Below are positions 1-64,000 of a stretch of 64,000 bases of DNA, one piece after another. The translations under genes were made by a program, and so were the position numbers. The notes below the pieces were generated by a model. That model had not been told where the DNA came from, did not search any database, and worked only from the letters and a program-made list of their open reading frames with translations. Source of the stretch: Bdellovibrio sp. (GTDB lineage Bacteria > Bdellovibrionota > Bacteriovoracia > Bacteriovoracales > Bacteriovoracaceae); assembly GCA_016187935.1 (NCBI GenBank), contig JACPIU010000033.1, positions 1 through 64,000 of the forward strand. Direction: 5' to 3'. Position 1 is the stretch's first letter; each line of letters begins with the position of its first letter.

Positions 1-111
1 ATTGTCTCATTTTTAGATTATGATTTGGGATATTTTGACGAAGAGGGCAAAAGAATTGAACCGGTAGACGATCCCTTTGGCCCAAAAGTGTTACCTATGT
101 CTCCGGAATAA
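1..111 (+). CDS. C-terminal end of an integrase-type (DDE) transposase, cut by the window edge
   Basis: An open frame enters at base 1 and stops with TAA at 109-111, giving 36 residues that end in PFGPKVLPMSPE. From memory, this tail resembles the extreme C-terminus of integrase-core transposases, where the coding end runs into the terminal repeat of the element. The stop lies next to a pair of direct repeats (89-133), which fits an IS end. The catalytic part is outside the window, so the family is an inference. It could also be an unrelated short tail. Confidence 0.45.
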   Translation: MVSFLDYDLGYFDEEGKRIEPVDDPFGPKVLPMSPE

Positions 112-133
112 ACTGTTACCCATGTGTCCGGAA
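89..133. repeat. Two 20-bp direct repeats at a probable IS end
   Basis: TGTTACCTATGTCTCCGGAA (89-108) and TGTTACCCATGTGTCCGGAA (114-133) match at 18 of 20 positions with a 25-bp period. The first copy lies inside the end of the transposase-like frame and the second lies just after it. Iterated transposase-binding sites at the tip of an insertion sequence would look like this. The other end of the element is not in the window. Confidence 0.5.
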
Positions 134-277
134 CGGACCTTTTTATTCGGGGTAAGAAATTAAAGATTAAGCTAGGATGCACGGTGCTTAAGAAGTAGCT
201 ACCTTATTTTACATCGATTTACTATTAAGTTAATATATTAATTTATTTAGCTTAAACTGTATGTAATTAACTTATTA

Positions 278-309
278 GTTAATAATTAATATTTTAGTTA
301 ATTATTAAC
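278..309. promoter_or_regulatory. Perfect 12-bp inverted repeat upstream of hipB, probable HipB operator
   Basis: GTTAATAATTAA (278-289) and its exact reverse complement TTAATTATTAAC (298-309) are separated by 8 bp. The palindrome ends 45 bp before the hipB start, inside a very AT-rich stretch (about 210-320). HipB-family proteins repress their own operon through palindromes overlapping the promoter. The symmetry is seen; binding by HipB is an inference. Confidence 0.5.
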
Positions 310-354
310 GATTTATTTCCTAAAATGTGGTATTATTATCCTAGAGGTTATTTT

Positions 355-765
355 ATGGAATTTATAAGTAATTTAGCAGATGTAGCCGGAATCATTAGAG
401 ATTATCTAAGAAAGAACAAGCTGAAGGCGAAAAATTTTGCTGATTTAATGAATGTAAAACCATCTTATCTCAGCAGAGTTTTAAGCAAAAGCGAAAATAT
501 GTCTGCCAGGACAATGATAAAACTGCTGAACACCATGGGGTATGAGTTGGTTATCATGTCGAAGAAAGATAAGAATCTTTTTGAACAATGTGCTTATGCT
601 GAACTTTACAAAGACAGTAAAAAGTATCGCGATGAAGTTCGCTCTGAGGTGATGACCGAATTCGAAGAGGATTTAAAAAAATCTTTGACGAATTTTTTTG
701 ACCGCATCACCACCAATACCAAGACACAATCATCGTCAGAGAGTAGAGAAAAAGTAAATGAGTAA
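355..765 (+). CDS. hipB: HipB-like XRE-family antitoxin/repressor
   Basis: A small DNA-binding protein of 136 residues, expected to neutralise HipA and repress the operon. The HTH covers roughly residues 20-60 (KNFADLMNVKPSYLSRVLSK, then a recognition-helix-like stretch and the LLNTMGYEL segment common in these antitoxins). The start at 355 was chosen over an upstream ATG at 325 because AGAGG lies 8 bases before it. The C-terminal half is charged and probably binds the kinase. The stop overlaps the start of hipA by 8 bp, so the genes are translationally coupled. A perfect 12-bp palindrome upstream is the likely autoregulatory site. Another XRE antitoxin class is possible, but the HipA neighbour makes HipB most likely. 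Confidence 0.8.
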   Translation: MEFISNLADVAGIIRDYLRKNKLKAKNFADLMNVKPSYLSRVLSKSENMSARTMIKLLNTMGYELVIMSKKDKNLFEQCAYAELYKDSKKYRDEVRSEVMTEFEEDLKKSLTNFFDRITTNTKTQSSSESREKVNE

Positions 766-2203
766 CGAAAGAAAACTGATTATCACAAGTGGAGAGAAAA
801 TTGTAGGTGACATCATTGAAAAGGATGGTGATTTTACTTTTAAGTATGATGATTCATGGATTGGCTCAAAAGAATCGTTCGACATGAGCCCAAAGATTAA
901 AAAAACACTGAAAATTCATTCTGGTAATCAGATAAAAAACTTCTTAGAAAATTTACTTCCAGAAGGTACCATCCGTAAAAGAATTGCGGAAAACAATAAG
1001 ACCGATGATAAAGATATCATTAAGCTTCTTGAAATCACAGGTCGCGATGCCGCCGGAGCATTGCAGGTTTATTCAGAAGAAGATTTTAAAAATCTTAAAT
1101 ACAAATCTAGCGAAGTCCATACAATTTCGATTGATGAATTGGCGACCGGTATTAAGAGGGAAGGGAGCGCGCTTAACTATATTACGAGCGTCGGTTTAAA
1201 GCCGTCCTTATCTGGAGCTCAAGATAAAATTGCTTGCAGATACGACAAAGCCAATAAAACAATTTCATTCCCAACTAATGGCGGAGCAACAACACACATT
1301 CTTAAGCCGAACAGTGTTGCCAGGGATACGCATCATAAACTTCTTGAGTTATCTGCTCTTAATGAACTTGTTTCGATGAGACTTGCAAAGAAGATATTGA
1401 GCAACGTACCTAGCACTTGTTTTTACGAATCAACTGAGCGCGATCTATTTATTGTTGAAAGATACGATAGGATGGTTGAAAAAACCGACATCAAGAGAAT
1501 ACATCAATTCGATTTTTGTCAGTATTTCGGTATCGGTAGTGCTGACAAATATGAGGTAAGTAATAGCGGGGGAAGTATTGGGTCATATGGTATCAAAAAA
1601 CTTCTTGAGGCAATAAGAGATAAATCGGAAGAATCTTTAGACGTTGATTCTTTCTTGGATTGGATTATTTACAATTACTTAATTGAAAATACCGATAGTC
1701 ACTTAAAAAATATCAGCATGATATCCACGGGGTCAGGTTTTAAATTGGCCCCTTATTACGATATGACTTCTGTTGGATTCTATCGTGATGGAGCAATATT
1801 TCTTTTTGATAACCACTTTGCGTTTTTGATTGGTGGTGTATCAAAGATGAACGATATTGGTGATCATCATTGGACTCTTTTGGCGAAGGATTTGGGACTT
1901 GCTCAAGGAATTTTCCTTGAAAAAATTAAAAATATGTCGATCAAAATCTCGAGGGATTTGCCTGAGGTTTATAACGAACTAAAGAAAGAAATTACTAATG
2001 CGAAAAATTTAAAAGGCACTGAGAAGATACTCAAGTACATTGGGACATCGGTTAAAGAAAAATCATATAGATGTTTAATAAACACTAAGTATAAAAACAT
2101 TCGTGAGAAGTGTCTTGAATGTGATAAAGCCCTGTCAACAAAAACTGCCAGTAAATCGGTTTTAGGAATTGGGCCAGAGTGCCTGATGAAAATCGAGAAA
2201 TGA
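758..2203 (+). CDS. hipA: HipA-like serine/threonine kinase toxin
   Basis: A 481-residue HipA-fold kinase. Known family members phosphorylate targets such as glutamyl-tRNA synthetase and cause growth arrest or persistence. Visible motifs are the N-terminal subdomain with LPEGTIRKRI (about 67-76), the ATP loop SGAQDK (152-157), THILKP with the conserved Lys183, LSALNELVSMRLA, FIVERYDR, the catalytic loop NTDSHLKN (Asp313, Asn318) and the metal-binding Asp in PYYDMTS (335). All catalytic residues look intact. It is about 40 residues longer than E. coli HipA. The extra C-terminus holds a CLEC pair and a further Cys (ECL), possibly a small metal-binding tail. The gene overlaps hipB by 8 bp, so the module looks complete and functional. 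Confidence 0.88.
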   Translation: MSNERKLIITSGEKIVGDIIEKDGDFTFKYDDSWIGSKESFDMSPKIKKTLKIHSGNQIKNFLENLLPEGTIRKRIAENNKTDDKDIIKLLEITGRDAAGALQVYSEEDFKNLKYKSSEVHTISIDELATGIKREGSALNYITSVGLKPSLSGAQDKIACRYDKANKTISFPTNGGATTHILKPNSVARDTHHKLLELSALNELVSMRLAKKILSNVPSTCFYESTERDLFIVERYDRMVEKTDIKRIHQFDFCQYFGIGSADKYEVSNSGGSIGSYGIKKLLEAIRDKSEESLDVDSFLDWIIYNYLIENTDSHLKNISMISTGSGFKLAPYYDMTSVGFYRDGAIFLFDNHFAFLIGGVSKMNDIGDHHWTLLAKDLGLAQGIFLEKIKNMSIKISRDLPEVYNELKKEITNAKNLKGTEKILKYIGTSVKEKSYRCLINTKYKNIREKCLECDKALSTKTASKSVLGIGPECLMKIEK

Positions 2204-2224
2204 CATTTCCAAATTTTGCTTTGA

Positions 2225-2449
2225 TCATGTCATAGGAACTTTCACTTTCTTCAAATGTATGCCCCTTATTCTCTCCATTTGGTTTGGCAGTTTGTTTTTG
2301 ATCAGCATGTTTATAATTATTTTCACCAGATCAAATGGTAAAGGAATATCGGCATTATCATTTCGATAAATAGCAGACGAGTGTGAAACCTGAACCGTTT
2401 TCAAATCATGACCGCCAGCAAGAAAATTGTGCGATAAGCAAATTGTGCA
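2225..2449 (-). pseudogene. Start-less coding remnant, family not recognised
   Basis: On the minus strand an open frame runs without stops from the hairpin near 2449 to TGA at 2225-2227. It reads like real protein (SHNFLAGGHDL, VSHSSAIYRNDNADIPLPFD, LIKNKLPNQMERIRG) but has no start codon in a sensible position. It lies immediately downstream of the XRE gene and its upstream end coincides with the palindromic hairpin that bounds the long direct repeat. It is probably the 3' remnant of an older gene truncated when the repeat-bearing element arrived. No function is assigned. Confidence 0.4.
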
Positions 2450-2466
2450 ACAGGTTGTTGCACAAT
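2442..2466. repeat. 25-bp palindromic hairpin, first copy, at the edge of the long direct repeat
   Basis: ATTGTGCAACA (2442-2452), spacer GGT, then TGTTGCACAAT (2456-2466): a perfect 11-bp inverted repeat. It lies just past the stop codon of the XRE gene and could end its transcription, although no long T tract follows. The second copy at 12076-12100 has spacer ACC, the exact reverse complement of GGT. The whole hairpin is therefore inverted between the two copies. Confidence 0.7.
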
Positions 2467-2476
2467 TACCTTCATT

Positions 2477-2812
2477 CTACGCAATTTGAACTTTGTAATT
2501 AAGTTCGGCCTGATTAACTTGGTCTTGCAAAGCAACGGCACAGAAGTATTTTGGAGAATCGCCAAGCTTGCGGGCAAACTCGACCGCGCGTGCGACGCTG
2601 ACAAATTTTCTACCATTTTCAATATCGCTTACGTGCGAAACAGTGATGTCCAAGACATCGGCAAGGTCTTGCTGGGTGAGATCATCGCGTGTACGAATAC
2701 TGCGAAGGAGCATGGCAAAGGAAACCTCTTTGCCTAAAAGGTTCTGCATAAATTCTTTGGCATCTTTTTTCATGTGTTTCATCGCCGCACCTAATATTTC
2801 AATAATATCCAC
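2477..2812 (-). CDS. XRE-family HTH regulator, copy 1
   Basis: A 111-residue protein with an HTH at about residues 45-85: LTQQDLADVLDITVSHVSDI, then ENGRKFVSVARAVEFARKLG. The C-terminus (YFCAVALQDQVNQAEL) is typical of a family of stand-alone XRE proteins that resemble HigA-type antitoxins. It differs from the copy at 12111-12446 at 11 of 111 residues, and the HTH is nearly identical. No toxin gene lies beside it. A perfect palindrome 16 bp upstream of the start is its likely operator. It may be an orphan antitoxin or an element-encoded repressor. Confidence 0.75.
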   Translation of the reverse strand: MDIIEILGAAMKHMKKDAKEFMQNLLGKEVSFAMLLRSIRTRDDLTQQDLADVLDITVSHVSDIENGRKFVSVARAVEFARKLGDSPKYFCAVALQDQVNQAELNYKVQIA

Positions 2813-2827
2813 AAACTCAATTTAACC

Positions 2828-2846
2828 ATACACCAGTCTGGTGTAT
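2828..2846. promoter_or_regulatory. 19-bp operator palindrome of the XRE gene, copy 1
   Basis: ATACACCAG, T, CTGGTGTAT is a perfect 9-bp inverted repeat ending 16 bp upstream of the minus-strand XRE start. In the second copy (12462-12480) the inner base pair is A/T instead of G/C on both arms, so the symmetry is kept by paired change. That favours a real binding site for a dimeric repressor, most simply the adjacent XRE protein. Confidence 0.65.
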
Positions 2847-3014
2847 ACGATAACCAGCCATCGAAAGAACTGTGAACTGACTACAAAGTGACTACGGCCA
2901 CCGGAAATGGCACGAAATCCAACGAAAAAGACAGCATGAAAAACTGAATCAACTCTCGGAAATTGTTAATAAAAAGCTGTGTTTTCAGAAACTTACCATT
3001 TTGCTCTGATCTGA

Positions 3015-3031
3015 CTCATAACCCGAAGGTC
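3015..3031 (+). other. tRNA-Met 3'-half fragment A, probable att scar (17 bp)
   Basis: CTCATAACCCGAAGGTC is the anticodon loop (CAT anticodon) and start of the variable region of an elongator tRNA-Met. It matches the longer fragments at 5495 and 12640. Here the similarity ends after 17 bp, followed by unrelated sequence. The upstream 570 bp are shared with fragment C, not with fragment B. This is interpreted as a crossover remnant of site-specific integration into the tRNA gene. Confidence 0.55.
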
Positions 3032-3114
3032 ATGAAATCGAATTGCTCTTACATTGTCATTATCGCTGATCTCTTTCGAAGCGTTCTGAAAAGGCATCAT
3101 GACAAAAGGGATTG
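3032..3114. other. Short non-coding stretch after att scar A
   Basis: About 80 bp between the tRNA scar and the 3' end of the minus-strand lipoprotein gene. I see no gene, hairpin terminator or recognisable repeat in it. Confidence 0.4.
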
Positions 3115-3561
3115 CTACTTAAAGCCAAACCACGCTTCCCAGAGAGAATATGATTGTTGATTGTTCTTAATTAAAATATCTTTTTCATAACAGGTAAATT
3201 CTTTGAGTTGAATTTGCGTTTTTCCTAACAATTGATTTTTAGTATTCTCTTTCCATTGACATGATATCGTTTTTTGAAGTTCTTCAGGATTTAATTCATA
3301 GCTGATATATAGTAACTTAGCTAAATTTCCATTAACCTCGGAAAATGTAGCTAAGATTTTTGTCATCCCCTTTTCGTATTCAAAATCTCCATTTGCTTTT
3401 TTGCTAAGTTTGATTTCTAGTTGATTTTCAATTTGAATTTTATTTTCCTTATTGTCCCAAATCGAAGCCAGTTTCATCTCCGTAGATTTATGAATTGGAT
3501 ATTGTTTCGTGACAGTACAGGCCATCAAAAATAAAGTTATTAGGATGGAAGTGATTTTCAT
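3115..3561 (-). CDS. Small predicted lipoprotein, unknown function
   Basis: 148 residues beginning MKITSILITLFLMACTVTKQ, a short signal peptide with a lipobox-like LMAC at about 12-15. The mature part is polar and contains one further Cys pair region (TISCQW and FTCYEKD). I do not recognise a domain. The start overlaps the end of the upstream metallopeptidase-like gene by 4 bp (ATGA), so the two are co-translated. The pair sits inside the island between scars A and B and may be cargo of one element. Confidence 0.6.
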   Translation of the reverse strand: MKITSILITLFLMACTVTKQYPIHKSTEMKLASIWDNKENKIQIENQLEIKLSKKANGDFEYEKGMTKILATFSEVNGNLAKLLYISYELNPEELQKTISCQWKENTKNQLLGKTQIQLKEFTCYEKDILIKNNQQSYSLWEAWFGFK

Positions 3562-4304
3562 TTCAAAAACCTCTTTATGAAAAAGTTGTAAGCATTAGTA
3601 TTGTGTTTTTTAATCAGCAAAGGATTGGAATAATAAATTTCAAGATGGTTTGCAAAATCTTCCTCAGGTTCCAACGCTGAATCTTCTTTGAGAAGTTTTG
3701 CAGGCCTTATCAATTCTATTTTTCTTGTCGCTAGATTGAGATTACCAAGCCTCCATCCTGCAGCAACAACGAATTCTTGTTGTTCATCTGGAGATAACTT
3801 AATAAATAAAAAATGCCCGAGTTCGTGAGCAAGGATCAATTTTTGCGGAGTTAATTTTTCATTAAAGAAAAGATCATAGAGTGTAATTGACTTGTCGGAC
3901 AAGTTTGAACTTGCAGGATTTTTATCAATTTCACTTTTACTTTGTCTTCTGAAAGAATTGATTTCAATTTCAAGATAAGAAGGAAGACTTGCCAGTAACT
4001 CTAGAACTGTTAATAATTCATGTTTTTTCCATTCAGATTTTTTTAGAAAGAGTTTAGGTCCCCAAAAATCAGAATTATGAAATTTGGCCCGGCAATAAGA
4101 ATCCTTATTGTAAGCATTAACATGAGTAGTAAGGTCTCGGTTGTGTTCATTCACATGGTGTTGCTTGACCAATATTTGCCATGGTTTACAAGGAGGTGGC
4201 GAAGCAAAAGCTTTTGAGAATATGAGGCATGAATAACCGACACTGAACATTAATATTAAAAGCAATTTTATTTTTTTTATTTCTAAACTTCGTAGCGCTT
4301 TCAT
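3558..4304 (-). CDS. Exported zinc-metallopeptidase-like protein (HExxH)
   Basis: 248 residues with a hydrophobic N-terminal segment (about 12-34) and an AFA-SP signal cleavage site near residue 34. The segment KLILAHELGHFLF has a perfect HExxH motif (His160, Glu161, His164), the zinc and catalytic signature of gluzincin or metzincin peptidases. The third ligand is not obvious; an acidic region follows (LEPEEDFANHLE, about residue 215). This EDFAN-type Glu/Asp could be the third ligand, as seen in some HExxH families that guard against reading the fold too exactly. It is the first gene of a two-gene operon with the small lipoprotein. A periplasmic or surface protease is the most likely role; the substrate is unknown. 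Confidence 0.6.
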   Translation of the reverse strand: MKALRSLEIKKIKLLLILMFSVGYSCLIFSKAFASPPPCKPWQILVKQHHVNEHNRDLTTHVNAYNKDSYCRAKFHNSDFWGPKLFLKKSEWKKHELLTVLELLASLPSYLEIEINSFRRQSKSEIDKNPASSNLSDKSITLYDLFFNEKLTPQKLILAHELGHFLFIKLSPDEQQEFVVAAGWRLGNLNLATRKIELIRPAKLLKEDSALEPEEDFANHLEIYYSNPLLIKKHNTNAYNFFIKRFLK

Positions 4305-4337
4305 TTTTTCAAGCCTATTCGGTCGTTTTTATCTTCA

Positions 4338-4859
4338 TTACGGATTATTCAATAAGTCTATGGCGGCAACGGTGGTAAACAACCTCATAGGGTCATCATC
4401 AAATTCAAGGAATCCAAAATTCTTATAAAACGAAACAGCGGACGCATTCAGTGCATCGACAACTACTATTTTGATCGCTGATATTTTACTAATCGTTCTA
4501 ATCTGTTTTAGGGCCTGCGCTAAGGTAATTGCTCCATACCCTTTACCCTTATAGCTTCTATCCACTGCCAGGCGCCCAATCAATGTAGCTGGAACTTGCT
4601 TGACGGGAATACCAAACTTTGAGGGCACTGACTCTTTTTGAACTGAATAGTTGGAGGTCGAATAATAGCTAATGATGCGCTTACTGTCGTAGTCGAAGAG
4701 GACATGAGTCTGACTAATATCGCCTTCGCTTTGCTTCCGGGCGTACTTTTGAAGATAGTCATTTAGCGACGGCTCTTGGCAGTCGAAATTTTTACGGTAT
4801 GTTGCGCGGTCTGATTTTTCAAGGTCGAGAAGATCAGTAAGGTGAATAAAGGTTTCTAT
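4338..4859 (-). CDS. TacT-like GNAT acetyltransferase toxin lacking a canonical start codon
   Basis: An uninterrupted frame of about 173 codons follows the antitoxin stop (TAG 4865-4863) in the same frame. It encodes the TacT pattern: FDCQEPSLNDYLQKYARKQ near the N-terminus, then the acetyl-CoA motif VDRSYKGKGYGAITLAQAL and FYKNFGF. TacT toxins acetylate aminoacyl-tRNA and stop translation. There is no ATG, GTG or TTG before the codon at 4628, and starting there would remove the N-terminal half. The only start-like codon in position is ATA (4859-4857), with GAGGAG just upstream. The toxin may use a rare ATA start, be made by readthrough of the TAG, or be silenced by an ATG-to-ATA change. Confidence 0.65.
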   Translation of the reverse strand: METFIHLTDLLDLEKSDRATYRKNFDCQEPSLNDYLQKYARKQSEGDISQTHVLFDYDSKRIISYYSTSNYSVQKESVPSKFGIPVKQVPATLIGRLAVDRSYKGKGYGAITLAQALKQIRTISKISAIKIVVVDALNASAVSFYKNFGFLEFDDDPMRLFTTVAAIDLLNNP

Positions 4860-4862
4860 CTC

Positions 4863-5150
4863 CTACTCCTCGAACTTTTTTGAATGCGCTTTGAAAGCCT
4901 TTTTCAATTTTACATTCGCGGCAGATGGCTTTGCTATTTCTTTTTCTACTTTTTCAAAATCACGTTTACTCAGAAGCAATGCCTGCATCTCTTGATGTTC
5001 AATAATGTCTTTCTTGGCCTTATCGAGGGCCGTGCTCACGAGGTAGCTCGTCAAATCTTGTCCCGTGTATTCTGCGGCCATACGAATGATCTCTTTATTC
5101 TCAGAGCTAATTCGCAGCCCAATTGAATCTTGTTTTTTTACTGCTTCCAT
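4863..5150 (-). CDS. TacA-like (DUF1778) RHH antitoxin
   Basis: 95 residues from ATG at 5150, preceded by GGAGG at 5158-5162, which favours it over an upstream start at 5201. The ribbon-helix-helix region is QDSIGLRISSENKEIIRMAA, followed by EYTGQDLTSYLVSTALDKAK, a classic DUF1778 pattern. The C-terminal tail (KLKKAFKAHSKKFEE) would wrap the GNAT toxin. It is immediately upstream of the toxin frame, separated only by the stop codon. It appears intact, unlike its partner's start. Known TacA proteins repress their own operon. Confidence 0.8.
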   Translation of the reverse strand: MEAVKKQDSIGLRISSENKEIIRMAAEYTGQDLTSYLVSTALDKAKKDIIEHQEMQALLLSKRDFEKVEKEIAKPSAANVKLKKAFKAHSKKFEE

Positions 5151-5480
5151 AAAGTTCCTCCGATAATGACCTATTATAACATGGATGCACTCTAGTGACA
5201 ACTATGTTGCAACCACGTTATATTGTCGGCATATACTGAGAAATACTTTAGGCTTAACCTATTGAAATCAAATAAGGTGCTTCTGTGCCGTCTGGGATAA
5301 GCTTGAATTTATCAATGGTGGAATTGAGCATTGGAGAAATTGTGAATTGCTCGTGTGTGCAACCGATGTGCAACGCCCCCCCCCGAAACATCCCGAAAAC
5401 CCCAGAACAAACAAGCAATGTAAATTGAAGAACCAGTTGTTTTCATTAAAAAATATTCAATGATTACGATCTATTGGAAC
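5151..5480. other. Intergenic stretch between tacA and att scar B
   Basis: About 330 bp with no gene I can support. It holds a run of nine C (5376-5384) and a short plus-strand frame ending TGA just before the scar that I could not match to an integrase tail. The tacA promoter must lie at the left end (about 5160-5240). Confidence 0.35.
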
Positions 5481-5539
5481 GAGCGCACAAAGTGCTCATA
5501 ACCCGAAGATCGTTGGTTCAAATCCAGCCCCCGCAACCA
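5481..5539 (+). other. tRNA-Met 3'-half fragment B, probable att scar with intact 3' end and CCA
   Basis: From the anticodon loop CTCATAA (5495) to GCAACCA (5539) this is a good 3' half of elongator tRNA-Met. The T stem-loop (GTTGG, TTCAAAT, CCAGC), the acceptor strand CCCCGCA and an encoded ACCA are all present. The 5' side (GAGCGCACAAAGTG) does not form an anticodon stem with CCCGA, and no 5' acceptor strand lies in range. It is therefore not a functional tRNA. Elements that integrate into a tRNA gene rebuild the gene at one end and leave such a displaced half at the other. Confidence 0.75.
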
Positions 5540-5566
5540 AAATTTTTAGAATTGTTTTAGATACTT

Positions 5567-5593
5567 AAGGCCCCTCGAAAGAGGGGCCTTTTT
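5567..5593 (+). terminator. Rho-independent terminator inherited from the tRNA-Met locus
   Basis: Perfect 10-bp stem AAGGCCCCTC / GAGGGGCCTT with a GAAA loop and a T run. It follows the tRNA fragment by 27 bp. A near-identical hairpin follows fragment C at 12753, and further downstream bases (ACGGCCAATAGAA) are also shared. It was probably the native terminator of the intact tRNA gene. Confidence 0.85.
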
Positions 5594-5761
5594 AGTTTTT
5601 GGGGGCGAATTTTTCGCAAATGTGCAACGGCCAATAGAACTCAACCGTAATCGACTAACAATCATTTGAGTCGAGCATGAGCTTTGGTATTGGACCTCAA
5701 CTTGCGTTAACTGAATTGGCCTTGATGGCCAGGTAGTGACGAGTCTATTACATTATTTAAT
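5594..5761. other. Non-coding segment downstream of scar B
   Basis: The first 50 bp resemble the sequence after scar C (about 12780-12830), so they derive from the tRNA locus. The rest should hold the promoter of the next gene. I see no convincing -35/-10 pair and no ribosome-binding site before the GTG at 5762. Confidence 0.35.
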
Positions 5762-7024
5762 GTGCGCATTAGAATTCAGATTTCAAATATTAAGCTATAC
5801 ATATGTGTGATCCTACTGGCTTTACCATTTCGATGCTTCAATGCCTTTGGGGCAACCCATTATCCTTATAACGGATGTCTACTTTTTCTTGATGATGCAA
5901 GGGATGAAAAAGATTTGGCCCTTGTTGATCATTTTAACCCGAATGCCCTTTTGAGGTCGTGGTACCGTTATGGAGAGCCTTCTGCTTCAAAAAATTATTC
6001 AAAACGAAAAGCATTCATCGAGGCAATAAAAAAAAGAAAAATCCACTTAGGTGGAGGCATCTCGTTATCAATCGTCAATGAAAGAGATTTAGTCGATCCT
6101 CAATTTAGAAAGGAATGGCTCAGCGTCGAATTAGATGGAGTTCCAATCAAAAATGGCAGACTTTACGGTTCAATATCATCCCCTCATTTCCGAAAATATC
6201 TAATTAATAAAATTATTGATCAAGCTGCTCTTGGAGTCACTGAGTTTCATTTAGGGGAATCGAATGGAGCGTTGTTTTATGATGATTGGACGCTTGGTAT
6301 TAAAGGTGAAAACGGTTTTATCCAATGGTTGAAAAATAAATATTTGAAGATGGATCAAAGTTGGTGGGGACGTGAGTTTGGAAAACTTGGCGAAAAAATA
6401 TTTCACCAAATTCCAATAACGAGATTAGATTTCTTATCATTTAATGAAAAAGAAAAAGAAAATTTTGAAAGAGAGTGGGGCGTATCAAATTCATGGAGTG
6501 GAAATAATAAACTTGGGGAGCCAGCATTCTTATTTAGTATTTATAGAAATAACCTGGAGAATTTTTTATCAGAACTTAGGGAACAACTTATGAAAAGAAA
6601 CTTTAAAGAAAGTTTTATTGACGTTTGGGGTTTTGCAGATTGGATGATCAATTTAAATAATAAACCGGATGCTTTTTTGACAAGTCCACCTGATGAAAGA
6701 TGGGGCCTTAATTGGGAGAAAAAGCCGGAGTTCTCACTGCAAGAGCACAAAGTTAGAATATTCGAAATTATGAAAAATGAGATTATAAAGGCTTCGCCGA
6801 TCCCATTAGTTTATATGTTTGACCATCCTAAACCTTTTTTTGAACTGGCTAAGCTCACAGATGAAAGACAATCTGAAATTACAGCATTTTTTTATAGCAT
6901 ATCCAAAGAACTCAACGTCAATTTTGTTATTAGAAGTTATTCTGAAGAAAACACCAAGCTAGGGCCAAAGATGGCAGCAACGCTTAAAGAAATCTGCCAC
7001 AACAGTAAGAATTTTGAATATTAG
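5762..7024 (+). CDS. Exported protein with glycosidase-like features, function unknown
   Basis: 420 residues from a GTG start without a clear ribosome site. The N-terminus has a hydrophobic segment (about residues 13-30, YICVILLALPFRCFNAFG) typical of a Sec signal. The mature protein is rich in aromatic residues and Asp/Glu, with segments such as LGVTEFHLGESNGALFYDDW and ESFIDVWGFADW. These alternate hydrophobic strands and acidic turns as in (beta/alpha)8 glycoside hydrolases. That reading is weak and no family signature is certain. It is flanked by scar B and a decayed XRE gene, so it is probably island cargo. Confidence 0.5.
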   Translation: MRIRIQISNIKLYICVILLALPFRCFNAFGATHYPYNGCLLFLDDARDEKDLALVDHFNPNALLRSWYRYGEPSASKNYSKRKAFIEAIKKRKIHLGGGISLSIVNERDLVDPQFRKEWLSVELDGVPIKNGRLYGSISSPHFRKYLINKIIDQAALGVTEFHLGESNGALFYDDWTLGIKGENGFIQWLKNKYLKMDQSWWGREFGKLGEKIFHQIPITRLDFLSFNEKEKENFEREWGVSNSWSGNNKLGEPAFLFSIYRNNLENFLSELREQLMKRNFKESFIDVWGFADWMINLNNKPDAFLTSPPDERWGLNWEKKPEFSLQEHKVRIFEIMKNEIIKASPIPLVYMFDHPKPFFELAKLTDERQSEITAFFYSISKELNVNFVIRSYSEENTKLGPKMAATLKEICHNSKNFEY

Positions 7025-7084
7025 ACAAGTTTGATAAAATAGAATTCATAGAATTTCAAAGAATCAGTTCAGTCTGTATGCTAG

Positions 7085-7340
7085 ATGCAAGGCCACAACA
7101 CGAAAATATTTTGGAGAGTCATCAAGCTTGCGTGCAAACTCAATGGCGCGAGCGACACTGACAAATTTGCGACCGTTTTCGATATCGTTTACGAGAAACT
7201 GTAATCTCTAGGATGTCGGCAACCTCTTGCTGAGTTAGATCATCGCGAGTGCGAATGCTGCGAAGGAGCATGGCGAAGGAACATCTACACCTAAAAGGTT
7301 TTGCATAAATTTTTTGGCATCTTTTTTCATCTGTTTCATA
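7085..7340 (-). pseudogene. Decayed third copy of the XRE regulator
   Basis: This stretch matches most of the XRE genes at 2477 and 12111, from the KYFCAVAL region back to the region encoding KDAKEFM. It has lost its 3' end. A 2-bp deletion (CGAGAAAC instead of CGTGAGAAAC, near 7190) and a 1-bp loss near 7282 break the frame. No operator palindrome of the 2828 type lies upstream. It is a relic of an earlier element copy. Confidence 0.8.
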
Positions 7341-7356
7341 AAAACTTCTTCAAGAT

Positions 7357-7653
7357 CTATGCGGTCTTTTTCATCGCCTTTTCTAATAGCTCATGAATAA
7401 GGGTCTGATAAGGTTTGTCCTTGTCGATGGCCATCTTGCGAAGTGCCGCCAGAAGACTTGGGTCGATGCGGATGGCGATGATTCTCTTAATCGGTTTGCC
7501 AGATTTTGGACGGCCAACTCTGCGACCGCGTTTGATTTCTTCCGTCGTCATTTCTGGAATGTCGGAGAAGTCAATCTCGCTGTCTGGCATATACTTCAAG
7601 CTCTTTACTGCTCGCTTGCCGTGCGCTGATGATGCGGATTGTTTCTTTTTCAT
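7357..7653 (-). CDS. BrnA-like RHH antitoxin without a toxin partner
   Basis: 98 residues. The N-terminal part has DSEIDFSDIPEMTTEEIKRG, the BrnA-type segment, followed by a basic VGRPKSGKPIKR linker. A ribbon-helix-helix then follows (IAIRIDPSLLAALRKMAIDK, YQTLIHELLEKAM). BrnA normally sits directly after its RelE-like toxin BrnT. Here the upstream side holds only an intergenic region and the divergent RhuM gene, so the antitoxin is orphaned. It probably binds the palindrome at 7682-7693. A CopG-like regulator is the alternative. Confidence 0.7.
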   Translation of the reverse strand: MKKKQSASSAHGKRAVKSLKYMPDSEIDFSDIPEMTTEEIKRGRRVGRPKSGKPIKRIIAIRIDPSLLAALRKMAIDKDKPYQTLIHELLEKAMKKTA

Positions 7654-7681
7654 CTTTTAGTCTCAACAGTAGGTCTAATTA

Positions 7682-7693
7682 TTGTATATACAA
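7682..7693. promoter_or_regulatory. 12-bp palindrome upstream of the BrnA-like gene
   Basis: TTGTATATACAA is self-complementary and lies about 29 bp before the minus-strand start at 7653. It overlaps a TATA-like segment. A second half-site-like ACAATTGT follows at once. RHH antitoxins bind such short palindromes. The site is seen; its use is inferred. Confidence 0.45.
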
Positions 7694-7831
7694 CAATTGT
7701 GTGTCAGTCAACTCCGGGCCAGTGATAAGTCCTATGAGTTCAATTTACGTGGTTCCTAACAATTGATATTTCGTGTATTCTTTTCCATGTCTAAGTTGAT
7801 CACTCGATAAAAATATTGTGGGTGGTGCGCA

Positions 7832-8686
7832 ATGAATGAGAAGCTCCCAGGAGGCGAAGTCCTCCTCTATAAAACAGACGACGGCAACACTCGAATTGAG
7901 GTTCGCATGGTCGGCGATACCGTGTGGCTTTCATTGAATCAGATGGCCGAGCTTTTTGACCGCGATAAATCGGTCATTTCAAAGCACATTAAAAACATCT
8001 TTGAGGAATCAGAATTGCAGGAAAGTCGAACTGTTGCAAAATTTGCAACAGTTCAAAAAGAAGGCCCGCGAGAAATTTCTCGGGAAATTGAACACTTCAA
8101 CCTCGACGTCATCATCTCTGTCAGCTATCGGGTAAAATCCAAACGAGGCACTCAGTTTCGTATTTGGGCCACACAGCGCCTCCGTGAATATCTCGTCAAG
8201 GGATTTACCATGGATGACGAGCGTCTCAAGCGAGAGGGGGGCGGAAACTATTTCGATGAACTCCTCGCTCGCATTCGTGATATCCGTTCTTCGGAGCGGG
8301 TTTTCTGGCGCAAGGTTCTCGATATCTATGCCACCAGCATTGATTACGATCCAGATTCAGATATTTCAAAGCAGTTTTTTCCTACCGTGCAAAATAAAAT
8401 GCACTGGGCGGCGCATGGCCGGACTGCTGTCGAGGTAATCATCGAGCGCGCAGATGCAAGTCGCCCAAATATGGGGCTCACTTCTTGGGCGGGATCACAT
8501 CCAAAAAAATCTGATGCAAGTCTGGCCAAAAATTATCTTGCACAGGATGAGCTGAGCGCCCTCAATCTCATCGTGTCGGCCGATCTCGATTTTGCAGAAC
8601 TCCAGGCCCAGGGACGAAAACCCATGTACATGAAGGATTGGATTACTAAGCTTGATAGCTTTTGGAACCTGGCACTAGAATCCTGA
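7832..8686 (+). CDS. rhuM: RhuM-family protein, C-terminally short
   Basis: 284 residues. The N-terminal DNA-binding-like domain has VWLSLNQMAELFDRDKSVIS and KHIKNIFEE, then the hallmark FNLDVIISVSYRVKSKRGTQ and FRIWATQRLREYLVKGFTMD. The RhuM family is named from a Salmonella pathogenicity island and is common in defence islands and prophages, but its molecular function is not established. The usual family members run to about 330 residues. Here the protein ends soon after MKDWITKLDSF, so some 40-50 C-terminal residues are missing or replaced. A perfect 27-bp palindrome lies inside the coding sequence (8028-8054). The next gene starts 9 bp downstream and may be co-transcribed. Confidence 0.85.
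   Translation: MNEKLPGGEVLLYKTDDGNTRIEVRMVGDTVWLSLNQMAELFDRDKSVISKHIKNIFEESELQESRTVAKFATVQKEGPREISREIEHFNLDVIISVSYRVKSKRGTQFRIWATQRLREYLVKGFTMDDERLKREGGGNYFDELLARIRDIRSSERVFWRKVLDIYATSIDYDPDSDISKQFFPTVQNKMHWAAHGRTAVEVIIERADASRPNMGLTSWAGSHPKKSDASLAKNYLAQDELSALNLIVSADLDFAELQAQGRKPMYMKDWITKLDSFWNLALES
8028..8054. repeat. Perfect 27-bp palindrome inside rhuM
   Basis: GAACTGTTGCAAA, a central A, then TTTGCAACAGTTC: 13 paired bases on each side. It encodes RTVAKFATVQ, which is near the conserved RhuM core, so part of the symmetry may be chance from protein sequence. The core TGTTGCA also occurs in the hairpins at 2442 and 12076. It could be a DNA-binding or recombination site, or a hairpin in mRNA. 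Confidence 0.6.
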
Positions 8687-8695
8687 ATTGGAGTT

Positions 8696-9784
8696 ATGAT
8701 GAATCTAGGCGACAAGATAGGAATGGGAATTTTCATGATGTTTGCAGTTGCATTCATTGGTGGAGTTTTCTATGAATTTTATGGGGCCAGAAACTTTGTT
8801 GAAAGACTCTATTTTCTTGGTTTGAAATTAATTAATTTTAATGAAAACTGGGGAGACATTCATTTCCACTCCAGCAGTGAACCAAAAGAAACTGCTTCTG
8901 GAAAATTCAAAGTGATAAATTCTACCACAGTACTTTTTAGACACACGCAACCGATCTTTTCAATGCAGGTTCATACTCCTTTTCCTTTTAAAGGAGTAAT
9001 TGAGTTGAAGGATGGATATGCTCATATCTCTGCAAGAATTCCAGTGATCCAAGCAATAGTTATAGGAATTTGGTTAACTGCTTGGACTGCGGGAGGGCTT
9101 GGGATAACTATATTTGGAGAAGGAAACAGATTGATTGGTCTATTTTTCCTTCTAGGAGGATGGGGGTTCCTCGGAGCAATGCTAGGTTATGGATATGTCC
9201 TAGAGAAAAAAAGATTACTCATGGTATTAGAGGAAATCAAATCATCACTGGGTGTATCTGGAAGTTCACTTCAGTCTAGAAAAGACGAAGGAATAATTTC
9301 ATTTGAATGGAAAAATACAATTATTTTCGCATTGGTAATCGTTACTTTAGTATTTGGAAGTCACCACTTGATATTTTCAAGTGCTCTAAAGAAAATTACA
9401 GAATCAAAAGACCCTCAAAAATTAAGACTTGAGGACTTTGAGTCAGCTTTCGCCCTTGATAAAAATATAGAAGAAAAGGAAAAGCTTCGTAAACAATATC
9501 AGCTAGCTTGTGATACTCAAAATGATTACAACTGTCGACTTCTAGGATATATACATGAATTGAATAAAGATGTTAGCGGAGCATTCAGATTGTATGTGCG
9601 TTCGTGCTCTGACAAAGACCCGCATGGTTGCTATAACATTATCTCAAGCCGTGAACATGCTGCCAAAGAAGATATTTCTAAAGCTAAAAGCATTTTAGAA
9701 CCATTATGTATTGGCCCAAACCGTGACAACTTTAAAATTTGCTGTGACTGCTATGACAAGGAAAAGAAAAAGGGCAATCTCTAA
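8696..9784 (+). CDS. Membrane protein with C-terminal cysteine-rich Sel1-like repeats
   Basis: 362 residues. There is an N-terminal membrane segment (about 9-28), two more near residues 118-165 (IPVIQAIVIGIWLTAWTAGG; GLFFLLGGWGFLGAMLGYGY) and a fourth near 205-228. The last 110 residues carry paired cysteines spaced as in Hcp/Sel1-like repeats (QLACDTQNDYNCRLLGYIHE; RSCSDKDPHGCYNI), which are protein-binding helical hairpins locked by disulfides. It starts 9 bp after rhuM (GGAG upstream) and is followed 22 bp later by another Sel1-like gene. I do not recognise the whole protein. Confidence 0.6.
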   Translation: MMNLGDKIGMGIFMMFAVAFIGGVFYEFYGARNFVERLYFLGLKLINFNENWGDIHFHSSSEPKETASGKFKVINSTTVLFRHTQPIFSMQVHTPFPFKGVIELKDGYAHISARIPVIQAIVIGIWLTAWTAGGLGITIFGEGNRLIGLFFLLGGWGFLGAMLGYGYVLEKKRLLMVLEEIKSSLGVSGSSLQSRKDEGIISFEWKNTIIFALVIVTLVFGSHHLIFSSALKKITESKDPQKLRLEDFESAFALDKNIEEKEKLRKQYQLACDTQNDYNCRLLGYIHELNKDVSGAFRLYVRSCSDKDPHGCYNIISSREHAAKEDISKAKSILEPLCIGPNRDNFKICCDCYDKEKKKGNL

Positions 9785-9815
9785 TTAACTTTAATAGTAA
9801 GGGAGCTTGGTCGGT

Positions 9816-10334
9816 ATGCATGGATTTAAAGCGCCTCTTGTATTAAGTCTGTTTATCCTGATTCTCGCATCGGTGATTGCTTTCAATGGTGATTTCATTA
9901 GAGACTGGTGGCATGAAAGAAGTGCTCGATTAAATAAGGAAAATGCCCTTAGTTATGCATCAGATATCTGCCAATTTAAAAATGCTGCTAATACCTCGAT
10001 GTTCTTTTTTGAGAAATGCAATGTTTTGATAAGGAACGCGAAAGAAACAAACGACGAAAAAGAAATATTAAGAGTACTCGAAATAATGTGCGCAGCCGAT
10101 AACGCCTTGGCCTGTTATGATTTTGGTATGAAGCTAAGAGATACCCAAGCAGACCGAGCTATTCAACTTTTCAAGAAGGCCTGCCGCGACGGCATGGGTG
10201 GAAACATGCAAGCATGTGGTATGTATTCGCGTTGGTTAAAAACCACGGATAAAACCAAGGCATTGGAGTTAGCCGGTTATGCTTGTAAAAGTGGTCACGT
10301 AGAATTTTGCAATGATCAAATCATCGGGAAATAA
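9816..10334 (+). CDS. Membrane-anchored Sel1-like repeat protein
   Basis: 172 residues from ATG at 9816, with GGGAG at 9801-9805 at good spacing; a TTG at 9807 is too close. One N-terminal membrane anchor (about 4-24) is followed by a soluble part with Hcp-type repeats: CAADNALACYDFGMKLRD, FKKACRDGMGGNMQACGMYS, GYACKSGHVEFC. Cysteine pairs 7-9 residues apart suggest disulfides outside the cytoplasm. It is in tandem with the Sel1-like membrane protein just upstream and probably works with it. No enzymatic motif is visible. Confidence 0.6.
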   Translation: MHGFKAPLVLSLFILILASVIAFNGDFIRDWWHERSARLNKENALSYASDICQFKNAANTSMFFFEKCNVLIRNAKETNDEKEILRVLEIMCAADNALACYDFGMKLRDTQADRAIQLFKKACRDGMGGNMQACGMYSRWLKTTDKTKALELAGYACKSGHVEFCNDQIIGK

Positions 10335-10471
10335 AATCTGTTCAGTTATTTTGTGTTGCTACTACATTGGAAAGATACTTAAAATAAAAATTTAAAACCG
10401 TGACTAATTATCTGCTCGGCATCGATCGCTAAAAACGATCAAATTATAGATTATTATAAAATTTGCATAAA

Positions 10472-10493
10472 GTACCATTTTATAGTACATTTT
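10472..10493. promoter_or_regulatory. Paired GTAC-ATTTT repeats just upstream of abiEi
   Basis: GTACCATTTT (10472-10481) and GTACATTTT (10485-10493) form a direct repeat ending 4 bp before the abiEi ATG. AbiEi proteins repress their own promoter through paired sites, so this is the best operator candidate. Known AbiEi sites are usually inverted, which makes the call tentative. Confidence 0.35.
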
Positions 10494-10497
10494 GATA

Positions 10498-11319
10498 ATG
10501 GTAGCGAAAAAGGCTTCTAAAACCATTCATCTTATCGGGTACTTAGAAGAGCTTCAAAGTAAGGGGAGACTGACCTTCACCAGCTCAGAGGCCATCAAAG
10601 CACTCGGTCTATCACAGATCGCATTTAACCGATCTGCTGAGAGACTTATCGCCAAGAAAAGACTTCTGCATCCCTCTCGTAGTTTTTTTGTGATCGTCCC
10701 GGCAGAGCATCTTCAAGCAGGTGCGCCGCCTGTCTCTTGGTTCATCGACGCTCTTATGAAATTCCATGAGCAACCTTATTATGTTGGTGTTCTTAGCGCC
10801 GCGGCCCTTCACGGTGCTGCTCACCAGTCACCACAAGAATTTCAGATAGTCACCAGTGCTCCACTTCGTCCTATTCGTGTTGGCCGGGCCAGCATACGGT
10901 TTCTCACTAAGAAAGGCATTGAACAGACGTCTACCCAGAAAGTGCGAACTCCGTTTGGAGATATTCCAATATCAACTCCCGAGGCCACTGCCTTTGACCT
11001 CGTACAATACGTTCATCGTGCAGGCGAACTTTCAAACGTTGCGACTGTATTAATTGAGATGGCAGAAAAAATTGATGCAAAAAAACTTGCGGCCGTGGCC
11101 AAGACCTGTGGTGAAACCACTGTCGTGCAAAGAGTGGGTTATCTTCTCGACACGTTTACAGACTCCAGGCCGACGGCAGACCTGCATGAGTGGTTAGAGA
11201 AGCAGAGGCCTAAGCTCACAGCTCTTCGACCAAACTGGAAAGCACCGAAGACGATGCGGCCCAAAAAAGATGATAAATGGCGACTTGTAATTAATGAAGT
11301 CGTGGAGCCAGACGTATGA
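10498..11319 (+). CDS. abiEi: AbiEi-type antitoxin (type IV toxin-antitoxin)
   Basis: 273 residues from ATG 10498; an upstream TTG at 10492 is less likely. An N-terminal winged HTH (FTSSEAIKALGLSQIAFNRS) is followed by the AbiEi body: HEQPYYVGVLSAAALHGAAH, FQIVTSAPLRPIRVG, and ISTPEATAFDLVQYVHRAGE. The protein represses its operon and counteracts the AbiEii nucleotidyltransferase. It looks complete. The stop overlaps the abiEii start by 4 bp. Its partner is inactivated, so only the regulator half survives. Confidence 0.88.
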   Translation: MVAKKASKTIHLIGYLEELQSKGRLTFTSSEAIKALGLSQIAFNRSAERLIAKKRLLHPSRSFFVIVPAEHLQAGAPPVSWFIDALMKFHEQPYYVGVLSAAALHGAAHQSPQEFQIVTSAPLRPIRVGRASIRFLTKKGIEQTSTQKVRTPFGDIPISTPEATAFDLVQYVHRAGELSNVATVLIEMAEKIDAKKLAAVAKTCGETTVVQRVGYLLDTFTDSRPTADLHEWLEKQRPKLTALRPNWKAPKTMRPKKDDKWRLVINEVVEPDV

Positions 11320-12076
11320 TTCCGCAAAATGCCATCAGAGAGTCGAGAAGTGTTGCACCATGGGCAGATGACTTTCAAGTTGAGCAGGACCTTGTGATCA
11401 CGCGAGCGTTGATACACATTTATAACGATCCCTATCTCGCTAAAGAATTTGCCTTTCGCGGTGGCCCCATCGGCCCGGCGTTGGACGCCATCCGCACGCA
11501 TCTTGATCCATGGTTGGGAATTCCAAGGCGAAGTAGAAAAGATGAACGCTTCACTTTAATTTATCATTACGAATCTGAAACTCAGCCGGTGTCCGGCCGA
11601 TGCGCTTGAAGGTTGAAGTTAATAATGGCGAGAATTTTACGGTGTTTGATCTTCAGAAGCGGAGGATAGAGGCGCAAAGCATTTGGTTCCAGGGAAAGGC
11701 AGAAGTCTCTACATATTCGGTCGAAGAACTTCTTGGAACGAAGTTACGTGCACTTTATCAGCGCAAAAAAGGCCGTGACCTTTATGACATGGCAATTGCG
11801 CTCGAAAGATTTCCGACGCTCGACCTCGCAAAAATTGTTCAGAGTATGCAGCAGTATCTTGCGCATGAAAAAAAGCGCGTTTCTCGGGCGCAGTTCGAGG
11901 AGAACCTGGCCGGGAAGATGAAAGATCAGACTTTCCTCAATGATATAGCACCGCTACTGCGTCCTGATGCTCCTTCCTTTGATCCTGTTGACGCCTACCA
12001 ACGAATTCTGACTACACTGATTGCGCAACTGCCCGGAGAACCATGGAAGGGCAACGAGGGTCCTGTCATCTTATAA
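11316..12076 (+). pseudogene. abiEii: Inactivated AbiEii-type nucleotidyltransferase toxin
   Basis: The first part (11316 to about 11590) reads as AbiEii (VEQDLVITRALIHIY, EFAFRGG) but jumps from AFRGG straight to PIGPALDAI. This drops about 25-30 residues that carry the family's GG-TAL and ED-x-D nucleotidyltransferase motif. Further on, a one-base loss near 11595 shifts the frame. The remainder (11600-12076, MRLKVEVNNGENFTVF, LLGTKLRALYQRKKGRDLYD) continues in another frame to a normal C-terminus. The toxin has therefore lost both catalysis and continuity. A second-start fragment at 11600 could still be translated and bind AbiEi. Confidence 0.85.
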
Positions 12077-12100
12077 TTGTGCAACAACCTGTTGCACAAT
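12076..12100. repeat. 25-bp palindromic hairpin, second copy
   Basis: ATTGTGCAACA, spacer ACC, TGTTGCACAAT. This is exactly the reverse complement of the copy at 2442-2466. The left arm begins on the last base of the abiEii stop codon. It lies just beyond the stop of the XRE gene and bounds copy 2 of the long repeat. It could end transcription from both sides. Confidence 0.7.
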
Positions 12101-12110
12101 TACCCTCATT

Positions 12111-12446
12111 CTACGCAATCTGAACTTTGTAATGAAGTTCGGCCTGATTCACTTGATCTTGTAAAGCAACAGCACAAAAGTATTTTGGAGCGTCGCCAAG
12201 TTTGCGGGCAAACTCGACGGCGCGAGCAACACTGACAAACTTTCGGCCGTTTTCAATATCGCTTACGTGAGAAACTGTAATCTCTAGGGTATCGGCAAGC
12301 TCTTGTTGTGTGAGATCATCGCGAGTGCGAATACTGCGAAGGAGCATGGCAAAGGAAACCTCTTTACCTAAAAGGTTGTGCATAAACTCTTTGGCATCTC
12401 TCTTAATCTGTTTCATGGCAGCTCCTAATATTTCAATAAGATTCAC
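12111..12446 (-). CDS. XRE-family HTH regulator, copy 2
   Basis: 111 residues, about 90% identical to the protein at 2477-2812. The HTH reads LTQQELADTLEITVSHVSDI. Differences cluster in the N-terminal arm (KQIKRDAKEFMHN) and first HTH helix (DLADVLDI to ELADTLEI). Both copies are intact, so both are likely expressed and could cross-regulate. It lies head to tail after the broken abiEii on the opposite strand. No toxin partner is visible. The upstream palindrome at 12462 is the likely operator. Confidence 0.75.
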   Translation of the reverse strand: MNLIEILGAAMKQIKRDAKEFMHNLLGKEVSFAMLLRSIRTRDDLTQQELADTLEITVSHVSDIENGRKFVSVARAVEFARKLGDAPKYFCAVALQDQVNQAELHYKVQIA

Positions 12447-12461
12447 AAACTCAATTTAACC

Positions 12462-12480
12462 ATACACCAATTTGGTGTAT
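12462..12480. promoter_or_regulatory. 19-bp operator palindrome of the XRE gene, copy 2
   Basis: ATACACCAA, T, TTGGTGTAT is a perfect 9-bp inverted repeat 15 bp upstream of the minus-strand start. Relative to copy 1 the inner position changed on both arms (G/C to A/T) and symmetry was retained. Confidence 0.65.
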
Positions 12481-12639
12481 ACGATAATCAACCATAAAAA
12501 ACTGATTACAAAGTGACTACGGCCACCAGAAAAGGCACGAAATCAAACGAGAAAGACAGCATGAAAAACTGAATTAACTCTCGGAAATTGTTAATAAAAA
12601 TCTGTGTTTTCAGAAACTTACCATTTTGCTCTGATCTGA

Positions 12640-12725
12640 CTCATAACCCGAAGGTCGTTGGTTCACTTCGGCCGGCAAAAGTGTCCCGCAGGACAGTTTT
12701 GCCGACGACGCAGCCCATGCAACCA
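12640..12725 (+). other. tRNA-Met 3'-half fragment C, interrupted by a 45-bp hairpin insertion
   Basis: CTCATAACCCGAAGGTCGTTGGTTCA (12640-12665; shown as position range) matches fragment B. After the inserted segment (12666-12710) the acceptor side resumes as CAGCCCATGCAACCA with two changes. Downstream sequence and the terminator match those after fragment B. This is the distal att scar of the island. Beyond it the sequence looks like ordinary chromosome except for a short XRE relic. Confidence 0.7.
12666..12710. repeat. 45-bp hairpin insertion inside tRNA fragment C
   Basis: Relative to fragment B, four bases in the T arm are replaced by 45. They include a 14-bp stem (12673-12686 with 12691-12704, one G-G mismatch) closed by a CGCA loop. 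The stem is GC-rich, unlike its surroundings. It resembles a REP-type or other small non-autonomous palindromic insertion. No second copy was seen in this window. Confidence 0.6.
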
Positions 12726-12752
12726 AAGATTTTGTAATTGCTTTAGATATTT

Positions 12753-12779
12753 AAGGCCCTTCGAAAGAGGGGCCTTTTT
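12753..12779 (+). terminator. Rho-independent terminator after tRNA fragment C
   Basis: AAGGCCCTTC / GAGGGGCCTT stem with a GAAA loop (one or two G-U pairs) and a T run. It is homologous to the terminator at 5567. Both are probably copies of the native tRNA-Met terminator. Confidence 0.8.
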
Positions 12780-12957
12780 AGTTTTTAGGGTGGGATTCTT
12801 CGAGAATGTGCCACGGCCAATAGAAAGCAAACGAAATACTACGAACATGTTTTTAGCAGCAACAATGGAGCAGTGGTTTGTTCGACTTCATTTTTTTGAG
12901 GTGAGACACCCCTGGGGGGGAAAAAAATCGTTATCAATTAGGTAACTGCGACGGGAG
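12780..12957. other. Non-coding segment after scar C
   Basis: The first 50 bp resemble the sequence after scar B. The remainder contains a CCCCT-GGGGGGG stretch followed by an A run (about 12909-12928). It may be a weak terminator for the minus-strand gene ending at 12958. I see no gene. Confidence 0.35.
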
Positions 12958-13389
12958 CTATTTAGTCGTCGTCCGGGTATACTCACAGGACATGTATATT
13001 TGATTGTTGGCGGTGACATAAGACAGATTATAATGCTGATTGAGCGCATAGGCGCGCCCAGATTCAAAGGGCAAACGTAAATTTGTCACGGCAAAAGGTG
13101 TGGTCGGCTTACTATCACTATCGGTCGTCCCAATCCAGGCCTCAGGGTCGTCGTTCAAGACTCCCTGGACGAGTTCAACTCCCAATCGAGCGTAAAATTT
13201 CTCGTGGTTTTTTCCGCTAAAATAGATGTTCTTCATCTGCGCTGTTTTATCCAGAGGGATTTCCATCTCTCCTACTTTTTGACTGTTGAGATGGGCGACA
13301 CAGGTCATTTGCTTTTTGATCACGGGCGCTTTGGCATGGAGACTGGTAAAAAAAAGAACGCTGAGGATTATAACAAGGCCTTTCAACAT
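12958..13389 (-). CDS. Small exported protein, unknown function
   Basis: 143 residues with a signal peptide (MLKGLVIILSVLFFTSLHAKA, cleavage after about residue 20). The mature part has two cysteines (QMTCVAHL near the start and YMSCEYTR at the end), probably a disulfide. A good Shine-Dalgarno (GGGAG) precedes the ATG. An inverted repeat (13398-13436) covers part of it, so translation may be modulated. No family was recognised. The location just outside the last att scar suggests a native chromosomal gene. Confidence 0.6.
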   Translation of the reverse strand: MLKGLVIILSVLFFTSLHAKAPVIKKQMTCVAHLNSQKVGEMEIPLDKTAQMKNIYFSGKNHEKFYARLGVELVQGVLNDDPEAWIGTTDSDSKPTTPFAVTNLRLPFESGRAYALNQHYNLSYVTANNQIYMSCEYTRTTTK

Positions 13390-13397
13390 GGAAACTC

Positions 13398-13436
13398 CCT
13401 ATGAATTAAAATGAATGTCCAATTCTAATTCATAGG
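13398..13436 (-). promoter_or_regulatory. 11-bp inverted repeat overlapping the ribosome-binding site
   Basis: CCTATGAATTA (13398-13408) and TAATTCATAGG (13426-13436) are exact complements with a 17-bp spacer. On the minus strand the 3' arm runs into the AGGGAG ribosome site of the gene starting at 13389. It could be an mRNA hairpin limiting translation or a protein operator. Confidence 0.45.
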
Positions 13437-13445
13437 AAATTAGAT

Positions 13446-13479
13446 TGCTACGCTAATCACTTTGTAATTGAGCTCGGCC
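13446..13479 (-). pseudogene. Tiny relic of the XRE 3' end
   Basis: About 34 bp (TGCTACGCTAATCACTTTG and onward to GCTCGGCC) match the last codons of the XRE genes (encoding QAELNYKVQIA) and the bases after the stop, with a few changes. It is a fourth trace of the same element family, outside scar C. It is short, so chance is not excluded, but the match includes non-coding flank. Confidence 0.45.
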
Positions 13480-13501
13480 AACAGAGACTGCCCGAAACCC
13501 T

Positions 13502-14746
13502 ATGGAAAAGCACGATAACGCATTGAAATTGTGGGCATATATAAAGACTAGCTATGTATTGCCGAAATTTATTGAAAATCGGCATCAAGATGCCGATAAT
13601 ATATTAATGTATAAACGGATATTGAACTTACAAACGGCTATCAAAAAGAAGAGTCACTTTCTTTTTGGCCCCAGGGCGACGGGGAAGTCCTGGTTAATCA
13701 AGCATGACCTTCCGGACGCGCAGGTATTTGATCTTCTCGATACTTCAACCTTTGCTCGATTTTTGAGACGGCCTGCGGCCTTGGCGGAAGAAATAAAAGG
13801 AAAGTTTGTTGTTGTTGATGAAGTTCAAAAATTGCCCTCGCTTCTTGATGAAGTTCATCGATTAATAGAGAACAAGAAGGTTCATTTTTTGCTTACAGGT
13901 AGTAGTGCAAGAAAGCTAAAGCATGGTGGTGCCAACCTTCTTGCTGGTCGGGCACGTAGTCTGCAGTTGTTTCCCTTAACAAGTCAGGAACTGTCCGATT
14001 TTTACCTGGAAAAATATTGCAACGTCGGTGGCCTACCGATCATTTATCAGTCGGATGAGCCTTGGTTAGAGTTAAAGGAATATATTAATCTTTATCTTAA
14101 AGAGGAGATCATTGCAGAGGCCATAGTGCGGAAGATTGATCACTATGCGCGCTTCATTGATGTGATCGGGCAGCGTTCGGGTGAAGAATTGAATTATCAA
14201 AGTATTGCGGATGATTCCGGAGTTCCTCCAAGAACGGTTGCCAACTTTGTTGAGATTTTAAAAGATACTTTGATTGCCTTCGAACTGGAACCGTATTGTA
14301 AAACGAAAAAAAGAAAAGCTGTTTCAAAAAGCAAAATTTATATGTTTGACGTGGGAGTGGCGAATTATCTCGCCGGCCGCAAGAATCTTCTGTTGCGCTC
14401 AGAAGCTTTTGGTAAGGCCTTTGAACACTTTATCATTCAGGAACTCAGGGCCTATATTGGTTACAATCAACTTGATGGGCCGATGAGCTATTGGCGAACG
14501 ACGACGGGACAGTTTGAAGTAGACTGCATTATCGGTGATGATGTCGCTATCGAAATAAAATCGGCGGAAAATTTCCATGAAAAAATGTTGTCGGGTCTTC
14601 TGGCACTTAAGGAAGAACAGAAAATTAAACGTTACATTTTGATAACTCGTGACCCTGTAGCAAGAAAAAGCAATGATATTGATGTCATGCCCTATCAAAC
14701 CTTTCTAGAGAATCTGTGGAATGGGAAGATTTTAAAAACGCTCTGA
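13502..14746 (+). CDS. AAA ATPase with DUF4143-type C-terminal domain
   Basis: 414 residues. Walker A GPRATGKSWL (about 56-65), Walker B KFVVVDEVQKLP (about 100-111), sensor-like FLLTGSSARKLK, and an arginine-rich LLAGRARSLQLFPLT. The C-terminal part has the DUF4143 arrangement with a winged-helix region (YQSIADDSGVPPRTVANFVE) and a PD-(D/E)xK-like pattern (QFEVDCIIGDDVAIEIKSAE). This large family is common and mostly uncharacterised; roles in defence or DNA processing have been suggested. The start could instead be the ATG at 13607 (MYKRIL), where family similarity begins. It lies alone beside the island. Confidence 0.8.
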   Translation: MEKHDNALKLWAYIKTSYVLPKFIENRHQDADNILMYKRILNLQTAIKKKSHFLFGPRATGKSWLIKHDLPDAQVFDLLDTSTFARFLRRPAALAEEIKGKFVVVDEVQKLPSLLDEVHRLIENKKVHFLLTGSSARKLKHGGANLLAGRARSLQLFPLTSQELSDFYLEKYCNVGGLPIIYQSDEPWLELKEYINLYLKEEIIAEAIVRKIDHYARFIDVIGQRSGEELNYQSIADDSGVPPRTVANFVEILKDTLIAFELEPYCKTKKRKAVSKSKIYMFDVGVANYLAGRKNLLLRSEAFGKAFEHFIIQELRAYIGYNQLDGPMSYWRTTTGQFEVDCIIGDDVAIEIKSAENFHEKMLSGLLALKEEQKIKRYILITRDPVARKSNDIDVMPYQTFLENLWNGKILKTL

Positions 14747-14789
14747 GCAATCGAGAAAGAGTTCCAGATACTTTCCGGACTGCAATGTG

Positions 14790-16169
14790 CTAAAAATCCG
14801 CCGAAACTGCGAGATTCATCACCGCTTCTTTTGATAAGGTGGCGATGCCGGGGATGAAGCCGGTGCTTTTGTATTGGAGTTCGGTGGAGAGGAGGAAGCG
14901 ATTGGCCCAGGGGAAGCCGAGTTTGAGGGCCGTGAGATGGCCGAACTCTTGGGATTTTGTTCTGAAGTCTTGGCCGCTTGGGTAAGTGAAAAGGGCGAGC
15001 CTGGGGGTGAAGAGGATCGGCGTGTTGAAGAGGCCGGATAGGGAAGAGCGGTAGTTTAAGATTTGCAGCTCGATCCCGGGGAAATAGGTGTCGTGATTTG
15101 ATTGGGCCATGAGTTTCGAGTAAAAGTTGAGATTTCCAACCTTGTAAAAGATGTTCAGGTCAATTGATGAACCAAAAGAAGTGAGTTGGTGCTTGAAGTT
15201 GAAATTATAGTGATGATCATCTCCAATCCAATTATGGCCAAACAGCGTCGGATCTAAAAGACTGATGTAGCTTAACGTTGCCTGCTTTTTTAAATACTTT
15301 CTTTCTTCAGGCGACAGTTGCTCATAGTGGACGCCCCTGGCCTTGCCGCCCAAAGGATGATCGAGCCGTGCTTGCTCAAAAGTTTCCAAGGGGCGAAAAA
15401 GATCGTAGGTCCAGGTGATGAAATCCAGTCCGCGTAGATCGCGCTTGAGAGGATCGCTGCCTTCCTCTCTTTCGTAGGTTTTGATGTCATCATCAATGGC
15501 CGGTTCGTCCACCGCCGTTATGTAGAAGATATTCCCCAAAAGCGCCGCCCAGTAGCCCGAGAAATTTGTGGTGCTTTTTCCCTGCGCAGAGACAAAATCA
15601 TCTTTCTGCATTTCAGTCACAAAGACATTCGCGGCTTCATAGCCGGCGGAATGGGATCTTATCCATTCACTGGGATGTTGCAGTTTGTATGCCGCCAAGT
15701 CTGCATCACTCACGCCGTAGACCGCGATGGTGTCTGAACTTAAGTCATAATCGTAGACGCCATCTTTTTGTCCTTTCATCCCCACGGTTCTCAATGCCTG
15801 AATATGGAATTCCTCGTGCAGCCAGGCGTTCGAGCCGGGAAGGGGAAGTGAGTAGACAACGAATTCACCCACGAACATAAAGGTTTTTTTCAACAGGGTA
15901 TCGTTGCTAGTGCGAAAAAAACGATCAGACACCCACTGAAGGCCTTTGTGGTAATCCTTGCTTAAGACTACGCCGTTTTGCATGCTGGGATACTTGAAAT
16001 TGACCAACCCGTTTTCTCCCCAGAGAGGAAGTTCCAGTATGAGCGGCGCCGGCGTTGTGGCACTTGCACCAGCTACATTCGGAGGAGTTTCCGCGCTAAT
16101 TGCGGTGGTGGTCACGAACAGTAGGAGGAGGGTATAAATTTTAAAATAGTTTGATTTTTTTTCGCTCAT
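14790..16169 (-). CDS. Predicted outer-membrane protein with an HExxH motif
   Basis: 459 residues. Signal peptide at about 10-26 (IYTLLLLFVTTTAISAE). Residues 118-122 read HEEFH within NAWLHEEFHIQALRTVG, a metallopeptidase-type zinc motif. The C-terminal third alternates short amphipathic strands (FGSSIDLNIFYKVGNLNFYS, LSGLFNTPILFTPRLALF) and ends in LAVSADF with a terminal Phe, as in outer-membrane barrels. A membrane-embedded or surface protease-like protein fits. The motif could be coincidental. Transcribed alone and convergent with the ATPase gene. Confidence 0.55.
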   Translation of the reverse strand: MSEKKSNYFKIYTLLLLFVTTTAISAETPPNVAGASATTPAPLILELPLWGENGLVNFKYPSMQNGVVLSKDYHKGLQWVSDRFFRTSNDTLLKKTFMFVGEFVVYSLPLPGSNAWLHEEFHIQALRTVGMKGQKDGVYDYDLSSDTIAVYGVSDADLAAYKLQHPSEWIRSHSAGYEAANVFVTEMQKDDFVSAQGKSTTNFSGYWAALLGNIFYITAVDEPAIDDDIKTYEREEGSDPLKRDLRGLDFITWTYDLFRPLETFEQARLDHPLGGKARGVHYEQLSPEERKYLKKQATLSYISLLDPTLFGHNWIGDDHHYNFNFKHQLTSFGSSIDLNIFYKVGNLNFYSKLMAQSNHDTYFPGIELQILNYRSSLSGLFNTPILFTPRLALFTYPSGQDFRTKSQEFGHLTALKLGFPWANRFLLSTELQYKSTGFIPGIATLSKEAVMNLAVSADF

Positions 16170-16349
16170 AAAATTGTGAAAAATTACGCCTTCAATGATT
16201 TACTCGAGTAAGATTGTACCGTGGAATGGTATTAAAGGGGAGAAAATGGGATCTATGGTGCATTAGTTCTTGGCCAAAATGGAAAATAGGCATTCAGACA
16301 AAAAAAAGTGTCCCTGCCATTAAATTTTTGGCCAACTTGGTGCTGGAAC

Positions 16350-17312
16350 TTAATTTTTTACATAAATCGCATAGCGCATTTCTCGTTTCATTAATTTCCC
16401 AAGTGATTTAATTTCTGGCCGGGAGGTTCCGCCAGAAAACTCAACAACCTTCATATCTTTCAAGTAGCTGAGCAAGATACGATAACCCGTCTTGCTGACC
16501 CCAAGTCCTCGAACGCTTGGGTGTAAGCAGAATGTAAAACCCGCGGATTTCGATGATACATCTGGATTTTCTTGAATGATCACTCCCATAAAACCAAGCA
16601 TTTTTTTATTTTTAAAAACACCCAAGATGCGTCCTCTTTTTTTTCGGATGACTCTCAAATATTCTTTCCTGTCATTCCGAAGTGATGTCGCCGTGTGAGC
16701 AAAGTATCCATGCTGTGGTTCTGCGGAAAAAACAATTTTCTGTAATCGCAAAGCCAAATTGACTTCGTGAAGTGTCTGCAGCGCTTTTATTTCGAGCCCA
16801 AGATGATGAAGGTCTAAGGGCGGGTTCTTTTTTTTTATGAGAGCATGCAGGGCCGGTATCGTTTTCCCATAGAGAATTTCATACTTAGTATTGAATCCAG
16901 CCTCTTTTAAAGTCTTTGCCAAGACTGCATCTTCCATCTTAGATATTCCGATTCTGGTGTATCGAGGTGTCTGTTTGCCAAAATCCCGTATCGTCGTTCT
17001 CACCCAGACCAGTGCTTTACGGCCATGCCTCTGGTCGTATTCAAAGAAAAAGGCCCTTTCGCCACGGATTCGAGGAAATTTTGCTTTCATAGATAGAAAA
17101 ACAGCTATTGGATGCTGATCTTCCTTCAGCACTTTAATTAATCCGCTAGAATTTGCTTGCTTGAGAATCCCCAAGGCCATGGCCAATTGAGCTTTCTGAT
17201 CTTTTGTGCTTACTTTTTTTGTGGTTTTCGTGAACGGAAAATCGTGATCGGACATCCACTTTGCTAAAAAAGGCGTTAAGTAATTTAATTCATTTTCTTT
17301 CATTCGTTTCAT
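16350..17312 (-). CDS. GNAT-like acetyltransferase, uncharacterised
   Basis: 320 residues without signal peptide. The C-terminal half has a GNAT outline: RILGVFKNKKMLGFMGVII, then an acetyl-CoA loop-like LHPSVRGLGVSKTGYRILLS where RGLGVS corresponds to the Q/R-x-x-G-x-G/A motif. The N-terminal half (AILKQANSSGLIKVLKED and onward) may be a second, degenerate GNAT fold. Substrate unknown. It stands alone between intergenic regions of 160-180 bp. Confidence 0.55.
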   Translation of the reverse strand: MKRMKENELNYLTPFLAKWMSDHDFPFTKTTKKVSTKDQKAQLAMALGILKQANSSGLIKVLKEDQHPIAVFLSMKAKFPRIRGERAFFFEYDQRHGRKALVWVRTTIRDFGKQTPRYTRIGISKMEDAVLAKTLKEAGFNTKYEILYGKTIPALHALIKKKNPPLDLHHLGLEIKALQTLHEVNLALRLQKIVFSAEPQHGYFAHTATSLRNDRKEYLRVIRKKRGRILGVFKNKKMLGFMGVIIQENPDVSSKSAGFTFCLHPSVRGLGVSKTGYRILLSYLKDMKVVEFSGGTSRPEIKSLGKLMKREMRYAIYVKN

Positions 17313-17475
17313 GACAACTTCTCTATGCTAGGCACCTTTTCATGGCCTGAGTGCATGAGATCATCAGTTTCAAAGGTATTAGAATCAAAAATATCATCGC
17401 TTCATCCAGGGACAATCGAAAAAGACCATATCTTCCCACATTTCGCAAATAGCATACATCCTTATCGGCCCTTAT

Positions 17476-18225
17476 TTAGCTACGTCGATAGATGTTCGTG
17501 ATAGCGGCTTGCGCAGTAGGGAAGATCACAATTTCTTGAATGTTAACATGAGGCGGTCGTGAGAGGGCCCAGAGAATGGTATCGGCGATGTCTTCGGGTT
17601 GAAGCGGGCTGACGCCCTCGTATACTTTTTTTGCTCTTTCAGAGTCACCGAAGCGCACAAGCGAAAATTCCGTCTCCAGCATTCCTGGTTCAATGTTTGA
17701 AACGCGGATATTGGTACCAAGGAGATCGATTCGAAGGGATTCGCTAATTGCACGGACTGCAAACTTGGTGGCGCAGTAGACACTTCCACCGCCATAGGCC
17801 CAACGACCAGCGGCCGAGCCAATGTTTACGATATGGCCATTGTTTGTCTTTATCATGTAGGGAACGATTGCACGGGTCATATAGAGAAGGCCTTTCATGT
17901 TAGTATCAATCATTGTTTCCCAATCATCAATATTGGCCTCCTGGAGTTTATCAGCTCCACAAGCAAGACCTGCATTGTTAATCAGAGCACTCACTCGTGG
18001 AAGGAGTTCCTGGCCGGCATTCAGAAATTTCTCAACCGCTTTTCGTGAACTTACATCAAACGTGAAGGTATGTATTTTAGTGCTTTTCGATAATTCGACT
18101 TTGATTTTGTCTAATCTCTCACCGCGACGACCAGTTAAGATCAGTTCTGTACCTTGCTGTGCCAATTTACGAGCTAAGGCCAGCCCAATTCCGGAAGTGG
18201 CACCGGTGATAAGTGTAATGCTCAT
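17476..18225 (-). CDS. Short-chain dehydrogenase/reductase, YdfG-like
   Basis: 249 residues from the ATG at 18225, with GGAGA about 9 bases upstream; an upstream start at 18276 lacks this. Rossmann motif TGATSGIG (about 7-14), NNAG (INNAGLA, about 85), catalytic Ser in NIGSAAGRW and YCATK (Tyr and Lys). The sequence pattern around PGMLETEFSLVRF matches the NADP-dependent 3-hydroxy acid/serine dehydrogenases such as YdfG. The substrate is inferred only from family resemblance. Confidence 0.82.
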   Translation of the reverse strand: MSITLITGATSGIGLALARKLAQQGTELILTGRRGERLDKIKVELSKSTKIHTFTFDVSSRKAVEKFLNAGQELLPRVSALINNAGLACGADKLQEANIDDWETMIDTNMKGLLYMTRAIVPYMIKTNNGHIVNIGSAAGRWAYGGGSVYCATKFAVRAISESLRIDLLGTNIRVSNIEPGMLETEFSLVRFGDSERAKKVYEGVSPLQPEDIADTILWALSRPPHVNIQEIVIFPTAQAAITNIYRRS

Positions 18226-18359
18226 ATCTATTTTCTCCGAGATGAATTTAGGTCTAGTGTACAATAAAATGGCCAAAGGTATCTATGTACAAATGTTTAG
18301 GGGAGAAATCCACCAATAAGTTCCCCTCCGCCAATGCCAGAAGAGACATGTTTTACTTT

Positions 18360-19664
18360 TCAATTTGTTATTTTTGCTTTTATCAATGTTTCTCCATGTT
18401 GAGAGAGGTCCAGCCCCATCACTTCTTCATCTGGACGCACCCTCAGGGGCTTAATCTTATCGGTAATAATGTAGAGAACATACGAACCGAAATAAGTGAA
18501 GAGGCAGACAATCACCAGAGCGATCAGATGATAGAAAAACGTTCTAGTTTGGCCAGTCATCAATCCAACGTCTTTCGCAAAGATGCCGGTCAGAATCATA
18601 CCCAAAATTCCCCCCAGTCCATGGCAGGGAAAGACGTCAAGAGTGTCATCCACTCCTGTTTTGGTTTTAAAATGCAATGCCAGATTGGATGCCAGCGAAG
18701 CAATAAATCCAATTAAAATACTCGAGCCTGTATTTACAAAACCTGCACCTGGTGTGATCGCCACCAAGCCAACGACAGCTGCCACGCAGGCACCTAGGCT
18801 TGAAACTTTTTTCCCCTGCAATTTTTCAAAGAAAATCCAGCTCATCATGGCTACTGAAGAGGCAACGGTGGTATTTAAAAAGGCCAAGACGGCCACATCA
18901 TTGGCCGCCAAAGATGATCCAGCATTGAATCCAAACCAGCCAAACCATAAGAGCCCGGTACCTAAAATAACATAAGGAATATGGGGAGGATTATGCGAAA
19001 TCTCTTGGCGCGGTCCCAAATAGATCGATCCGGCCAATGCCGCCATTCCGGCCGAAATGTGTACAACGGTTCCGCCGGCAAAGTCCAACACGCCCCAAGA
19101 TCGGAGCAAACCATCTGGATGCCATGTCATATGCGCTAGTGGGGAATATATAAATAGAGAAAAAAGAACGATAAAAATCAAATAGCTGCTAAATCGCACA
19201 CGCTCGGCAAATCCTCCACTTACCAAGGCAGGAGTGATGATAGCAAATTTCATTTGGAAGAGAGAAAACAAGGCAAAGGGAATGGTTGGAGAGAAATCCG
19301 GATGAGTTTGCATCCCGATCCCACGGTACATAAAAAATGTAAAAGGATTGCCGATAATTCCCCACAGGCTGTCACCAAAACTTAAACTGAAACCGACGAT
19401 GATCCACAAAATGGTGATCACTCCCAATGCGACAATACTTTGCATCATGGTGGAGATGAGATTTTTTTTGCTGACCATACCACCATAAAAAAAGGAAAGC
19501 CCGGGAGTCATGAGTAGAACCAGTCCTGAAGAAGTCAAAAGCCAGGCAGTATCACCTGAATTGATGGGACCTCCTATTTTCGACTGAGGATTCACTGGCA
19601 TAAAAGTAGCGATGGTACCTGCCACAAAAATCAAGCCGAGGTGAAAAAGATAACGCAATTTCAT
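18360..19664 (-). CDS. amtB: Ammonium transporter
   Basis: 434 residues with eleven or twelve hydrophobic segments, including an N-terminal one. Amt signatures are DTAWLLTSSGLVLLMTPGLS, FFYGGMVSKKN, the core DFAGGTVVHISAGMAALAGS (with the first pore His) and FPCHGLGGILGMILTGIF (second pore His). It conducts ammonia/ammonium across the inner membrane. AAGGAG precedes the ATG. Most proteobacteria pair amtB with glnK; no PII gene is visible on either side here, so regulation must come from elsewhere. Confidence 0.93.
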   Translation of the reverse strand: MKLRYLFHLGLIFVAGTIATFMPVNPQSKIGGPINSGDTAWLLTSSGLVLLMTPGLSFFYGGMVSKKNLISTMMQSIVALGVITILWIIVGFSLSFGDSLWGIIGNPFTFFMYRGIGMQTHPDFSPTIPFALFSLFQMKFAIITPALVSGGFAERVRFSSYLIFIVLFSLFIYSPLAHMTWHPDGLLRSWGVLDFAGGTVVHISAGMAALAGSIYLGPRQEISHNPPHIPYVILGTGLLWFGWFGFNAGSSLAANDVAVLAFLNTTVASSVAMMSWIFFEKLQGKKVSSLGACVAAVVGLVAITPGAGFVNTGSSILIGFIASLASNLALHFKTKTGVDDTLDVFPCHGLGGILGMILTGIFAKDVGLMTGQTRTFFYHLIALVIVCLFTYFGSYVLYIITDKIKPLRVRPDEEVMGLDLSQHGETLIKAKITN

Positions 19665-19845
19665 TGTTTCATTCTCCTTTTTAAGTCTTCTTTGGAGGGT
19701 GAACTGATCTTAAACCAGTTTTTTTAAGCGCGCTAGGCAGTCCCGATTTTTTGATGTGCAATGCTTGTGAATCATATCTGCGTTAGGGCAAATGCTAGGC
19801 ACATATTAATTTATTTGAAAGTAAGTCTATGTTATTATCACGTGC

Positions 19846-21153
19846 ATGAGAAAGAAAATCATCGTCATAGGTGCTGGAATAGCAGGTCTTACCTCCGCCC
19901 ACTATTTAAAAAAAAGCGGTCACGATGTGACTATTCTAGAAAGTAGTCAACGAGTTGGTGGTAGAATGACCTCCGATCATCTTGATGGTTACATCATAGA
20001 CAGAGGAGCACAATTTCTCTCTGAAGGGTATACAACTCTCATTCCGTTAATCAAAGAAGTGGGCCTCGCAAACGAACTGGTAGAATCAAGTCCTTGGGCG
20101 GGAATGGTTCGAGATCAAAAAATATGTGCCATGTCTATTGAAAAACCGTTTTCTCCAGTTGTCAGCGGTTATCTCAGCGTAATGGAGGCCATAAAATATC
20201 TTTTTCATATGACTAAATGGGCCAAAACCATTTTTAAAATTCCTCTTGATGATTATTCAGCATGGGCCGATTTTGATTATCAAAACAGTGAAGAATTTAT
20301 TTTGCAAAACTTTAACCCAACGACGTTGGAATATTTGATCGAACCTCAGATGCAGGGTTTGTATTATCAAAATCCTCATGACTCATCTATGGCGCTTGCG
20401 CTGATGCTCCTTAGTTTCGCAATAAGAAAGGGCAAGATACTAAATTTAAAAAATGGTATGGGGTCATTGCCCCTTAAATTGGCCAGCAATTTAGATGTTC
20501 GACTTAATTGTGAGGTGAATCAAATTGAGATTGGTAAAGAAAATAAAGTTTCAATCAATATAGCTGGAGAAACTATCTCTGCTGATCATGTTGTTCTTGC
20601 TGTGCCTGCTGTCATCGCGCGAAGAATTTACACGTCGAGAGATGCGACGGAGGAAGCTCTTTTGAATACGCAATATAGTTCCACCGTTAATATTAGTCTG
20701 GCATCAGATGTTAAAATGCCGAAATCAAAACTTTACGGTTTTTTAATCCCAAGAAAAGAACGTAAAACTATTTGTGCGATAGGAATTGAATCAAATAAGG
20801 TTGTGGGACGAGTAAAAACGGGAGAACTCCTGGATATTATGATTGATGGTAATGTAGGCGCAGATTTTGTTAATAAAACCAATTCAGAGATTATTGATGC
20901 AATAGCTCCTGAATTGGAAAATTTTTTCCCGGGTTTTCTGCAATCGCGCAAGTTTACACATGTTATTCGTTGGAGGCATGCAGAACCTCATTCTCCTATC
21001 GGACGAAGTACTCTAATTAAAAAATACAAAGCAAGTCTTGCCTCCAATTCGCCAGTTGTTCTTGCGGGAGATTATCTCGGATTTCCCTATACAGACAGTG
21101 CGGCCTTTACCGGGAAATGGGCAGCTCAGTTTTTGATCACATGTAGTGCTTGA
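19846..21153 (+). CDS. FAD-dependent amine-oxidase/protoporphyrinogen-oxidase-like enzyme
   Basis: 435 residues. N-terminal FAD site IVIGAGIAGLTSAHYLKKSG (about 6-25) with ESSQRVGGRMTS next, and a C-terminal FAD segment VVLAGDYLGFPYTDSAAFTG. The middle has the substrate-domain pattern of the flavin amine oxidase/HemG-HemY/phytoene-dehydrogenase superfamily (LIEPQMQGLYYQNPHDSSMA). Exact substrate cannot be read. No heme genes are adjacent. It is divergent from amtB with 180 bp between them. Confidence 0.75.
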   Translation: MRKKIIVIGAGIAGLTSAHYLKKSGHDVTILESSQRVGGRMTSDHLDGYIIDRGAQFLSEGYTTLIPLIKEVGLANELVESSPWAGMVRDQKICAMSIEKPFSPVVSGYLSVMEAIKYLFHMTKWAKTIFKIPLDDYSAWADFDYQNSEEFILQNFNPTTLEYLIEPQMQGLYYQNPHDSSMALALMLLSFAIRKGKILNLKNGMGSLPLKLASNLDVRLNCEVNQIEIGKENKVSINIAGETISADHVVLAVPAVIARRIYTSRDATEEALLNTQYSSTVNISLASDVKMPKSKLYGFLIPRKERKTICAIGIESNKVVGRVKTGELLDIMIDGNVGADFVNKTNSEIIDAIAPELENFFPGFLQSRKFTHVIRWRHAEPHSPIGRSTLIKKYKASLASNSPVVLAGDYLGFPYTDSAAFTGKWAAQFLITCSA

Positions 21154-21182
21154 CCATGGCAATCCTGTCAAACTTTCTCTCG

Positions 21183-22331
21183 CTAATCTTTGGAATGGGA
21201 AGGTATATTAAACTTGCTCGATGTAAAACAACCTTTTTTCCACCAAATTTTCTCATTAAGAATTTCTGAAAAATCTTTTTCTTCAAGGAAATATTTATAG
21301 ATTTCTAGTCTGTTATAATTGGAAAGTCGCTTTTTTAATAATCTAAAAGTCTGATTGAAAATAAAGTCCTTGGTGAAAAATTTCAAAACCGTTGAAACAG
21401 GTCGATGCCCTATTGATTCGGGAATCAAAATATCTTTATAAATTAAGTTGTTAGGTAATCTAGTATGGAAAAATTTTAAATAGTTTTTAAATATTAAAAA
21501 ATTGTTTAAGTAATTAACGAAATCATTTTGCATATGCCAGAATAAGACATTTTTCCCATCGATTTTCTCATCATAACCATCTTTTTTATATTGATATGGC
21601 AAATCTCTGTTCCATGGGGTGTATTGATTTATGAAAAGAGGATTTTCGAAGAGAATATACTCATTCAAATCAGACATAATGTTCTTAGGATTATCTTGAA
21701 TAATTCTACCCGTGTGGATTAGGTGTGAAATGAGGTCTTGATCACTGGTTATCACCGGCCGATTTCTTTGTCCGGCCCATTTCAATGTTTCTGATTCCCT
21801 CCATCCATCTCGCTCTTGCCATGCTTTTTTAGAATAGGCATCAATGTTTTTACAAAAAATATTTAAATTTTCTTCATAACAATCAAACCAATGAGGATCA
21901 CTTATAACGGTAAAAGCGGGACAACCTTGAAGAACGAAAGTCCTATTATTTATTTTTTTTAAGAGTGTGGCAGGATCTTCATTCAAAATTAAATCGCCAT
22001 CAAAATGGATGATTTTCTCTCCTCTGAAATATTCTTTCAACACCATCCATCGCAAAAAACATTTTTTTTCATAATCACCAAATCTATCTAAAGACGAGTA
22101 AGCCTTTGAAAAAGAATCATACATCTTGCTTACATCATGAGTAAGAAAATTATTCTGGTGAAGAGTCTGAAGATAGTTCTGTGAAAGTTTCTCGATACCT
22201 TCTAGAAATAACAAATCAAACGATGCGGTGAAATTTCTTGATCGATATCTTTGAGCAATAAAATTTAATGGGATTTTTTCTTCAAAATCACTTGCGCTAA
22301 ACTTATTCCAAAAAACCATTACATATTTCAT
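21183..22331 (-). CDS. Glycosyltransferase-like (GT-A) protein
   Basis: 382 residues, no signal peptide. The segment GEKIIHFDGDLILNEDPATL has a DxD-type motif (DGD) after a hydrophobic strand, as in metal-dependent GT-A sugar transferases, and NRPVITSDQDLISHL is a second acidic loop. It is cytoplasmic and likely modifies a surface glycan; the neighbouring divergent gene encodes an O-antigen-ligase-like protein. AAGGAGAAC lies at good spacing before the ATG. The enzyme call is inferred from motif and context. Confidence 0.5.
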   Translation of the reverse strand: MKYVMVFWNKFSASDFEEKIPLNFIAQRYRSRNFTASFDLLFLEGIEKLSQNYLQTLHQNNFLTHDVSKMYDSFSKAYSSLDRFGDYEKKCFLRWMVLKEYFRGEKIIHFDGDLILNEDPATLLKKINNRTFVLQGCPAFTVISDPHWFDCYEENLNIFCKNIDAYSKKAWQERDGWRESETLKWAGQRNRPVITSDQDLISHLIHTGRIIQDNPKNIMSDLNEYILFENPLFINQYTPWNRDLPYQYKKDGYDEKIDGKNVLFWHMQNDFVNYLNNFLIFKNYLKFFHTRLPNNLIYKDILIPESIGHRPVSTVLKFFTKDFIFNQTFRLLKKRLSNYNRLEIYKYFLEEKDFSEILNEKIWWKKGCFTSSKFNIPSHSKD

Positions 22332-22476
22332 GAAAGCGTTCTCCTTGTCATAAGCTTAAATTGGCGCCTTTAAAAATCAAATTGCTTTTGAAGATAGTAT
22401 CTTTCCAATGAAGCGCTGCGGCTATTTGTGAATTGTCTTGCCCCTTTGCTCTTCTTTCGTGCATATTAGCGCGCCT

Positions 22477-23796
22477 ATGGATAATCAAAACATCATACGT
22501 CCAAGTACATCAGAAACCTGTTTGAACATAGGCCTAATAGCGGGACTCATGATTTTTGCAATGCTTGCCCCATTGCAAGATCTTCCACGAATCACTATTC
22601 CTATTATCAATTATGATCTCCGAATCGCTTTTTTGGGTATTCCTTTAATTTTTATCGGTCTCATTGCTAAATGGCGAGAAAATCTAAGCATACTTCTTAA
22701 AAATATGGATGTGCGAAATTTTTGTATTCTGATCATTTTATTTCTTCTCTATTGTGTCTCTTATAATTTTATTTTCACGTTTTCCAAACGGAGCATCGGA
22801 TTTTGCATTTGGCTTTTTTTTAATATCTTTATTCTCATCTCATCATCTTTTCCTCAAAAAAATTATCTCTTACGTGGACTTTTAATCGGACAATTTTTTG
22901 TAGGCATTCACATTATTCTTTCTCATTTCTTTTTTCCAGATATTCCAGTACCCGCCGTGACCGAGGATTTTAGATACCAAGGTTTCTATTTACGGGTGTT
23001 TAGCTTGATGGGGGAACCGTCTTATGTGCCTTTATCTATGGCCCCATTGATTCTTCATCTTCTTCTGAAAAGAACTCCTCTTTCCACGTTTGAAAAGGTT
23101 ACTATTTATACACTCTTTTTGGCTCTAGGATTAATCTATGCTCGAACTGTATTGGTTGCGACTTTTTTTATTTTCCTCATTACCATTTTTTACAAGAGAC
23201 AAGAAAAGAAATTTCTCATCCTTTATCTTCTAGTTCCCCTCTTTCTGAGCTATACCGTTTCGTTTATTCGCTTTCCAGGATATTATGGTTCCAATCTTTT
23301 TCCTACGCCCAAAAACCTTATCAAGCATCTAAGACCATATATTCGCAAACCTTCCAGCTTTGAACAAATTGATACTGACAAAGCTTTTCTACTGGGAGGG
23401 TCAAATCAAGACCGATTACGCGCCCTCCAGAATGGCATTTTCCTGTTTAAAAGATATCCTTTTTTCGGCGTAGGGTTGGCGAATTCTTATGAAGTTTGCG
23501 AGAAGGAATGTATTGTGCCAGAGAGAGAATTGGTTTTTTCTCCTCACAACATCTTTCTTGAATTGCTAGTCGACGGTGGAATTATCGGGTTTACCATCGT
23601 GAGTACAGCTTTTTTCTTTTTGGCCCGCTTTAGAAGAAGGGAAGGGGATCTATCGCATCTCATGCCGATGCTGCTGCTCATGATTTTAATGCAATTAGCA
23701 CAAAATATTAATATGCCGGCGATTTGGATTTTTTCAAGTATCATCTTACGACACAAGATAAAAATAGGTGCCCGTGATTCGAAAGTCGAAGCATAG
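22477..23796 (+). CDS. O-antigen ligase/polymerase-like membrane protein
   Basis: 439 residues from ATG 22477 (an upstream TTG at 22438 would add 13 residues). Ten or more membrane segments. A long loop lies near residues 275-345 (LRPYIRKPSSFEQIDTDKAF), followed by DRLRALQNGIFLFKRYPFFG and then PHNIFLELLVDGGIIGF. The RYPFFGVG-to-HNIFLELL pattern is characteristic of the WaaL/Wzy_C family, which joins or polymerises glycans at the periplasmic face. It is divergent from the glycosyltransferase-like gene. Confidence 0.78.
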   Translation: MDNQNIIRPSTSETCLNIGLIAGLMIFAMLAPLQDLPRITIPIINYDLRIAFLGIPLIFIGLIAKWRENLSILLKNMDVRNFCILIILFLLYCVSYNFIFTFSKRSIGFCIWLFFNIFILISSSFPQKNYLLRGLLIGQFFVGIHIILSHFFFPDIPVPAVTEDFRYQGFYLRVFSLMGEPSYVPLSMAPLILHLLLKRTPLSTFEKVTIYTLFLALGLIYARTVLVATFFIFLITIFYKRQEKKFLILYLLVPLFLSYTVSFIRFPGYYGSNLFPTPKNLIKHLRPYIRKPSSFEQIDTDKAFLLGGSNQDRLRALQNGIFLFKRYPFFGVGLANSYEVCEKECIVPERELVFSPHNIFLELLVDGGIIGFTIVSTAFFFLARFRRREGDLSHLMPMLLLMILMQLAQNINMPAIWIFSSIILRHKIKIGARDSKVEA

Positions 23797-23819
23797 GCAC
23801 CTGTTTAGTTTGTGGGGAA

Positions 23820-25025
23820 CTAGATCGACTTAATCAATTCAACTGCGGCTTTAAGCTGCGCGTCGACATTGAGCCTTTCGGCCATGTCAAATTTTAAGCG
23901 CATTTCACGAACACCCTTTTCTTGAGGCAGATCAATTTCGAGGTCGGGTTTCATCCCGATTCCCTGAAAAGAATTACCTTGGGGTGACAAGAATTCTTTA
24001 ACGGTATATTTAATGGCGAATTTATTAGGTAATCTATCAATGGTCTGGGCGTTCCATTTCCCAAATGTCGTCTCACCTACAACTTTTACATTCCAATTTT
24101 CTCTTAAGGCGGCAGCAAATAATTCTGCCCCTGAAGATGTACCTTTATTGGTGACAAGGGCGATCTTAATATCTTTTCCAAGCAAACCACTTGAAGATTT
24201 GTATTTTTCAGTTTTGCCGCTTCGATCTCTCGTTTCAACAATAATGGCCTCTTTAGGCAAAAATAACTCCGCTGTCCTTACTGCTTGATCAAAACCGCCT
24301 CCTGAATTGTCTCGCAAATCGATGATAAGTTTTGAAATATTTTTCCGATTTATTTCAGCAATTTCTTTTTCGACAAGCTTTGGAGTTTCTTCAGTGAAAT
24401 AGCCGATGGTCAATAATGCCGTGGTGTTGTCAACTTTTTGGAGCTCGACTGGTGTCCATGGAATAATTTCTCTCTTGATTTTTATGATAAGAATTTTGTC
24501 TTCTCGTAAAATTTTTAATTCAACTGATTTCCCAACTTCACCCCTGATAGCACATACCAAATCACGAAATTGCTTTCCTTTAAATTTTTTACCTTCGACA
24601 CTTAGGATTTGATCGTCCATCTTAAGGCCAGCTTTCTCGGCCGGGGACTTTGGAATAAGACTAAGAACTTGGCCATACCCTAGATGTTCATCGAATTTCA
24701 TTTCGATACCAATTCCGGTCACTTTTCCTGTCAGATCAGTTTCTAATTCCTTAACTTGTTGTGGCGAAAGAAGTTTATTCCAATCGCCTTTACTTGAATT
24801 AAGTGAAGCCAGCATGCCAGCAGTCGCTGCCCTATAAAGTTCAGCTTTAGTTAGATTTTTATCAATATACCTTTCTAAAAGCTTTTCCATGACCAATTTA
24901 AAATTTGTTTCAGCATCTATAAAAGTTTCTGACGGCTTATCTTTCCAATTTTCATATTCACCAATGTCGTCCGCCAAACTATAGAAAGAAAAAAATAATG
25001 CTAAAAGGAAAAACGATGTTTTCAT
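23820..25025 (-). CDS. S41-family carboxy-terminal processing protease
   Basis: 401 residues with a signal peptide (residues 1-18). Order of domains: N-terminal helical region, PDZ (GIGIEMKFDEHLGYGQVLSL, PKSPAEKAGLKMDDQILSVEG), then the tail-specific protease domain with LIIDLRDNSGGGF. The catalytic Ser is in NKGTSSGAELFAAALREN and the Lys in TTFGKWNAQ. It acts in the periplasm. It is the last gene of a sigma/anti-sigma operon (15 bp after the anti-sigma gene), so the anti-sigma factor is a natural candidate substrate. AGGAGG is before the start. Confidence 0.88.
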   Translation of the reverse strand: MKTSFFLLALFFSFYSLADDIGEYENWKDKPSETFIDAETNFKLVMEKLLERYIDKNLTKAELYRAATAGMLASLNSSKGDWNKLLSPQQVKELETDLTGKVTGIGIEMKFDEHLGYGQVLSLIPKSPAEKAGLKMDDQILSVEGKKFKGKQFRDLVCAIRGEVGKSVELKILREDKILIIKIKREIIPWTPVELQKVDNTTALLTIGYFTEETPKLVEKEIAEINRKNISKLIIDLRDNSGGGFDQAVRTAELFLPKEAIIVETRDRSGKTEKYKSSSGLLGKDIKIALVTNKGTSSGAELFAAALRENWNVKVVGETTFGKWNAQTIDRLPNKFAIKYTVKEFLSPQGNSFQGIGMKPDLEIDLPQEKGVREMRLKFDMAERLNVDAQLKAAVELIKSI

Positions 25026-25039
25026 AATTACCTCCTTAT

Positions 25040-25414
25040 CTATAAAACACGTGAGCTGGCAGGAAGTTCAGAACTTGAATCAAATAAAACTTCGGTGGGA
25101 TAATTTTTCCCTTTTTCCACATTCCATGTTGTTTCAAAGGCGATTGTCAGTAGTGCTATGCAAGCTGCCAAGCTAAAACCTAAGGATAGAAATAATTTTT
25201 TCTTTGAGGGCATTTGGAGTTGTAATTTATGCCAAAGTGTGTTGGATGGGTATTGAGGAATTTCCCGTGCTTCCTCTAATGCTCTCTTGAGATCAAGAAA
25301 TTCTACTAAGTACTCGGAGTCTATCAAAAGTTCTCTCTCGACAAGTAATCTTTCTTTTTCATCAATCGAACCAAAATAAAAAGACAATAAGCGAGACCTA
25401 GTTTTTTGTTTCAT
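25040..25414 (-). CDS. Probable anti-sigma factor, single membrane segment
   Basis: 124 residues. The N-terminal cytoplasmic part (LSFYFGSIDEKERLLVEREL, then a leucine-rich helix) resembles an anti-sigma domain without the zinc HxxxCxxC motif. One membrane segment (LFLSLGFSLAACIALLTIAF, about 73-92) precedes a short periplasmic tail of about 30 residues. It overlaps the end of the ECF sigma gene by 17 bp. The short exposed tail would be accessible to the CtpA-like protease encoded next. The assignment rests mainly on the operon. Confidence 0.7.
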   Translation of the reverse strand: MKQKTRSRLLSFYFGSIDEKERLLVERELLIDSEYLVEFLDLKRALEEAREIPQYPSNTLWHKLQLQMPSKKKLFLSLGFSLAACIALLTIAFETTWNVEKGKNYPTEVLFDSSSELPASSRVL

Positions 25415-25955
25415 CGCTGAACTCCGCTTTAAGATAATCCACCAATCGACTGAAGCGAGACTTTACTGTGCCGACAGGAATTTCGAGTTGGTTGGAGATT
25501 TGTTGGTAATCCATACCTTGTCTTCGCAAATTCCAGGTATCTTTGAGGTCCTTCGGTAGAGTCGTCTCAACAATACTTAGTTTGCGTATGAGATTGGAAT
25601 GAATCATGTTTTGTTCCAAATCAACTTCTGAATCAAAATTCTCAATATCATTTTGGTCTTGAGTCTCATTGGTCTTCTTTTTGAGATGATTAAGGCTTTT
25701 ATTTTTTGCCAAAGTAAAGAGCCAGCTTTTTAAATTACTATCTGGCCCATTTTTGAATTTTCCTGTCAAGAGCTGAACAAAAATATCATGCAAAAGTTCT
25801 TCAGCGGACTCACTGTTAACAGTAAAACGATAGATAAAGCGAAACAAAAGACCGGAATATCGTTCGTATATGATACGAAAGGCCCGCTCTGGGTTTTTAT
25901 TAAACTCGTTTAACAGTTCTTCATCGCTTTTTTGGTCCATATACCAATTAAACAA
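25398..25955 (-). CDS. ECF-type RNA polymerase sigma factor
   Basis: 185 residues (or 180 from the ATG at 25940, MDQKSDEEL). Region 2: RYSGLLFRFIYRFTVNSESA, ELLHDIFVQLL and SWLFTLAKNKSLNHLKK. Region 4: LPKDLKDTWNLRRQGMDYQQ and ISNQLEIPVGTVKSRFSRLV, a clear HTH. It directs RNA polymerase to a stress or envelope regulon. The downstream gene overlaps it and encodes the likely anti-sigma factor. Neither candidate start has a strong ribosome site. Confidence 0.9.
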   Translation of the reverse strand: MFNWYMDQKSDEELLNEFNKNPERAFRIIYERYSGLLFRFIYRFTVNSESAEELLHDIFVQLLTGKFKNGPDSNLKSWLFTLAKNKSLNHLKKKTNETQDQNDIENFDSEVDLEQNMIHSNLIRKLSIVETTLPKDLKDTWNLRRQGMDYQQISNQLEIPVGTVKSRFSRLVDYLKAEFSDETKN

Positions 25956-26015
25956 TTAAAAAAGCAAAAGGTTCATAAGAAAAATGCGCAACGCACAGGG
26001 TTATATGGGCAGGAT

Positions 26016-26423
26016 TTATTTCTTTATGCAGAAATCAGTTTTGGCAAGGGTATTGATGTTATGCAGTTGAATAAGTTTACAGTCTTCATCGGTAGCGTAG
26101 ACATTAGCGGTGACACATTCTTGTGGTTTGCCATTTGTGGTATTCCAATTCATATTGTTTTTGCATGCAGTATAGGCATCCTGATTAACACATGCCCAGT
26201 GTTTTCCCTTGCAGTTATAGACCAGGCCCCTTCCTAATTCATCATAGGACGGGGGAGGGGAATAACGTGCTTTTTCTGGGATTGAATTTGCGATTGGAAG
26301 AATTGTCTCTGCAGATTGTTCAGAAATAAAGTACTCACTGACGACCCAAAAAAAGAACAGAAAAGTCACAGTTGTTTTAATAATTTTTAAAATATATCGA
26401 CTTGACAAAAAATCTCTGAACAT
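26016..26423 (-). CDS. Membrane-anchored cysteine-rich protein, unknown
   Basis: 135 residues from ATG 26423, which has AGGTGG just upstream; the longer reading begins at a TTG. One hydrophobic segment (about 12-32) is followed by an exported domain with six or more cysteines (YNCKGKHWACVNQDAYTACK, ECVTANV, EDCKLI, FCIKK), likely disulfide-bonded. No family is recognised. It lies upstream of the sigma factor gene, separated by 60 bp, and could be a separately transcribed envelope protein. Confidence 0.55.
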   Translation of the reverse strand: MFRDFLSSRYILKIIKTTVTFLFFFWVVSEYFISEQSAETILPIANSIPEKARYSPPPSYDELGRGLVYNCKGKHWACVNQDAYTACKNNMNWNTTNGKPQECVTANVYATDEDCKLIQLHNINTLAKTDFCIKK

Positions 26424-26507
26424 AGACCACCTAGTTGAACTTTTACAGAACAAGATTTAATTGACAATGACTTGCATCGATATGTTCACATAATGACGAT
26501 CATCGAA

Positions 26508-26771
26508 TTAGAGCGTGATAGGCACTCCGCGATCAATTAGCCCCACTTTTCCTTCTTGGCGCGCACAGTGGGCACTACAATAGATTACACCGTCTTTTTC
26601 AGAACCATGGCCGATGATGGTGCATTGACAATGGTGGCATCGAGGCGCAAGCGCGTGGATAGCACATTCAAAAGAATCAAATGTATGATGCTTACCTTGT
26701 AAAATAATTTCAAATGTTTTGTCATATTCATTTTGGCAAATTTCACAAGTTTTCATATGGAAGTTCTCCAT
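26508..26771 (-). CDS. Small zinc-ribbon protein
   Basis: 87 residues (or 82 from a second ATG at 26756, which has GGAG upstream). Cysteine pairs TCEICQNEY, RCHHCQCTI and YCSAHCARQ, plus SFECAIH, make three or four metal-binding knuckles. Similar short proteins occur in many bacteria with no known function. It probably binds zinc in the cytoplasm. It precedes the Cys-rich membrane protein gene on the same strand. Confidence 0.65.
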   Translation of the reverse strand: MENFHMKTCEICQNEYDKTFEIILQGKHHTFDSFECAIHALAPRCHHCQCTIIGHGSEKDGVIYCSAHCARQEGKVGLIDRGVPITL

Positions 26772-26825
26772 TTCGTATTTGGTATTACCTTACACTTTGA
26801 TAATTTAAAATCAATTTGAGAGTTG

Positions 26826-27452
26826 TCACGCACTTGATTGAACCAAGTCAGATTGTTTCATCAATGCACGATGCATTTCCACGATGTCATATAAGACATC
26901 CAATGCAGCAGAAATTTTGCGAAAAAAAGATATCTCATGTTTTATTAAATAAAATTTTGGATGTTGCGACCAAGCCTTTTGAAGTCTTGCATTTAAGATA
27001 ATAGCTTCCTCAACTGATTCTGTTCGAATTGGATTGCCTCCTTCAATAGAAATCCCACCAACAGCAGCGGATTCGAAAAAGACCACAGCATCATAACGGA
27101 TGATCTCATCGTGGAGTGTTGTTCCCAAATGTTGGAAATATTCGTTTTGACCATCCGGCCAATAGGCAACACCGTCAATGGTTCCACGGTCACATAATAA
27201 GATACGATTTTTATAAGTTGCAAACTGGATATCTTCCAAATTTTTTTGAACGTGATAAATTGCCCTCTGTGTGGCCTTTCGAACCTCGACTTCAGATGAC
27301 CTTGGAAATCCGCCAAGATAAAGTAGTGTCGCAGCTTCAGGCACAATCACAACTTCAGGACCAAGTTCACGCCGAAAAAGATCTGCTGCTGTTGTTTTTC
27401 CTCCACCCGGCCCTCCCGTTAGGACCACTCTACAGCAGTGATTATTATTCAT
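26826..27452 (-). CDS. P-loop NTPase of the AAA_28 type
   Basis: 208 residues. Walker A LTGGPGGGKTTAADLF (about 11-26) and a Walker-B-like LLCDRGTIDGVAYWPDG. The layout resembles nucleoside-kinase-like ATPases (AAA_28) that include some NAD or thiamine-related kinases. It ends 11 bp before the lon 3' end region's other side: lon stops at 27463, and this gene starts at 27452 on the same strand, so it is directly downstream of lon and possibly co-transcribed. Substrate unknown. Confidence 0.7.
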   Translation of the reverse strand: MNNNHCCRVVLTGGPGGGKTTAADLFRRELGPEVVIVPEAATLLYLGGFPRSSEVEVRKATQRAIYHVQKNLEDIQFATYKNRILLCDRGTIDGVAYWPDGQNEYFQHLGTTLHDEIIRYDAVVFFESAAVGGISIEGGNPIRTESVEEAIILNARLQKAWSQHPKFYLIKHEISFFRKISAALDVLYDIVEMHRALMKQSDLVQSSA

Positions 27453-27462
27453 AAATTACCCA

Positions 27463-29805
27463 CTATCCAAAGATACCGGGAATAGTCTCGTGCAATACTT
27501 CGTTAATTTCATCGGCCAAGAAAAACTTAATTTCACTGCGAATTTGTTCAGGAACTTCGTTGAGGTCTTTTTCGTTGGCACGGGGAATAACAATTTCATG
27601 TATCCCAGCACGATGGGCGGCCAAAACTTTTTCTTTAATACCTCCTACGGGCAGGATTAGACCACTTAAGGTGATTTCACCAGTCATGGCCAGATCATTT
27701 CGGACGGGTTTTTTGGTGTAGAGGGAAGCCAATGCGACAGCGACTGCAACACCAGCGGAAGGGCCATCTTTGGGGATGGCACCAGCAGGAATGTGCACGT
27801 GCAATCCTGATTCTCTGATTTCTTCTGAGCCGGTTCGAAAATTGGGGTGGGCCCAGATATAGCTTAAAGCACAGGTCACAGATTCGCGCATGATATTTCC
27901 AATGTAACCGGTAATTTTAATTTCTTCTTTTCTTTTTGGTAAAAGGGAAGTCTCAATGTATATGATATCACCACCTGTTTCGGTCCATGCCATGCCTGTT
28001 GATATCCCATTCCCCCATTTTTTGCGTATCTGTTCAAGGAATACTTTTTTCGGGCCGAGAAATTCTAAAATATTTATTCTGGTAATTTCGACAGGAGAAT
28101 TATTCCCCTTAGCGACTTGCATAGCGATCTTTCGAGCGATATGGGAGATGGAACGTTGCAATTCACGGACACCTGCCTCACGGGTATATTCGCGAATGAT
28201 AGTACCGATAACATCATCCTTTAGGATGAGAATATTTGCAGGAATGCCTGTGTCTGATATTTCACGTGGAATCAGATAGCGTTTAGCAATTTCAACTTTT
28301 TCATATTCGGTATATCCCGATAATCTCAACGTCTCCATTCGATCCAAGAGAGGTTTAGAGATATTATCAGTGGTATTTGCCGTTGTAATAAATAACACCT
28401 TGGACAAATCAAAAGGAAGATCAAGATAGTTGTCATGAAATTCAAAGTTTTGAGCAGGGTCTAAAATTTCCATAAGTGCTGCCGCTGGGTCGCCACGGAA
28501 ATCAACGCCTAGCTTGTCAATTTCATCGAGCATGATAAGAGGATTGTTAACAGTGGCACGTCTAATAGCTTCCATGATACGACCTGGCATAGCACCAATG
28601 TATGTTCGCCTATGTCCCCTGAGTTCGGCTTCATCATGCATGCCACCCAAACTCATCCTTTCAAATTTTCGTCCGAGTGCTCTAGCTATTGACTGGCCTA
28701 AAGATGTTTTTCCAACACCTGGTGGACCCACAAAACAAAGGATCGGGCCTTTGGCGGATGGATTAAGTTTTAATACCGCCAATTGCTCAATAATTCTTTC
28801 TTTTACATCTTTTAAATCATAGTGGTCCTCATTGAGAATTGCCTCCGCTCTGTTCAGATCGAGATTGTCTTCAGTCTTCTTATTCCAAGGCAACTCTATT
28901 ATGTGTTGCAAGTATGAAGAAATAACCTGATATTCCGGAGAAATCGAGGTTAAGCTACTAAGGCGTTTCAACTGCTTTTTGGCTTCATTAAATGCTTTCT
29001 CAGGCAGTCCGGCCTTTATCATTTGATCTTCAAGAGACTTGATATCTTCCTTTCCAGATTTTTCACCTAGCTCTTTTTGAATTTCATCGAGCTGTCGATG
29101 CAAGACATATTCTCTTTGCTCTTTACCCAGTTCATTGGCCACTTGGGTTGAAATTTTTTCTCTCAACTTTTGAACATTTTGTTCATAGGATATATAGTCA
29201 TATAAGATTTGGCACACCTCTTTTCTTGATGAAGCTTCAAGCAATGTTTGTTCTTTTTCAACGCCAAGACCGAGGATAGCGGCAATCAAATATGTTTGAT
29301 AAAGAGGATTTTGAACATTTTTGACAAGTTCAGAAATAGGTAATCCCGTCTCAGCTGTAAAGTTGCGCCTCATATCAGTAAAAATTTTTAGTGTTTCTCG
29401 ATGTAATGCTTCCGTTTCGGGAGTTGAATCCTCTGACATTGGAAATGACGTGACATCAGCTTCAAAATAAGGTTTGTCTTTTAGGTAACGATTCACTTTG
29501 ACACGAGAAATTCCATTTAACAAAACATTAATGGAATTTTCAACCCTGTTCATCCGACTAATGACCGCCTTTGTCCCGATTTGATAAAGATCTGAATGAT
29601 CAATATCCAATTTATCCTGAGAGCTGGCACGTATAGTTACGGCAATGAGACTCTTTTCGGGTCCAGAAAGGGCGGCATTGATAGCTTCAACACCTAAAGC
29701 GCTTGCGACAAAAACAGGCAATGTCGTTCCGGGAAATAAAACAGCATCTTTCAGGACTAAGACTGGTGCGGATGAGGAAACCAATTCGTTCTTTTCAGCG
29801 CTCAT
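27463..29805 (-). CDS. lon: ATP-dependent Lon protease
   Basis: 780 residues from ATG 29805 with GGAG 8 bases upstream. N-terminal LON substrate domain ([20 protein letters not shown]), coiled linker, AAA+ with [29 protein letters not shown] and the arginine finger region, then the C-terminal protease with Ser in [15 protein letters not shown] and Lys in [14 protein letters not shown]. It is a cytoplasmic hexamer that degrades misfolded and regulatory proteins. Its ATG overlaps the TGA of the small heat-shock gene, so both are made from one message. Length is usual for the family. Confidence 0.95.
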
Positions 29806-30167
29806 GATTTTCTCCAATCATTTTTTTTTATTTTGACAATTAACATACCATCCCGATATTCCGTTTTTATGCTTGCTACATCGGCATTTACGGGAAGTTC
29901 AATCCTTCGCTCAAAGGAGCTATATAGTATTTCCATCGAAAGATGCACCCAGTTTCGCTCAATAAATGAATCTCTACGAAATCCCTTTATGATTAAACTT
30001 CGATTGGCAGTTCTGACCTGCAGGTCCTCCGGGTCTATCCCTGCCAATTCCATCTTGATAACCCAACCATCTATAGTTTGATAAATATCGGTGCTGGGAC
30101 TCCAATCAGTCGAGATGCTTCGAACACTTGTGCCGTTTTTTAAATTCTTTTTACCATTTCGTTCCAT
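29802..30167 (-). CDS. Hsp20/alpha-crystallin small heat-shock protein
   Basis: 121 residues from ATG 30167 (MERNGKK), which has GGGAG at proper spacing; a longer reading from 30203 lacks a ribosome site. The alpha-crystallin domain has [36 protein letters not shown] and [20 protein letters not shown], then GMLIVKIKK. It holds unfolding proteins for refolding or degradation. The TGA overlaps the lon start (ATGA), coupling chaperone and protease. No clear heat-shock promoter was found upstream. Confidence 0.88.
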
Positions 30168-30255
30168 TCTTTCTCCCATCAACGAGTTCGAGGAGTGATT
30201 CATTTCTAGGAGCAGGACACGTAACGTTTCAAACGATTACCTAAGTAGAAATTCA

Positions 30256-30552
30256 TCAGACTCTAAAAGTAAGGCAATATGTTTCTTTTCCTGAAAAACC
30301 TATGGAGATTTTATCGGCCTTACATTCAAGGTCCTCATTGAATTTGCAACTTGAAACTTTGCATGCGCCAACTCCGGCAATCCTCTTCTGTTCTTTGCAG
30401 TGACCTGCGGAACCAAGGAAGGTGTCACAATTAGGATTATTGGCATCACCGACGGTAATTGCCTTAGCATGACAGGAGTTCTTAATATTATACGCGCAAG
30501 TATCAACTGAGCACTGTGATACTAGAGACATTTCGAGTGTTAATTTTTCCAT
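30256..30552 (-). CDS. Protein with two DUF1540 domains
   Basis: 98 residues. Two copies of a Cys pattern: QCSVDTCAYNIKNSCHAKAI to CDTF, and ACKVSSCKFNEDLECKADKI to YCLTF. DUF1540 proteins are small, metal-binding and uncharacterised; many bacteria have single- or double-domain versions. AAGGAG precedes the ATG at ideal spacing. It is upstream of and on the same strand as hsp20, with about 90 bp between, so it may share the stress operon. Confidence 0.8.
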   Translation of the reverse strand: MEKLTLEMSLVSQCSVDTCAYNIKNSCHAKAITVGDANNPNCDTFLGSAGHCKEQKRIAGVGACKVSSCKFNEDLECKADKISIGFSGKETYCLTFRV

Positions 30553-30716
30553 ATCATTTCTCCTTTGAAGCCTCCACGATATGATCTGAAGGTATCAGGG
30601 TTGAATATGAGAAGAAATGATTTGCAACCTTGTTGCCTATGATTAGAAACTCCTTTCTACGGATTTGAAGATAATAATAACCGTGCCAATGACTTGCCTC
30701 AAAAGGAGGATTGGTT

Positions 30717-32639
30717 TTAGGTTGTTGACGATTTTTCTTCTAAAGAAACCCATTCATTAATCAAGTCATCGAGTTTTTTTTCTGCATGATTGATTTGTTG
30801 TTGGAGTGAAACTAACGATTGTGAGTTTTCTTTTCCCATAGTGTTATAATCAAAACTGGCGAGTTGAGTTCTGAGTGCCGTGACAACATTTTCCTGGGCC
30901 TCAATTTCAGATTGAATAACAAGAAGCCGCTGTTTGTCTTTATAGGATAATTTATCTTTGATTGAACCACTGTTCCTTTTCTCCGCCAAATTCTTGAGAT
31001 CGGATTCAAGGGTGATGGCCTCTAAGAACATTTCCGCCTGAGAGAAACCCCCTGTAAATATCTCAAGTCCTCCGTCATGAATCAGCCAACATTGATCAGT
31101 CACGTTTTCAATAAAAGTTCGATCATGACCGACAACGATCAAGGCCCCGGAGTAATTTTTTAGTTCCTCTTCAAGAATGCCGATCGTTTCCAGATCTAAG
31201 TCGTTCGTTGGTTCGTCAAAAATCCATATATCCTGCGCATGACGCATGAACTGAGCAAGTTGGAGTCGATTTTTTTCACCGCCTGAAAAGGTTTTAATGG
31301 GGCGTTTTATTTCATCGGGAGTAAATAAAAAATTCTCAAGATAACCGGTGACATGTCTTTTTTCGCCTGTGTTCGAAATTACAAAATCGATTCCTTCTCC
31401 TACCAAATGCCAAGGCGTTTCTTCTGGATTGAGATTCTCACGTTTTTGTGAAAAAAGTCCAAAGGAGAGATTCTCAGCACATCTGACCATTCCTGCGGAA
31501 GGTTGGAGTTTTCCCATAATCAATTTAAGAAGGGAACTCTTCCCAACACCATTTTTGCCGATGAGAGCTATTTTGTCTCCTCGGGCAATTTTGAAAGTGA
31601 GGTTTGTGAAGAGCTTTTTATTGTCAAAACATAGACCCAAACTTTCGGCCTGTACCAAAATTTTCGTTTTGCGGCCAAGGTTTTTAAGATTCAGTTCGAC
31701 TTGTTTATGGGCCTGATCTTTGAGTTCCCGAATTTTTTGATTTAAAAGTCCATAATCTTCGATTCGTTTTTTACTCTTGGTCCGTCGCGCACGGGCCCCG
31801 CGAGAAATCCAAGCTGTTTCACGGCGTTGGTAGTTTGAAAGTTTATCTAATTCTTTTTCTCTTTCTCTTTGCGCCTCTTTCAAAAAATCGAGATAGGCCA
31901 AATATGTCCCAACGAAACTTTTTATCTTCCCATTTTGAATGTGAATAATGCGATCAACAACATTGTTGAGCAAGCTGCGGTCATGAGAAATAATCATGAA
32001 TGTTTTTTTACTGTTGAGTAGTTCATCCTCAAAAACGTCGATGGTCTCAAGATCAAGATGGTTGGTCGGCTCATCCCAGAGGATCAGTTCATGAGGAGCT
32101 GAAAGACCCAGCGCCAATCCCACTTTTCTTTGCTCGCCTCCAGAAAAGTCACTCATAGTTTGGGTATGGTCAGTGAGTCCAAAAAATTTCAGGTAGCTCA
32201 GATACGAATTGTAGATGCGATCTTCTCCCTTTTTATTAAGTTCTTCATAGAGTTGCGTTTGTTTGGCAAGAAGTGAGTCAAAATCGTCATTCCCTGAAGT
32301 AAGTTTGATATTGATTTGGTCTAATTGCTGTTTGATGATTTTAAATTCCGGGTAAAATTCAAAAAAATAATCACTGAGTGAAACACCCTCAAGGATAGGA
32401 AGTTCCTGGGGTACAATAAAAACAGAAAAATTTTTATTCTTATCGAAGGAAAACGGCGGAACAGTGGTGTCTGGCGGAATTACATCGGCCAGGATTTTAA
32501 ATAGGGAAGACTTTCCATGACCATTCAGCCCGAGCAATCCAATTCTTTCACCCTCGTTTACCGTGAAAGTAATATTTTGAAAGATAGTCTTATGAGGGTA
32601 AGTCAAAGTTAAATTTTGTAAGGTGCAAAGGGTGCCCAA
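30717..32639 (-). CDS. uup: ABC-F family ATPase, Uup-like
   Basis: 640 residues from a TTG start with GAGG six bases upstream; no better ATG precedes the first beta-strand. Two ABC domains without membrane segments: Walker A LLGLNGHGKSSLF and LIGKNGVGKSSLLKL; signature MSDFSGGEQRKVG and KTFSGGEKNRLQ; Walker B LILWDEPTNHLD and IWIFDEPTNDLD. The C-terminal coiled coil (KLSYKDKQRLLVIQSEIEAQ and onward) matches Uup. ABC-F proteins act on ribosomes; Uup is also linked to DNA-related phenotypes. Confidence 0.88.
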   Translation of the reverse strand: MGTLCTLQNLTLTYPHKTIFQNITFTVNEGERIGLLGLNGHGKSSLFKILADVIPPDTTVPPFSFDKNKNFSVFIVPQELPILEGVSLSDYFFEFYPEFKIIKQQLDQINIKLTSGNDDFDSLLAKQTQLYEELNKKGEDRIYNSYLSYLKFFGLTDHTQTMSDFSGGEQRKVGLALGLSAPHELILWDEPTNHLDLETIDVFEDELLNSKKTFMIISHDRSLLNNVVDRIIHIQNGKIKSFVGTYLAYLDFLKEAQREREKELDKLSNYQRRETAWISRGARARRTKSKKRIEDYGLLNQKIRELKDQAHKQVELNLKNLGRKTKILVQAESLGLCFDNKKLFTNLTFKIARGDKIALIGKNGVGKSSLLKLIMGKLQPSAGMVRCAENLSFGLFSQKRENLNPEETPWHLVGEGIDFVISNTGEKRHVTGYLENFLFTPDEIKRPIKTFSGGEKNRLQLAQFMRHAQDIWIFDEPTNDLDLETIGILEEELKNYSGALIVVGHDRTFIENVTDQCWLIHDGGLEIFTGGFSQAEMFLEAITLESDLKNLAEKRNSGSIKDKLSYKDKQRLLVIQSEIEAQENVVTALRTQLASFDYNTMGKENSQSLVSLQQQINHAEKKLDDLINEWVSLEEKSSTT

Positions 32640-32785
32640 GATGCCTCGCTGGTAGTGGAATAGGCAACTGGTAGCACAAAAGATGTCTTTTCACAGGCCT
32701 AACTACTCAAAAATACTCCAACAACCCATAAAAATTACAGAGATGATTGTCTCTGGACCGGATTAGTCTAGAATGCCGCACTTTT

Positions 32786-33475
32786 ATGAAGAAGATCGTC
32801 GGATTGCTGCTAATTATAGTTGGGTTTGTGGGATGGAAGTTAATCCCTACTTTTGATTATCGGACATCAGAAACATCACAACCCGACATCTCAAACATCC
32901 AAACACCTGCCGTATCAGCTGTAACTCAATCTCCTGACACCATTGCAGTTATGAGTCAGGCAGAAGAAATATCGAATGATCAAGATGAAATCAAAAGAGA
33001 ATACCAGGACGTTGCCTATAGCTTGGCGCAGAAAATCAAGCAAAACAATTTAGACGTTACACTTCTTAATGAATGGGTGAGCAAATTGAGTAGAACGGAA
33101 TTTTTACAGAAGTTGCCTGAAGAAGTGCGTGAGGGCTATGAGAATTTAGAGAAAGTCATCCTTAAAATCAGGAATAATCATTTAAAGGAAGATGGCATGA
33201 CGGAAAGCTTTTTCACTAAGTATAAGGTTGAGATGCCTCTCTGGCTTTTGGAGCGACGAGAAAAGTTAAATGCTTATCCTCTTCCTGAAGATGTAGCATC
33301 TCTTGTGCTCAAAAAGACTTCTGACGCTGAGATATCCAATGAGGATGTCGACAAAATTTTACGCGGATGTGGCAAAAAAAATAATAATTGTATTGATAAG
33401 GCCTTTGCTCTGTTAATTGATGCCAATCATGCCCTTGATGATAGTCAGCTCAAAAGGATTCAGGAGTTTTTATGA
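32786..33475 (+). CDS. Membrane-anchored protein, first gene of an operon, unknown
   Basis: 229 residues from ATG 32786 (MKKIVGLLLIIVGFVGWKLI). One N-terminal anchor is followed by a low-complexity Thr/Ser/Pro linker (about 25-60) and a helical exported domain with one CGKKNNNC motif near the end. No family recognised. The stop overlaps the start of the caspase-like lipoprotein gene by 4 bp, so the two products are made together and probably act together in the periplasm. Confidence 0.6.
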   Translation: MKKIVGLLLIIVGFVGWKLIPTFDYRTSETSQPDISNIQTPAVSAVTQSPDTIAVMSQAEEISNDQDEIKREYQDVAYSLAQKIKQNNLDVTLLNEWVSKLSRTEFLQKLPEEVREGYENLEKVILKIRNNHLKEDGMTESFFTKYKVEMPLWLLERREKLNAYPLPEDVASLVLKKTSDAEISNEDVDKILRGCGKKNNNCIDKAFALLIDANHALDDSQLKRIQEFL

Positions 33476-34776
33476 AAAATTTCGTTAGAGGTATTAGTTT
33501 ACTTACAATTTGCCTGATGTTCTACGGTTGTAAGACCAGTATTGATGCGCGATTAACCGTTCTGGAAGATGGCGCTTTTATTGTAAGAACGGCGGAGGAC
33601 GGTGTGCTTTCACTTCCGAAAGTCGCTCTGGATGCCGAACTGGTCGTGGACGGGAAAAAACCAGAAAAGTCGTATCTTAAATTGCATATGCGCAAAGGGA
33701 CTAGAAAGTATCGTCCTGAAATTCCTGTTCGCCTTCCGAAATTAGATATTTTATTAGGTTCAAATGATCCCATCCGTTTGGATGCCAAAGCACTTGGGCA
33801 AGATTTTGGGATCATGCTGATGCGGGAAATTCGCCCCGGCAAAGATTTGTTTACTATGACTTTCCACGATTCAGAGTTTGATACAACCATTGGCAAAATG
33901 GTTTTTGAATATGAGCCAGATAAAATTCTCTTCGATGCCAAGAACAACGAATTTCTGGCCAGCTATCAAGCTGTAAAACGGAAGCAACGCGCAGTCGTGA
34001 TTAGAATCAATGGCGATGTTGATAGCATGATTTCTCTTCCCCAGAAATTTGGTTGGTTGGAAGAGACTCTTGATCATATTGTAAATTACGGAGGGATGGT
34101 GCTTGTTTCGCCTTGGGCATACGCACGGTATGCCAACGTCTCTTGGATTATTGGTGATGGTAACAAGTCGACGGAACAGACAGATGAAAAATGGAAGGCC
34201 GTGGCCAAAGAATATCCAGTGATCGATTATTTTGCCTTTGTTCATTCCGGTGATCAGCGCATTTACAGCAGCGAAACAAGAGATCAGATGACAATGGAAA
34301 CTATTGGTCTCAAGAAGAATCAATTAAGACTTGTGTATACGGGCGCCTGTTCTTCCGGATCTGGGTCCGAATGGTTGAAGGAATACGCTACTGCAGGGGC
34401 CGGAGGGCAACGCGGTACTTCCGCATCTCCCATTTTTCAATTTAGTGTTTTGAAAAAGTGGGTTTACGGTTTCGATTTTGAAGATTCTGTTGTTAAGGCA
34501 TGGAAGGGTGCAATCCGAAAAGTTCGTGCTTTAGAGTGGATTAGTTTTGCTAAATTATGGGAAGAGAAAACAGGTTTTATGATGTGGCGTAACGCCGATG
34601 ATTTGCTTCACGATAGCGAAATCTTAATAAGTTATACGCAGGAACTTCCAGCAGCTAACTTAAGAATCAATCAATCAGCCGTTTTAAAAAATGCCGTAAC
34701 AGATGATAATATCATTGAGCGTGCCGTCAATGATATTATTGCAGAAAGAAATGGCGAACTTTTGCTTCAAGAATAG
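33472..34776 (+). CDS. Lipoprotein with a possible caspase-like His-Cys domain
   Basis: 434 residues. Signal peptide with lipobox FYGC (Cys20). Residues about 250-345 contain a hydrophobic strand ending in FVHSGD (His258), then LRLVYTGACSSGSG (Cys293) and later AGGQRGTSASPIFQF. A His followed by Ser-Gly and a Cys in a GAC-x-SG setting 35 residues later is the arrangement of the caspase/gingipain/clostripain fold (clan CD). I do not recognise the N-terminal 230 residues. The anchor Cys is followed by KTS, which fits outer-membrane sorting. The peptidase idea is inferred from motifs only. Confidence 0.55.
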   Translation: MKNFVRGISLLTICLMFYGCKTSIDARLTVLEDGAFIVRTAEDGVLSLPKVALDAELVVDGKKPEKSYLKLHMRKGTRKYRPEIPVRLPKLDILLGSNDPIRLDAKALGQDFGIMLMREIRPGKDLFTMTFHDSEFDTTIGKMVFEYEPDKILFDAKNNEFLASYQAVKRKQRAVVIRINGDVDSMISLPQKFGWLEETLDHIVNYGGMVLVSPWAYARYANVSWIIGDGNKSTEQTDEKWKAVAKEYPVIDYFAFVHSGDQRIYSSETRDQMTMETIGLKKNQLRLVYTGACSSGSGSEWLKEYATAGAGGQRGTSASPIFQFSVLKKWVYGFDFEDSVVKAWKGAIRKVRALEWISFAKLWEEKTGFMMWRNADDLLHDSEILISYTQELPAANLRINQSAVLKNAVTDDNIIERAVNDIIAERNGELLLQE

Positions 34777-34783
34777 AAGTTCC

Positions 34784-34829
34784 ACTTTGCATCTTGGACT
34801 GATAGGATGATCAGTCAGAGATGCAAAGT
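34784..34829. promoter_or_regulatory. 46-bp nested hairpin directly before the MFS start codon
   Basis: ACTTTGCATCT (34784-34794) pairs exactly with AGATGCAAAGT (34819-34829). Inside it, GACTGAT (34797-34803) pairs exactly with ATCAGTC (34810-34816), leaving a six-base loop AGGATG. The only defects are one G-U and one mismatch between the stems. The ATG of the transporter begins at 34832 and no Shine-Dalgarno lies outside the hairpin. There is no T run, so a simple terminator is unlikely. A translational switch or a repressor operator fits better. Confidence 0.65.
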
Positions 34830-34831
34830 AT

Positions 34832-36025
34832 ATGACTAAAAAAGAAATTATCTTTCTGTTAATCCTTGCCACAGTTCAATTTTGTCATAGCGTGGACTTC
34901 ATGATCATGATGCCGTTGGGGCCGCAATTAATGCGACTCCTGAGTATTAATCCAAGTCAATTTGGTCTCTTGGTTTCTGCCTATACTTTTAGTGCTGGCA
35001 TCATGGGTCTGTTTGGTGTTTTTTTTCTTGATAAATTAGATCGCAAGAAAGCATTGCAACTGTTCTTTATCGGTTTTACTGTTGGGACAATTGCCTGTGC
35101 TCTGGCAAACTCCTATCCAATCCTGCTCATGATGCGCGCTTTGACCGGAGCATTCGGTGGTCTTTTAGGTTCAATTATTTTATCTATTGTTGGCGATGTT
35201 TTTCCTTTCGAGAAACGTGGTCGTGCCATGGCCATTGTTATGGCAGCATTCAGTGTCGCGGCGGTCGTGGGTGTGCCCTTTGGTCTTTTTTTGGCCAATA
35301 GTTTTGATTGGCGCGCTCCCTTTTTGTTTTTGGGTATTTTGAGCTTACCAATTTCAGTCATTATTTGGGCCAAAATTCCTATGCTTCAAGAACATTTGAA
35401 ACATCGAGATATAGAGCGAACAGCTTTCTTAATTTATCGCGAAGCTTGGTCTAATCCTGAGGAGCGTGGTGCTTTAGTTTTTATTGCTTTTTTGGTTTTG
35501 GGACAATTCATGGTGATCCCGTACATCAGCCCCTCAATGGTGGCCAATGTTGGGTTCAGTGAAAATGATTTGGTTTGGATCTATCTGGTCGGCGGTCTGC
35601 TTACGATTGTCACTTCCCAATTAATTGGAAAGGCCGCTGATCGTTATGGTAAAGCTTATATGTTTAAGATTTTCCTACTTTTTTCACTTTTCCCCATTCT
35701 TGTCATTACCAACATGGGGGTGTCCTCCATTCCTTTTGCCTTAGTCTTTACCTCGCTTTTTTTTGTTTCTATGGGAGGGAGAATGATTCCGGCCATGGCC
35801 CTTCTCTCTTCCTCTGTGCCGGTGCAAAAACGTGGATCTTTTATGGGTCTAGTAAATTCCGTGCAGCAATTCAGTGCAGCTATTGCCGCATTTTTTGCAG
35901 GATATATTGTGCAAAAAGATCTGATCACAGGCCAACTCTTGCGTTATCAATTAGTGGGTTATTTTGGAGTTTTTTTTAGTCTAATTGCGCTTTATTGTTT
36001 AAAATATCTCAAGAAACAATATTAA
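34832..36025 (+). CDS. MFS transporter, drug/sugar efflux type
   Basis: 397 residues with twelve predicted membrane segments. The motif LFGVFFLDKLDRKKALQLFF resembles MFS motif A (G-x3-D-R/K) between helices 2 and 3. LLGSIILSIVGDVFPFEKRG and a proline/glycine-rich helix 5 (SVAAVVGVPFGLFLA) resemble motif C of antiporters such as AraJ-like and Bcr-like exporters. Substrate unknown. The large hairpin at its 5' end suggests induced expression. Confidence 0.8.
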   Translation: MTKKEIIFLLILATVQFCHSVDFMIMMPLGPQLMRLLSINPSQFGLLVSAYTFSAGIMGLFGVFFLDKLDRKKALQLFFIGFTVGTIACALANSYPILLMMRALTGAFGGLLGSIILSIVGDVFPFEKRGRAMAIVMAAFSVAAVVGVPFGLFLANSFDWRAPFLFLGILSLPISVIIWAKIPMLQEHLKHRDIERTAFLIYREAWSNPEERGALVFIAFLVLGQFMVIPYISPSMVANVGFSENDLVWIYLVGGLLTIVTSQLIGKAADRYGKAYMFKIFLLFSLFPILVITNMGVSSIPFALVFTSLFFVSMGGRMIPAMALLSSSVPVQKRGSFMGLVNSVQQFSAAIAAFFAGYIVQKDLITGQLLRYQLVGYFGVFFSLIALYCLKYLKKQY

Positions 36026-36079
36026 TTGTGTGTCACAAATACAAAATAATCTGCGTATTTTAAAAAAAAGGAGATGGTT

Positions 36080-36541
36080 ATGCGAATTATCATGATATTT
36101 TGTACTTTTTTTTCGATGACGTCTTTCGGAGCAACTTCGCCTGAGATCGAAAAATATCTTAACGATGTTTTAAAGGCCAACGATGCTGTTCATTCAGCTT
36201 TTATTAAAAGTGATGATAAAGAACTCAAATCGGTGTGGGATACTTTTGAAAAAGCGCTATCTGGGCCGCGTCCTGATGAATTAAAAGATTTTGTCACTGA
36301 AAGTAAATCAGCAGCCTCAAAGTTAGTTAATGCCACAAAATTTGATGAAAAACGCAAACTCTATGGTGACGTGATGAAGCCCATAGCACTCATGCTGCAA
36401 AAATATGGCCCAATTGCCTCCTATAAAGTGTTTACTTGCCCGATGGTTAAAAAGGATTGGATTCAAGATATTAAAGTCGTTCCTCAAGTTCAAAATCCCT
36501 ACGATCCCAAAATGGTAAAATGTGGAATGATGAGGGAATAA
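36080..36541 (+). CDS. Exported DUF3347-domain protein
   Basis: 153 residues from ATG 36080 (an ATG at 36074 is too close to the AAGGAG ribosome site). Signal peptide at about 1-18 (FFSMTSFGA). The segments YKVFTCPMVKKDWIQD and VQNPYDPKMVKCGMMRE match the DUF3347 C-terminal pattern, with Cys and Met residues that are plausible metal ligands. DUF3347 is often found near, or fused to, copper efflux proteins. It borders the copper cluster in convergent orientation to copD. Confidence 0.72.
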   Translation: MRIIMIFCTFFSMTSFGATSPEIEKYLNDVLKANDAVHSAFIKSDDKELKSVWDTFEKALSGPRPDELKDFVTESKSAASKLVNATKFDEKRKLYGDVMKPIALMLQKYGPIASYKVFTCPMVKKDWIQDIKVVPQVQNPYDPKMVKCGMMRE

Positions 36542-36568
36542 CGGACCCATTAATTTAAAGGATATCGT

Positions 36569-36841
36569 ATGTATAAACATCACATCTTTGTTTGTGAATC
36601 GTGCCAGTATGAAACAGAGAAGGGACCCAGTGATCCGGCACTTGGAAAAATATTGAGAAAAAATATTAGCTCAAAGGTCAAAGAAATGTTTTCGACAGGA
36701 GATGTCTGTGTCACCGGAAGTGGATGTCTCGGGCAATGTGAGCAAGGAATAAGTAGTGTCATTTATCCCAAAGGGGAATGGATAAATGGATTAAGACCAG
36801 GCGATGAAATAAGAATTATCGAGAAACTCACGAAACGATAG
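36569..36841 (+). CDS. Thioredoxin-like [2Fe-2S] ferredoxin
   Basis: 90 residues. HIFVCESCQYETEKGPSDPA, then DVCVTGSGCLGQCEQGISSV, is the cysteine arrangement of the small thioredoxin-fold 2Fe-2S ferredoxins (four Cys, the last pair in CLGQC). The C-terminus YPKGEWINGLRPGDEIRIIE is typical. It is a cytoplasmic electron carrier of unknown partner. AAAGGATATC is before the ATG. It follows the DUF3347 gene by 28 bp and may share its transcript. Confidence 0.78.
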   Translation: MYKHHIFVCESCQYETEKGPSDPALGKILRKNISSKVKEMFSTGDVCVTGSGCLGQCEQGISSVIYPKGEWINGLRPGDEIRIIEKLTKR

Positions 36842-36893
36842 AATTACCTTTTATTTCTGATAAAAACCAAAGTTACTAATTGTGTATGCACGG

Positions 36894-37766
36894 TTATGGT
36901 GAAAGACGTGTAAGAAAACCCGCCACAATAAAGATACAAGACACCATGACAAGCTCGACCAGAACGGTTCGAGCTACATTTCGAGCAAATTCCATCTCGC
37001 GATCAGGCCTCCAGCGTTTCATGTGTATGAACGGATTGATAGAGGCCACACTGAGAGTCAAAATGAAAAGGCCGAATTTTGTCAGCACCAATTTACCATA
37101 TTCGGTAGAAACGAGTGATGCGAAGTCTACACCATAGCGAAGCGCCATGGCCAAGCCTGTCACCCCAATGAGCGCCGTGCTTGCCATGGCAAAATGCGAG
37201 AAGCGAGTTACTACGAGGATGCTTGCATTTGCGGGTAAAGAATTTGGGGTCGAATGAAGCCTTGTCTTGAGCCAGAATAAGAGAGTCATTAGCCCTCCCG
37301 TCCATATTGATACGGCGACAAGATGAATATAGTCGAGTATGAGGTTGATCGCGGTTCCCGTTTGCACAGTGCTTGCGTGCCCACTCAAGCTAAAGCAAAG
37401 AGGAAGGATGAGCGTGATCCACCAAAATTGAGATAATTTTTTTATTAGTGCGATAGTCAGAATTACAAGAATAAGCCCTATCTTGCATAGGCCGATATGG
37501 CCAAAATGGGTACTGGTGGCAACGCTAAAAAGAACCGAGGAATTCCATGATTCGGCCATCTCAACGGCAACCAGAATGAACCATATGAGCGAAACCAGGA
37601 AAATAGTGCTCGTCAATACTACTGACAATTTTCTGCTGCGGTTAAAGCAAGAGCTAACTGTTTCACCCGCAGCAGAAGCAATCCCGGCATGAAAAATAAA
37701 CATTCCAAGAAGCCAACTGCATAACAGGTAATCTAATCCATGAACAATTCCGAGAATTGTATTCAT
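36894..37766 (-). CDS. copD: Copper resistance protein CopD family
   Basis: 290 residues, eight predicted membrane segments with conserved His (GIVHGLDYLLCS, ATSTHFGHIGL, LDYIHLVAVSIWTGGLMTLL, VTRFSHFAMASTALIGVTG, INPFIHMKRW). The IHLVAVSIWTGG and RFSH segments are typical of the CopD domain, an inner-membrane copper importer or heme-b-like protein working with periplasmic CopC. It starts 9 bp after copC and is the last gene of the long minus-strand metal operon. Confidence 0.82.
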   Translation of the reverse strand: MNTILGIVHGLDYLLCSWLLGMFIFHAGIASAAGETVSSCFNRSRKLSVVLTSTIFLVSLIWFILVAVEMAESWNSSVLFSVATSTHFGHIGLCKIGLILVILTIALIKKLSQFWWITLILPLCFSLSGHASTVQTGTAINLILDYIHLVAVSIWTGGLMTLLFWLKTRLHSTPNSLPANASILVVTRFSHFAMASTALIGVTGLAMALRYGVDFASLVSTEYGKLVLTKFGLFILTLSVASINPFIHMKRWRPDREMEFARNVARTVLVELVMVSCIFIVAGFLTRLSP

Positions 37767-37775
37767 GATCGAAAG

Positions 37776-38138
37776 CTACTCTTTTGGAGCAAAGGTGAAG
37801 TCATACTCACCATGGGCCTTGTGCGCATCAATGGAAGTGGCTTTCCATTTGACGTGATATTTCCCTGCTTTGAGGGGGCCTTTCAAAGAGATCGACAATG
37901 CGTCCTGCTTTTCATCGATCACAATCTCACCTGAATCCATTCGATTCTTGCTTGCGACTTCTATCACCTCAATCTTGGAAAACTTAGGTTCCACCTTGCC
38001 GCTTAGTTTAAGCCTAATTGTCTGGATTGGTTTAACGACGACTTCATCTTTTCCTGGTGAAGCCGTGACGAGATCAATGTGGGCCAAGGTGATTGCTGGA
38101 CATAACGTGAGCATGAGGAAGACAAATTTAAAATTCAC
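37776..38138 (-). CDS. copC: Periplasmic copper-binding protein CopC
   Basis: 120 residues from a GTG start. Signal peptide ending TLA-HIDL, so the mature protein starts with His, the copper ligand conserved in CopC and LPMO-like folds. Further ligands lie in DAHKAHGEYDFTF at the C-terminus. The fold is a small beta barrel (AVVKPIQTIRLKLSG-type strand, GKYHVKWKATS). It delivers or buffers Cu(II) in the periplasm with CopD. The start overlaps the previous stop by one base. Confidence 0.88.
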   Translation of the reverse strand: MNFKFVFLMLTLCPAITLAHIDLVTASPGKDEVVVKPIQTIRLKLSGKVEPKFSKIEVIEVASKNRMDSGEIVIDEKQDALSISLKGPLKAGKYHVKWKATSIDAHKAHGEYDFTFAPKE

Positions 38139-38557
38139 TATCTTATGTCCTGAAGTTTGGTGAGCGTGTCAACAACCGAATTGGAATCTATGCTTATGTT
38201 AAATTTCCAAGCACCTCTCATGCCTAAAAATATTTTTTTCTCGTAAATCCCTTCACCTTTTTCTTCCACAGCATATTCTGGTGGGCGCATACTCATTGTG
38301 GCCATATCATAAGGAATCACTACCTTTGCGCCAGTGACAGATTGCTCTTCAGTATTAGTTATTTTTAAGGTGAGGATGCCCCAGCCGCGCTTTAGTTCTG
38401 ACCAATTTCCGCTGATTTGATACTGATTATTGACCGTTGGTTCAGCTACATCAAATTCAATCGCCGTTGCAGCATGAGCATCATGAGAGTGATGCTGGCA
38501 TGTGGATACGCTGCCAACCAATAAAAATGCAAATAGAACGGACATCATTGTTTTCAT
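38138..38557 (-). CDS. Exported His-rich YtkA/FixH-like protein
   Basis: 139 residues. Signal peptide and a CQHHSHDAH segment (Cys20 region) that may be a lipobox plus metal-binding His cluster. The following domain (GWGILTLKITNTEEQSVTGA, MATMSMRPPEYAVEEKGEG, FLGMRGAWKFNISIDS) has the YtkA/FixH-type beta fold with Met-rich loop, often linked to copper delivery. One of two such genes flanking an outer-membrane barrel gene. AAGGAG before the ATG. Confidence 0.7.
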   Translation of the reverse strand: MKTMMSVLFAFLLVGSVSTCQHHSHDAHAATAIEFDVAEPTVNNQYQISGNWSELKRGWGILTLKITNTEEQSVTGAKVVIPYDMATMSMRPPEYAVEEKGEGIYEKKIFLGMRGAWKFNISIDSNSVVDTLTKLQDIR

Positions 38558-38575
38558 TTAATCTCCTTAATATTT

Positions 38576-39526
38576 TTATAGGCCACTATACGTCATTGAT
38601 AAGGCCACGGTTTGAGCATAGGGTTGATTAGCTTCATAGCGATAAAATGGAAATGCTGTTTCATAAGAGACTCCAATAGTCCAAACGTCAGCATAAAAAT
38701 AATTAAATCCTATCTGAGTTGTAAACAATCTGGCAGCGGAGCCTTGAGTACTTTGTCTATCAACTGAAGTCTCAAATTGCCAGAGTTGTTTCAGACCTAG
38801 AGTACTACTCCATCCATTGAATAGATAAGCGATGCTTTCGCTAGTTTGGACACGATTTCCAGTCTTCATGGTGTAAGGAGAGCTTATTGGTTCGTTGTGC
38901 AAATGTGTGACATACTTTTTCAAGGGATAGAAAAAAGAGGCGTCCAAGGAAAACTTTATTGGACGATAGAGTTTCGAAGAAGCGATGCCAGCGTGGAGTG
39001 TTGTCACACCCTCTCCGGTAATATCGGCCCCGTATGGGTCATGAGAGTGATGTATGGAATTCCCCATGGGTAATCGGGCGCCACCATATAAAGATATTTC
39101 AGGATGAAAAGTCAGAAAGTTAAGGTCCTCCCAGAGCATATACCTCGCTTCAATTGCGGGATCTCCCATGGCAGTCGAAGAATGATTTTGCATGGAAATC
39201 TCATAATCATTGTGAATCATGGGAGCACTGGCACCGATTTGCCAATCATCATTTAGGCGAAAGGCGCCACCAATAGTTGTAATGAATGACTGTTTAGTTG
39301 TTTCTGGAGAATTCGCACGATAATTTCCATATGGATCAAACTGTCCTTCTACGGAACGATACTGAGTAGAAGCACCAAGTTGAAAATGCTGTTCTGAGGA
39401 TAAGACATTTATAACCTGCCCACCTCCCCCAGAATGGCAACTGGATGCCAGAAGATTATCGAAATATCCCAGGCATAATGCAGCAAGCAGAAATGTTTTA
39501 AATTTCGGTTTCAAAACTGTACTCAT
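38576..39526 (-). CDS. Predicted outer-membrane beta-barrel protein of the metal cluster
   Basis: 316 residues from ATG 39526 (a start at 39541 is possible). Signal peptide (FLLAALCLGYFDNLLASSC), then CHSGGGG. Alternating strands throughout (FITTIGGAFRLNDDWQIGAS, AEARYMLW-type, ISLYGGARLPMG, WTIGVSYETAFPFYRYE) ending in VALSMTYSGL, a barrel-like C-terminus. His-rich loops (SIHHSHDPYG, THLHNE) may bind metal. The start lies inside the end of the upstream YtkA-like gene, so coupled translation is likely. Function unknown; a metal-related outer-membrane channel or sensor is an inference. Confidence 0.65.
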   Translation of the reverse strand: MSTVLKPKFKTFLLAALCLGYFDNLLASSCHSGGGGQVINVLSSEQHFQLGASTQYRSVEGQFDPYGNYRANSPETTKQSFITTIGGAFRLNDDWQIGASAPMIHNDYEISMQNHSSTAMGDPAIEARYMLWEDLNFLTFHPEISLYGGARLPMGNSIHHSHDPYGADITGEGVTTLHAGIASSKLYRPIKFSLDASFFYPLKKYVTHLHNEPISSPYTMKTGNRVQTSESIAYLFNGWSSTLGLKQLWQFETSVDRQSTQGSAARLFTTQIGFNYFYADVWTIGVSYETAFPFYRYEANQPYAQTVALSMTYSGL

Positions 39527-39971
39527 CTTTCTTATCACCATCTTTTATTGTGAGTGTGACTTTCCATATCCCACCCATCGAAAATAATATTGAAACACGA
39601 TATGACCCGTCAGCTTGTAATGTTGCTTCTTCTTCAACTTCCATTCCAGGCATACTAGGCATTTCATATAAAATACTTAACTTTGTTTCAGATGCCAATG
39701 GATGAAGGTCCTGGGCATGTACGCTGCGAATGATAAGAAGAAGTTTTTCGTTGTCTTTGGGTTTGCGAGTGAGAGTAACACCATTTTCATCTGCCAAAAT
39801 CATAGACACATAATATTTCTCATTGGTCGTGACTTTGGCAGGGCCACTGGCTTGCCCCAAAGAACCAGTCTGAATCAATTCGTCCTTTACTTCTTTGTTC
39901 ATCGGGCCGCAGCTAGAAATAATGAGGGAGAGAGAAAAGATAGCAATAAACAGGTCTTTACTTAATTGCAT
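39498..39971 (-). CDS. YtkA-like lipoprotein
   Basis: 157 residues from ATG 39971 (MQLSKDLF) with AAGGGG upstream; longer readings extend into the NosL gene. Signal peptide with lipobox ISSC (about residue 21). Domain strands KYYVSMILADENGVTLTRKP and a Met-rich loop LYEMPSMPGMEVEEEATL, then GSYRVSILFSMGGIWKVTLT, resemble YtkA/FixH-like copper-related proteins. The gene overlaps nosL upstream and the barrel gene downstream. Confidence 0.7.
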   Translation of the reverse strand: MQLSKDLFIAIFSLSLIISSCGPMNKEVKDELIQTGSLGQASGPAKVTTNEKYYVSMILADENGVTLTRKPKDNEKLLLIIRSVHAQDLHPLASETKLSILYEMPSMPGMEVEEEATLQADGSYRVSILFSMGGIWKVTLTIKDGDKKDEYSFETEI

Positions 39972-40386
39972 TTTCGACCCCTTGTAGAATGACACCTTCA
40001 CCATATTTCTTCTGGGCCTCCAAAGCCTCTGCTTCCGTGGCAAAAGCTCCGAAATAGGGTGCCATCACGTTTTCGCCAATATCCGCCTTGATCTTCGTGC
40101 TTTTAAGCAGAAAAAAGGCCTTATCACCTGCCAGTAATTTTTCGGGATGATTAAAATCAGCGACTTCAATTTTCTTATAGCGCGGATCATGTTTGACCGC
40201 CTTTTTAAGGCAGGAGATGGCGCATACATGCAGAGGTTCTTTTGCGGCCGGTTCAGTTTGTAAAACAAAAAGGTTTTTGGCATGTTCTGCGAGTGGCATT
40301 CCACAAACACTACATACTCGGCCGGCAGCCATTGCAGAACAAGCAATCACGGAAATCCCAAGCAAAAAAGCAGTGATCTTATACAT
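39958..40386 (-). CDS. nosL: NosL-family copper chaperone-like protein
   Basis: 142 residues. Signal peptide (FLLGISVIACSAMA), then RVCSVCGMPLAEHAKNLFVL, the CxxCGM pair characteristic of NosL, and later HVCAISCLKKAV and MAPYFGAFATEAEALEAQKK. NosL binds Cu(I) and is best known from nitrous oxide reductase maturation. No nosZ or other nos gene lies in the window, so here it most likely serves periplasmic copper handling. AAGGGA before the ATG. Confidence 0.82.
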   Translation of the reverse strand: MYKITAFLLGISVIACSAMAAGRVCSVCGMPLAEHAKNLFVLQTEPAAKEPLHVCAISCLKKAVKHDPRYKKIEVADFNHPEKLLAGDKAFFLLKSTKIKADIGENVMAPYFGAFATEAEALEAQKKYGEGVILQGVENAIK

Positions 40387-40402
40387 AACTTTCCCTTAAA
40401 AA

Positions 40403-40861
40403 TTACAAGGCCCCTTGGCACTCAGGCGTTTGGTCAAAACGCTTTTGTTGTTCAGGCACAAGTTGTTTACGAATTTCCACTACTAAATCAGAATAAACCC
40501 TAACTTCCTCAGAGCAAATAAAAAGTCCATTTTTAGTGCAATTATCAAGAATGGCCTGCCAGTCTTGATGCCCTAAGAACACACGGCCACAAGCATCCTT
40601 GAGATCAACTTTGGCAATTGCCCGATTGAAGGCCGCCTTGTAGTCTTTACTCTGGACAAGTTGAACCGTTACTTGCTCGATTTGGCCAAAATAATTTCTA
40701 AAGGCATGATGCTGCTCAGATTGGTAAGGCGTTTGTGGCATTGCCTCGAGCGCCTTAATTCGCAACTCATCAACTTTTTTAATCCAATCGCGAAGCGCAA
40801 CGTCCTCTTTGCATCCAGAAAAACCTATAATAAATAATATAAAAGGCAAATATCGTTTCAT
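40403..40861 (-). CDS. Small predicted lipoprotein of the metal cluster
   Basis: 152 residues. Signal peptide with lipobox FSGC (about 14-17). Mature part mostly helical with His pair (SEQHHAFRNYFG) and four Cys (DACGRVFLG, DNCTKNGLFIC, PECQGAL). It overlaps the TolC-like gene by 4 bp, so it is part of the same operon. No known family recognised. A periplasmic metal-binding accessory is an inference. Confidence 0.6.
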   Translation of the reverse strand: MKRYLPFILFIIGFSGCKEDVALRDWIKKVDELRIKALEAMPQTPYQSEQHHAFRNYFGQIEQVTVQLVQSKDYKAAFNRAIAKVDLKDACGRVFLGHQDWQAILDNCTKNGLFICSEEVRVYSDLVVEIRKQLVPEQQKRFDQTPECQGAL

Positions 40862-42117
40862 AAGCGCCCCCTAATCAGTTCGATGGCAGCAGGTTCTTTG
40901 GTGTAATTACCTTGAAAAAGCATTCGCTTAAGTCTGTCCTCATTGGCCATGAAGCGATACTGAACGGCAAAAAAGGATGTTTCAGATTGAATATGATTGC
41001 GTGAAGCTTCAACAAGCATCAACATCTCAATTCTCTCGCCTAAACTTAGACGTTCATAAAGTTTTCGCAGAGTCAGCTCCGTCAAAACTGTATGTCGTTT
41101 TAAGTCTGGATAATTGGCGATATCGAGATTGTAGTTTTCAACCAGAAGTTTGAGTTGCCGTTTTAGTGTTTCAGTCGCGGCACGCTGCTGGATTTTCAAA
41201 GTTTCTTTTTGGGCGGCCACAACACGCATAGTAGCTCCAGTACCAAATCCTAATCCGCCTGATTGTGCTGGCCCATTATTCATGCCTGAACTGCCAAGAA
41301 AAGTATACATGGCTTCTTTTCTCATAAAGTTTGAAGCGGCAATAAGATGGTCGAACTCGCGAATTTCTGGCGAAGAATCAACAGCGCGAAATTCGAAATC
41401 TTGATAGCGTAAAGGTTCCAGTATACTAAAATCTGGTAGTGGAATTGGGCCAAGTTTGACCTCTACTTCACTGGGATATCCCATCATGTACGCCAAAAGA
41501 GTCGTTTCTTCCAGAATGAGAACTTCTAGTGCCCTGCGATCTTCTTTAAGTGCTAAAATTCGCGTTTCAATTTCACGGGAAGCACCATCGCGCAATCCTC
41601 CGAGAATTTCATGGATGCTCACAATCCGAAAAAGTTCTTCAAATTCTTGAATATTTCTATTTACATGTTCGAGAACGGCACGATCAAGTAAGGAATTAAA
41701 GTAAAGTCCCTTGCTCGTCATAACCAAATTGGCCCAAAGTGCTCGATAAGCTTCTTTGTCTGCAAGATAAAGAAGCTTTGCGCGCTTCAGAGCAAACCAA
41801 TTAGCAGGAACTAAAAATGGAGTTATATCCTCGATGATTCCCATCGCAGCTCCAACATAATTACCCATTACGGCATCAACTGCCACACCAGCAATTCGCC
41901 AAAGATTAAGACGTGGGAGTAGATTGCCCCTTGCTATCTGAATTGCCTCTTTAGCTTGATAAACGCGAAGAGCATTTTCCAGAACTTCATAATTATCATT
42001 CGATATTTTTTTGACTACATCATCAATTGAAATCGTTACAGTCTCAGCGGCGGGACCTATGGGAGATAAAAATAATTGAAGAAAGATAAGGACCGCAAAT
42101 ATTTTCTTGGAAAACAT
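40858..42117 (-). CDS. TolC-like outer-membrane efflux protein of the metal operon
   Basis: 419 residues from ATG 42117, with AAGGAG at good spacing. Signal peptide (FAVLIFLQLFLSPIGPA). Long helices with the OEP layout: ALRVYQAKEAIQIARGNLLP near the N-terminus, then coiled segments (ILALKEDRRALEVLILEETT; AAQKETLKIQQRAATETLKR). It is more divergent than the other two TolC proteins here. It may pair with the CzcA-type pump or with the lipoproteins around it. Confidence 0.7.
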   Translation of the reverse strand: MFSKKIFAVLIFLQLFLSPIGPAAETVTISIDDVVKKISNDNYEVLENALRVYQAKEAIQIARGNLLPRLNLWRIAGVAVDAVMGNYVGAAMGIIEDITPFLVPANWFALKRAKLLYLADKEAYRALWANLVMTSKGLYFNSLLDRAVLEHVNRNIQEFEELFRIVSIHEILGGLRDGASREIETRILALKEDRRALEVLILEETTLLAYMMGYPSEVEVKLGPIPLPDFSILEPLRYQDFEFRAVDSSPEIREFDHLIAASNFMRKEAMYTFLGSSGMNNGPAQSGGLGFGTGATMRVVAAQKETLKIQQRAATETLKRQLKLLVENYNLDIANYPDLKRHTVLTELTLRKLYERLSLGERIEMLMLVEASRNHIQSETSFFAVQYRFMANEDRLKRMLFQGNYTKEPAAIELIRGRL

Positions 42118-42127
42118 ATCTAACTCC

Positions 42128-42832
42128 TTATTTAACTCGTGATCCAGAAAAGGTAAAAATGTTGGCATTTGAACTTGGTCGCATTTTCCCCTGAATTTGA
42201 GTTACGCTTTCTAATTTTCCATCAATAATTGCTTCAGCCATATGAGCGGACATGATCGCATCAACTTCATTTTCAGCAGAATTTTCTTCAGCTATTTGGA
42301 TATTATAAATATTGGCACATCCTTCGGAGGCAATATTTATCACGCCGTTAACAATATCTGGGCGAACATTATCGACAACACAGCCAACAGCTGCATAATC
42401 GGATTCTGGATTCCACTGCAGAATTTGGACTTTAAAAAATAGGCCGGTTAGATCAGCGGTAACTTCTTCCCAGGTGCGAACCCGATCCTTTGGTACATAT
42501 CGTGGAAGGCTCGGTACGAGGGTCAGTCGAATTTTGAAATTATTTTTACTATTGCCATTAATCCCAATATTACCGCCAGCGATTGACCCTTCATAAGTAC
42601 CTGCAACTGCTTGATAAAAACGCTGTCTTCTTTCTAGATCGACCTCTGCGGCCCGGGCCTTGGAGTCGACATATTCCCTCTCGGCGGCGATTCCATTGCG
42701 CGCCGCTTCCTGAGCCTGAATATCTGAAACTTCCCGAATTTTTTCAAAACTCTTCTCATCATTGCATCCAGAAATCAGTCCCAATCCAAGCATCGTACAA
42801 ATCAAGATCGTTCTATTGTTCCCATTTCTCAT
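42128..42832 (-). CDS. Predicted lipoprotein, unknown function
   Basis: 234 residues. Signal peptide with lipobox ISGC (about 20-23). A helical region with repeated Ala/Glu (IQAQEAARNGIAAEREYVDS) precedes a beta-rich part (FKIRLTLVPSLPRYVPKDRV, QILQWNPESDYAAVGCVVDN) and ends in ANIFTFSGSRVK. AGGAGG before the ATG. It is 10 bp upstream of the TolC-like gene and presumably works with it at the outer membrane. Confidence 0.6.
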   Translation of the reverse strand: MRNGNNRTILICTMLGLGLISGCNDEKSFEKIREVSDIQAQEAARNGIAAEREYVDSKARAAEVDLERRQRFYQAVAGTYEGSIAGGNIGINGNSKNNFKIRLTLVPSLPRYVPKDRVRTWEEVTADLTGLFFKVQILQWNPESDYAAVGCVVDNVRPDIVNGVINIASEGCANIYNIQIAEENSAENEVDAIMSAHMAEAIIDGKLESVTQIQGKMRPSSNANIFTFSGSRVK

Positions 42833-42963
42833 AAAGTCCTCCTCAGCGATAGAGTCATAAGCGATATTTCACATGGCGTAAAGACCGCCCCGTAGTGAGT
42901 TTTGGCATTAACACTATAGTGGAGAAAGGCGTGTGTACATCCTGTTGATATCTAAGGCAAAAA

Positions 42964-43215
42964 TTATTCTTCCTTTGGGGTAGCATCTTTAGTTCCTTCG
43001 TGACATTCACACTCAGGTTCGGGTTTTCCGCATTTGCTACAGATCTCAACTTTTTTTCTACGGGCCTTCTTTTCAATCGGTTTCTCTTTAGAAACTGTCT
43101 GAGAGTCAGTCTTGGCAGTTTTCTCAGTATTTTCCTCATTGGCGTTGGCCAGTGCTACCAACCCAAGGAGGGAGAGACTTAAAGCAATCATCATTGGACC
43201 TTTTCTAATTCTCAC
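42964..43215 (-). CDS. Small exported Lys/Glu-rich protein with a Cys/His metal motif
   Basis: 83 residues from GTG with AAAGGAG upstream. Signal peptide (MIALSLSLLGLVALANA). A charged linker is followed by EICSKCGKPEPECECHEG, with four Cys and one His in 12 residues, a compact metal-binding knuckle. It lies between the CzcA-type pump and the lipoprotein gene. It may be a periplasmic metal scavenger. No family recognised. Confidence 0.6.
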   Translation of the reverse strand: MRIRKGPMMIALSLSLLGLVALANANEENTEKTAKTDSQTVSKEKPIEKKARRKKVEICSKCGKPEPECECHEGTKDATPKEE

Positions 43216-43248
43216 TTTTGTACTCCTTTCTTTTAATTACACTTATAT

Positions 43249-46200
43249 TTAAGCGGTCTCAGGGCCGAATCTGATAATCCATTTCTCCGTCATTGAATAA
43301 GCTACTGGCAGCACGATTAAAGTTAGAAGAGTAGAAGAAATGATTCCCCCAATGATGACAGTGGCAAGCGGACGTTGTACTTCTGCACCTAATCCTGTGG
43401 CAAGGGCCATGGGAAGGAATCCCAATATCTCAGTTAGTGCAGTCATCATAACGGGTCTGAGGCGTCGCAATGCCCCTTGTTCAACGATAGAGATTCCAGT
43501 AATTCCCTGCTCCCTTAACGTGTTGAAGTTATTAACCAATACAATGCCGTTTAAAACAGCAATACCCGACAGAGCGATGAACCCGACACCGGCAGAAACA
43601 CTAAACGGAATTCCATTAAGCTGGAGACCCAGAACACCTCCAACAAGGGCCATAGGTACACAAAGGAAAATCAGCAGAGTTTCCACCACATTTCTAAAGG
43701 CCGCATAGATCATCATCAGCACTAGCAGTAATGCTATCGGGGCCATCAGGGCAAGTCGTAACTTTGCCGCTGAGAGGTTCTTAAAATTTCCACCCCACTC
43801 CATGTAATATCCTGAGGGTAGCTTGAGTTCTTTTTCCACGCTGGCCTGAGCTTCACGAACAAAAGATTCAGTATCTCTTCCACGTGGATTAATGAGAATT
43901 GCTATACGCCTTTTTGTTTCCTCTCTGCTATATGAGCTATAGCTTTCCTTGAAGCTGATATTCGCCACTTCGTGCAAGGGAATTGTGGAACCACCGAAAA
44001 GTCCTACGGGTAGATTCTTCAAAGTTTCGATATCATCTCTGTGTTCTGGTCCCAGTCTTACGAAAATTGGAAAACGTTTCATACTTTCATAGAAGGTGCC
44101 TACCTGCTCTCCACCAACTGCAATTCCAATCGTTTCCAGGACCTCTCTTGTTGATACTCCAAGTTTTTTTAATATCCCCTTTTTTGGGGATATTTCGAGT
44201 ACGGTCATCTTGCCTTTGGCTTCAAGCTCCACGTCACCTGCTCCAGGAATATTTGAAATGATGCTGACAGCTTTCTGACCCTGCTCTGTCAATACGTCCT
44301 GGCCTTCTCCAAAAATCTTAAGTGAAACATCGGCACGAGTGCCTTCGATAAGTTCATTGAATCGTAATTGAATTGGCTGACTGACCAGAATTCGCTGTCC
44401 GGGCGTGGAGGCTTCAAGTCGTTGCACGATATCTGCTACAATCATCGACTTATTCCTCTTTTTGCCATTTATTTCGGGCCACTTTTCTTTGGGTTTTAGC
44501 ATGACAAAGCTATCAGAGATATTGGGCCCCATAGGGTCGGTGGAAATTTCAGAAGTTCCAAGTCGACTAAAGACGTGACTTACTTCAGGTATCTGAGTCA
44601 GGATTTGCTGGGATTTTGTTTCCAGCGCGACTGAATGAGAAATTCCGACTGATACTGGGCGAATTAGTTGAATAGCGATAGAGCCTTCATTTAATGTCGG
44701 TAAAAATTCTCCGCCAAGGCGAGCAAATAATACGATGCTAAGGATAATTGAAGCTATGCCTAAGGATAAAACAATTCCTTTTACCTTCAGGCCGATGGCC
44801 AATGTCGGGGCATACACCCGTTGAAGCATTCGCATAGGCCAGGGTTCCTTCTCGCCCAATTTCCCGCGAAGGAGAAGACTTCCTAAGGCAGGCACGAAGG
44901 TAAAAGAGAGAATCAGTGCCGCAAGAAGCGCGAAAATAAATGTGGCTGCCATGGGAATAAACATTTTTCCCTCAATACCAACGAAGGCAAAGATTGGAAT
45001 AAAAACGACAACAATAATAAGCTCACCAAACCCTGCTGATTTACGAATTTCCATCGTTGCATTGTGAATTGTGTCCTTAACTTCTTTTGAAGTAAGCTTT
45101 CTTTTGAAAGCAACCGTTTTTTCATGAATATGTCGTACGCAATTATCAAGGACAATCACTGTACCATCGACAATAATCCCAAAATCAAGCGCACCGAGAC
45201 TAACCAGATTGCCAGAAATTCCATATCGTCGCATGAGAATGAAAGTAAACAGAAGTGAAACGGGAATAACTATTGCAGTGATCAGCGCAGAGCGAAGATT
45301 ACCAAGAAGCAGAAAAAGAATGAGGATGACGAGGGTGGCGCCGATAATCAAATTGTGTGTAACTGTGTCAAGAGTTGCATTGACAAGGTCAGACCGATTG
45401 TAAAGGGCCTTGATTTGATAATTTTCCGGGAGCCCCATCTTAATTTTGTCGATTTGCTCTGATACACGCAAGCTCACATCGCGACTGTTTTCACCCATCA
45501 ACATTAAAACGGTACCAAGGACAACTTCCTGGCCATTATAAAGAGCGGCTCCCGTTCTGAGTTCTTTCCCATATCCAACTTTGGCAATATCGCCTATCGA
45601 GATAACCTGAAAGTTTTCAAGTGTCCGAATTGGAACATCACGGATATCGTCAAGACTTTGAAATAGTCCACTTGCTTGCACAATAAACTGATCACCCGTC
45701 TGCTCAACATACCCCCCGCCAGAATTTTGATTTACTTTTGTAACGGCCTCCTCGATATTACTGAAGTGAAGCCCGTACTTGGCCATGAGTTGAGGATTGG
45801 GTGCAATATGATATTGCCGTTCATGGCCGCCAATCGTGTTTATCTCAGCCACGCCCTTGACAGTAAGGAGACGCGGTCTTACGTACCAATCTTGAATGGT
45901 ACGAATTTCAGTGAGCTGTTCTAACCTTTTCTCATCTTTTTCGGGGTTTTTGGCCTCAATCACATAGTGATATATTTCACCAAGACCAGTGGAGACCGGA
46001 CCCAGTTTTGACTCCGCCGACTCCGGAAGCTGACTGGAAACAGACTGAAGGCGCTCTGAAACTAACTGTCTTGCCTTGTAGATATCTGTGTCATCTTCGA
46101 AGACAACTGTAATCTGAGACAGACCATAACGTGTGAGTGAGCGAACTTGGGTGACACCTGGAGCTCCATTAAATGCCGCTTCCAAGGGAAAGGTCACCGT

Positions 46201-46389
46201 CCGCTCAATTTCCTCCGGCCCTCGTCCTTCGACCTGAGTGTTTACTTGCACCTGTACATTCGTGATATCTGGAACAGCATCAATTGGGAGGTGTTGAAAA
46301 CTTTGCCATCCCGTGAGGGCAAGAATCCCTGTGGCCAGAATGACGACCCAGCGATGATCAATCGAGAAACGGATAAGTTTTGAAAGCAT
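43249..46389 (-). CDS. RND heavy-metal efflux pump, CzcA-type (HME1-like)
   Basis: 1046 residues, twelve membrane segments with two large periplasmic loops. N-terminus FSIDHRWVVILATGILALTG, then DAVPDITNVQVQVNT. The helix-4 motif is LGALDFGIIVDGTVIVLDN (near residue 400). The DFG-x3-D-G pattern marks divalent-cation (Zn/Co/Cd/Ni) HME pumps; the usual final Glu is replaced by Asp here. The neighbours point to copper, so substrate is uncertain. The operon gives it a TolC and only a very short adaptor. Confidence 0.87.
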   Translation of the reverse strand: MLSKLIRFSIDHRWVVILATGILALTGWQSFQHLPIDAVPDITNVQVQVNTQVEGRGPEEIERTVTFPLEAAFNGAPGVTQVRSLTRYGLSQITVVFEDDTDIYKARQLVSERLQSVSSQLPESAESKLGPVSTGLGEIYHYVIEAKNPEKDEKRLEQLTEIRTIQDWYVRPRLLTVKGVAEINTIGGHERQYHIAPNPQLMAKYGLHFSNIEEAVTKVNQNSGGGYVEQTGDQFIVQASGLFQSLDDIRDVPIRTLENFQVISIGDIAKVGYGKELRTGAALYNGQEVVLGTVLMLMGENSRDVSLRVSEQIDKIKMGLPENYQIKALYNRSDLVNATLDTVTHNLIIGATLVILILFLLLGNLRSALITAIVIPVSLLFTFILMRRYGISGNLVSLGALDFGIIVDGTVIVLDNCVRHIHEKTVAFKRKLTSKEVKDTIHNATMEIRKSAGFGELIIVVVFIPIFAFVGIEGKMFIPMAATFIFALLAALILSFTFVPALGSLLLRGKLGEKEPWPMRMLQRVYAPTLAIGLKVKGIVLSLGIASIILSIVLFARLGGEFLPTLNEGSIAIQLIRPVSVGISHSVALETKSQQILTQIPEVSHVFSRLGTSEISTDPMGPNISDSFVMLKPKEKWPEINGKKRNKSMIVADIVQRLEASTPGQRILVSQPIQLRFNELIEGTRADVSLKIFGEGQDVLTEQGQKAVSIISNIPGAGDVELEAKGKMTVLEISPKKGILKKLGVSTREVLETIGIAVGGEQVGTFYESMKRFPIFVRLGPEHRDDIETLKNLPVGLFGGSTIPLHEVANISFKESYSSYSREETKRRIAILINPRGRDTESFVREAQASVEKELKLPSGYYMEWGGNFKNLSAAKLRLALMAPIALLLVLMMIYAAFRNVVETLLIFLCVPMALVGGVLGLQLNGIPFSVSAGVGFIALSGIAVLNGIVLVNNFNTLREQGITGISIVEQGALRRLRPVMMTALTEILGFLPMALATGLGAEVQRPLATVIIGGIISSTLLTLIVLPVAYSMTEKWIIRFGPETA

Positions 46390-46402
46390 GACAATTCCTT
46401 AA

Positions 46403-46822
46403 TTATTGAGTACAGGCATCTATGGTGTCAGAGTTTAAATCAGCTTCAGTCATTCTGAGAAAAGTGACACCTTGAATTGCAATTTCGTCATTTGCTTGAA
46501 GATCCACTGATTCAATCGTTGCAATCGTTTCCTCTTGCTTCAAAACCTTAACTACAACTAACGTAATCCAATCATCATAACGCCTGTAGGTGCCAGTGGA
46601 GCTTTTGATTCGCACAAGTGCAGATGTGGGAATCTTCCATGGCCCCGTTCCGGCCAGGGTTTGAAATTTGATTTCGAGGTGCTTGATTGCGATAGGGGAA
46701 AGTTTGAATCCCTCTTCTTTGTTGAATTCTGCTACAGCTTTATCTCGACTATTCGCTAGTCCTCTATCAGAAAAATCGAATAAGCAATAAGCAATGATTA
46801 AGAGTGCTTTTACAATCTTCAT
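46403..46822 (-). CDS. Very short periplasmic adaptor-like protein
   Basis: 139 residues with a signal peptide (ALLIIAYCLFDFSDRGLA). The body (FKLSPIAIKHLEIKFQTLAG, GPWKIPTSALVRIKSSTGTY, DEIAIQGVTFLRMTEADLNS) matches the membrane-proximal and barrel parts of CusB/CzcB adaptors. The hairpin and lipoyl domains that make up most of a 350-400 residue adaptor are absent. It lies between the TolC and pump genes, the normal adaptor position, and overlaps TolC by 4 bp. Short versions of this kind may be a distinct subfamily. Confidence 0.65.
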   Translation of the reverse strand: MKIVKALLIIAYCLFDFSDRGLANSRDKAVAEFNKEEGFKLSPIAIKHLEIKFQTLAGTGPWKIPTSALVRIKSSTGTYRRYDDWITLVVVKVLKQEETIATIESVDLQANDEIAIQGVTFLRMTEADLNSDTIDACTQ

Positions 46823-48111
46823 AGTGATTCCTCAAAAATTTTTCCGTCTAATTTATAAATCAACCAAAGGGCCTGAGTGGCCTTCAACTCTCGCCCATGC
46901 CTTCCCCTCATTAAGTCGAACCTCTGGCGGTGAGATTCTACTAAAACTGAACTGGAGACGAGACCTCTTATATAAAGGCGCTCAATCTGATCATGTTCAT
47001 TTTCTATTGTTTGAATCGGCATAATTTCCTGAAGCGCTTCGATTGCATTTCGATATATTTGCATTTGTTCAGCGCGCTCATGACTTTCCTCCGCTTTTTC
47101 CAGTGAGATTAGTTTTTCAGCAATAGTGACACTGTTATTTGCATGGATCCGTCCTGCACCATTGGCCTGAAAGATGGGGAGGGGAATGTTTAAGCTGATA
47201 CCAAAACGAAACTTTTGAAATGGTCCGTCGGTTTCCGTTTGCACCGTGGGCCCGATCTCTAAATCTGGCCAGGATTGTGCTTGAGCAAGTTGCAATTGTG
47301 TCTCAGCAAATTTGTGATTGGCCAGGAGTCTATCAATGGTCGGTGAATAGGTCGTGCTGTCATGAGAAGAGTCCAATACTTGTGGCATAGTTTTAGAAAA
47401 ATCAGGCAAAACATTTTTCAACTCAGAAAGGGAGTGTCCGGTCGATAAATGGAAATAGTGTTCAATCACTCGTTCTTCATCTAACAGTTCTGAACGTTTG
47501 ATTTTTGCATCAGCATAGGCCATTTTAAATAACGAGGATGATGCCTGTTGTTCAGGAGATCGACGGGGAATCATCGTGATCTGTCGATTTACTTTTTCAA
47601 AGATTAGAATTGTTTCGTCTAGAATTGCTCGTTCGTGTTCAATCTGTTTTAACCGATAAAGGTTCAGTATGGTTTTTATGATGACATCCGCTTGAACTTC
47701 CCGAATTTCCGCTTCTGATTGTCGCTGCATTGATGCGGCTTGATCAATCCGTGCGTTGCGCTTGTCTCCGAGTTCAATTGGTTGAAGCAAGGAGGTTTCA
47801 GACTCGTAAATATTATCACCAAGAAATTTACCTTGAGTGAATCTAGATGAGAGCGCAGGATTCGGACGTTGCTCGGCCATACCTATTAAAGTTTGGAGAC
47901 TTTCACGCTGGAGCTTCACTCGTTTAACCTCGGGGTGTTCTTCTTGGGCACAACGAACTACGTCTTGGGCAGTCATTGGGAGTGGGCATTCGATATGTGC
48001 TCCGTGGACATGCTTGCCATCTCTTTCTACCTCCAATGCCATGGCATAGGGCAAAGTCATTATTTTTGTTATAGTAGTCGCTAGAAGAATCAAAAAACTT
48101 TTCGTCCTCAT
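46819..48111 (-). CDS. TolC-family outer-membrane factor (CzcC/CusC-like)
   Basis: 430 residues. Signal peptide up to about residue 25. OEP domain pattern: EEHPEVKRVKLQRESLQTLI, MAEQRPNPALSSRF and LQPIELGDKRNARIDQAASM, then FGISLNIPLPIFQANGAGRI. The last is typical of CzcC-type proteins. It has His residues just after the signal (DGKHVHGAHIECPLP), which could bind metal. First full pump gene of the minus-strand operon. Confidence 0.83.
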   Translation of the reverse strand: MRTKSFLILLATTITKIMTLPYAMALEVERDGKHVHGAHIECPLPMTAQDVVRCAQEEHPEVKRVKLQRESLQTLIGMAEQRPNPALSSRFTQGKFLGDNIYESETSLLQPIELGDKRNARIDQAASMQRQSEAEIREVQADVIIKTILNLYRLKQIEHERAILDETILIFEKVNRQITMIPRRSPEQQASSSLFKMAYADAKIKRSELLDEERVIEHYFHLSTGHSLSELKNVLPDFSKTMPQVLDSSHDSTTYSPTIDRLLANHKFAETQLQLAQAQSWPDLEIGPTVQTETDGPFQKFRFGISLNIPLPIFQANGAGRIHANNSVTIAEKLISLEKAEESHERAEQMQIYRNAIEALQEIMPIQTIENEHDQIERLYIRGLVSSSVLVESHRQRFDLMRGRHGRELKATQALWLIYKLDGKIFEESL

Positions 48112-48201
48112 GGAGGCACTCCCAAGATTCCAGATCTACAGTGAAATAGGATCAGAAGACAATTCTTCACATTCGCAAATCAACCAAATTATTTTGTGAT
48201 T

Positions 48202-48561
48202 TCAAATTTGAGGAGGTCTGTCGATGCCGTGAGAAAAACGTGAATAGACAGCAGAGGTCATGGAAAATAGTGCTACCTCTGATAAGAAAGGAACTAATAA
48301 TTGAATTGATTCTGCTCTTAAGAATGTCCAGCAGTGGCAAGGGCTGCAATCCAAACAACTATGATTGCTATCCTCAAGAGGATTGTCTTGAGGATGCTGA
48401 TCTTGAAAAATTATCGCATCGATAAAAAGGTCAGGATTTGTGATGCTAGTGCCAGACGTTTCACAGAGTGGTGATTCAGATATGCAAAACGCGCCCAAGC
48501 TACGCTCGGCTGTACTCATAATAACAAAAAAAAGGATGATAAATGACCAGATTTGCTTCAT
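48202..48561 (-). CDS. Small exported Cys/His protein heading the metal operon
   Basis: 119 residues. Signal peptide (FIILFFVIMSTAERSLGA). Cys/His-rich centre HSCLDCSPCHCWTFL, and a C-terminus HGIDRPPQI reminiscent of small proteins found before czc/cus operons in other bacteria. It may bind metal in the periplasm or serve as a leader peptide. No strong ribosome site was seen. It precedes the TolC gene by about 90 bp. Confidence 0.55.
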   Translation of the reverse strand: MKQIWSFIILFFVIMSTAERSLGAFCISESPLCETSGTSITNPDLFIDAIIFQDQHPQDNPLEDSNHSCLDCSPCHCWTFLRAESIQLLVPFLSEVALFSMTSAVYSRFSHGIDRPPQI

Positions 48562-48669
48562 TGAAAGTGAATATTATAATTTCTACTATTGCCAAGTCAA
48601 TCTCAATTACTGATCTATTCTCTGAGGCACTGTCACACTTGAAAGAAATCGTTCGTATTAGCCCAGTAT

Positions 48670-49119
48670 ATGAAATCGAAACGTTCCGCGCGACAATGGA
48701 CAGTGGAAAGAATTCTTAATAACATCCTCCAACTCCAAGAGGTTTCTGCTAAGTATGCCCAATGCTTTCATGCTGATCTTTATAGTGCAGCCATACGCTA
48801 TTTTTCGACATGGAGAAAGGCGGTTGAAGCGGCTGGATTTGAATATCAGAAGGTGTCAAAACGAAAATTAAGAGGTCATTGGTGTCGCGAGACAATTCTA
48901 GCTGAAATCACTCAACTAGCAAAAAAGAACTCGAATCATGTGAGGATGTACAGACGTGATCTTTACAGCGCCGCTATTCGTTTCTTTGGAAGTTGGAAGA
49001 GTGCTATCGAGGCCGCGGGATTCGATTACGAATCTATACGGGAAGACTGGATACCTTCGGATTCAAATAAGATTCGATTTAGACAGAAGAAAGACGTTCT
49101 GAACAAAGAAGAGAAGTGA
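48670..49119 (+). CDS. Protein with two HNH-associated DNA-binding repeats, candidate regulator
   Basis: 149 residues, no signal peptide. Two repeats of about 55 residues: WTVERILNNILQLQE, LYSAAIRYFSTWRKAVEAAGF; and WCRETILAEITQLAKK, LYSAAIRFFGSWKSAIEAAGF. They fit the homing-endonuclease-associated repeat (HNH_repeat type), thought to contact DNA. There is no HNH nuclease motif and the C-terminus is short and basic. The gene sits between the two divergent efflux operons, where a metal regulator would be expected. A DNA-binding regulator is inferred. Confidence 0.65.
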   Translation: MKSKRSARQWTVERILNNILQLQEVSAKYAQCFHADLYSAAIRYFSTWRKAVEAAGFEYQKVSKRKLRGHWCRETILAEITQLAKKNSNHVRMYRRDLYSAAIRFFGSWKSAIEAAGFDYESIREDWIPSDSNKIRFRQKKDVLNKEEK

Positions 49120-49179
49120 TATAATATTCTAAAAATTGTCACAAATCATTAATGTGGATCGTATTCAAATATACAAGCG

Positions 49180-50463
49180 ATGATTATATATTTTATGTTT
49201 AAGCAGATAATTCTATTTATATTCTTTTGCATGTCTTCAGTGGCCCTCTCCGAGGATGGTCAACTTCAAATTCTCATTGAAGAGGCCCTAAAAGGACGAC
49301 CATTGTTAGAAGCCGCTCGACACGAAGCTTTGGCAAAAGAGGCCGAGATCGGACCTAGAGGGGCTTACGAGGACCCTATGATTGAAATTGCGGCCTTAAA
49401 TTATCCCTCTGATACTTTGTCAGCAGGTGAAATGGGGATGACAGGCAATGAAATTTCTATTAAACAGAAAATCCCTTTTCCGGGAAAACTCACCAAGCTT
49501 CGTAATGCTGCCAGGTTTGAATACGAATCAACATCGTCCACTTACGGGCAAATGAGGTTAGATCTAATTAGAGAAGTACGGATTGCTTTTTGGGAACTTT
49601 TTTTGGCCTATCAAAAAAGAGACATTTTAAAAGAGCAAATTGCGTTGATTGGGCAACTGGTCAGTGTTATGCGAAGTAAATACGCTCTTGGTAAGGTTTC
49701 TCAAGCTGAACTTTTGGCCCTACAAGCTGAAGAAGGTAACCTCAAAGATGAAATACTGACAGCGGAAAAGCAAATAAAGGTGAGGTCAGGAGACCTCAAC
49801 CGTGCGGTTGGACGTGATAGTAATTCGCCACTTGATCGTCCAGTACTTTCCAATAGACCAAAATTTGATTTTGCCACTCTAAGTGAAGATGCTCTTAAGA
49901 CCAAAATACTGGAGCGCAATCCAGGTCTAATGGCCAGAAAGCATGATTTAAATGCCTCGGAAGAAAAACTTGCTTTTACAAAACGCAACTATCTGCCCGA
50001 TTTTGAATTGCGGCTTGCCTATATGGATCGGGTACCAAGTCCTGGTGATCGTGGAGTGGATTTCGTATCGGCAGGTATCGGTTTTTCCATCCCACTATGG
50101 GCATTTTCGAAGCAAACAGAAGAGCGTCAAGGCGCCGCAGCTGAAAGAGCGAGATCGGAAAGATTATTTGAAGAGGAACGTCGACATATCCAACACCTGG
50201 TCCATACCATGTTTTCAGAACTGCGAGAATCTCATGATCGTCTCCAATTATATGAGGGAGGCCTGATTCCTCTGGCCCGACAAGCGGTTGTGTCCAGTAA
50301 AAATGCTTATCTCACAGGGAAACTGGATTATGTTGCAATGGTAACTCTGGTCAAAAATCGCTTTCAAACTGAATTTTCTTATAACGAAGCACTGGTAATA
50401 TTCCAGTCTCGAATCGCGGAATTTGAGGCCTTGCTTGGTGAGTCTTTGGGGGGGAATCCATGA
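49180..50463 (+). CDS. cusC: TolC-family outer-membrane factor (CusC-like)
   Basis: 427 residues (an ATG at 49195 is also possible). Signal peptide (IILFIFFCMSSVALS). OEP pattern: LIEEALKGRPLLEAARHEAL, EISIKQKIPFPGKLTKLRNA, then YALGKVSQAELLALQAEEGN and GIGFSIPLWAFSKQTEERQG. The IKQKIPFPGKL segment is typical for CusC partners of HMBD-containing CusB. It overlaps the adaptor gene by 4 bp. Confidence 0.86.
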   Translation: MIIYFMFKQIILFIFFCMSSVALSEDGQLQILIEEALKGRPLLEAARHEALAKEAEIGPRGAYEDPMIEIAALNYPSDTLSAGEMGMTGNEISIKQKIPFPGKLTKLRNAARFEYESTSSTYGQMRLDLIREVRIAFWELFLAYQKRDILKEQIALIGQLVSVMRSKYALGKVSQAELLALQAEEGNLKDEILTAEKQIKVRSGDLNRAVGRDSNSPLDRPVLSNRPKFDFATLSEDALKTKILERNPGLMARKHDLNASEEKLAFTKRNYLPDFELRLAYMDRVPSPGDRGVDFVSAGIGFSIPLWAFSKQTEERQGAAAERARSERLFEEERRHIQHLVHTMFSELRESHDRLQLYEGGLIPLARQAVVSSKNAYLTGKLDYVAMVTLVKNRFQTEFSYNEALVIFQSRIAEFEALLGESLGGNP

Positions 50464-51563
50464 TCGCGCAGAAACTCTTGTCTATGATCATTACGGGGAT
50501 CATCATTGTTAGCGCTGTCCACCTCATTGGTTGTACACAGAAGCATGAAAGTGAAAATCACTCGATAAAACACGAAACGGTTCAGAATAAAAAAGAACTC
50601 TATCGTTGTTCTATGCACCCCGCTGTCACTTCGGATAAGCCAGGTATTTGTCCCATCTGCCATATGGACCTCGAAAAAGTTGAAGAGGATACATCCAAAC
50701 CTGTTGCCTCGACGAGCGATGTCCAGTCAGTAGAAGGAAGAGGATCATTTTCTCTTTCTCAAGAAAGACAGCAGATGATTGGTGTCACAACCGCACAGGT
50801 GGTGACTAGGCATTTAGGTTATGAAGTGCGTGCCAGTGGCAGAGTGGCTTTTGATCCAGAGCTTTTTACCGCCATTGAGGAGTACAGACAAGCTGTTATG
50901 TCGAGAGGCCAAATGACAGATACTCTCATGCAAAACCAGGCCAATGATCTGATCTCATCGGCTAAAACTAAATTGAAACTGATGGGGCTTTCCGATGATC
51001 AGATTCGTAAACTGGTATCTCAAAAAACCAATGCTATGGATCTTCTTCTACCCAGCGGTTCGGTGTGGGTTTACGCAGAAGTTTTCGAGTATGAGGTGGC
51101 CGGATTAAAATCAGGGTTGGCGGTTGAGGTCGAGACACCTTCTCTGCCAGGAAAATTATTTACTGGCAAACTTTCAAGCATTAACCCGGTGGTGAATTCC
51201 CCAACTCGAACAGTACGGGTGAGGGCCCTTATACCTGATCCAGAGTCACTTTTACGTCCTGAAACTTTTGTGAACGTAAAGATAAAGATAGATTTAGGTG
51301 AGAAACTCGCGATTCCTGAAAGCGCAGTTCTCTTTTCAGGTGAACAGAAATTTGTCTTTGTGGTTAAGGAACAAGGTCATTTCAGTCCACGTGCCATTCA
51401 GGCAGGTTTGAAGGCCGAAGGTTTTTACGAAGTGATATCGGGATTGCAAGTGGATGAAACGATCGTAACATCCGCCAACTTTCTGATTGATTCCGAATCA
51501 CGTCTAAGAGGTGTCCTCGAAAATGCCACTCAAACACCTGTCCCCTCACACGGGGGGCATTAA
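50460..51563 (+). CDS. cusB: CusB-like periplasmic adaptor lipoprotein with heavy-metal-binding domain
   Basis: 367 residues. Lipobox LIGC (about 20-23). An N-terminal heavy-metal-binding domain follows (YRCSMHPAVTSDKPGICPIC, then HMDLEK). This is the C-x-M-H ... C-x-x-C-H-M copper/silver knuckle. Next are adaptor domains (VTRHLGYEVRASGRVAFDPE, LLLPSGSVWVYAEVFEYEVA, VRVRALIPDPESLLRPETFV). It links CusA to CusC and hands over Cu(I)/Ag(I). Confidence 0.9.
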   Translation: MIAQKLLSMIITGIIIVSAVHLIGCTQKHESENHSIKHETVQNKKELYRCSMHPAVTSDKPGICPICHMDLEKVEEDTSKPVASTSDVQSVEGRGSFSLSQERQQMIGVTTAQVVTRHLGYEVRASGRVAFDPELFTAIEEYRQAVMSRGQMTDTLMQNQANDLISSAKTKLKLMGLSDDQIRKLVSQKTNAMDLLLPSGSVWVYAEVFEYEVAGLKSGLAVEVETPSLPGKLFTGKLSSINPVVNSPTRTVRVRALIPDPESLLRPETFVNVKIKIDLGEKLAIPESAVLFSGEQKFVFVVKEQGHFSPRAIQAGLKAEGFYEVISGLQVDETIVTSANFLIDSESRLRGVLENATQTPVPSHGGH

Positions 51564-51565
51564 TC

Positions 51566-54500
51566 ATGATCGAACGAATTATCGAGTGGAGCGTCCACAA
51601 TAAACTGTTGGTCTTTATTTTCACCATAGTTGCCATAATAGCTGCAACCGTGTGTTTGAAAACCATTCCCCTTGATGCCATTCCCGATCTTTCGGATACT
51701 CAGGTTATTATCTATTCTAAGTGGGATCGTTCCCCTGATATTATTGAAGACCAAGTCACTTATCCGATCGTTACGGCACTTTTGGGTGCCCCGAAAATCA
51801 AGGCGGTGAGAGGGTTGTCGGATTTTGGTTATTCGTATGTCTATGTTATTTTCGAAGATGGGACCGATCTCTACTGGGCGCGTTCCCGGGTCGTAGAGTA
51901 CTTAAGTAAAATCTTGCCTAGGCTCCCCTCAGAAGTGAAAACAGAAATCGGGCCGGATGCCACCAGTGTCGGATGGGTTTATCAATATACACTGGTAGAT
52001 GAGAGTCACCAACTGAACCTGGCAGAGTTAAGAAGCATTCAAGACTGGCAACTCAAGTTTCACCTTCAAGCCGTCCCAGGCGTCGCAGAAGTCGCCACTA
52101 TCGGAGGTTTTGTTAAGCAATATCAAGTCAACATTGATCCAAGCAAGCTCTTTCATTATGGGATGAATATTACGCAAGTTGTGAATGCTGTCCGTTCGGG
52201 CAATACGGACACTGGTGGCCGCGTTGTAGAATTTTCGGGAACGGAATACATGGTACGAGGGCGCGGTTATATTAAGAGCAAGGAGGATATTGAGAGCATC
52301 GTTGTTATGACAGATCCTCAGACCGGAGTTCCGATTTTGGTCAAGCATCTTGGGAGAGTTGAACTAGGGCCAGACATGCGAAGGGGCGTGGCAGAATTTA
52401 ATGGGATGGGGGATGCGGTTGGTGGTGTGGCCATCATGCGCCAAGGAGAAAATGCCTTAAATGTAATTAATCGAGTGAAAGAGCGTTTGGAAGAACTAAA
52501 ACCCAGTCTACCGCCTGGTGTGAAGATTGTGCCGGTGTATGATCGTTCTGGTTTGATTGAGGGTGCGATCGACACTCTCAAACATGAGCTTAAAATTGAA
52601 GTCATCATTGTCAGCTTGGTGATTCTACTTTTCCTCTGGCATATTCCGTCGGCAACGGTTCCTATTCTCACCATCCCCATCTCTGTTTTCTTGGCATTCA
52701 TTCCATTGTATTTTACCGGTCTTACCACCAATATCATGTCGCTAGCGGGCGTTGCCATTTCAATCGGTGTGTTGGTCGATGGTGCCATTGTCGAGGTGGA
52801 AAATGCTTACAAAAAACTGGAGGAGTGGAATGCTTCCGGGAGGAAAGGGGATTTTCATTTAATTCGATTGAATGCCTTGAAAGAAGTGGGACCTTCAGTC
52901 TTCTTTTCCATTCTTGTGATTGCCGTGTCTTTTCTTCCCGTGTTCACACTGGTTGATCAAGAAGGAAGACTTTTCAAACCGCTTGCTGTTTCTAAAACAT
53001 TGACGATGATGTTGGCTTCAGTGCTGGCCATTACTCTCGATCCGGCCCTTCGTATGATGTTTACCAGAATGGATTATTTTAATTATCATCCCCATAATAC
53101 AACTCGTTTTGCCGGTTCCATGCTGCAGCCTTTTATCAACTTCTATGAGCGTGTAAGAAAGGGAATTATTTGGCTTGGGAATCAGGTGTTAGTTGGAAGA
53201 TATTATCCCGAAGAAAATCATCCCATCAGTAAAATTTTATTTCGTGTCTACGAACCTGCTGTCCGTTTTGTAGTCAAGCATAGTGGTAAAACTTTGCTGG
53301 TTGCTATTCTTATGATGCTATCAACGATTCCAGTCTATCTGAAACTCGGCTCTGAGTTTATGCCTCCATTGAACGAAGGCGCTTTCCTCTATATGCCGAC
53401 TGCCTTTCCCGGAATGTCGGTAACAGAGGCCAAACGGATTTTACAAGTTCAAGATAAACTCATTAAAGAGTTTGAGGAGGTCGACACTGTTTTTGGTAAA
53501 GCAGGCAGGGCCGAGACACCAACCGATCCGGCACCGTTTTCGATGGTGGAAACCACCGTCGTTCTTAAGCCGTCATCACAATGGCCTCCGGTAAAACGTT
53601 GGTATTCTTCTTGGCCTGAATTCATGCAACCTCTGTTTCATTGGATGACTCCACCGCATCGAACATTCGAGGAACTGCAGAATGATATGAATAGCAAATT
53701 GCGATTTGCCGGTATCCCAAATATTTGGACTATGCCGATCAAAAACAGAATAGATATGCTTTCAACGGGAATCAGGACTCCGATTGGTATTAAAGTTCTC
53801 GGCAAAGATCTTAAGGTGATTCAAAATATTGGTGAGCAGATTGAAGTTGCGCTTCGTCCGCTTGATGGGACGAGAAATGTTTATGCTGAGAGGGCCGCTG
53901 GTGGGTATTATCTCGACTTTGTTCTGAATCGAGATGAACTTGCCCGCTACGGAATTTCAGTGGCCGATGCCCAAATGATCGTCAATACGGCGGTCGGTGG
54001 AGAAAATATCACTTCTACAGTAGAAGGGCGTGAACGTTATCCGGTTAATGTTCGTTATGCGCGTGAATTTCGAGATGATATCAATGCATTAAAGCGCGTG
54101 CTAGTTCCGACTCCCACAGGAGTACAGATTCCCATCACTCAGATCGCGGACATACGTATGGTCGAGGGACCGGCCATGATCAGAAACGAAAATGGTTTGC
54201 TAGCAGGTTATGTGTATGTGGATATGACGGGGCGGGATGTGGGTGGGTATGTTCAAGAAGCAAAAAAAATCGTTGAACAGAAGATCAGGGTTCCGACAGG
54301 GTATAGTCTCGTTTGGAGTGGTCAATATGAAAATATGATTCGGGTGAAGGAACGTTTGAAGATTGTTATCCCTCTGACCATCTTTATCATTGTGCTCCTC
54401 CTTTACATGAATACAAAATCAGGTATGAAAACTGCCATCGTGATGCTTGCCGTGCCCTTTTCCCTGATTGGAAGCATATGGCTTCTCTACTTATTGGGTT

Positions 54501-54922
54501 ACAATATTTCCATCGCGGTTTGGGTAGGGATGATTGCTCTGATGGGTCTTGATGCCGAGACGGGTGTCTTCATGCTTTTGTATCTTGATATCGCCTATGA
54601 GGACCAAGTGCGTGCAGGTAGGATGCGTACCAAAGAAGATCTTGATGAAGCTATCTTACATGGGGCGGTAAAAAGAATTCGCCCGAAGATGATGACTGTT
54701 ATGACCACGTTCATGGGGCTTTTGCCTATTATGTGGGCCACGGGTGCTGGCGGTGATGTTATGCGCAGAATTGCCGCGCCGATGGTGGGGGGACTTGCCA
54801 CTAGCTTCGTTCTTGAGTTGTTGGTCTATCCAGTCATTTTTCATCTATGGAAATGGAAATTTGTGATGAGGGAGGGTGCTGTAATTCCCACTCCTTCTGC
54901 TCATGTGCTCAAGGCCCATTAG
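51566..54922 (+). CDS. cusA: CusA-type copper/silver RND efflux pump (HME4-like)
   Basis: 1118 residues, twelve membrane segments. N-terminus IEWSVHNKLLVFIFTIVAII, DAIPDLSDTQVIIYSKWDRS. Helix-4 motif LAGVAISIGVLVDGAIVEVEN lacks the DFG pattern of divalent pumps, as in CusA. The segment IWTMPIKNRIDMLSTGIRTP is a CusA hallmark, with methionines that line the Cu(I)/Ag(I) path. It is about 70 residues longer than E. coli CusA, with an insert near residues 500-550 (after the first membrane half, FNYHPHNTTRFAGSMLQPFI). Last gene of cusCBA. Confidence 0.93.
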   Translation: MIERIIEWSVHNKLLVFIFTIVAIIAATVCLKTIPLDAIPDLSDTQVIIYSKWDRSPDIIEDQVTYPIVTALLGAPKIKAVRGLSDFGYSYVYVIFEDGTDLYWARSRVVEYLSKILPRLPSEVKTEIGPDATSVGWVYQYTLVDESHQLNLAELRSIQDWQLKFHLQAVPGVAEVATIGGFVKQYQVNIDPSKLFHYGMNITQVVNAVRSGNTDTGGRVVEFSGTEYMVRGRGYIKSKEDIESIVVMTDPQTGVPILVKHLGRVELGPDMRRGVAEFNGMGDAVGGVAIMRQGENALNVINRVKERLEELKPSLPPGVKIVPVYDRSGLIEGAIDTLKHELKIEVIIVSLVILLFLWHIPSATVPILTIPISVFLAFIPLYFTGLTTNIMSLAGVAISIGVLVDGAIVEVENAYKKLEEWNASGRKGDFHLIRLNALKEVGPSVFFSILVIAVSFLPVFTLVDQEGRLFKPLAVSKTLTMMLASVLAITLDPALRMMFTRMDYFNYHPHNTTRFAGSMLQPFINFYERVRKGIIWLGNQVLVGRYYPEENHPISKILFRVYEPAVRFVVKHSGKTLLVAILMMLSTIPVYLKLGSEFMPPLNEGAFLYMPTAFPGMSVTEAKRILQVQDKLIKEFEEVDTVFGKAGRAETPTDPAPFSMVETTVVLKPSSQWPPVKRWYSSWPEFMQPLFHWMTPPHRTFEELQNDMNSKLRFAGIPNIWTMPIKNRIDMLSTGIRTPIGIKVLGKDLKVIQNIGEQIEVALRPLDGTRNVYAERAAGGYYLDFVLNRDELARYGISVADAQMIVNTAVGGENITSTVEGRERYPVNVRYAREFRDDINALKRVLVPTPTGVQIPITQIADIRMVEGPAMIRNENGLLAGYVYVDMTGRDVGGYVQEAKKIVEQKIRVPTGYSLVWSGQYENMIRVKERLKIVIPLTIFIIVLLLYMNTKSGMKTAIVMLAVPFSLIGSIWLLYLLGYNISIAVWVGMIALMGLDAETGVFMLLYLDIAYEDQVRAGRMRTKEDLDEAILHGAVKRIRPKMMTVMTTFMGLLPIMWATGAGGDVMRRIAAPMVGGLATSFVLELLVYPVIFHLWKWKFVMREGAVIPTPSAHVLKAH

Positions 54923-54971
54923 GTCCTTTTTGAGTTCCCTATTTGTCTGAAATTGGTCATAATTACGTATT

Positions 54972-55967
54972 ATGAACAAAAAGATATGTCTGACGGGGAT
55001 CAAACCCACCGGAAATCCCCATTTGGGAAACTATTTAGGTGCCATTCGCCCAGCTATTAAAATGGCGCAATCGGGTGAATATGCAGGTTATTATTTTATC
55101 GCTGATTACCATTCTCTAACCGCCGTTCATAACGGAAAAGAATTAAACCAATATATCTACGATGTGGCGGCGACTTGGATGGCCTTCGGTCTCGATCCCA
55201 ATCAAGTGGTACTTTATCAACAAAGTCATATACCCGAAGTGTTGGAATTGCATTGGATTTTGTCTTGTTTCACTGCCAAGGGGCACATGAATCGCGCCCA
55301 TGCCTATAAGGCCATCGTGCAAGAAAACGAAAATAACGGGCGTGATCCCGATCTTGGTGTGAATATAGGGATTTATACTTATCCTGTACTCATGTCCGCC
55401 GATATTTTACTTCTTCAGTCGGATGTTGTACCCGTTGGGCCCGACCAACTTCAGCATCTGGAAATTGCCCGAGAGATTGCCCAGTCCTTTAATTTTGTCT
55501 ATGGCAACCTTTTAAAACTACCTAAGGCGTTAGAGCAAAATGTCCCACTCATTCCAGGATCCGATGGTCGAAAGATGAGCAAAAGTTATCAAAATACCAT
55601 CCCTCTTTTTGCCAGTGAAAAAGATTTGAGAAAACATATTAATAGAATTAAGACCGATAGTTTGCCTCCCGAGGTACCTAAAAATCCCGATGATTCTTTA
55701 ATTTTCACTTTGTATAAATTTTTTGCCACTCCTGAAGAAGTCGATAATTTAAAAGCATGGTACTTGCGCGGGATAGGTTGGGGAGATGCGAAAGCGCAAC
55801 TATTTGAAGTGATTAATCGAGAGTTACAATTGCCGCGTCAGCGTTATCAAGAATTAATCGCCAATAAACCTGAAATAGATCGAATTTTAAATATGGGTGC
55901 TGAGCAAGTTCGTTCTAAATCCCAAGCATTGTTGAAGAAAATTAAAAAAACAATTGGGGTGATCTAG
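54972..55967 (+). CDS. trpS: Tryptophanyl-tRNA synthetase
   Basis: 331 residues, the usual bacterial length. Class I motifs: TGIKPTGNPHLGNYLGAIRP (HIGH-type, about 8-27) and SDGRKMSKSYQNT (KMSKS, about 198-210). Also DADILLLQ-type segment MSADILLLQSDVVPVGPDQL. It charges tRNA-Trp in the cytoplasm. The next gene starts 3 bp after its stop. Confidence 0.95.
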   Translation: MNKKICLTGIKPTGNPHLGNYLGAIRPAIKMAQSGEYAGYYFIADYHSLTAVHNGKELNQYIYDVAATWMAFGLDPNQVVLYQQSHIPEVLELHWILSCFTAKGHMNRAHAYKAIVQENENNGRDPDLGVNIGIYTYPVLMSADILLLQSDVVPVGPDQLQHLEIAREIAQSFNFVYGNLLKLPKALEQNVPLIPGSDGRKMSKSYQNTIPLFASEKDLRKHINRIKTDSLPPEVPKNPDDSLIFTLYKFFATPEEVDNLKAWYLRGIGWGDAKAQLFEVINRELQLPRQRYQELIANKPEIDRILNMGAEQVRSKSQALLKKIKKTIGVI

Positions 55968-55970
55968 ACA

Positions 55971-56834
55971 ATGGCCCAGCAAAAAAAACGTCTTCCATAT
56001 AATGTCGATGGGCCGTGTTTTGTAGATTCCACTTGTATTGATTGTTCTTCTTGTGACTGGATTGCTCCAGATATTTTTGGTGCCCAAGATGGCACGCATT
56101 ATGTGAAAAAAAATCCTGAGACTGTGCAAGAATTAGAACGGTTTCAAATGAGTTTGCTTTCATGTCCTACCAACTCAATTGGCGATCAGTCCAAGCGACC
56201 AATTCGTAAGGCCTTAGATTCCTTGCCGCATTTGGTGGAAGAGGATGTCTATTTTTGTGGACTAACTTCACACAGAAGTTTCGGGGCCCAAAGTTATTTT
56301 ATTAAGCATCCAGATGGAAATTGGTTGATAGATTCTCCCAAAATGACACCTTACTTGATAGAACGTTTTAAAGAGTTAGGCGGCTTAAAATATATTTTTA
56401 TTAGTCATCAGGATAATGTGGCAGATGCGTTTCATTATGCGGAGATTTTTAAATCCTCAGTTATTATGCATCTAAATGATGCAGGGGCTGGTCTTAAGGT
56501 TGATATTTGCATTAAAAAAGATGTTGCGATTGAGATGGGTGAATTCACAATTATCCCGACTCCCGGACATACTCAAGGTTCTCTCTGCCTATTGTATAAA
56601 GGGAAGTTTCTTTTCACCGGGGATCATCTTTATTTTGAAAATGGTCTGAATGTATTCAGTGAATATTGTTGGTTTGATTTTGAAGAACAAATCTTATCTG
56701 TGGAAAAATTAAAAAAATATACTGAAGTGGAATGGATACTACCAGGACATGGCGGAAAACATAAAATTGAACGCGGAGTTTTTCCCCATGCCATTGATCA
56801 AATGATTGCAACGATAAAAAGTACCTATAAATAA
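55971..56834 (+). CDS. Ferredoxin-domain plus metallo-beta-lactamase-fold protein
   Basis: 287 residues. An N-terminal ferredoxin-like Cys cluster (Cys16, Cys22, Cys25, Cys28 in CFVDSTCIDCSSC, plus LLSCPTNSIG near residue 64) is followed by an MBL fold. The first metal motif is degenerate (FISHQDNVADAFHY in place of HxHxDH), while TPGHTQGS, FTGDHLYF and LPGHGG are kept. Similar fusions occur in plants and bacteria without a firm function. Directly downstream of trpS. Confidence 0.78.
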   Translation: MAQQKKRLPYNVDGPCFVDSTCIDCSSCDWIAPDIFGAQDGTHYVKKNPETVQELERFQMSLLSCPTNSIGDQSKRPIRKALDSLPHLVEEDVYFCGLTSHRSFGAQSYFIKHPDGNWLIDSPKMTPYLIERFKELGGLKYIFISHQDNVADAFHYAEIFKSSVIMHLNDAGAGLKVDICIKKDVAIEMGEFTIIPTPGHTQGSLCLLYKGKFLFTGDHLYFENGLNVFSEYCWFDFEEQILSVEKLKKYTEVEWILPGHGGKHKIERGVFPHAIDQMIATIKSTYK

Positions 56835-56845
56835 GGAAGAATGAT

Positions 56846-57703
56846 ATGGGAAAAGTAGCCTTGCGACCGCTTAGGGATACATCTGTTTTTCGCAAAATGG
56901 CCATGGGTACGTGGGCGGTCGCGAAAGACCCAACAGTGTATGGTCTGCTTGAAATTGACTTAAGTAAAACACTGGCCTTATTAGATGATTATCAGAAAAA
57001 ACATAACGTGAAAATCACTCCTGCCCATCTTGTAGGCAAAGCTGTTGCCTATTGTATGCAACGGCGACCAGAAATAAATGGAATGATCCGTGGGAAAAAA
57101 ATCTATTTGCGCGAACATGTATCACTTTTTTATCAGGTGAACATTCCAGGTGAGGGTGCGGATAAAATCACCAAGGCCACCTTATCTGGCGCAGTTCTGC
57201 ATGAGGCAGAACATTACACTCTGGCTAAAATTGCTGAAGAATTGGCCCGAAAGGCCCAAACCTTACGAGAGGGAAAAGATTTAGAAATCAAACGCAATAT
57301 GGAACTTTTCAGGTTTATCCCTTGGAGACTTACCGGGTTGTATTTAGATTTTGTTAGTTGGCTGATGTATGGACTCAACCTTGATTTATCATTCTTAGGT
57401 GTTCCCAAAGACCCCTTTGGGTCCATAATGATAACCAATATTGGTGGATTAGGTTTAGATATCGCCTTTGCCCCCTTGGTTCCTTACTCCCGAGTCCCGG
57501 TGTTATTGGCGGTTGGGGCCATTACCGAGAAGCCGTGTGTTGTGGATAAGAAAATTGTTATTCGACCTATCTTGCCCATTGGGGCAACATTTGATCACCG
57601 GCTCATTGACGGCATCCATGCCTCTCAAATGGCCCATGATTTTAAAAAATGTTTCAATGAACCGGAGAAATATCTATTCAATAGTGCTCCATCTTTGGAA
57701 TAA
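56846..57703 (+). CDS. Stand-alone 2-oxoacid dehydrogenase E2-type acyltransferase
   Basis: 285 residues. The catalytic domain of dihydrolipoamide acyltransferases: LRPLRDTSVFRKMAMGTWAV at the start, KITPAHLVGKAVAYCMQRRP, and the active site GATFDHRLIDGIHASQMAHD with catalytic His and Asp. No lipoyl or E1-binding domain is present, so it cannot be a standard E2. An insert-like segment (FRFIPWRLTGLYLDFVSWLM) is hydrophobic and may contact membrane. AAGGAAG before ATG. The 3' end overlaps the convergent lipoprotein gene by 26 bp. Confidence 0.82.
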   Translation: MGKVALRPLRDTSVFRKMAMGTWAVAKDPTVYGLLEIDLSKTLALLDDYQKKHNVKITPAHLVGKAVAYCMQRRPEINGMIRGKKIYLREHVSLFYQVNIPGEGADKITKATLSGAVLHEAEHYTLAKIAEELARKAQTLREGKDLEIKRNMELFRFIPWRLTGLYLDFVSWLMYGLNLDLSFLGVPKDPFGSIMITNIGGLGLDIAFAPLVPYSRVPVLLAVGAITEKPCVVDKKIVIRPILPIGATFDHRLIDGIHASQMAHDFKKCFNEPEKYLFNSAPSLE

Positions 57704-60700
57704 AACTATAGTGGATGATCAATTCAAGCGATGTGATATCTGCTGCAACATTTTTCGGAATATCTTTGCGCAGAGAGATTTTAAATTCGGTCAGTCCTCC
57801 CGGTCGAATGTAAATATCTTCCTTTTCCTCCGTATTGTTCACGCTTTTTTGATGTAATAAATTCCTAAATAAGGCAGGGAAGACAGACGATTTTTTGTAT
57901 TGAGAAAGCTTTTGACTTAAAAGATCAAACCGTGCTCCCCAAGTAAAGGGCCCCCCATTTTGGGGATCATCCATTTCAAAATAATATGGGATACCATTTC
58001 GGCGGACATAAAATTTACCAGGATGCTGGATAGTGATATCGAGGTTTCCGTGCTCGGCCTCGGCAGGTAGGTTATTAAGAGATGTTGCCATAGAGCTAAT
58101 TTCAATGTCTAAGATCCGCACATTGTCGTGGAATTCGGGAAAAATGTTACGGGTGAACGTATTAAGGTAGATGACATCACCTTTATTTAAAGTTTCGATT
58201 TCTGCCGCATTAAATCGAATGTGCTTTTGTGTACTTGATTCATGATTATTACCGGAGACAATATTGTCGAAAATCCTTTCATAGAATTCTGCCAATTCAC
58301 CAAAATATCCTGCTTTCAATTCCTTGATTTTGTCAAAATCATCATCTGGACGTTCCTCGTTTTCGATTAACTTGGCAATTTGATTGATCAGTATTACTGG
58401 GTTTGTTTGCAGATTAATGCTTTCCAAGAGACGATAACTAAAGGCCTTACTTGTTGTGTAACGATATTTTTGCAAACGCAAGTAAGAACGTTGTTCTAGG
58501 GCCGAAACAAGTTCCAGTGTTTCAGGTGAAAAATAGGTGGCTTCCTTATGAAATTCCATTTGAAAAGTGGATAGTTGTGCCCACTGTTCCATCCGGTCCA
58601 AATCTAAATTTTGCATTTCGGTTTGGATAATCGAAAGTTTTGAGATTACATTTGCCTTTTTCGCTTGCAATCCCCTAAGAGTGTTAGTGATCTGTCGAAA
58701 GGAAGGATGCATCTCCTCAAGCCTTCGAATTTCTTTTTCCAGTGTACCAACAGGCATCTGTATATCCCGAAATTGAGCAACTTGTTTTTGTAGTTCATCT
58801 AATACAGGAGAATAGAAATCATAAGTTTGTTTTAGCTGTCTCGTTAGTTCACCTGGCTTCATGCTTGTTAATTGATCAAGCGAAAGTTTAGGATGTTTTG
58901 AGTACCAATCATTTCTCGATTCTTTTAAATTTTCGAGTTGGGTGTACGCCGTACTCAATTTCGGAATTGTTTTTAGTCGTGTAAAAAAGCTCTCTTCATC
59001 ATTAGTGAGTGTCAGAACATTTTGAATGGTTGACCCAACAGCGCCAAAAGCAGGTTGACCGGCAGGCATGGCACGTGCAAGCCCGGCGATTCCTAAGAGT
59101 GCTTGGCGTAATTTATTCTTTCTTTCCTCGCTATGGATATGGCGTTCAGCTTCTGATCTTATTTCACTTTCAATTTTGGTGTAAATGTCATTAAAGAATT
59201 TTTCGTGAATGCTTAATTCATCCAAATCCTTTTTTAGAGTGGGGATCAGTTTTAGAATTACAGATTCTTTTTCATACCCTTGAGAAAGTGCTTCATAAAC
59301 TTTTGCAATTGCCAGTGACAGCGCTTCTTTTTTTGCCTCATGATTCTTTGAGATGCGCTTAATCCATTGGGTTAAATATAATGTTTGAAAATAGATCGAA
59401 ATTTCATCTGCGAGAAATTTCTGACTGACTTCAAAGCTAACGCCCGGAATCCAATGAGCATGATGACCAAAGATATCGCGACCATTCTCAATTTGTAAAA
59501 TTCGTTGTTGGACGATAGAGAGGTATCGTTGAAAAGCGATTTCTTCATGAATGGCAAATTTTTCAACGTGCTGATGGGCCTTATCGAGTGTCTTTTGAAT
59601 GGTATGGAATTCATTTAAGGCCATTTCAAAATGACCGTTGGCATAGAGATCGTTGGCATATTGAATTTCTAAACCAAGATGTCGACCGATGAAAGACTCA
59701 CCATCCATTTTTTGTCCAAAATAGATGACACTCTTTGCTTCAGTTTGAGACAAAGTTGGGGCGGCCGCATCGTTTCCCTTGGATGTGGTGGGACAGGGGG
59801 TATTGTCAACGTTCCTATTGTATCGAATAGTTTGATGAACAGCATTGATAGGAGTACCAGGTGCTCCGCCAATATTATCTGCCGCTTTTTGCCCCATGCT
59901 CCCCCGAGTGCCCATGACAAATCGCGAGAGGATATCCTTGTTCAGATTGCTATAGATGTTTCCTGGACGGCCTCCTAGACCTGCTTTTCCTGCCATCTGC
60001 GCATTTGTTCCTGAAGTCGGGCAACTATTGACTCCCTGTGTGGTATAGTGAAAATCGCATATCGATCTCTTCACAATCACACGATTCTCTCCTGGAGAGG
60101 TGGTTTCAAAACACTCTCTAACTTCAATGCTCTGATAAACAACATTTGATGTTCCAGAGATCGGTCCTAAAGATGCTCCGGCAGATCCATTCCGTCCTGG
60201 ACCAGCATCTTGTCCGTTACCACCATTTGAAATGAAACGTCCTGAGGTACTTGTGCTATCTTCTTCTATTGAATCAATAAAGAGGTGAACATCAGTGGCA
60301 TCAATACCATTGCCCCCATCTTGAAGTTCATTGGCCGGAGTTGGATATGATTGGGGAGTAGTATTAAAAGATCCAATGCCATGGAAAATCAATTGTTGAG
60401 CACGAATCGTAAGTGCCGTTGCTGGTATTTTTACCGCTTCGAAAATTTCAACCACACGAGCATTTATAATCAATTCCTTAATATCATCACGATTGTTGAT
60501 CAATTCAAAGAGCTGGGAATGATGTCCTGCTTTGAGTGTGACATATTGACCCTCTATAACTAGTGTTTTGCTACCGTCCTTAATTTCTCGATGGTTGAAT
60601 CGCTCCTGCTTATTTGATTTCTTTTCGACAATTTGCAGATAACGGATACTCTCCTGATTTGGAATTGGACCTTTTTGTAGCAAACGATCAGATTCAAGCG

Positions 60701-60845
60701 TAAACAGAGAGGGTGTCAACTGTGGATCACTGAGATTTCCCTTATGATTGTCAGACTCTACAACAGTCGGGGAAGTCTTATCTCCACATGATGACAAGAA
60801 AATACAGATAATGAATAAGAAGATAAGATGTATCAATTTTTGCAT
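57678..60845 (-). CDS. Large lipoprotein with Gly-rich collagen-like segment and coiled coils
   Basis: 1055 residues from ATG 60845 with GGAGGAACG upstream; earlier in-frame starts would run into rlmH. Lipobox LSSC (about 16-19). Residues about 150-340 hold a Gly/Asn-rich segment (GRFISNGGNGQDAGPGRNGS, GKAGLGGRPGNIY, GTRGSMGQKAADNIGGAPGT) containing several cysteines. The rest is long helices (coiled coils about 400-800) and a beta-rich C-terminus. No enzymatic motif. Likely a surface or periplasmic structural protein. Confidence 0.7.
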   Translation of the reverse strand: MQKLIHLIFLFIICIFLSSCGDKTSPTVVESDNHKGNLSDPQLTPSLFTLESDRLLQKGPIPNQESIRYLQIVEKKSNKQERFNHREIKDGSKTLVIEGQYVTLKAGHHSQLFELINNRDDIKELIINARVVEIFEAVKIPATALTIRAQQLIFHGIGSFNTTPQSYPTPANELQDGGNGIDATDVHLFIDSIEEDSTSTSGRFISNGGNGQDAGPGRNGSAGASLGPISGTSNVVYQSIEVRECFETTSPGENRVIVKRSICDFHYTTQGVNSCPTSGTNAQMAGKAGLGGRPGNIYSNLNKDILSRFVMGTRGSMGQKAADNIGGAPGTPINAVHQTIRYNRNVDNTPCPTTSKGNDAAAPTLSQTEAKSVIYFGQKMDGESFIGRHLGLEIQYANDLYANGHFEMALNEFHTIQKTLDKAHQHVEKFAIHEEIAFQRYLSIVQQRILQIENGRDIFGHHAHWIPGVSFEVSQKFLADEISIYFQTLYLTQWIKRISKNHEAKKEALSLAIAKVYEALSQGYEKESVILKLIPTLKKDLDELSIHEKFFNDIYTKIESEIRSEAERHIHSEERKNKLRQALLGIAGLARAMPAGQPAFGAVGSTIQNVLTLTNDEESFFTRLKTIPKLSTAYTQLENLKESRNDWYSKHPKLSLDQLTSMKPGELTRQLKQTYDFYSPVLDELQKQVAQFRDIQMPVGTLEKEIRRLEEMHPSFRQITNTLRGLQAKKANVISKLSIIQTEMQNLDLDRMEQWAQLSTFQMEFHKEATYFSPETLELVSALEQRSYLRLQKYRYTTSKAFSYRLLESINLQTNPVILINQIAKLIENEERPDDDFDKIKELKAGYFGELAEFYERIFDNIVSGNNHESSTQKHIRFNAAEIETLNKGDVIYLNTFTRNIFPEFHDNVRILDIEISSMATSLNNLPAEAEHGNLDITIQHPGKFYVRRNGIPYYFEMDDPQNGGPFTWGARFDLLSQKLSQYKKSSVFPALFRNLLHQKSVNNTEEKEDIYIRPGGLTEFKISLRKDIPKNVAADITSLELIIHYSFIPKMEHY

Positions 60846-60960
60846 ATCGTTCCTCCGAATATTTATTCGTGAGATAGCATGCAGATTGATTCCAATCAAA
60901 AAATGGCAAGGTGACGATCTGGGATGTTTTACAAATGAAACGGAACTGGAAGTAATTCTT

Positions 60961-61425
60961 TCATTTGTGGTAAGGATGTCCGGTCCAAATACATTGGGAA
61001 CGATATAATTGCTCAATAAATAAAAGTCTTGCTAAGCGATGAGGGTAGGTAAGTGGCGACAAGGAAATACTTTCTTTGCTCGTCTTAATGATTGCCTCGG
61101 CGTGTCCGCTGGCACCTCCCAAGACAAAACAAGCAGCGCCACTTCCTTCTAGAATTGATGCCATTTTCTCGGCAAATTTTTCTGATGACATCGGTAAGCT
61201 ACCCCATTCGGCCAGTAGATAGAGAGGGACATTGTCGATTTTGCCAAATAGCTTGTTCACAAGGGTGAGAATTTCCTTAGCTTCGGAAATTATATTCTCT
61301 CCATGGGCCTTTACTTCGTGAACCTTGAAGTGGAATTTAGTTATCCGTTTTCGATAATCATTTTCAACCTTAAGGAGTTCGCTCTCATTTAGCTTTCCGA
61401 CAATGATAAGGTGAAGATCTTTCAT
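60961..61425 (-). CDS. rlmH: 23S rRNA m3-pseudouridine-1915 methyltransferase
   Basis: 154 residues, normal length. SPOUT fold with VPLYLLAEWGSLPMSSEKFA, the knot GAACFVLGGASGHAEAII and the C-terminal LARLLFIEQLYRSQCIWTGH, ending in HPYHK, the RlmH signature. It methylates pseudouridine 1915 in helix 69. Downstream of rsfS with 15 bp between, in the obgE-rsfS-rlmH operon. Confidence 0.94.
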   Translation of the reverse strand: MKDLHLIIVGKLNESELLKVENDYRKRITKFHFKVHEVKAHGENIISEAKEILTLVNKLFGKIDNVPLYLLAEWGSLPMSSEKFAEKMASILEGSGAACFVLGGASGHAEAIIKTSKESISLSPLTYPHRLARLLFIEQLYRSQCIWTGHPYHK

Positions 61426-61440
61426 GAGAATGGAGTAAAA

Positions 61441-61923
61441 TTAGAAATAATTTTCATCATCAGAAGAATCGGATGAGCTACTACCTGTTTTGGAACGTTT
61501 TTTGGGTTCTTGAAAATAGTAATTTGACGGGATTTCGACTGGATTTGAGGTGGGATACAGGCCTTCCAAATCATAAGTGCTACGGATGGTTTCTTGAAAG
61601 ATATGGATGATGACATCGCCGAGGTCAATCAAAGTCCATTCTGTTCCAGAACTGCCCTCCAATGATTTGACTGGGATATCATGTTTTTTCATCATCTGGC
61701 AGATGGTGTCTGCCATTGCGGTGGCCTGAGTCGGGTTACCCGCAGACCCGATGACAAAGTAATCGGCCAAGCTACTTTTTTTGCTTACATCTAATATCTT
61801 GAGATCGGTTCCCTTGAAATTTGCCAAAATCCAGGCAGCCGCCATGGCCACATTTATTGGATATTTAAACTTCTTGTTGTTGAAAATTTTGTCAATTTCT
61901 GCAGTGATAAAATCTTGTGTCAT
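61441..61923 (-). CDS. rsfS: Ribosomal silencing factor RsfS
   Basis: 160 residues. DUF143 core: ILDVSKKSSLADYFVIGSAG, then ATAMADTICQMMKKHDIPVK, EGSSGTEWTLIDLGDVIIHI and FQETIRSTYDLEGLY. It binds L14 and blocks subunit joining. The C-terminal 35 residues (YYFQEPKKRSKTGSSSSDSS and onward) are a polar, Ser/Asp-rich extension longer than in E. coli. The start overlaps the obgE stop by 4 bp. Confidence 0.93.
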   Translation of the reverse strand: MTQDFITAEIDKIFNNKKFKYPINVAMAAAWILANFKGTDLKILDVSKKSSLADYFVIGSAGNPTQATAMADTICQMMKKHDIPVKSLEGSSGTEWTLIDLGDVIIHIFQETIRSTYDLEGLYPTSNPVEIPSNYYFQEPKKRSKTGSSSSDSSDDENYF

Positions 61924-62930
61924 AATGCTCCACTCCGTTCAATCGCTTTAAGCATAAGGTTTTTTAATCTTTCAATGTTGTGTCCCGAGACAGCAGAGAT
62001 TGGCAGGACATTTTTATCCAGCATCTCTTCAAAATGTTTTTTGTATTTCTCTATTTTCTCTTCACTGAGAGAGTCAATTTTTGTGAGGCAAATAATCTCT
62101 GGTTTTAAACCCATTTCTTCTTTGTATTTGATCACTTCATCTCTCACGACGATATAACTTTCGTAAGCTTCATAGGGCTCAAGGCACCATGAAATATCCA
62201 CCAGATGGACAAAGAGGGAAGTTCGCTCAACATGTTTTAAAAAACGCATCCCAAGTCCTTTACCTTCGGAAGCATTTTCAATCAATCCCGGAATATCTGC
62301 TACTACAAAAGTTTTTTCACCCACACTGACAACTCCAAGGTTGGGCTCCAAGGTGGTGAAAGGATAATCTGCAATTTTAGGCCGGGCAGCAGAAATAACC
62401 GAAATCAAAGTTGATTTTCCGGCATTAGGCATTCCGATTAAAGCAATATTTGCCAGCAATTTTAACTCGAGCTCTAAGTGGAGTTCGATGCCTTTTTCAC
62501 CCGGTTGAGCATGTCGTGGCGCTTGGTTGGTACTAGACTTAAAATTCATATTTCCAAGGCCACCACGACCTCCTTGCGCCAGCAAAACTCTTTCGCCGTG
62601 CTTGGTTATGTCAGCAATAATTTCAGCCGTTTCGGTCATTCGGACAATCGTCCCGACGGGAACTTTTAAAATTAGGTCATCACCATTTTTACCGTTCATA
62701 TGGCGTCCAGAGCCATAATCACCATCTTGGGCCTCAAAGGTTTTTCGGCCTCGGAAATGGAGAAGTGTGTTTAGTCCTTCATCGCCCTCAAAGTAGACGC
62801 TACCGCCATTTCCACCGTCGCCTCCGTCAGGGCCCCCAAATTCAGCGAATTTTTCCCGTCGGAAGCTGACAGCACCTGCGCCCCCATTTCCTGACGATAC
62901 GATAATTTTTACTTCATCTATGAAACGCAT
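61920..62930 (-). CDS. obgE: Obg-family GTPase
   Basis: 336 residues. N-terminal glycine-rich Obg domain (IIVSSGNGGAGAVSFRREKF, GGPDGGDGGNGGSVYFEGDE) and G domain with G1 GMPNAGKSTLISVIS, G3 VADIPGLIENASEGKGLG and G4 LTKIDSL. Lacks a long acidic C-terminal tail. It acts in 50S assembly and stress control. Located after the L21-L27 genes, the common arrangement, but with a terminator-like hairpin between. Confidence 0.95.
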   Translation of the reverse strand: MRFIDEVKIIVSSGNGGAGAVSFRREKFAEFGGPDGGDGGNGGSVYFEGDEGLNTLLHFRGRKTFEAQDGDYGSGRHMNGKNGDDLILKVPVGTIVRMTETAEIIADITKHGERVLLAQGGRGGLGNMNFKSSTNQAPRHAQPGEKGIELHLELELKLLANIALIGMPNAGKSTLISVISAARPKIADYPFTTLEPNLGVVSVGEKTFVVADIPGLIENASEGKGLGMRFLKHVERTSLFVHLVDISWCLEPYEAYESYIVVRDEVIKYKEEMGLKPEIICLTKIDSLSEEKIEKYKKHFEEMLDKNVLPISAVSGHNIERLKNLMLKAIERSGAL

Positions 62931-62945
62931 ATCTCGCTTAAACCT

Positions 62946-62982
62946 AAAAAAAAAGGAAACCTAACGATGGGTTCCCTTTTTT
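62946..62982. terminator. Terminator-like hairpin between rpmA and obgE
   Basis: GGAAACC and GGGTTCC form an imperfect stem around a short loop, flanked by an A8 run on one side and a T6 run on the other. Both strands then show a stem followed by a T run. It could end the rplU-rpmA transcript, with partial readthrough into obgE. Confidence 0.55.
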
Positions 62983-63013
62983 AAAAATTCAAAGAAAAAT
63001 TTAGCAATTGGTT

Positions 63014-63262
63014 TCAGACCACTGAAACCAATTGACGATTCTTTGTAAACCATTTGAACTGCACAACGCCTTCGCGTACAGCAAAAATAGTAAAGTCTCT
63101 ACCCATATCGACGCCAGTTCCGGGATGAATAACTGTTCCAACTTGACGGACAATAACGTTGCCTGGAATGACTCGTTCTCCGCCAAATTTTTTAACGCCT
63201 CTCATTTTTGGATTTGAATCACGGCCGTTTGTGGTCGAGCCACCGGCCTTTTTATGTGCCAT
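63014..63262 (-). CDS. rpmA: 50S ribosomal protein L27
   Basis: 82 residues. [20 protein letters not shown] and [20 protein letters not shown], then [20 protein letters not shown], are invariant L27 features. The N-terminus starts directly with AHKKAGG, so no cleavable extension as in Firmicutes. It lies at the peptidyl-transferase centre. 23 bp after rplU. Confidence 0.97.
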
Positions 63263-63285
63263 GGTTTATCTCCTTCTACTTAAAC

Positions 63286-63651
63286 TTATTTTAAATATTT
63301 CTCTGCTAATTTGTGTGTTGACTCAATCTTTTTCGCTTTTCCTTGACCGTCTGTTACTTCAGTAATTAGCAGAGCGGTAAATTGTTGGCGATGCCCCTTT
63401 CGTTTACAGTATCGACCTGGGCGTCTTTTTAGCATTTCAATTTTATCGCCCCTGTCATGCTTGAGCACGCGCGCAACCACCTGAGCGCCAGAGATAGTGG
63501 GTTTTCCAATGATGGTGTTCTCACCACCAATGAAAAATACTTTGTTAAAGGTGGTGTCTTTTCCAGCTTCAACATCCAATTTTTGAACGTCCAACAAATC
63601 GCCCGGACGAACCTTGTACTGGAAACCAGCAATTTCAACTACGCTATACAC
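63286..63651 (-). CDS. rplU: 50S ribosomal protein L21
   Basis: 121 residues from a GTG start (GTG TAT AGC) with AAGGAG upstream. MYSVVEIAGFQYKVRPGDLL, FIGGENTIIGKPTISGAQVV and RRPGRYCKRKGHRQQFTALL are typical for L21. The C-terminus is about 15 residues longer than in E. coli (GQGKAKKIESTHKLAEKYLK). First gene of the L21-L27 operon. Confidence 0.95.
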   Translation of the reverse strand: MYSVVEIAGFQYKVRPGDLLDVQKLDVEAGKDTTFNKVFFIGGENTIIGKPTISGAQVVARVLKHDRGDKIEMLKRRPGRYCKRKGHRQQFTALLITEVTDGQGKAKKIESTHKLAEKYLK

Positions 63652-63754
63652 GGAGGAACTCCTTGATGATGGCCGTAAGGGGGATTGGCGTCATATTTTT
63701 TAAAAGACGCATCACTTATATCCCTTAAAGTGTGTTTTTCTAAAGATTCCAAGT

Positions 63755-63783
63755 GGTTTAAAACTTTTTTCACAGACTGTCAA
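63755..63783 (-). promoter_or_regulatory. Possible sigma70-type promoter for rplU
   Basis: On the minus strand TTGACA (63783-63778) is followed by a 17-base gap and TAAACC (63760-63755). The -35 is perfect; the -10 matches only three of six. It lies about 100 bp upstream of rplU. Tentative. Confidence 0.3.
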
Positions 63784-63906
63784 CGCAGCCAGGGGGCGTC
63801 GACTTATATTGTGCGGCAAATAATGCCCAATCCATTCGACACTATTCCATGGATGTAAACAATATCCTTTATTTAACCGAAAGAGAGATAAGGCAAGGAG
63901 GATTTT

Positions 63907-64000
63907 GTGAGTGCTACCAATGGAACAATGATTTTTCAATTTTTTAAGGAAATAAATCTGCCTATCTATCTAAAAATGGAGTCAGAAGGATTTGGTCCTG
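63907..64000 (+). CDS. Start of a gene cut by the window end, unknown
   Basis: GTG at 63907 preceded by AAGGAGG at ideal spacing. The 31 visible codons read VSATNGTMIFQFFKEINLPI and continue. Divergent from rplU across 255 bp. Too short to assign a family. Confidence 0.6.
   Translation, partial: MSATNGTMIFQFFKEINLPIYLKMESEGFGP

Follow-up and report, generated by a model that had tools for sequence, protein, structure and literature searches.

The described systems closest to the locus analysed here are CopABCD/PcoABCD, RND efflux of the CzcCBA/CusCBA type, the nitrous oxide reductase copper chaperone NosL of clade II, which carries a CXXCXM motif (PMC6530538), the YtkA domains of Bacillus subtilis CtaK and of the YcnJ C-terminus, and the outer-membrane channels of the COG4313/FapF kind. 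Work on COG4313 channels has so far pointed to the uptake of hydrophobic compounds, not of metals, and the crystal structure shows the lumen occupied by the first ~14 residues (PMC4493636). Our locus lies in a window of 64,000 nucleotides (positions 1 to 64,000 of contig JACPIU010000033.1, assembly GCA_016187935.1) from a Bdellovibrio sp. genome of 4.4 Mb. Like CopABCD/PcoABCD, it combines an outer-membrane barrel with periplasmic copper binders, CopC and CopD, but it has no CopA oxidase, its barrel has no match to CopB, and NosL and YtkA are extra. With CzcCBA/CusCBA it shares czcA and czcC, as well as a divergent cusCBA, whereas its one-domain mini-adaptor and its lipoprotein-TolC2-lipoprotein triad set it apart. 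The NosL protein is akin to that of clade II in its CxxCxM motif and in weak but consistent matches to PF05573, and differs from it in being unlinked to nosZ, in lacking a conserved lipobox, in an extra CxxxC and in the adjoining barrel gene. The likeness to CtaK and YcnJ consists of the Pfam YtkA domain, a Met-rich MPxMPxM motif and a match to PDB entry 9ll2, although here two YtkA copies flank an outer-membrane channel, and the host is Gram-negative. The barrel, finally, matches the COG4313/FapF channels in fold, and one of its orthologues matches PF13557, but its N-terminus is rich in Cys-(Cys/His)-Gly and its partners are copper proteins.

A sequence-only reading of the window had described fourteen minus-strand genes from 36,894 to 48,561, mostly overlapping or close together, and we recovered the same open reading frames at these positions (Table 1), with intergenic gaps of -44 to +131 nt, mostly of 18 nt or less, a spacing like that of a single operon. 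The site at 48,600-48,573 is a strong promoter-like match, though such sites are about as numerous in this region as expected by chance. The fourteen genes are three modules in a row, not one new system. Module A, made up of czcC, the mini-adaptor, czcA, a small Cys protein and the triad, is an RND metal-efflux arrangement that recurs in the phylum; module B, nosL-ytkA1-barrel-ytkA2 (38,138-40,386), hereafter the cassette, is the new part; and module C, copC-copD, is a local addition. The self-contained set that had been proposed for 36,894-40,861 was thus right in its core and wrong in its borders, since lipo152 is part of the separate triad, which in other loci follows czcA, copC-copD was added locally, and pump operons like the CzcA block are already known. 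A gene for a DUF1636-like 90-aa protein (36569-36841), which scores under the Pfam cut-off, runs convergently towards the end of the operon.

Table 1 Features of the operon in the window, in order of transcription
Feature	Coordinates	Strand	Remarks
Promoter-like site	48573..48600	-	TTGACT-16-TATAAT, 11/12 matches; upstream of first gene
Leader gene of czc block	48202..48561	-	119-aa Cys-containing protein; no family
czcC	46819..48111	-	TolC-type outer-membrane efflux protein; PF02321 (OEP) E 2.7e-10, 40.8 bits
Mini-adaptor	46403..46822	-	139 aa; similarity to CzcB-type adaptors confined to their C-terminal part
czcA	43249..46389	-	RND heavy-metal pump; PF00873 (ACR_tran) E 2.8e-281, 936 bits
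Small Cys protein	42964..43215	-	83 aa, secreted (CSKCGKPEPECEC); homologue in L082 between czcA and lipo234, E 9e-9
lipo234	42128..42832	-	Lipoprotein of the lipo-TolC2-lipo triad; kept before TolC2 in L080-L091
TolC2	40858..42117	-	Divergent TolC-like protein; OEP (PF02321) match in 2/5 orthologues; true start probably about 42,117
lipo152	40403..40861	-	Lipoprotein with conserved Cys pattern (alignment)
nosL	39958..40386	-	NosL-type protein, CxxCxM and CxxxC; no conserved lipobox
ytkA1	39498..39971	-	Lipoprotein with YtkA domain, MPxMPxM motif; PF13115 34.1 bits (cut-off 25.9); true start probably ATG at 39,971
barrel	38576..39541	-	FapF/COG4313-like outer-membrane channel, 321 aa; SCHSGGGG at mature N-terminus
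ytkA2	38138..38557	-	Second YtkA-like periplasmic protein; PF13115 24.3 bits, just under the 25.9 cut-off
copC	37776..38138	-	PF04234 E 1.8e-16, 61.3 bits (cut-off 23.3); mature N-terminus probably begins HIDLV
copD	36894..37766	-	Inner-membrane protein; PF05425 E 2.7e-15, 57.1 bits (cut-off 32.1)

To place the cassette, we compared it with 369 genomes of the phylum (G denotes a genome, L a locus and f a family). The NosL profile was found in 13 of these, and in 10 of the 13 nosL lies 0.4-0.8 kb from a barrel gene, in families f1, f3, f4, f8, f13 and f29. Two of the remaining three (G153, G234) have nosL beside nosZ, the arrangement of classical denitrifiers, and the third (G295) carries it on a separate short contig. 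nosZ is absent from nine of the ten genomes with nosL-barrel linkage, the exception being G355, where it is found on other contigs. A crude estimate puts the probability of the 10/13 linkage by chance at ~1e-26, but shared descent means that the events are not independent, and the figure shows that the linkage has been kept and nothing more. The order nosL-ytkA1-barrel is fixed, with gene overlaps, and ytkA2 is present in most of the close clade. In G054, a genome of another family, nosL-ytkA1-barrel-ytkA2 stands alone between unrelated genes; in G002, of the same genus as the window, the locus reads lipo234-TolC2-lipo152-nosL-ytkA1-barrel-ytkA2. Taken together, these two loci identify nosL-ytkA1-barrel-ytkA2 as the core. 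Neither the czc block nor copC-copD is present at the G002 locus, and that genome has no mini-adaptor anywhere, on which grounds we rejected the idea that all fourteen genes form one system. Downstream, in place of copC-copD, G002 has a gene for a 404-aa Met-rich secreted protein (MCMPLPMEGMHMKML; L005:6841-8055) of no Pfam family. Of the neighbourhood that the earlier reading had suggested looking for, nosL-ytkA1-barrel recurs elsewhere, whereas copC-copD, a common gene pair, was encountered next to the cassette only in the window, the nearest relative having a different gene there. Efflux genes were not found near the cassette in G054 or in the f3 cassettes.

The absence of nos genes had already been noted for the window, and nosZ was not found in its genome either, so that a nos accessory operon was rejected. 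The set at 36,894-40,861 had also been said to match no described pathway. A cassette of NosL, YtkA and barrel genes is not described in the literature searched, whose coverage excluded most subscription journals. A tblastn search with the barrel gave no match in 72,556 plasmids; among named genomes the single barrel sequence gave no match, and an alignment used as query then gave six MAGs. The cassette is real and conserved, and is built from known protein families.

The window NosL scores 19.3 bits against PF05573, under the gathering cut-off of 24, and its comparison with PDB sequences gave no real match. Its orthologues match PF05573 in six of six cases, with E no higher than 0.1 and a lowest value of 1.4e-4, all six carry CxxCxM, and in the alignment C25, C28 and M30, which make up this motif, are invariant, as are C55 and C59. 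PF13115 is likewise matched by all seven YtkA1 orthologues; by its sequence YtkA1 is a lipoprotein, with CGPMN invariant after the signal peptide, and MPxMPxM is present in most members. Both YtkA proteins lead to PDB 9ll2, annotated as 'Copper resistance protein', YtkA1 at E 4e-11 and the YtkA2 profile at E 2e-6.

For the barrel we relied on an AlphaFold model of moderate confidence (pLDDT 67.9, pTM 0.68; pLDDT <50 at the N-terminus), for which Foldseek gave FapF as the best structural match (E 2e-13) and COG4313 (4rl8) at E 1e-9, TM 0.63-0.73. With the same moderate confidence, the barrel is predicted to resemble the 12-stranded FapF/COG4313 channels. The window barrel itself has no match to PF13557 (Phenol_MetA_deg), which is matched by one of seven orthologues at E 5e-6, and neither it nor its orthologues have a Pfam match to the CopB/PcoB family. 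It had been called His-rich, which is true only mildly (11 His in 321 aa). Across 40-odd barrels, C-[C/H]-x-G-G-G at the mature N-terminus is near-invariant; six close relatives have a SCHxGGGG-like form, and nearly all other barrels a CC-rich one, for the most part CCGGG-like. Because the N-terminus of the COG4313 channel fills the lumen (PMC4493636), this segment might, by analogy, form a metal-binding plug.

The barrel profile was found in 145 of the 369 genomes. Twenty further, distant barrel loci, chosen non-randomly from the match list, have a redoxin gene upstream in 19 cases and a YtkA-type gene in 18, in the order redoxin-ytkA-barrel. This gene set belongs to a larger sister clade and is present in Bdellovibrio-like genomes, so that cultured predators could serve as a system. 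All eight redoxins that were aligned contain FLS-x-x-CPCS, and the single one scanned matches AhpC-TSA/thioredoxin models. In a tree of 45 barrels the nosL clade and the redoxin clade are separated with a support of 100, and one change separates the two labels. The tree and the gene order thus indicate that NosL occupies the position of the redoxin in the sister cassette, and the nosL cassette resembles a copper-adapted form of a broader, previously undescribed gene set of the phylum. In G153, redoxin-ytkA-barrel lies ~1 kb upstream of a nosZ-nosL operon (L072:4367-10403). Within the nosL clade, a thioredoxin-fold gene comes immediately after the barrel in the two close relatives whose tail is Cys-Cys (L040, L041), and in none of the six whose tail is Cys-His. 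Pooling all barrels, such a neighbour accompanies 33/38 Cys-Cys tails and 0/6 Cys-His tails (Fisher p 7e-5, for related sequences and a hypothesis formed on the same data). Since, moreover, three f3 cassettes have a Cys-Cys tail without a thioredoxin-fold gene, we regard the tie between gene and tail as a lead only.

A CsoR-family repressor gene adjoins the nosL cassette in L038, L039 and L077, and the TolC2 triad in L085. The C-H-C ligand pattern YC...KH...C is found in all four, and the sole repressor scanned (L039) matches PF02583 at E 1.1e-24. Genes for CusB-type adaptors with a heavy-metal-binding domain (HMBD) lie close to the cassette in the window and in G002, G307, G305, G361 and G355. 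These CsoR and CusB neighbours favour a role in copper excess. In the same four loci, the CsoR gene, a DUF2231-type membrane protein and a secreted protein of ~120-140 aa (VEGEVLDMVCFMAH) recur beside the module.

The reading we favour, to which we give about an even chance, is that the operon is an RND metal-efflux unit plus a conserved copper cassette, with copC-copD added locally, and that surplus periplasmic copper is disposed of at the outer membrane. Its parts differ in strength: judged by homology and by the neighbouring genes, the cassette quite probably handles copper, while disposal rather than uptake is the weaker claim and could fall either way. NosL (through CxxCxM and CxxxC), the membrane-anchored YtkA1 and the Met-rich periplasmic YtkA2 would bind periplasmic copper, buffering it under copper stress, and exchange it with the C-[C/H]-x-G-G-G stretch at the barrel N-terminus, whose place, by analogy with COG4313 channels, would be the barrel lumen; working in parallel with the RND pumps, the cassette would in this way collect the surplus and dispose of it at the outer membrane. 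What we observed is the cassette with its conservation, its partners and its ligand-like motifs; we infer the identity of the metal, the transfer chain, the gating by the barrel N-terminus and the outward direction.

It is feasible, if unlikely, that the traffic runs inwards, with the barrel admitting copper across the outer membrane and NosL, YtkA and CopC handing it on to CopD for import. CopC-CopD-YtkA fusions (YcnJ) of B. subtilis do support copper import (PMC13344008; PMC12362106), and COG4313 channels are uptake channels (PMC4493636); but while copC-copD come after ytkA2 in the window, it is the only place where they were seen to adjoin the cassette, and other nosL cassettes adjoin CusCBA and CsoR, a signature of copper excess. 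We consider it improbable that NosL or the redoxin, together with YtkA, provides a client, for instance a CuA site, with copper or reductant, the barrel being an accessory. This would accord with the postulated action of B. subtilis CtaK with Sco in CuA assembly (PMC13344008) and with the redoxin gene coming first in the sister cassette. COX2 is indeed present in 11 of the 13 NosL genomes, that of the window included, yet none of the nosL cassettes examined has an oxidase or nosZ gene next to it, the window genome carries its oxidase cluster on a different contig (L089), and G002 carries the cassette without a COX2 match. An ordinary metal-resistance operon, in which neighbours are grouped by co-regulation alone and there is no dedicated barrel-NosL route, would suit the recurrent RND operon of module A and so common a pair as CopCD; the pump-free occurrence of nosL-ytkA1-barrel between unrelated genes in G054, and an order fixed over six families, make it very improbable. 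Least credible of all is that the barrel, working like FapF, secretes a cassette protein (YtkA2 or NosL) that would bind copper on the cell surface: FapF does give the best structural match (E 2e-13), but the fit of the COG4313 uptake channel is almost as good, and neither a Fap-like coiled coil nor a C39 peptidase was seen in the cassette.

One could also speculate, with considerable doubt, that the barrels are a new class of outer-membrane channel in Bdellovibrionota, in which the Cys-(Cys/His)-Gly3 plug is a gate controlled by copper or thiols and a YtkA lipoprotein serves it together with a redoxin or NosL, the redoxin form being widespread and the NosL form serving for copper. If true, this would give copper a route at the outer membrane that depends on neither RND pumps nor TonB receptors. 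How copper crosses and is buffered at the outer membrane is poorly understood outside Proteobacteria, and a fixed cassette that joins copper binders to a channel with a conserved tail resembling metal ligands brings this question within reach of tests on just four small genes. The cassette also gives NosL a defined setting apart from nitrous oxide reductase.

In module A, a full-length CzcB adaptor was not found in the operon, and the 139-aa protein is without a Pfam match, having a weak TIGR00999 match over positions 203-270 of 271. By profile, orthologues of this mini-adaptor occur in 123/369 genomes, with open frames of roughly 130-290 aa; in the CzcA operon its length is insufficient for hairpin and lipoyl domains. 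TolC2, whose AlphaFold model is poor (pLDDT 45), was found in 133/369 genomes, and the strong-match loci that were read often pair lipo234-TolC2-lipo152 with czcA (L080-L084, L088, L090). TolC2 is fused to lipo152 as a 586-aa protein in L040 (G361), and apparently to a lipoprotein domain in L041 (G355), and these fusions argue for the triad as one complex. The divergent cusC-cusB(HMBD)-cusA operon (49180-54922) adjoins the fourteen genes, and between the two lies a gene for an HNH_repeat (homing-endonuclease-associated) protein (48670-49119), possibly a regulator, homologues of which adjoin cusCBA in G002 and G355 as well.
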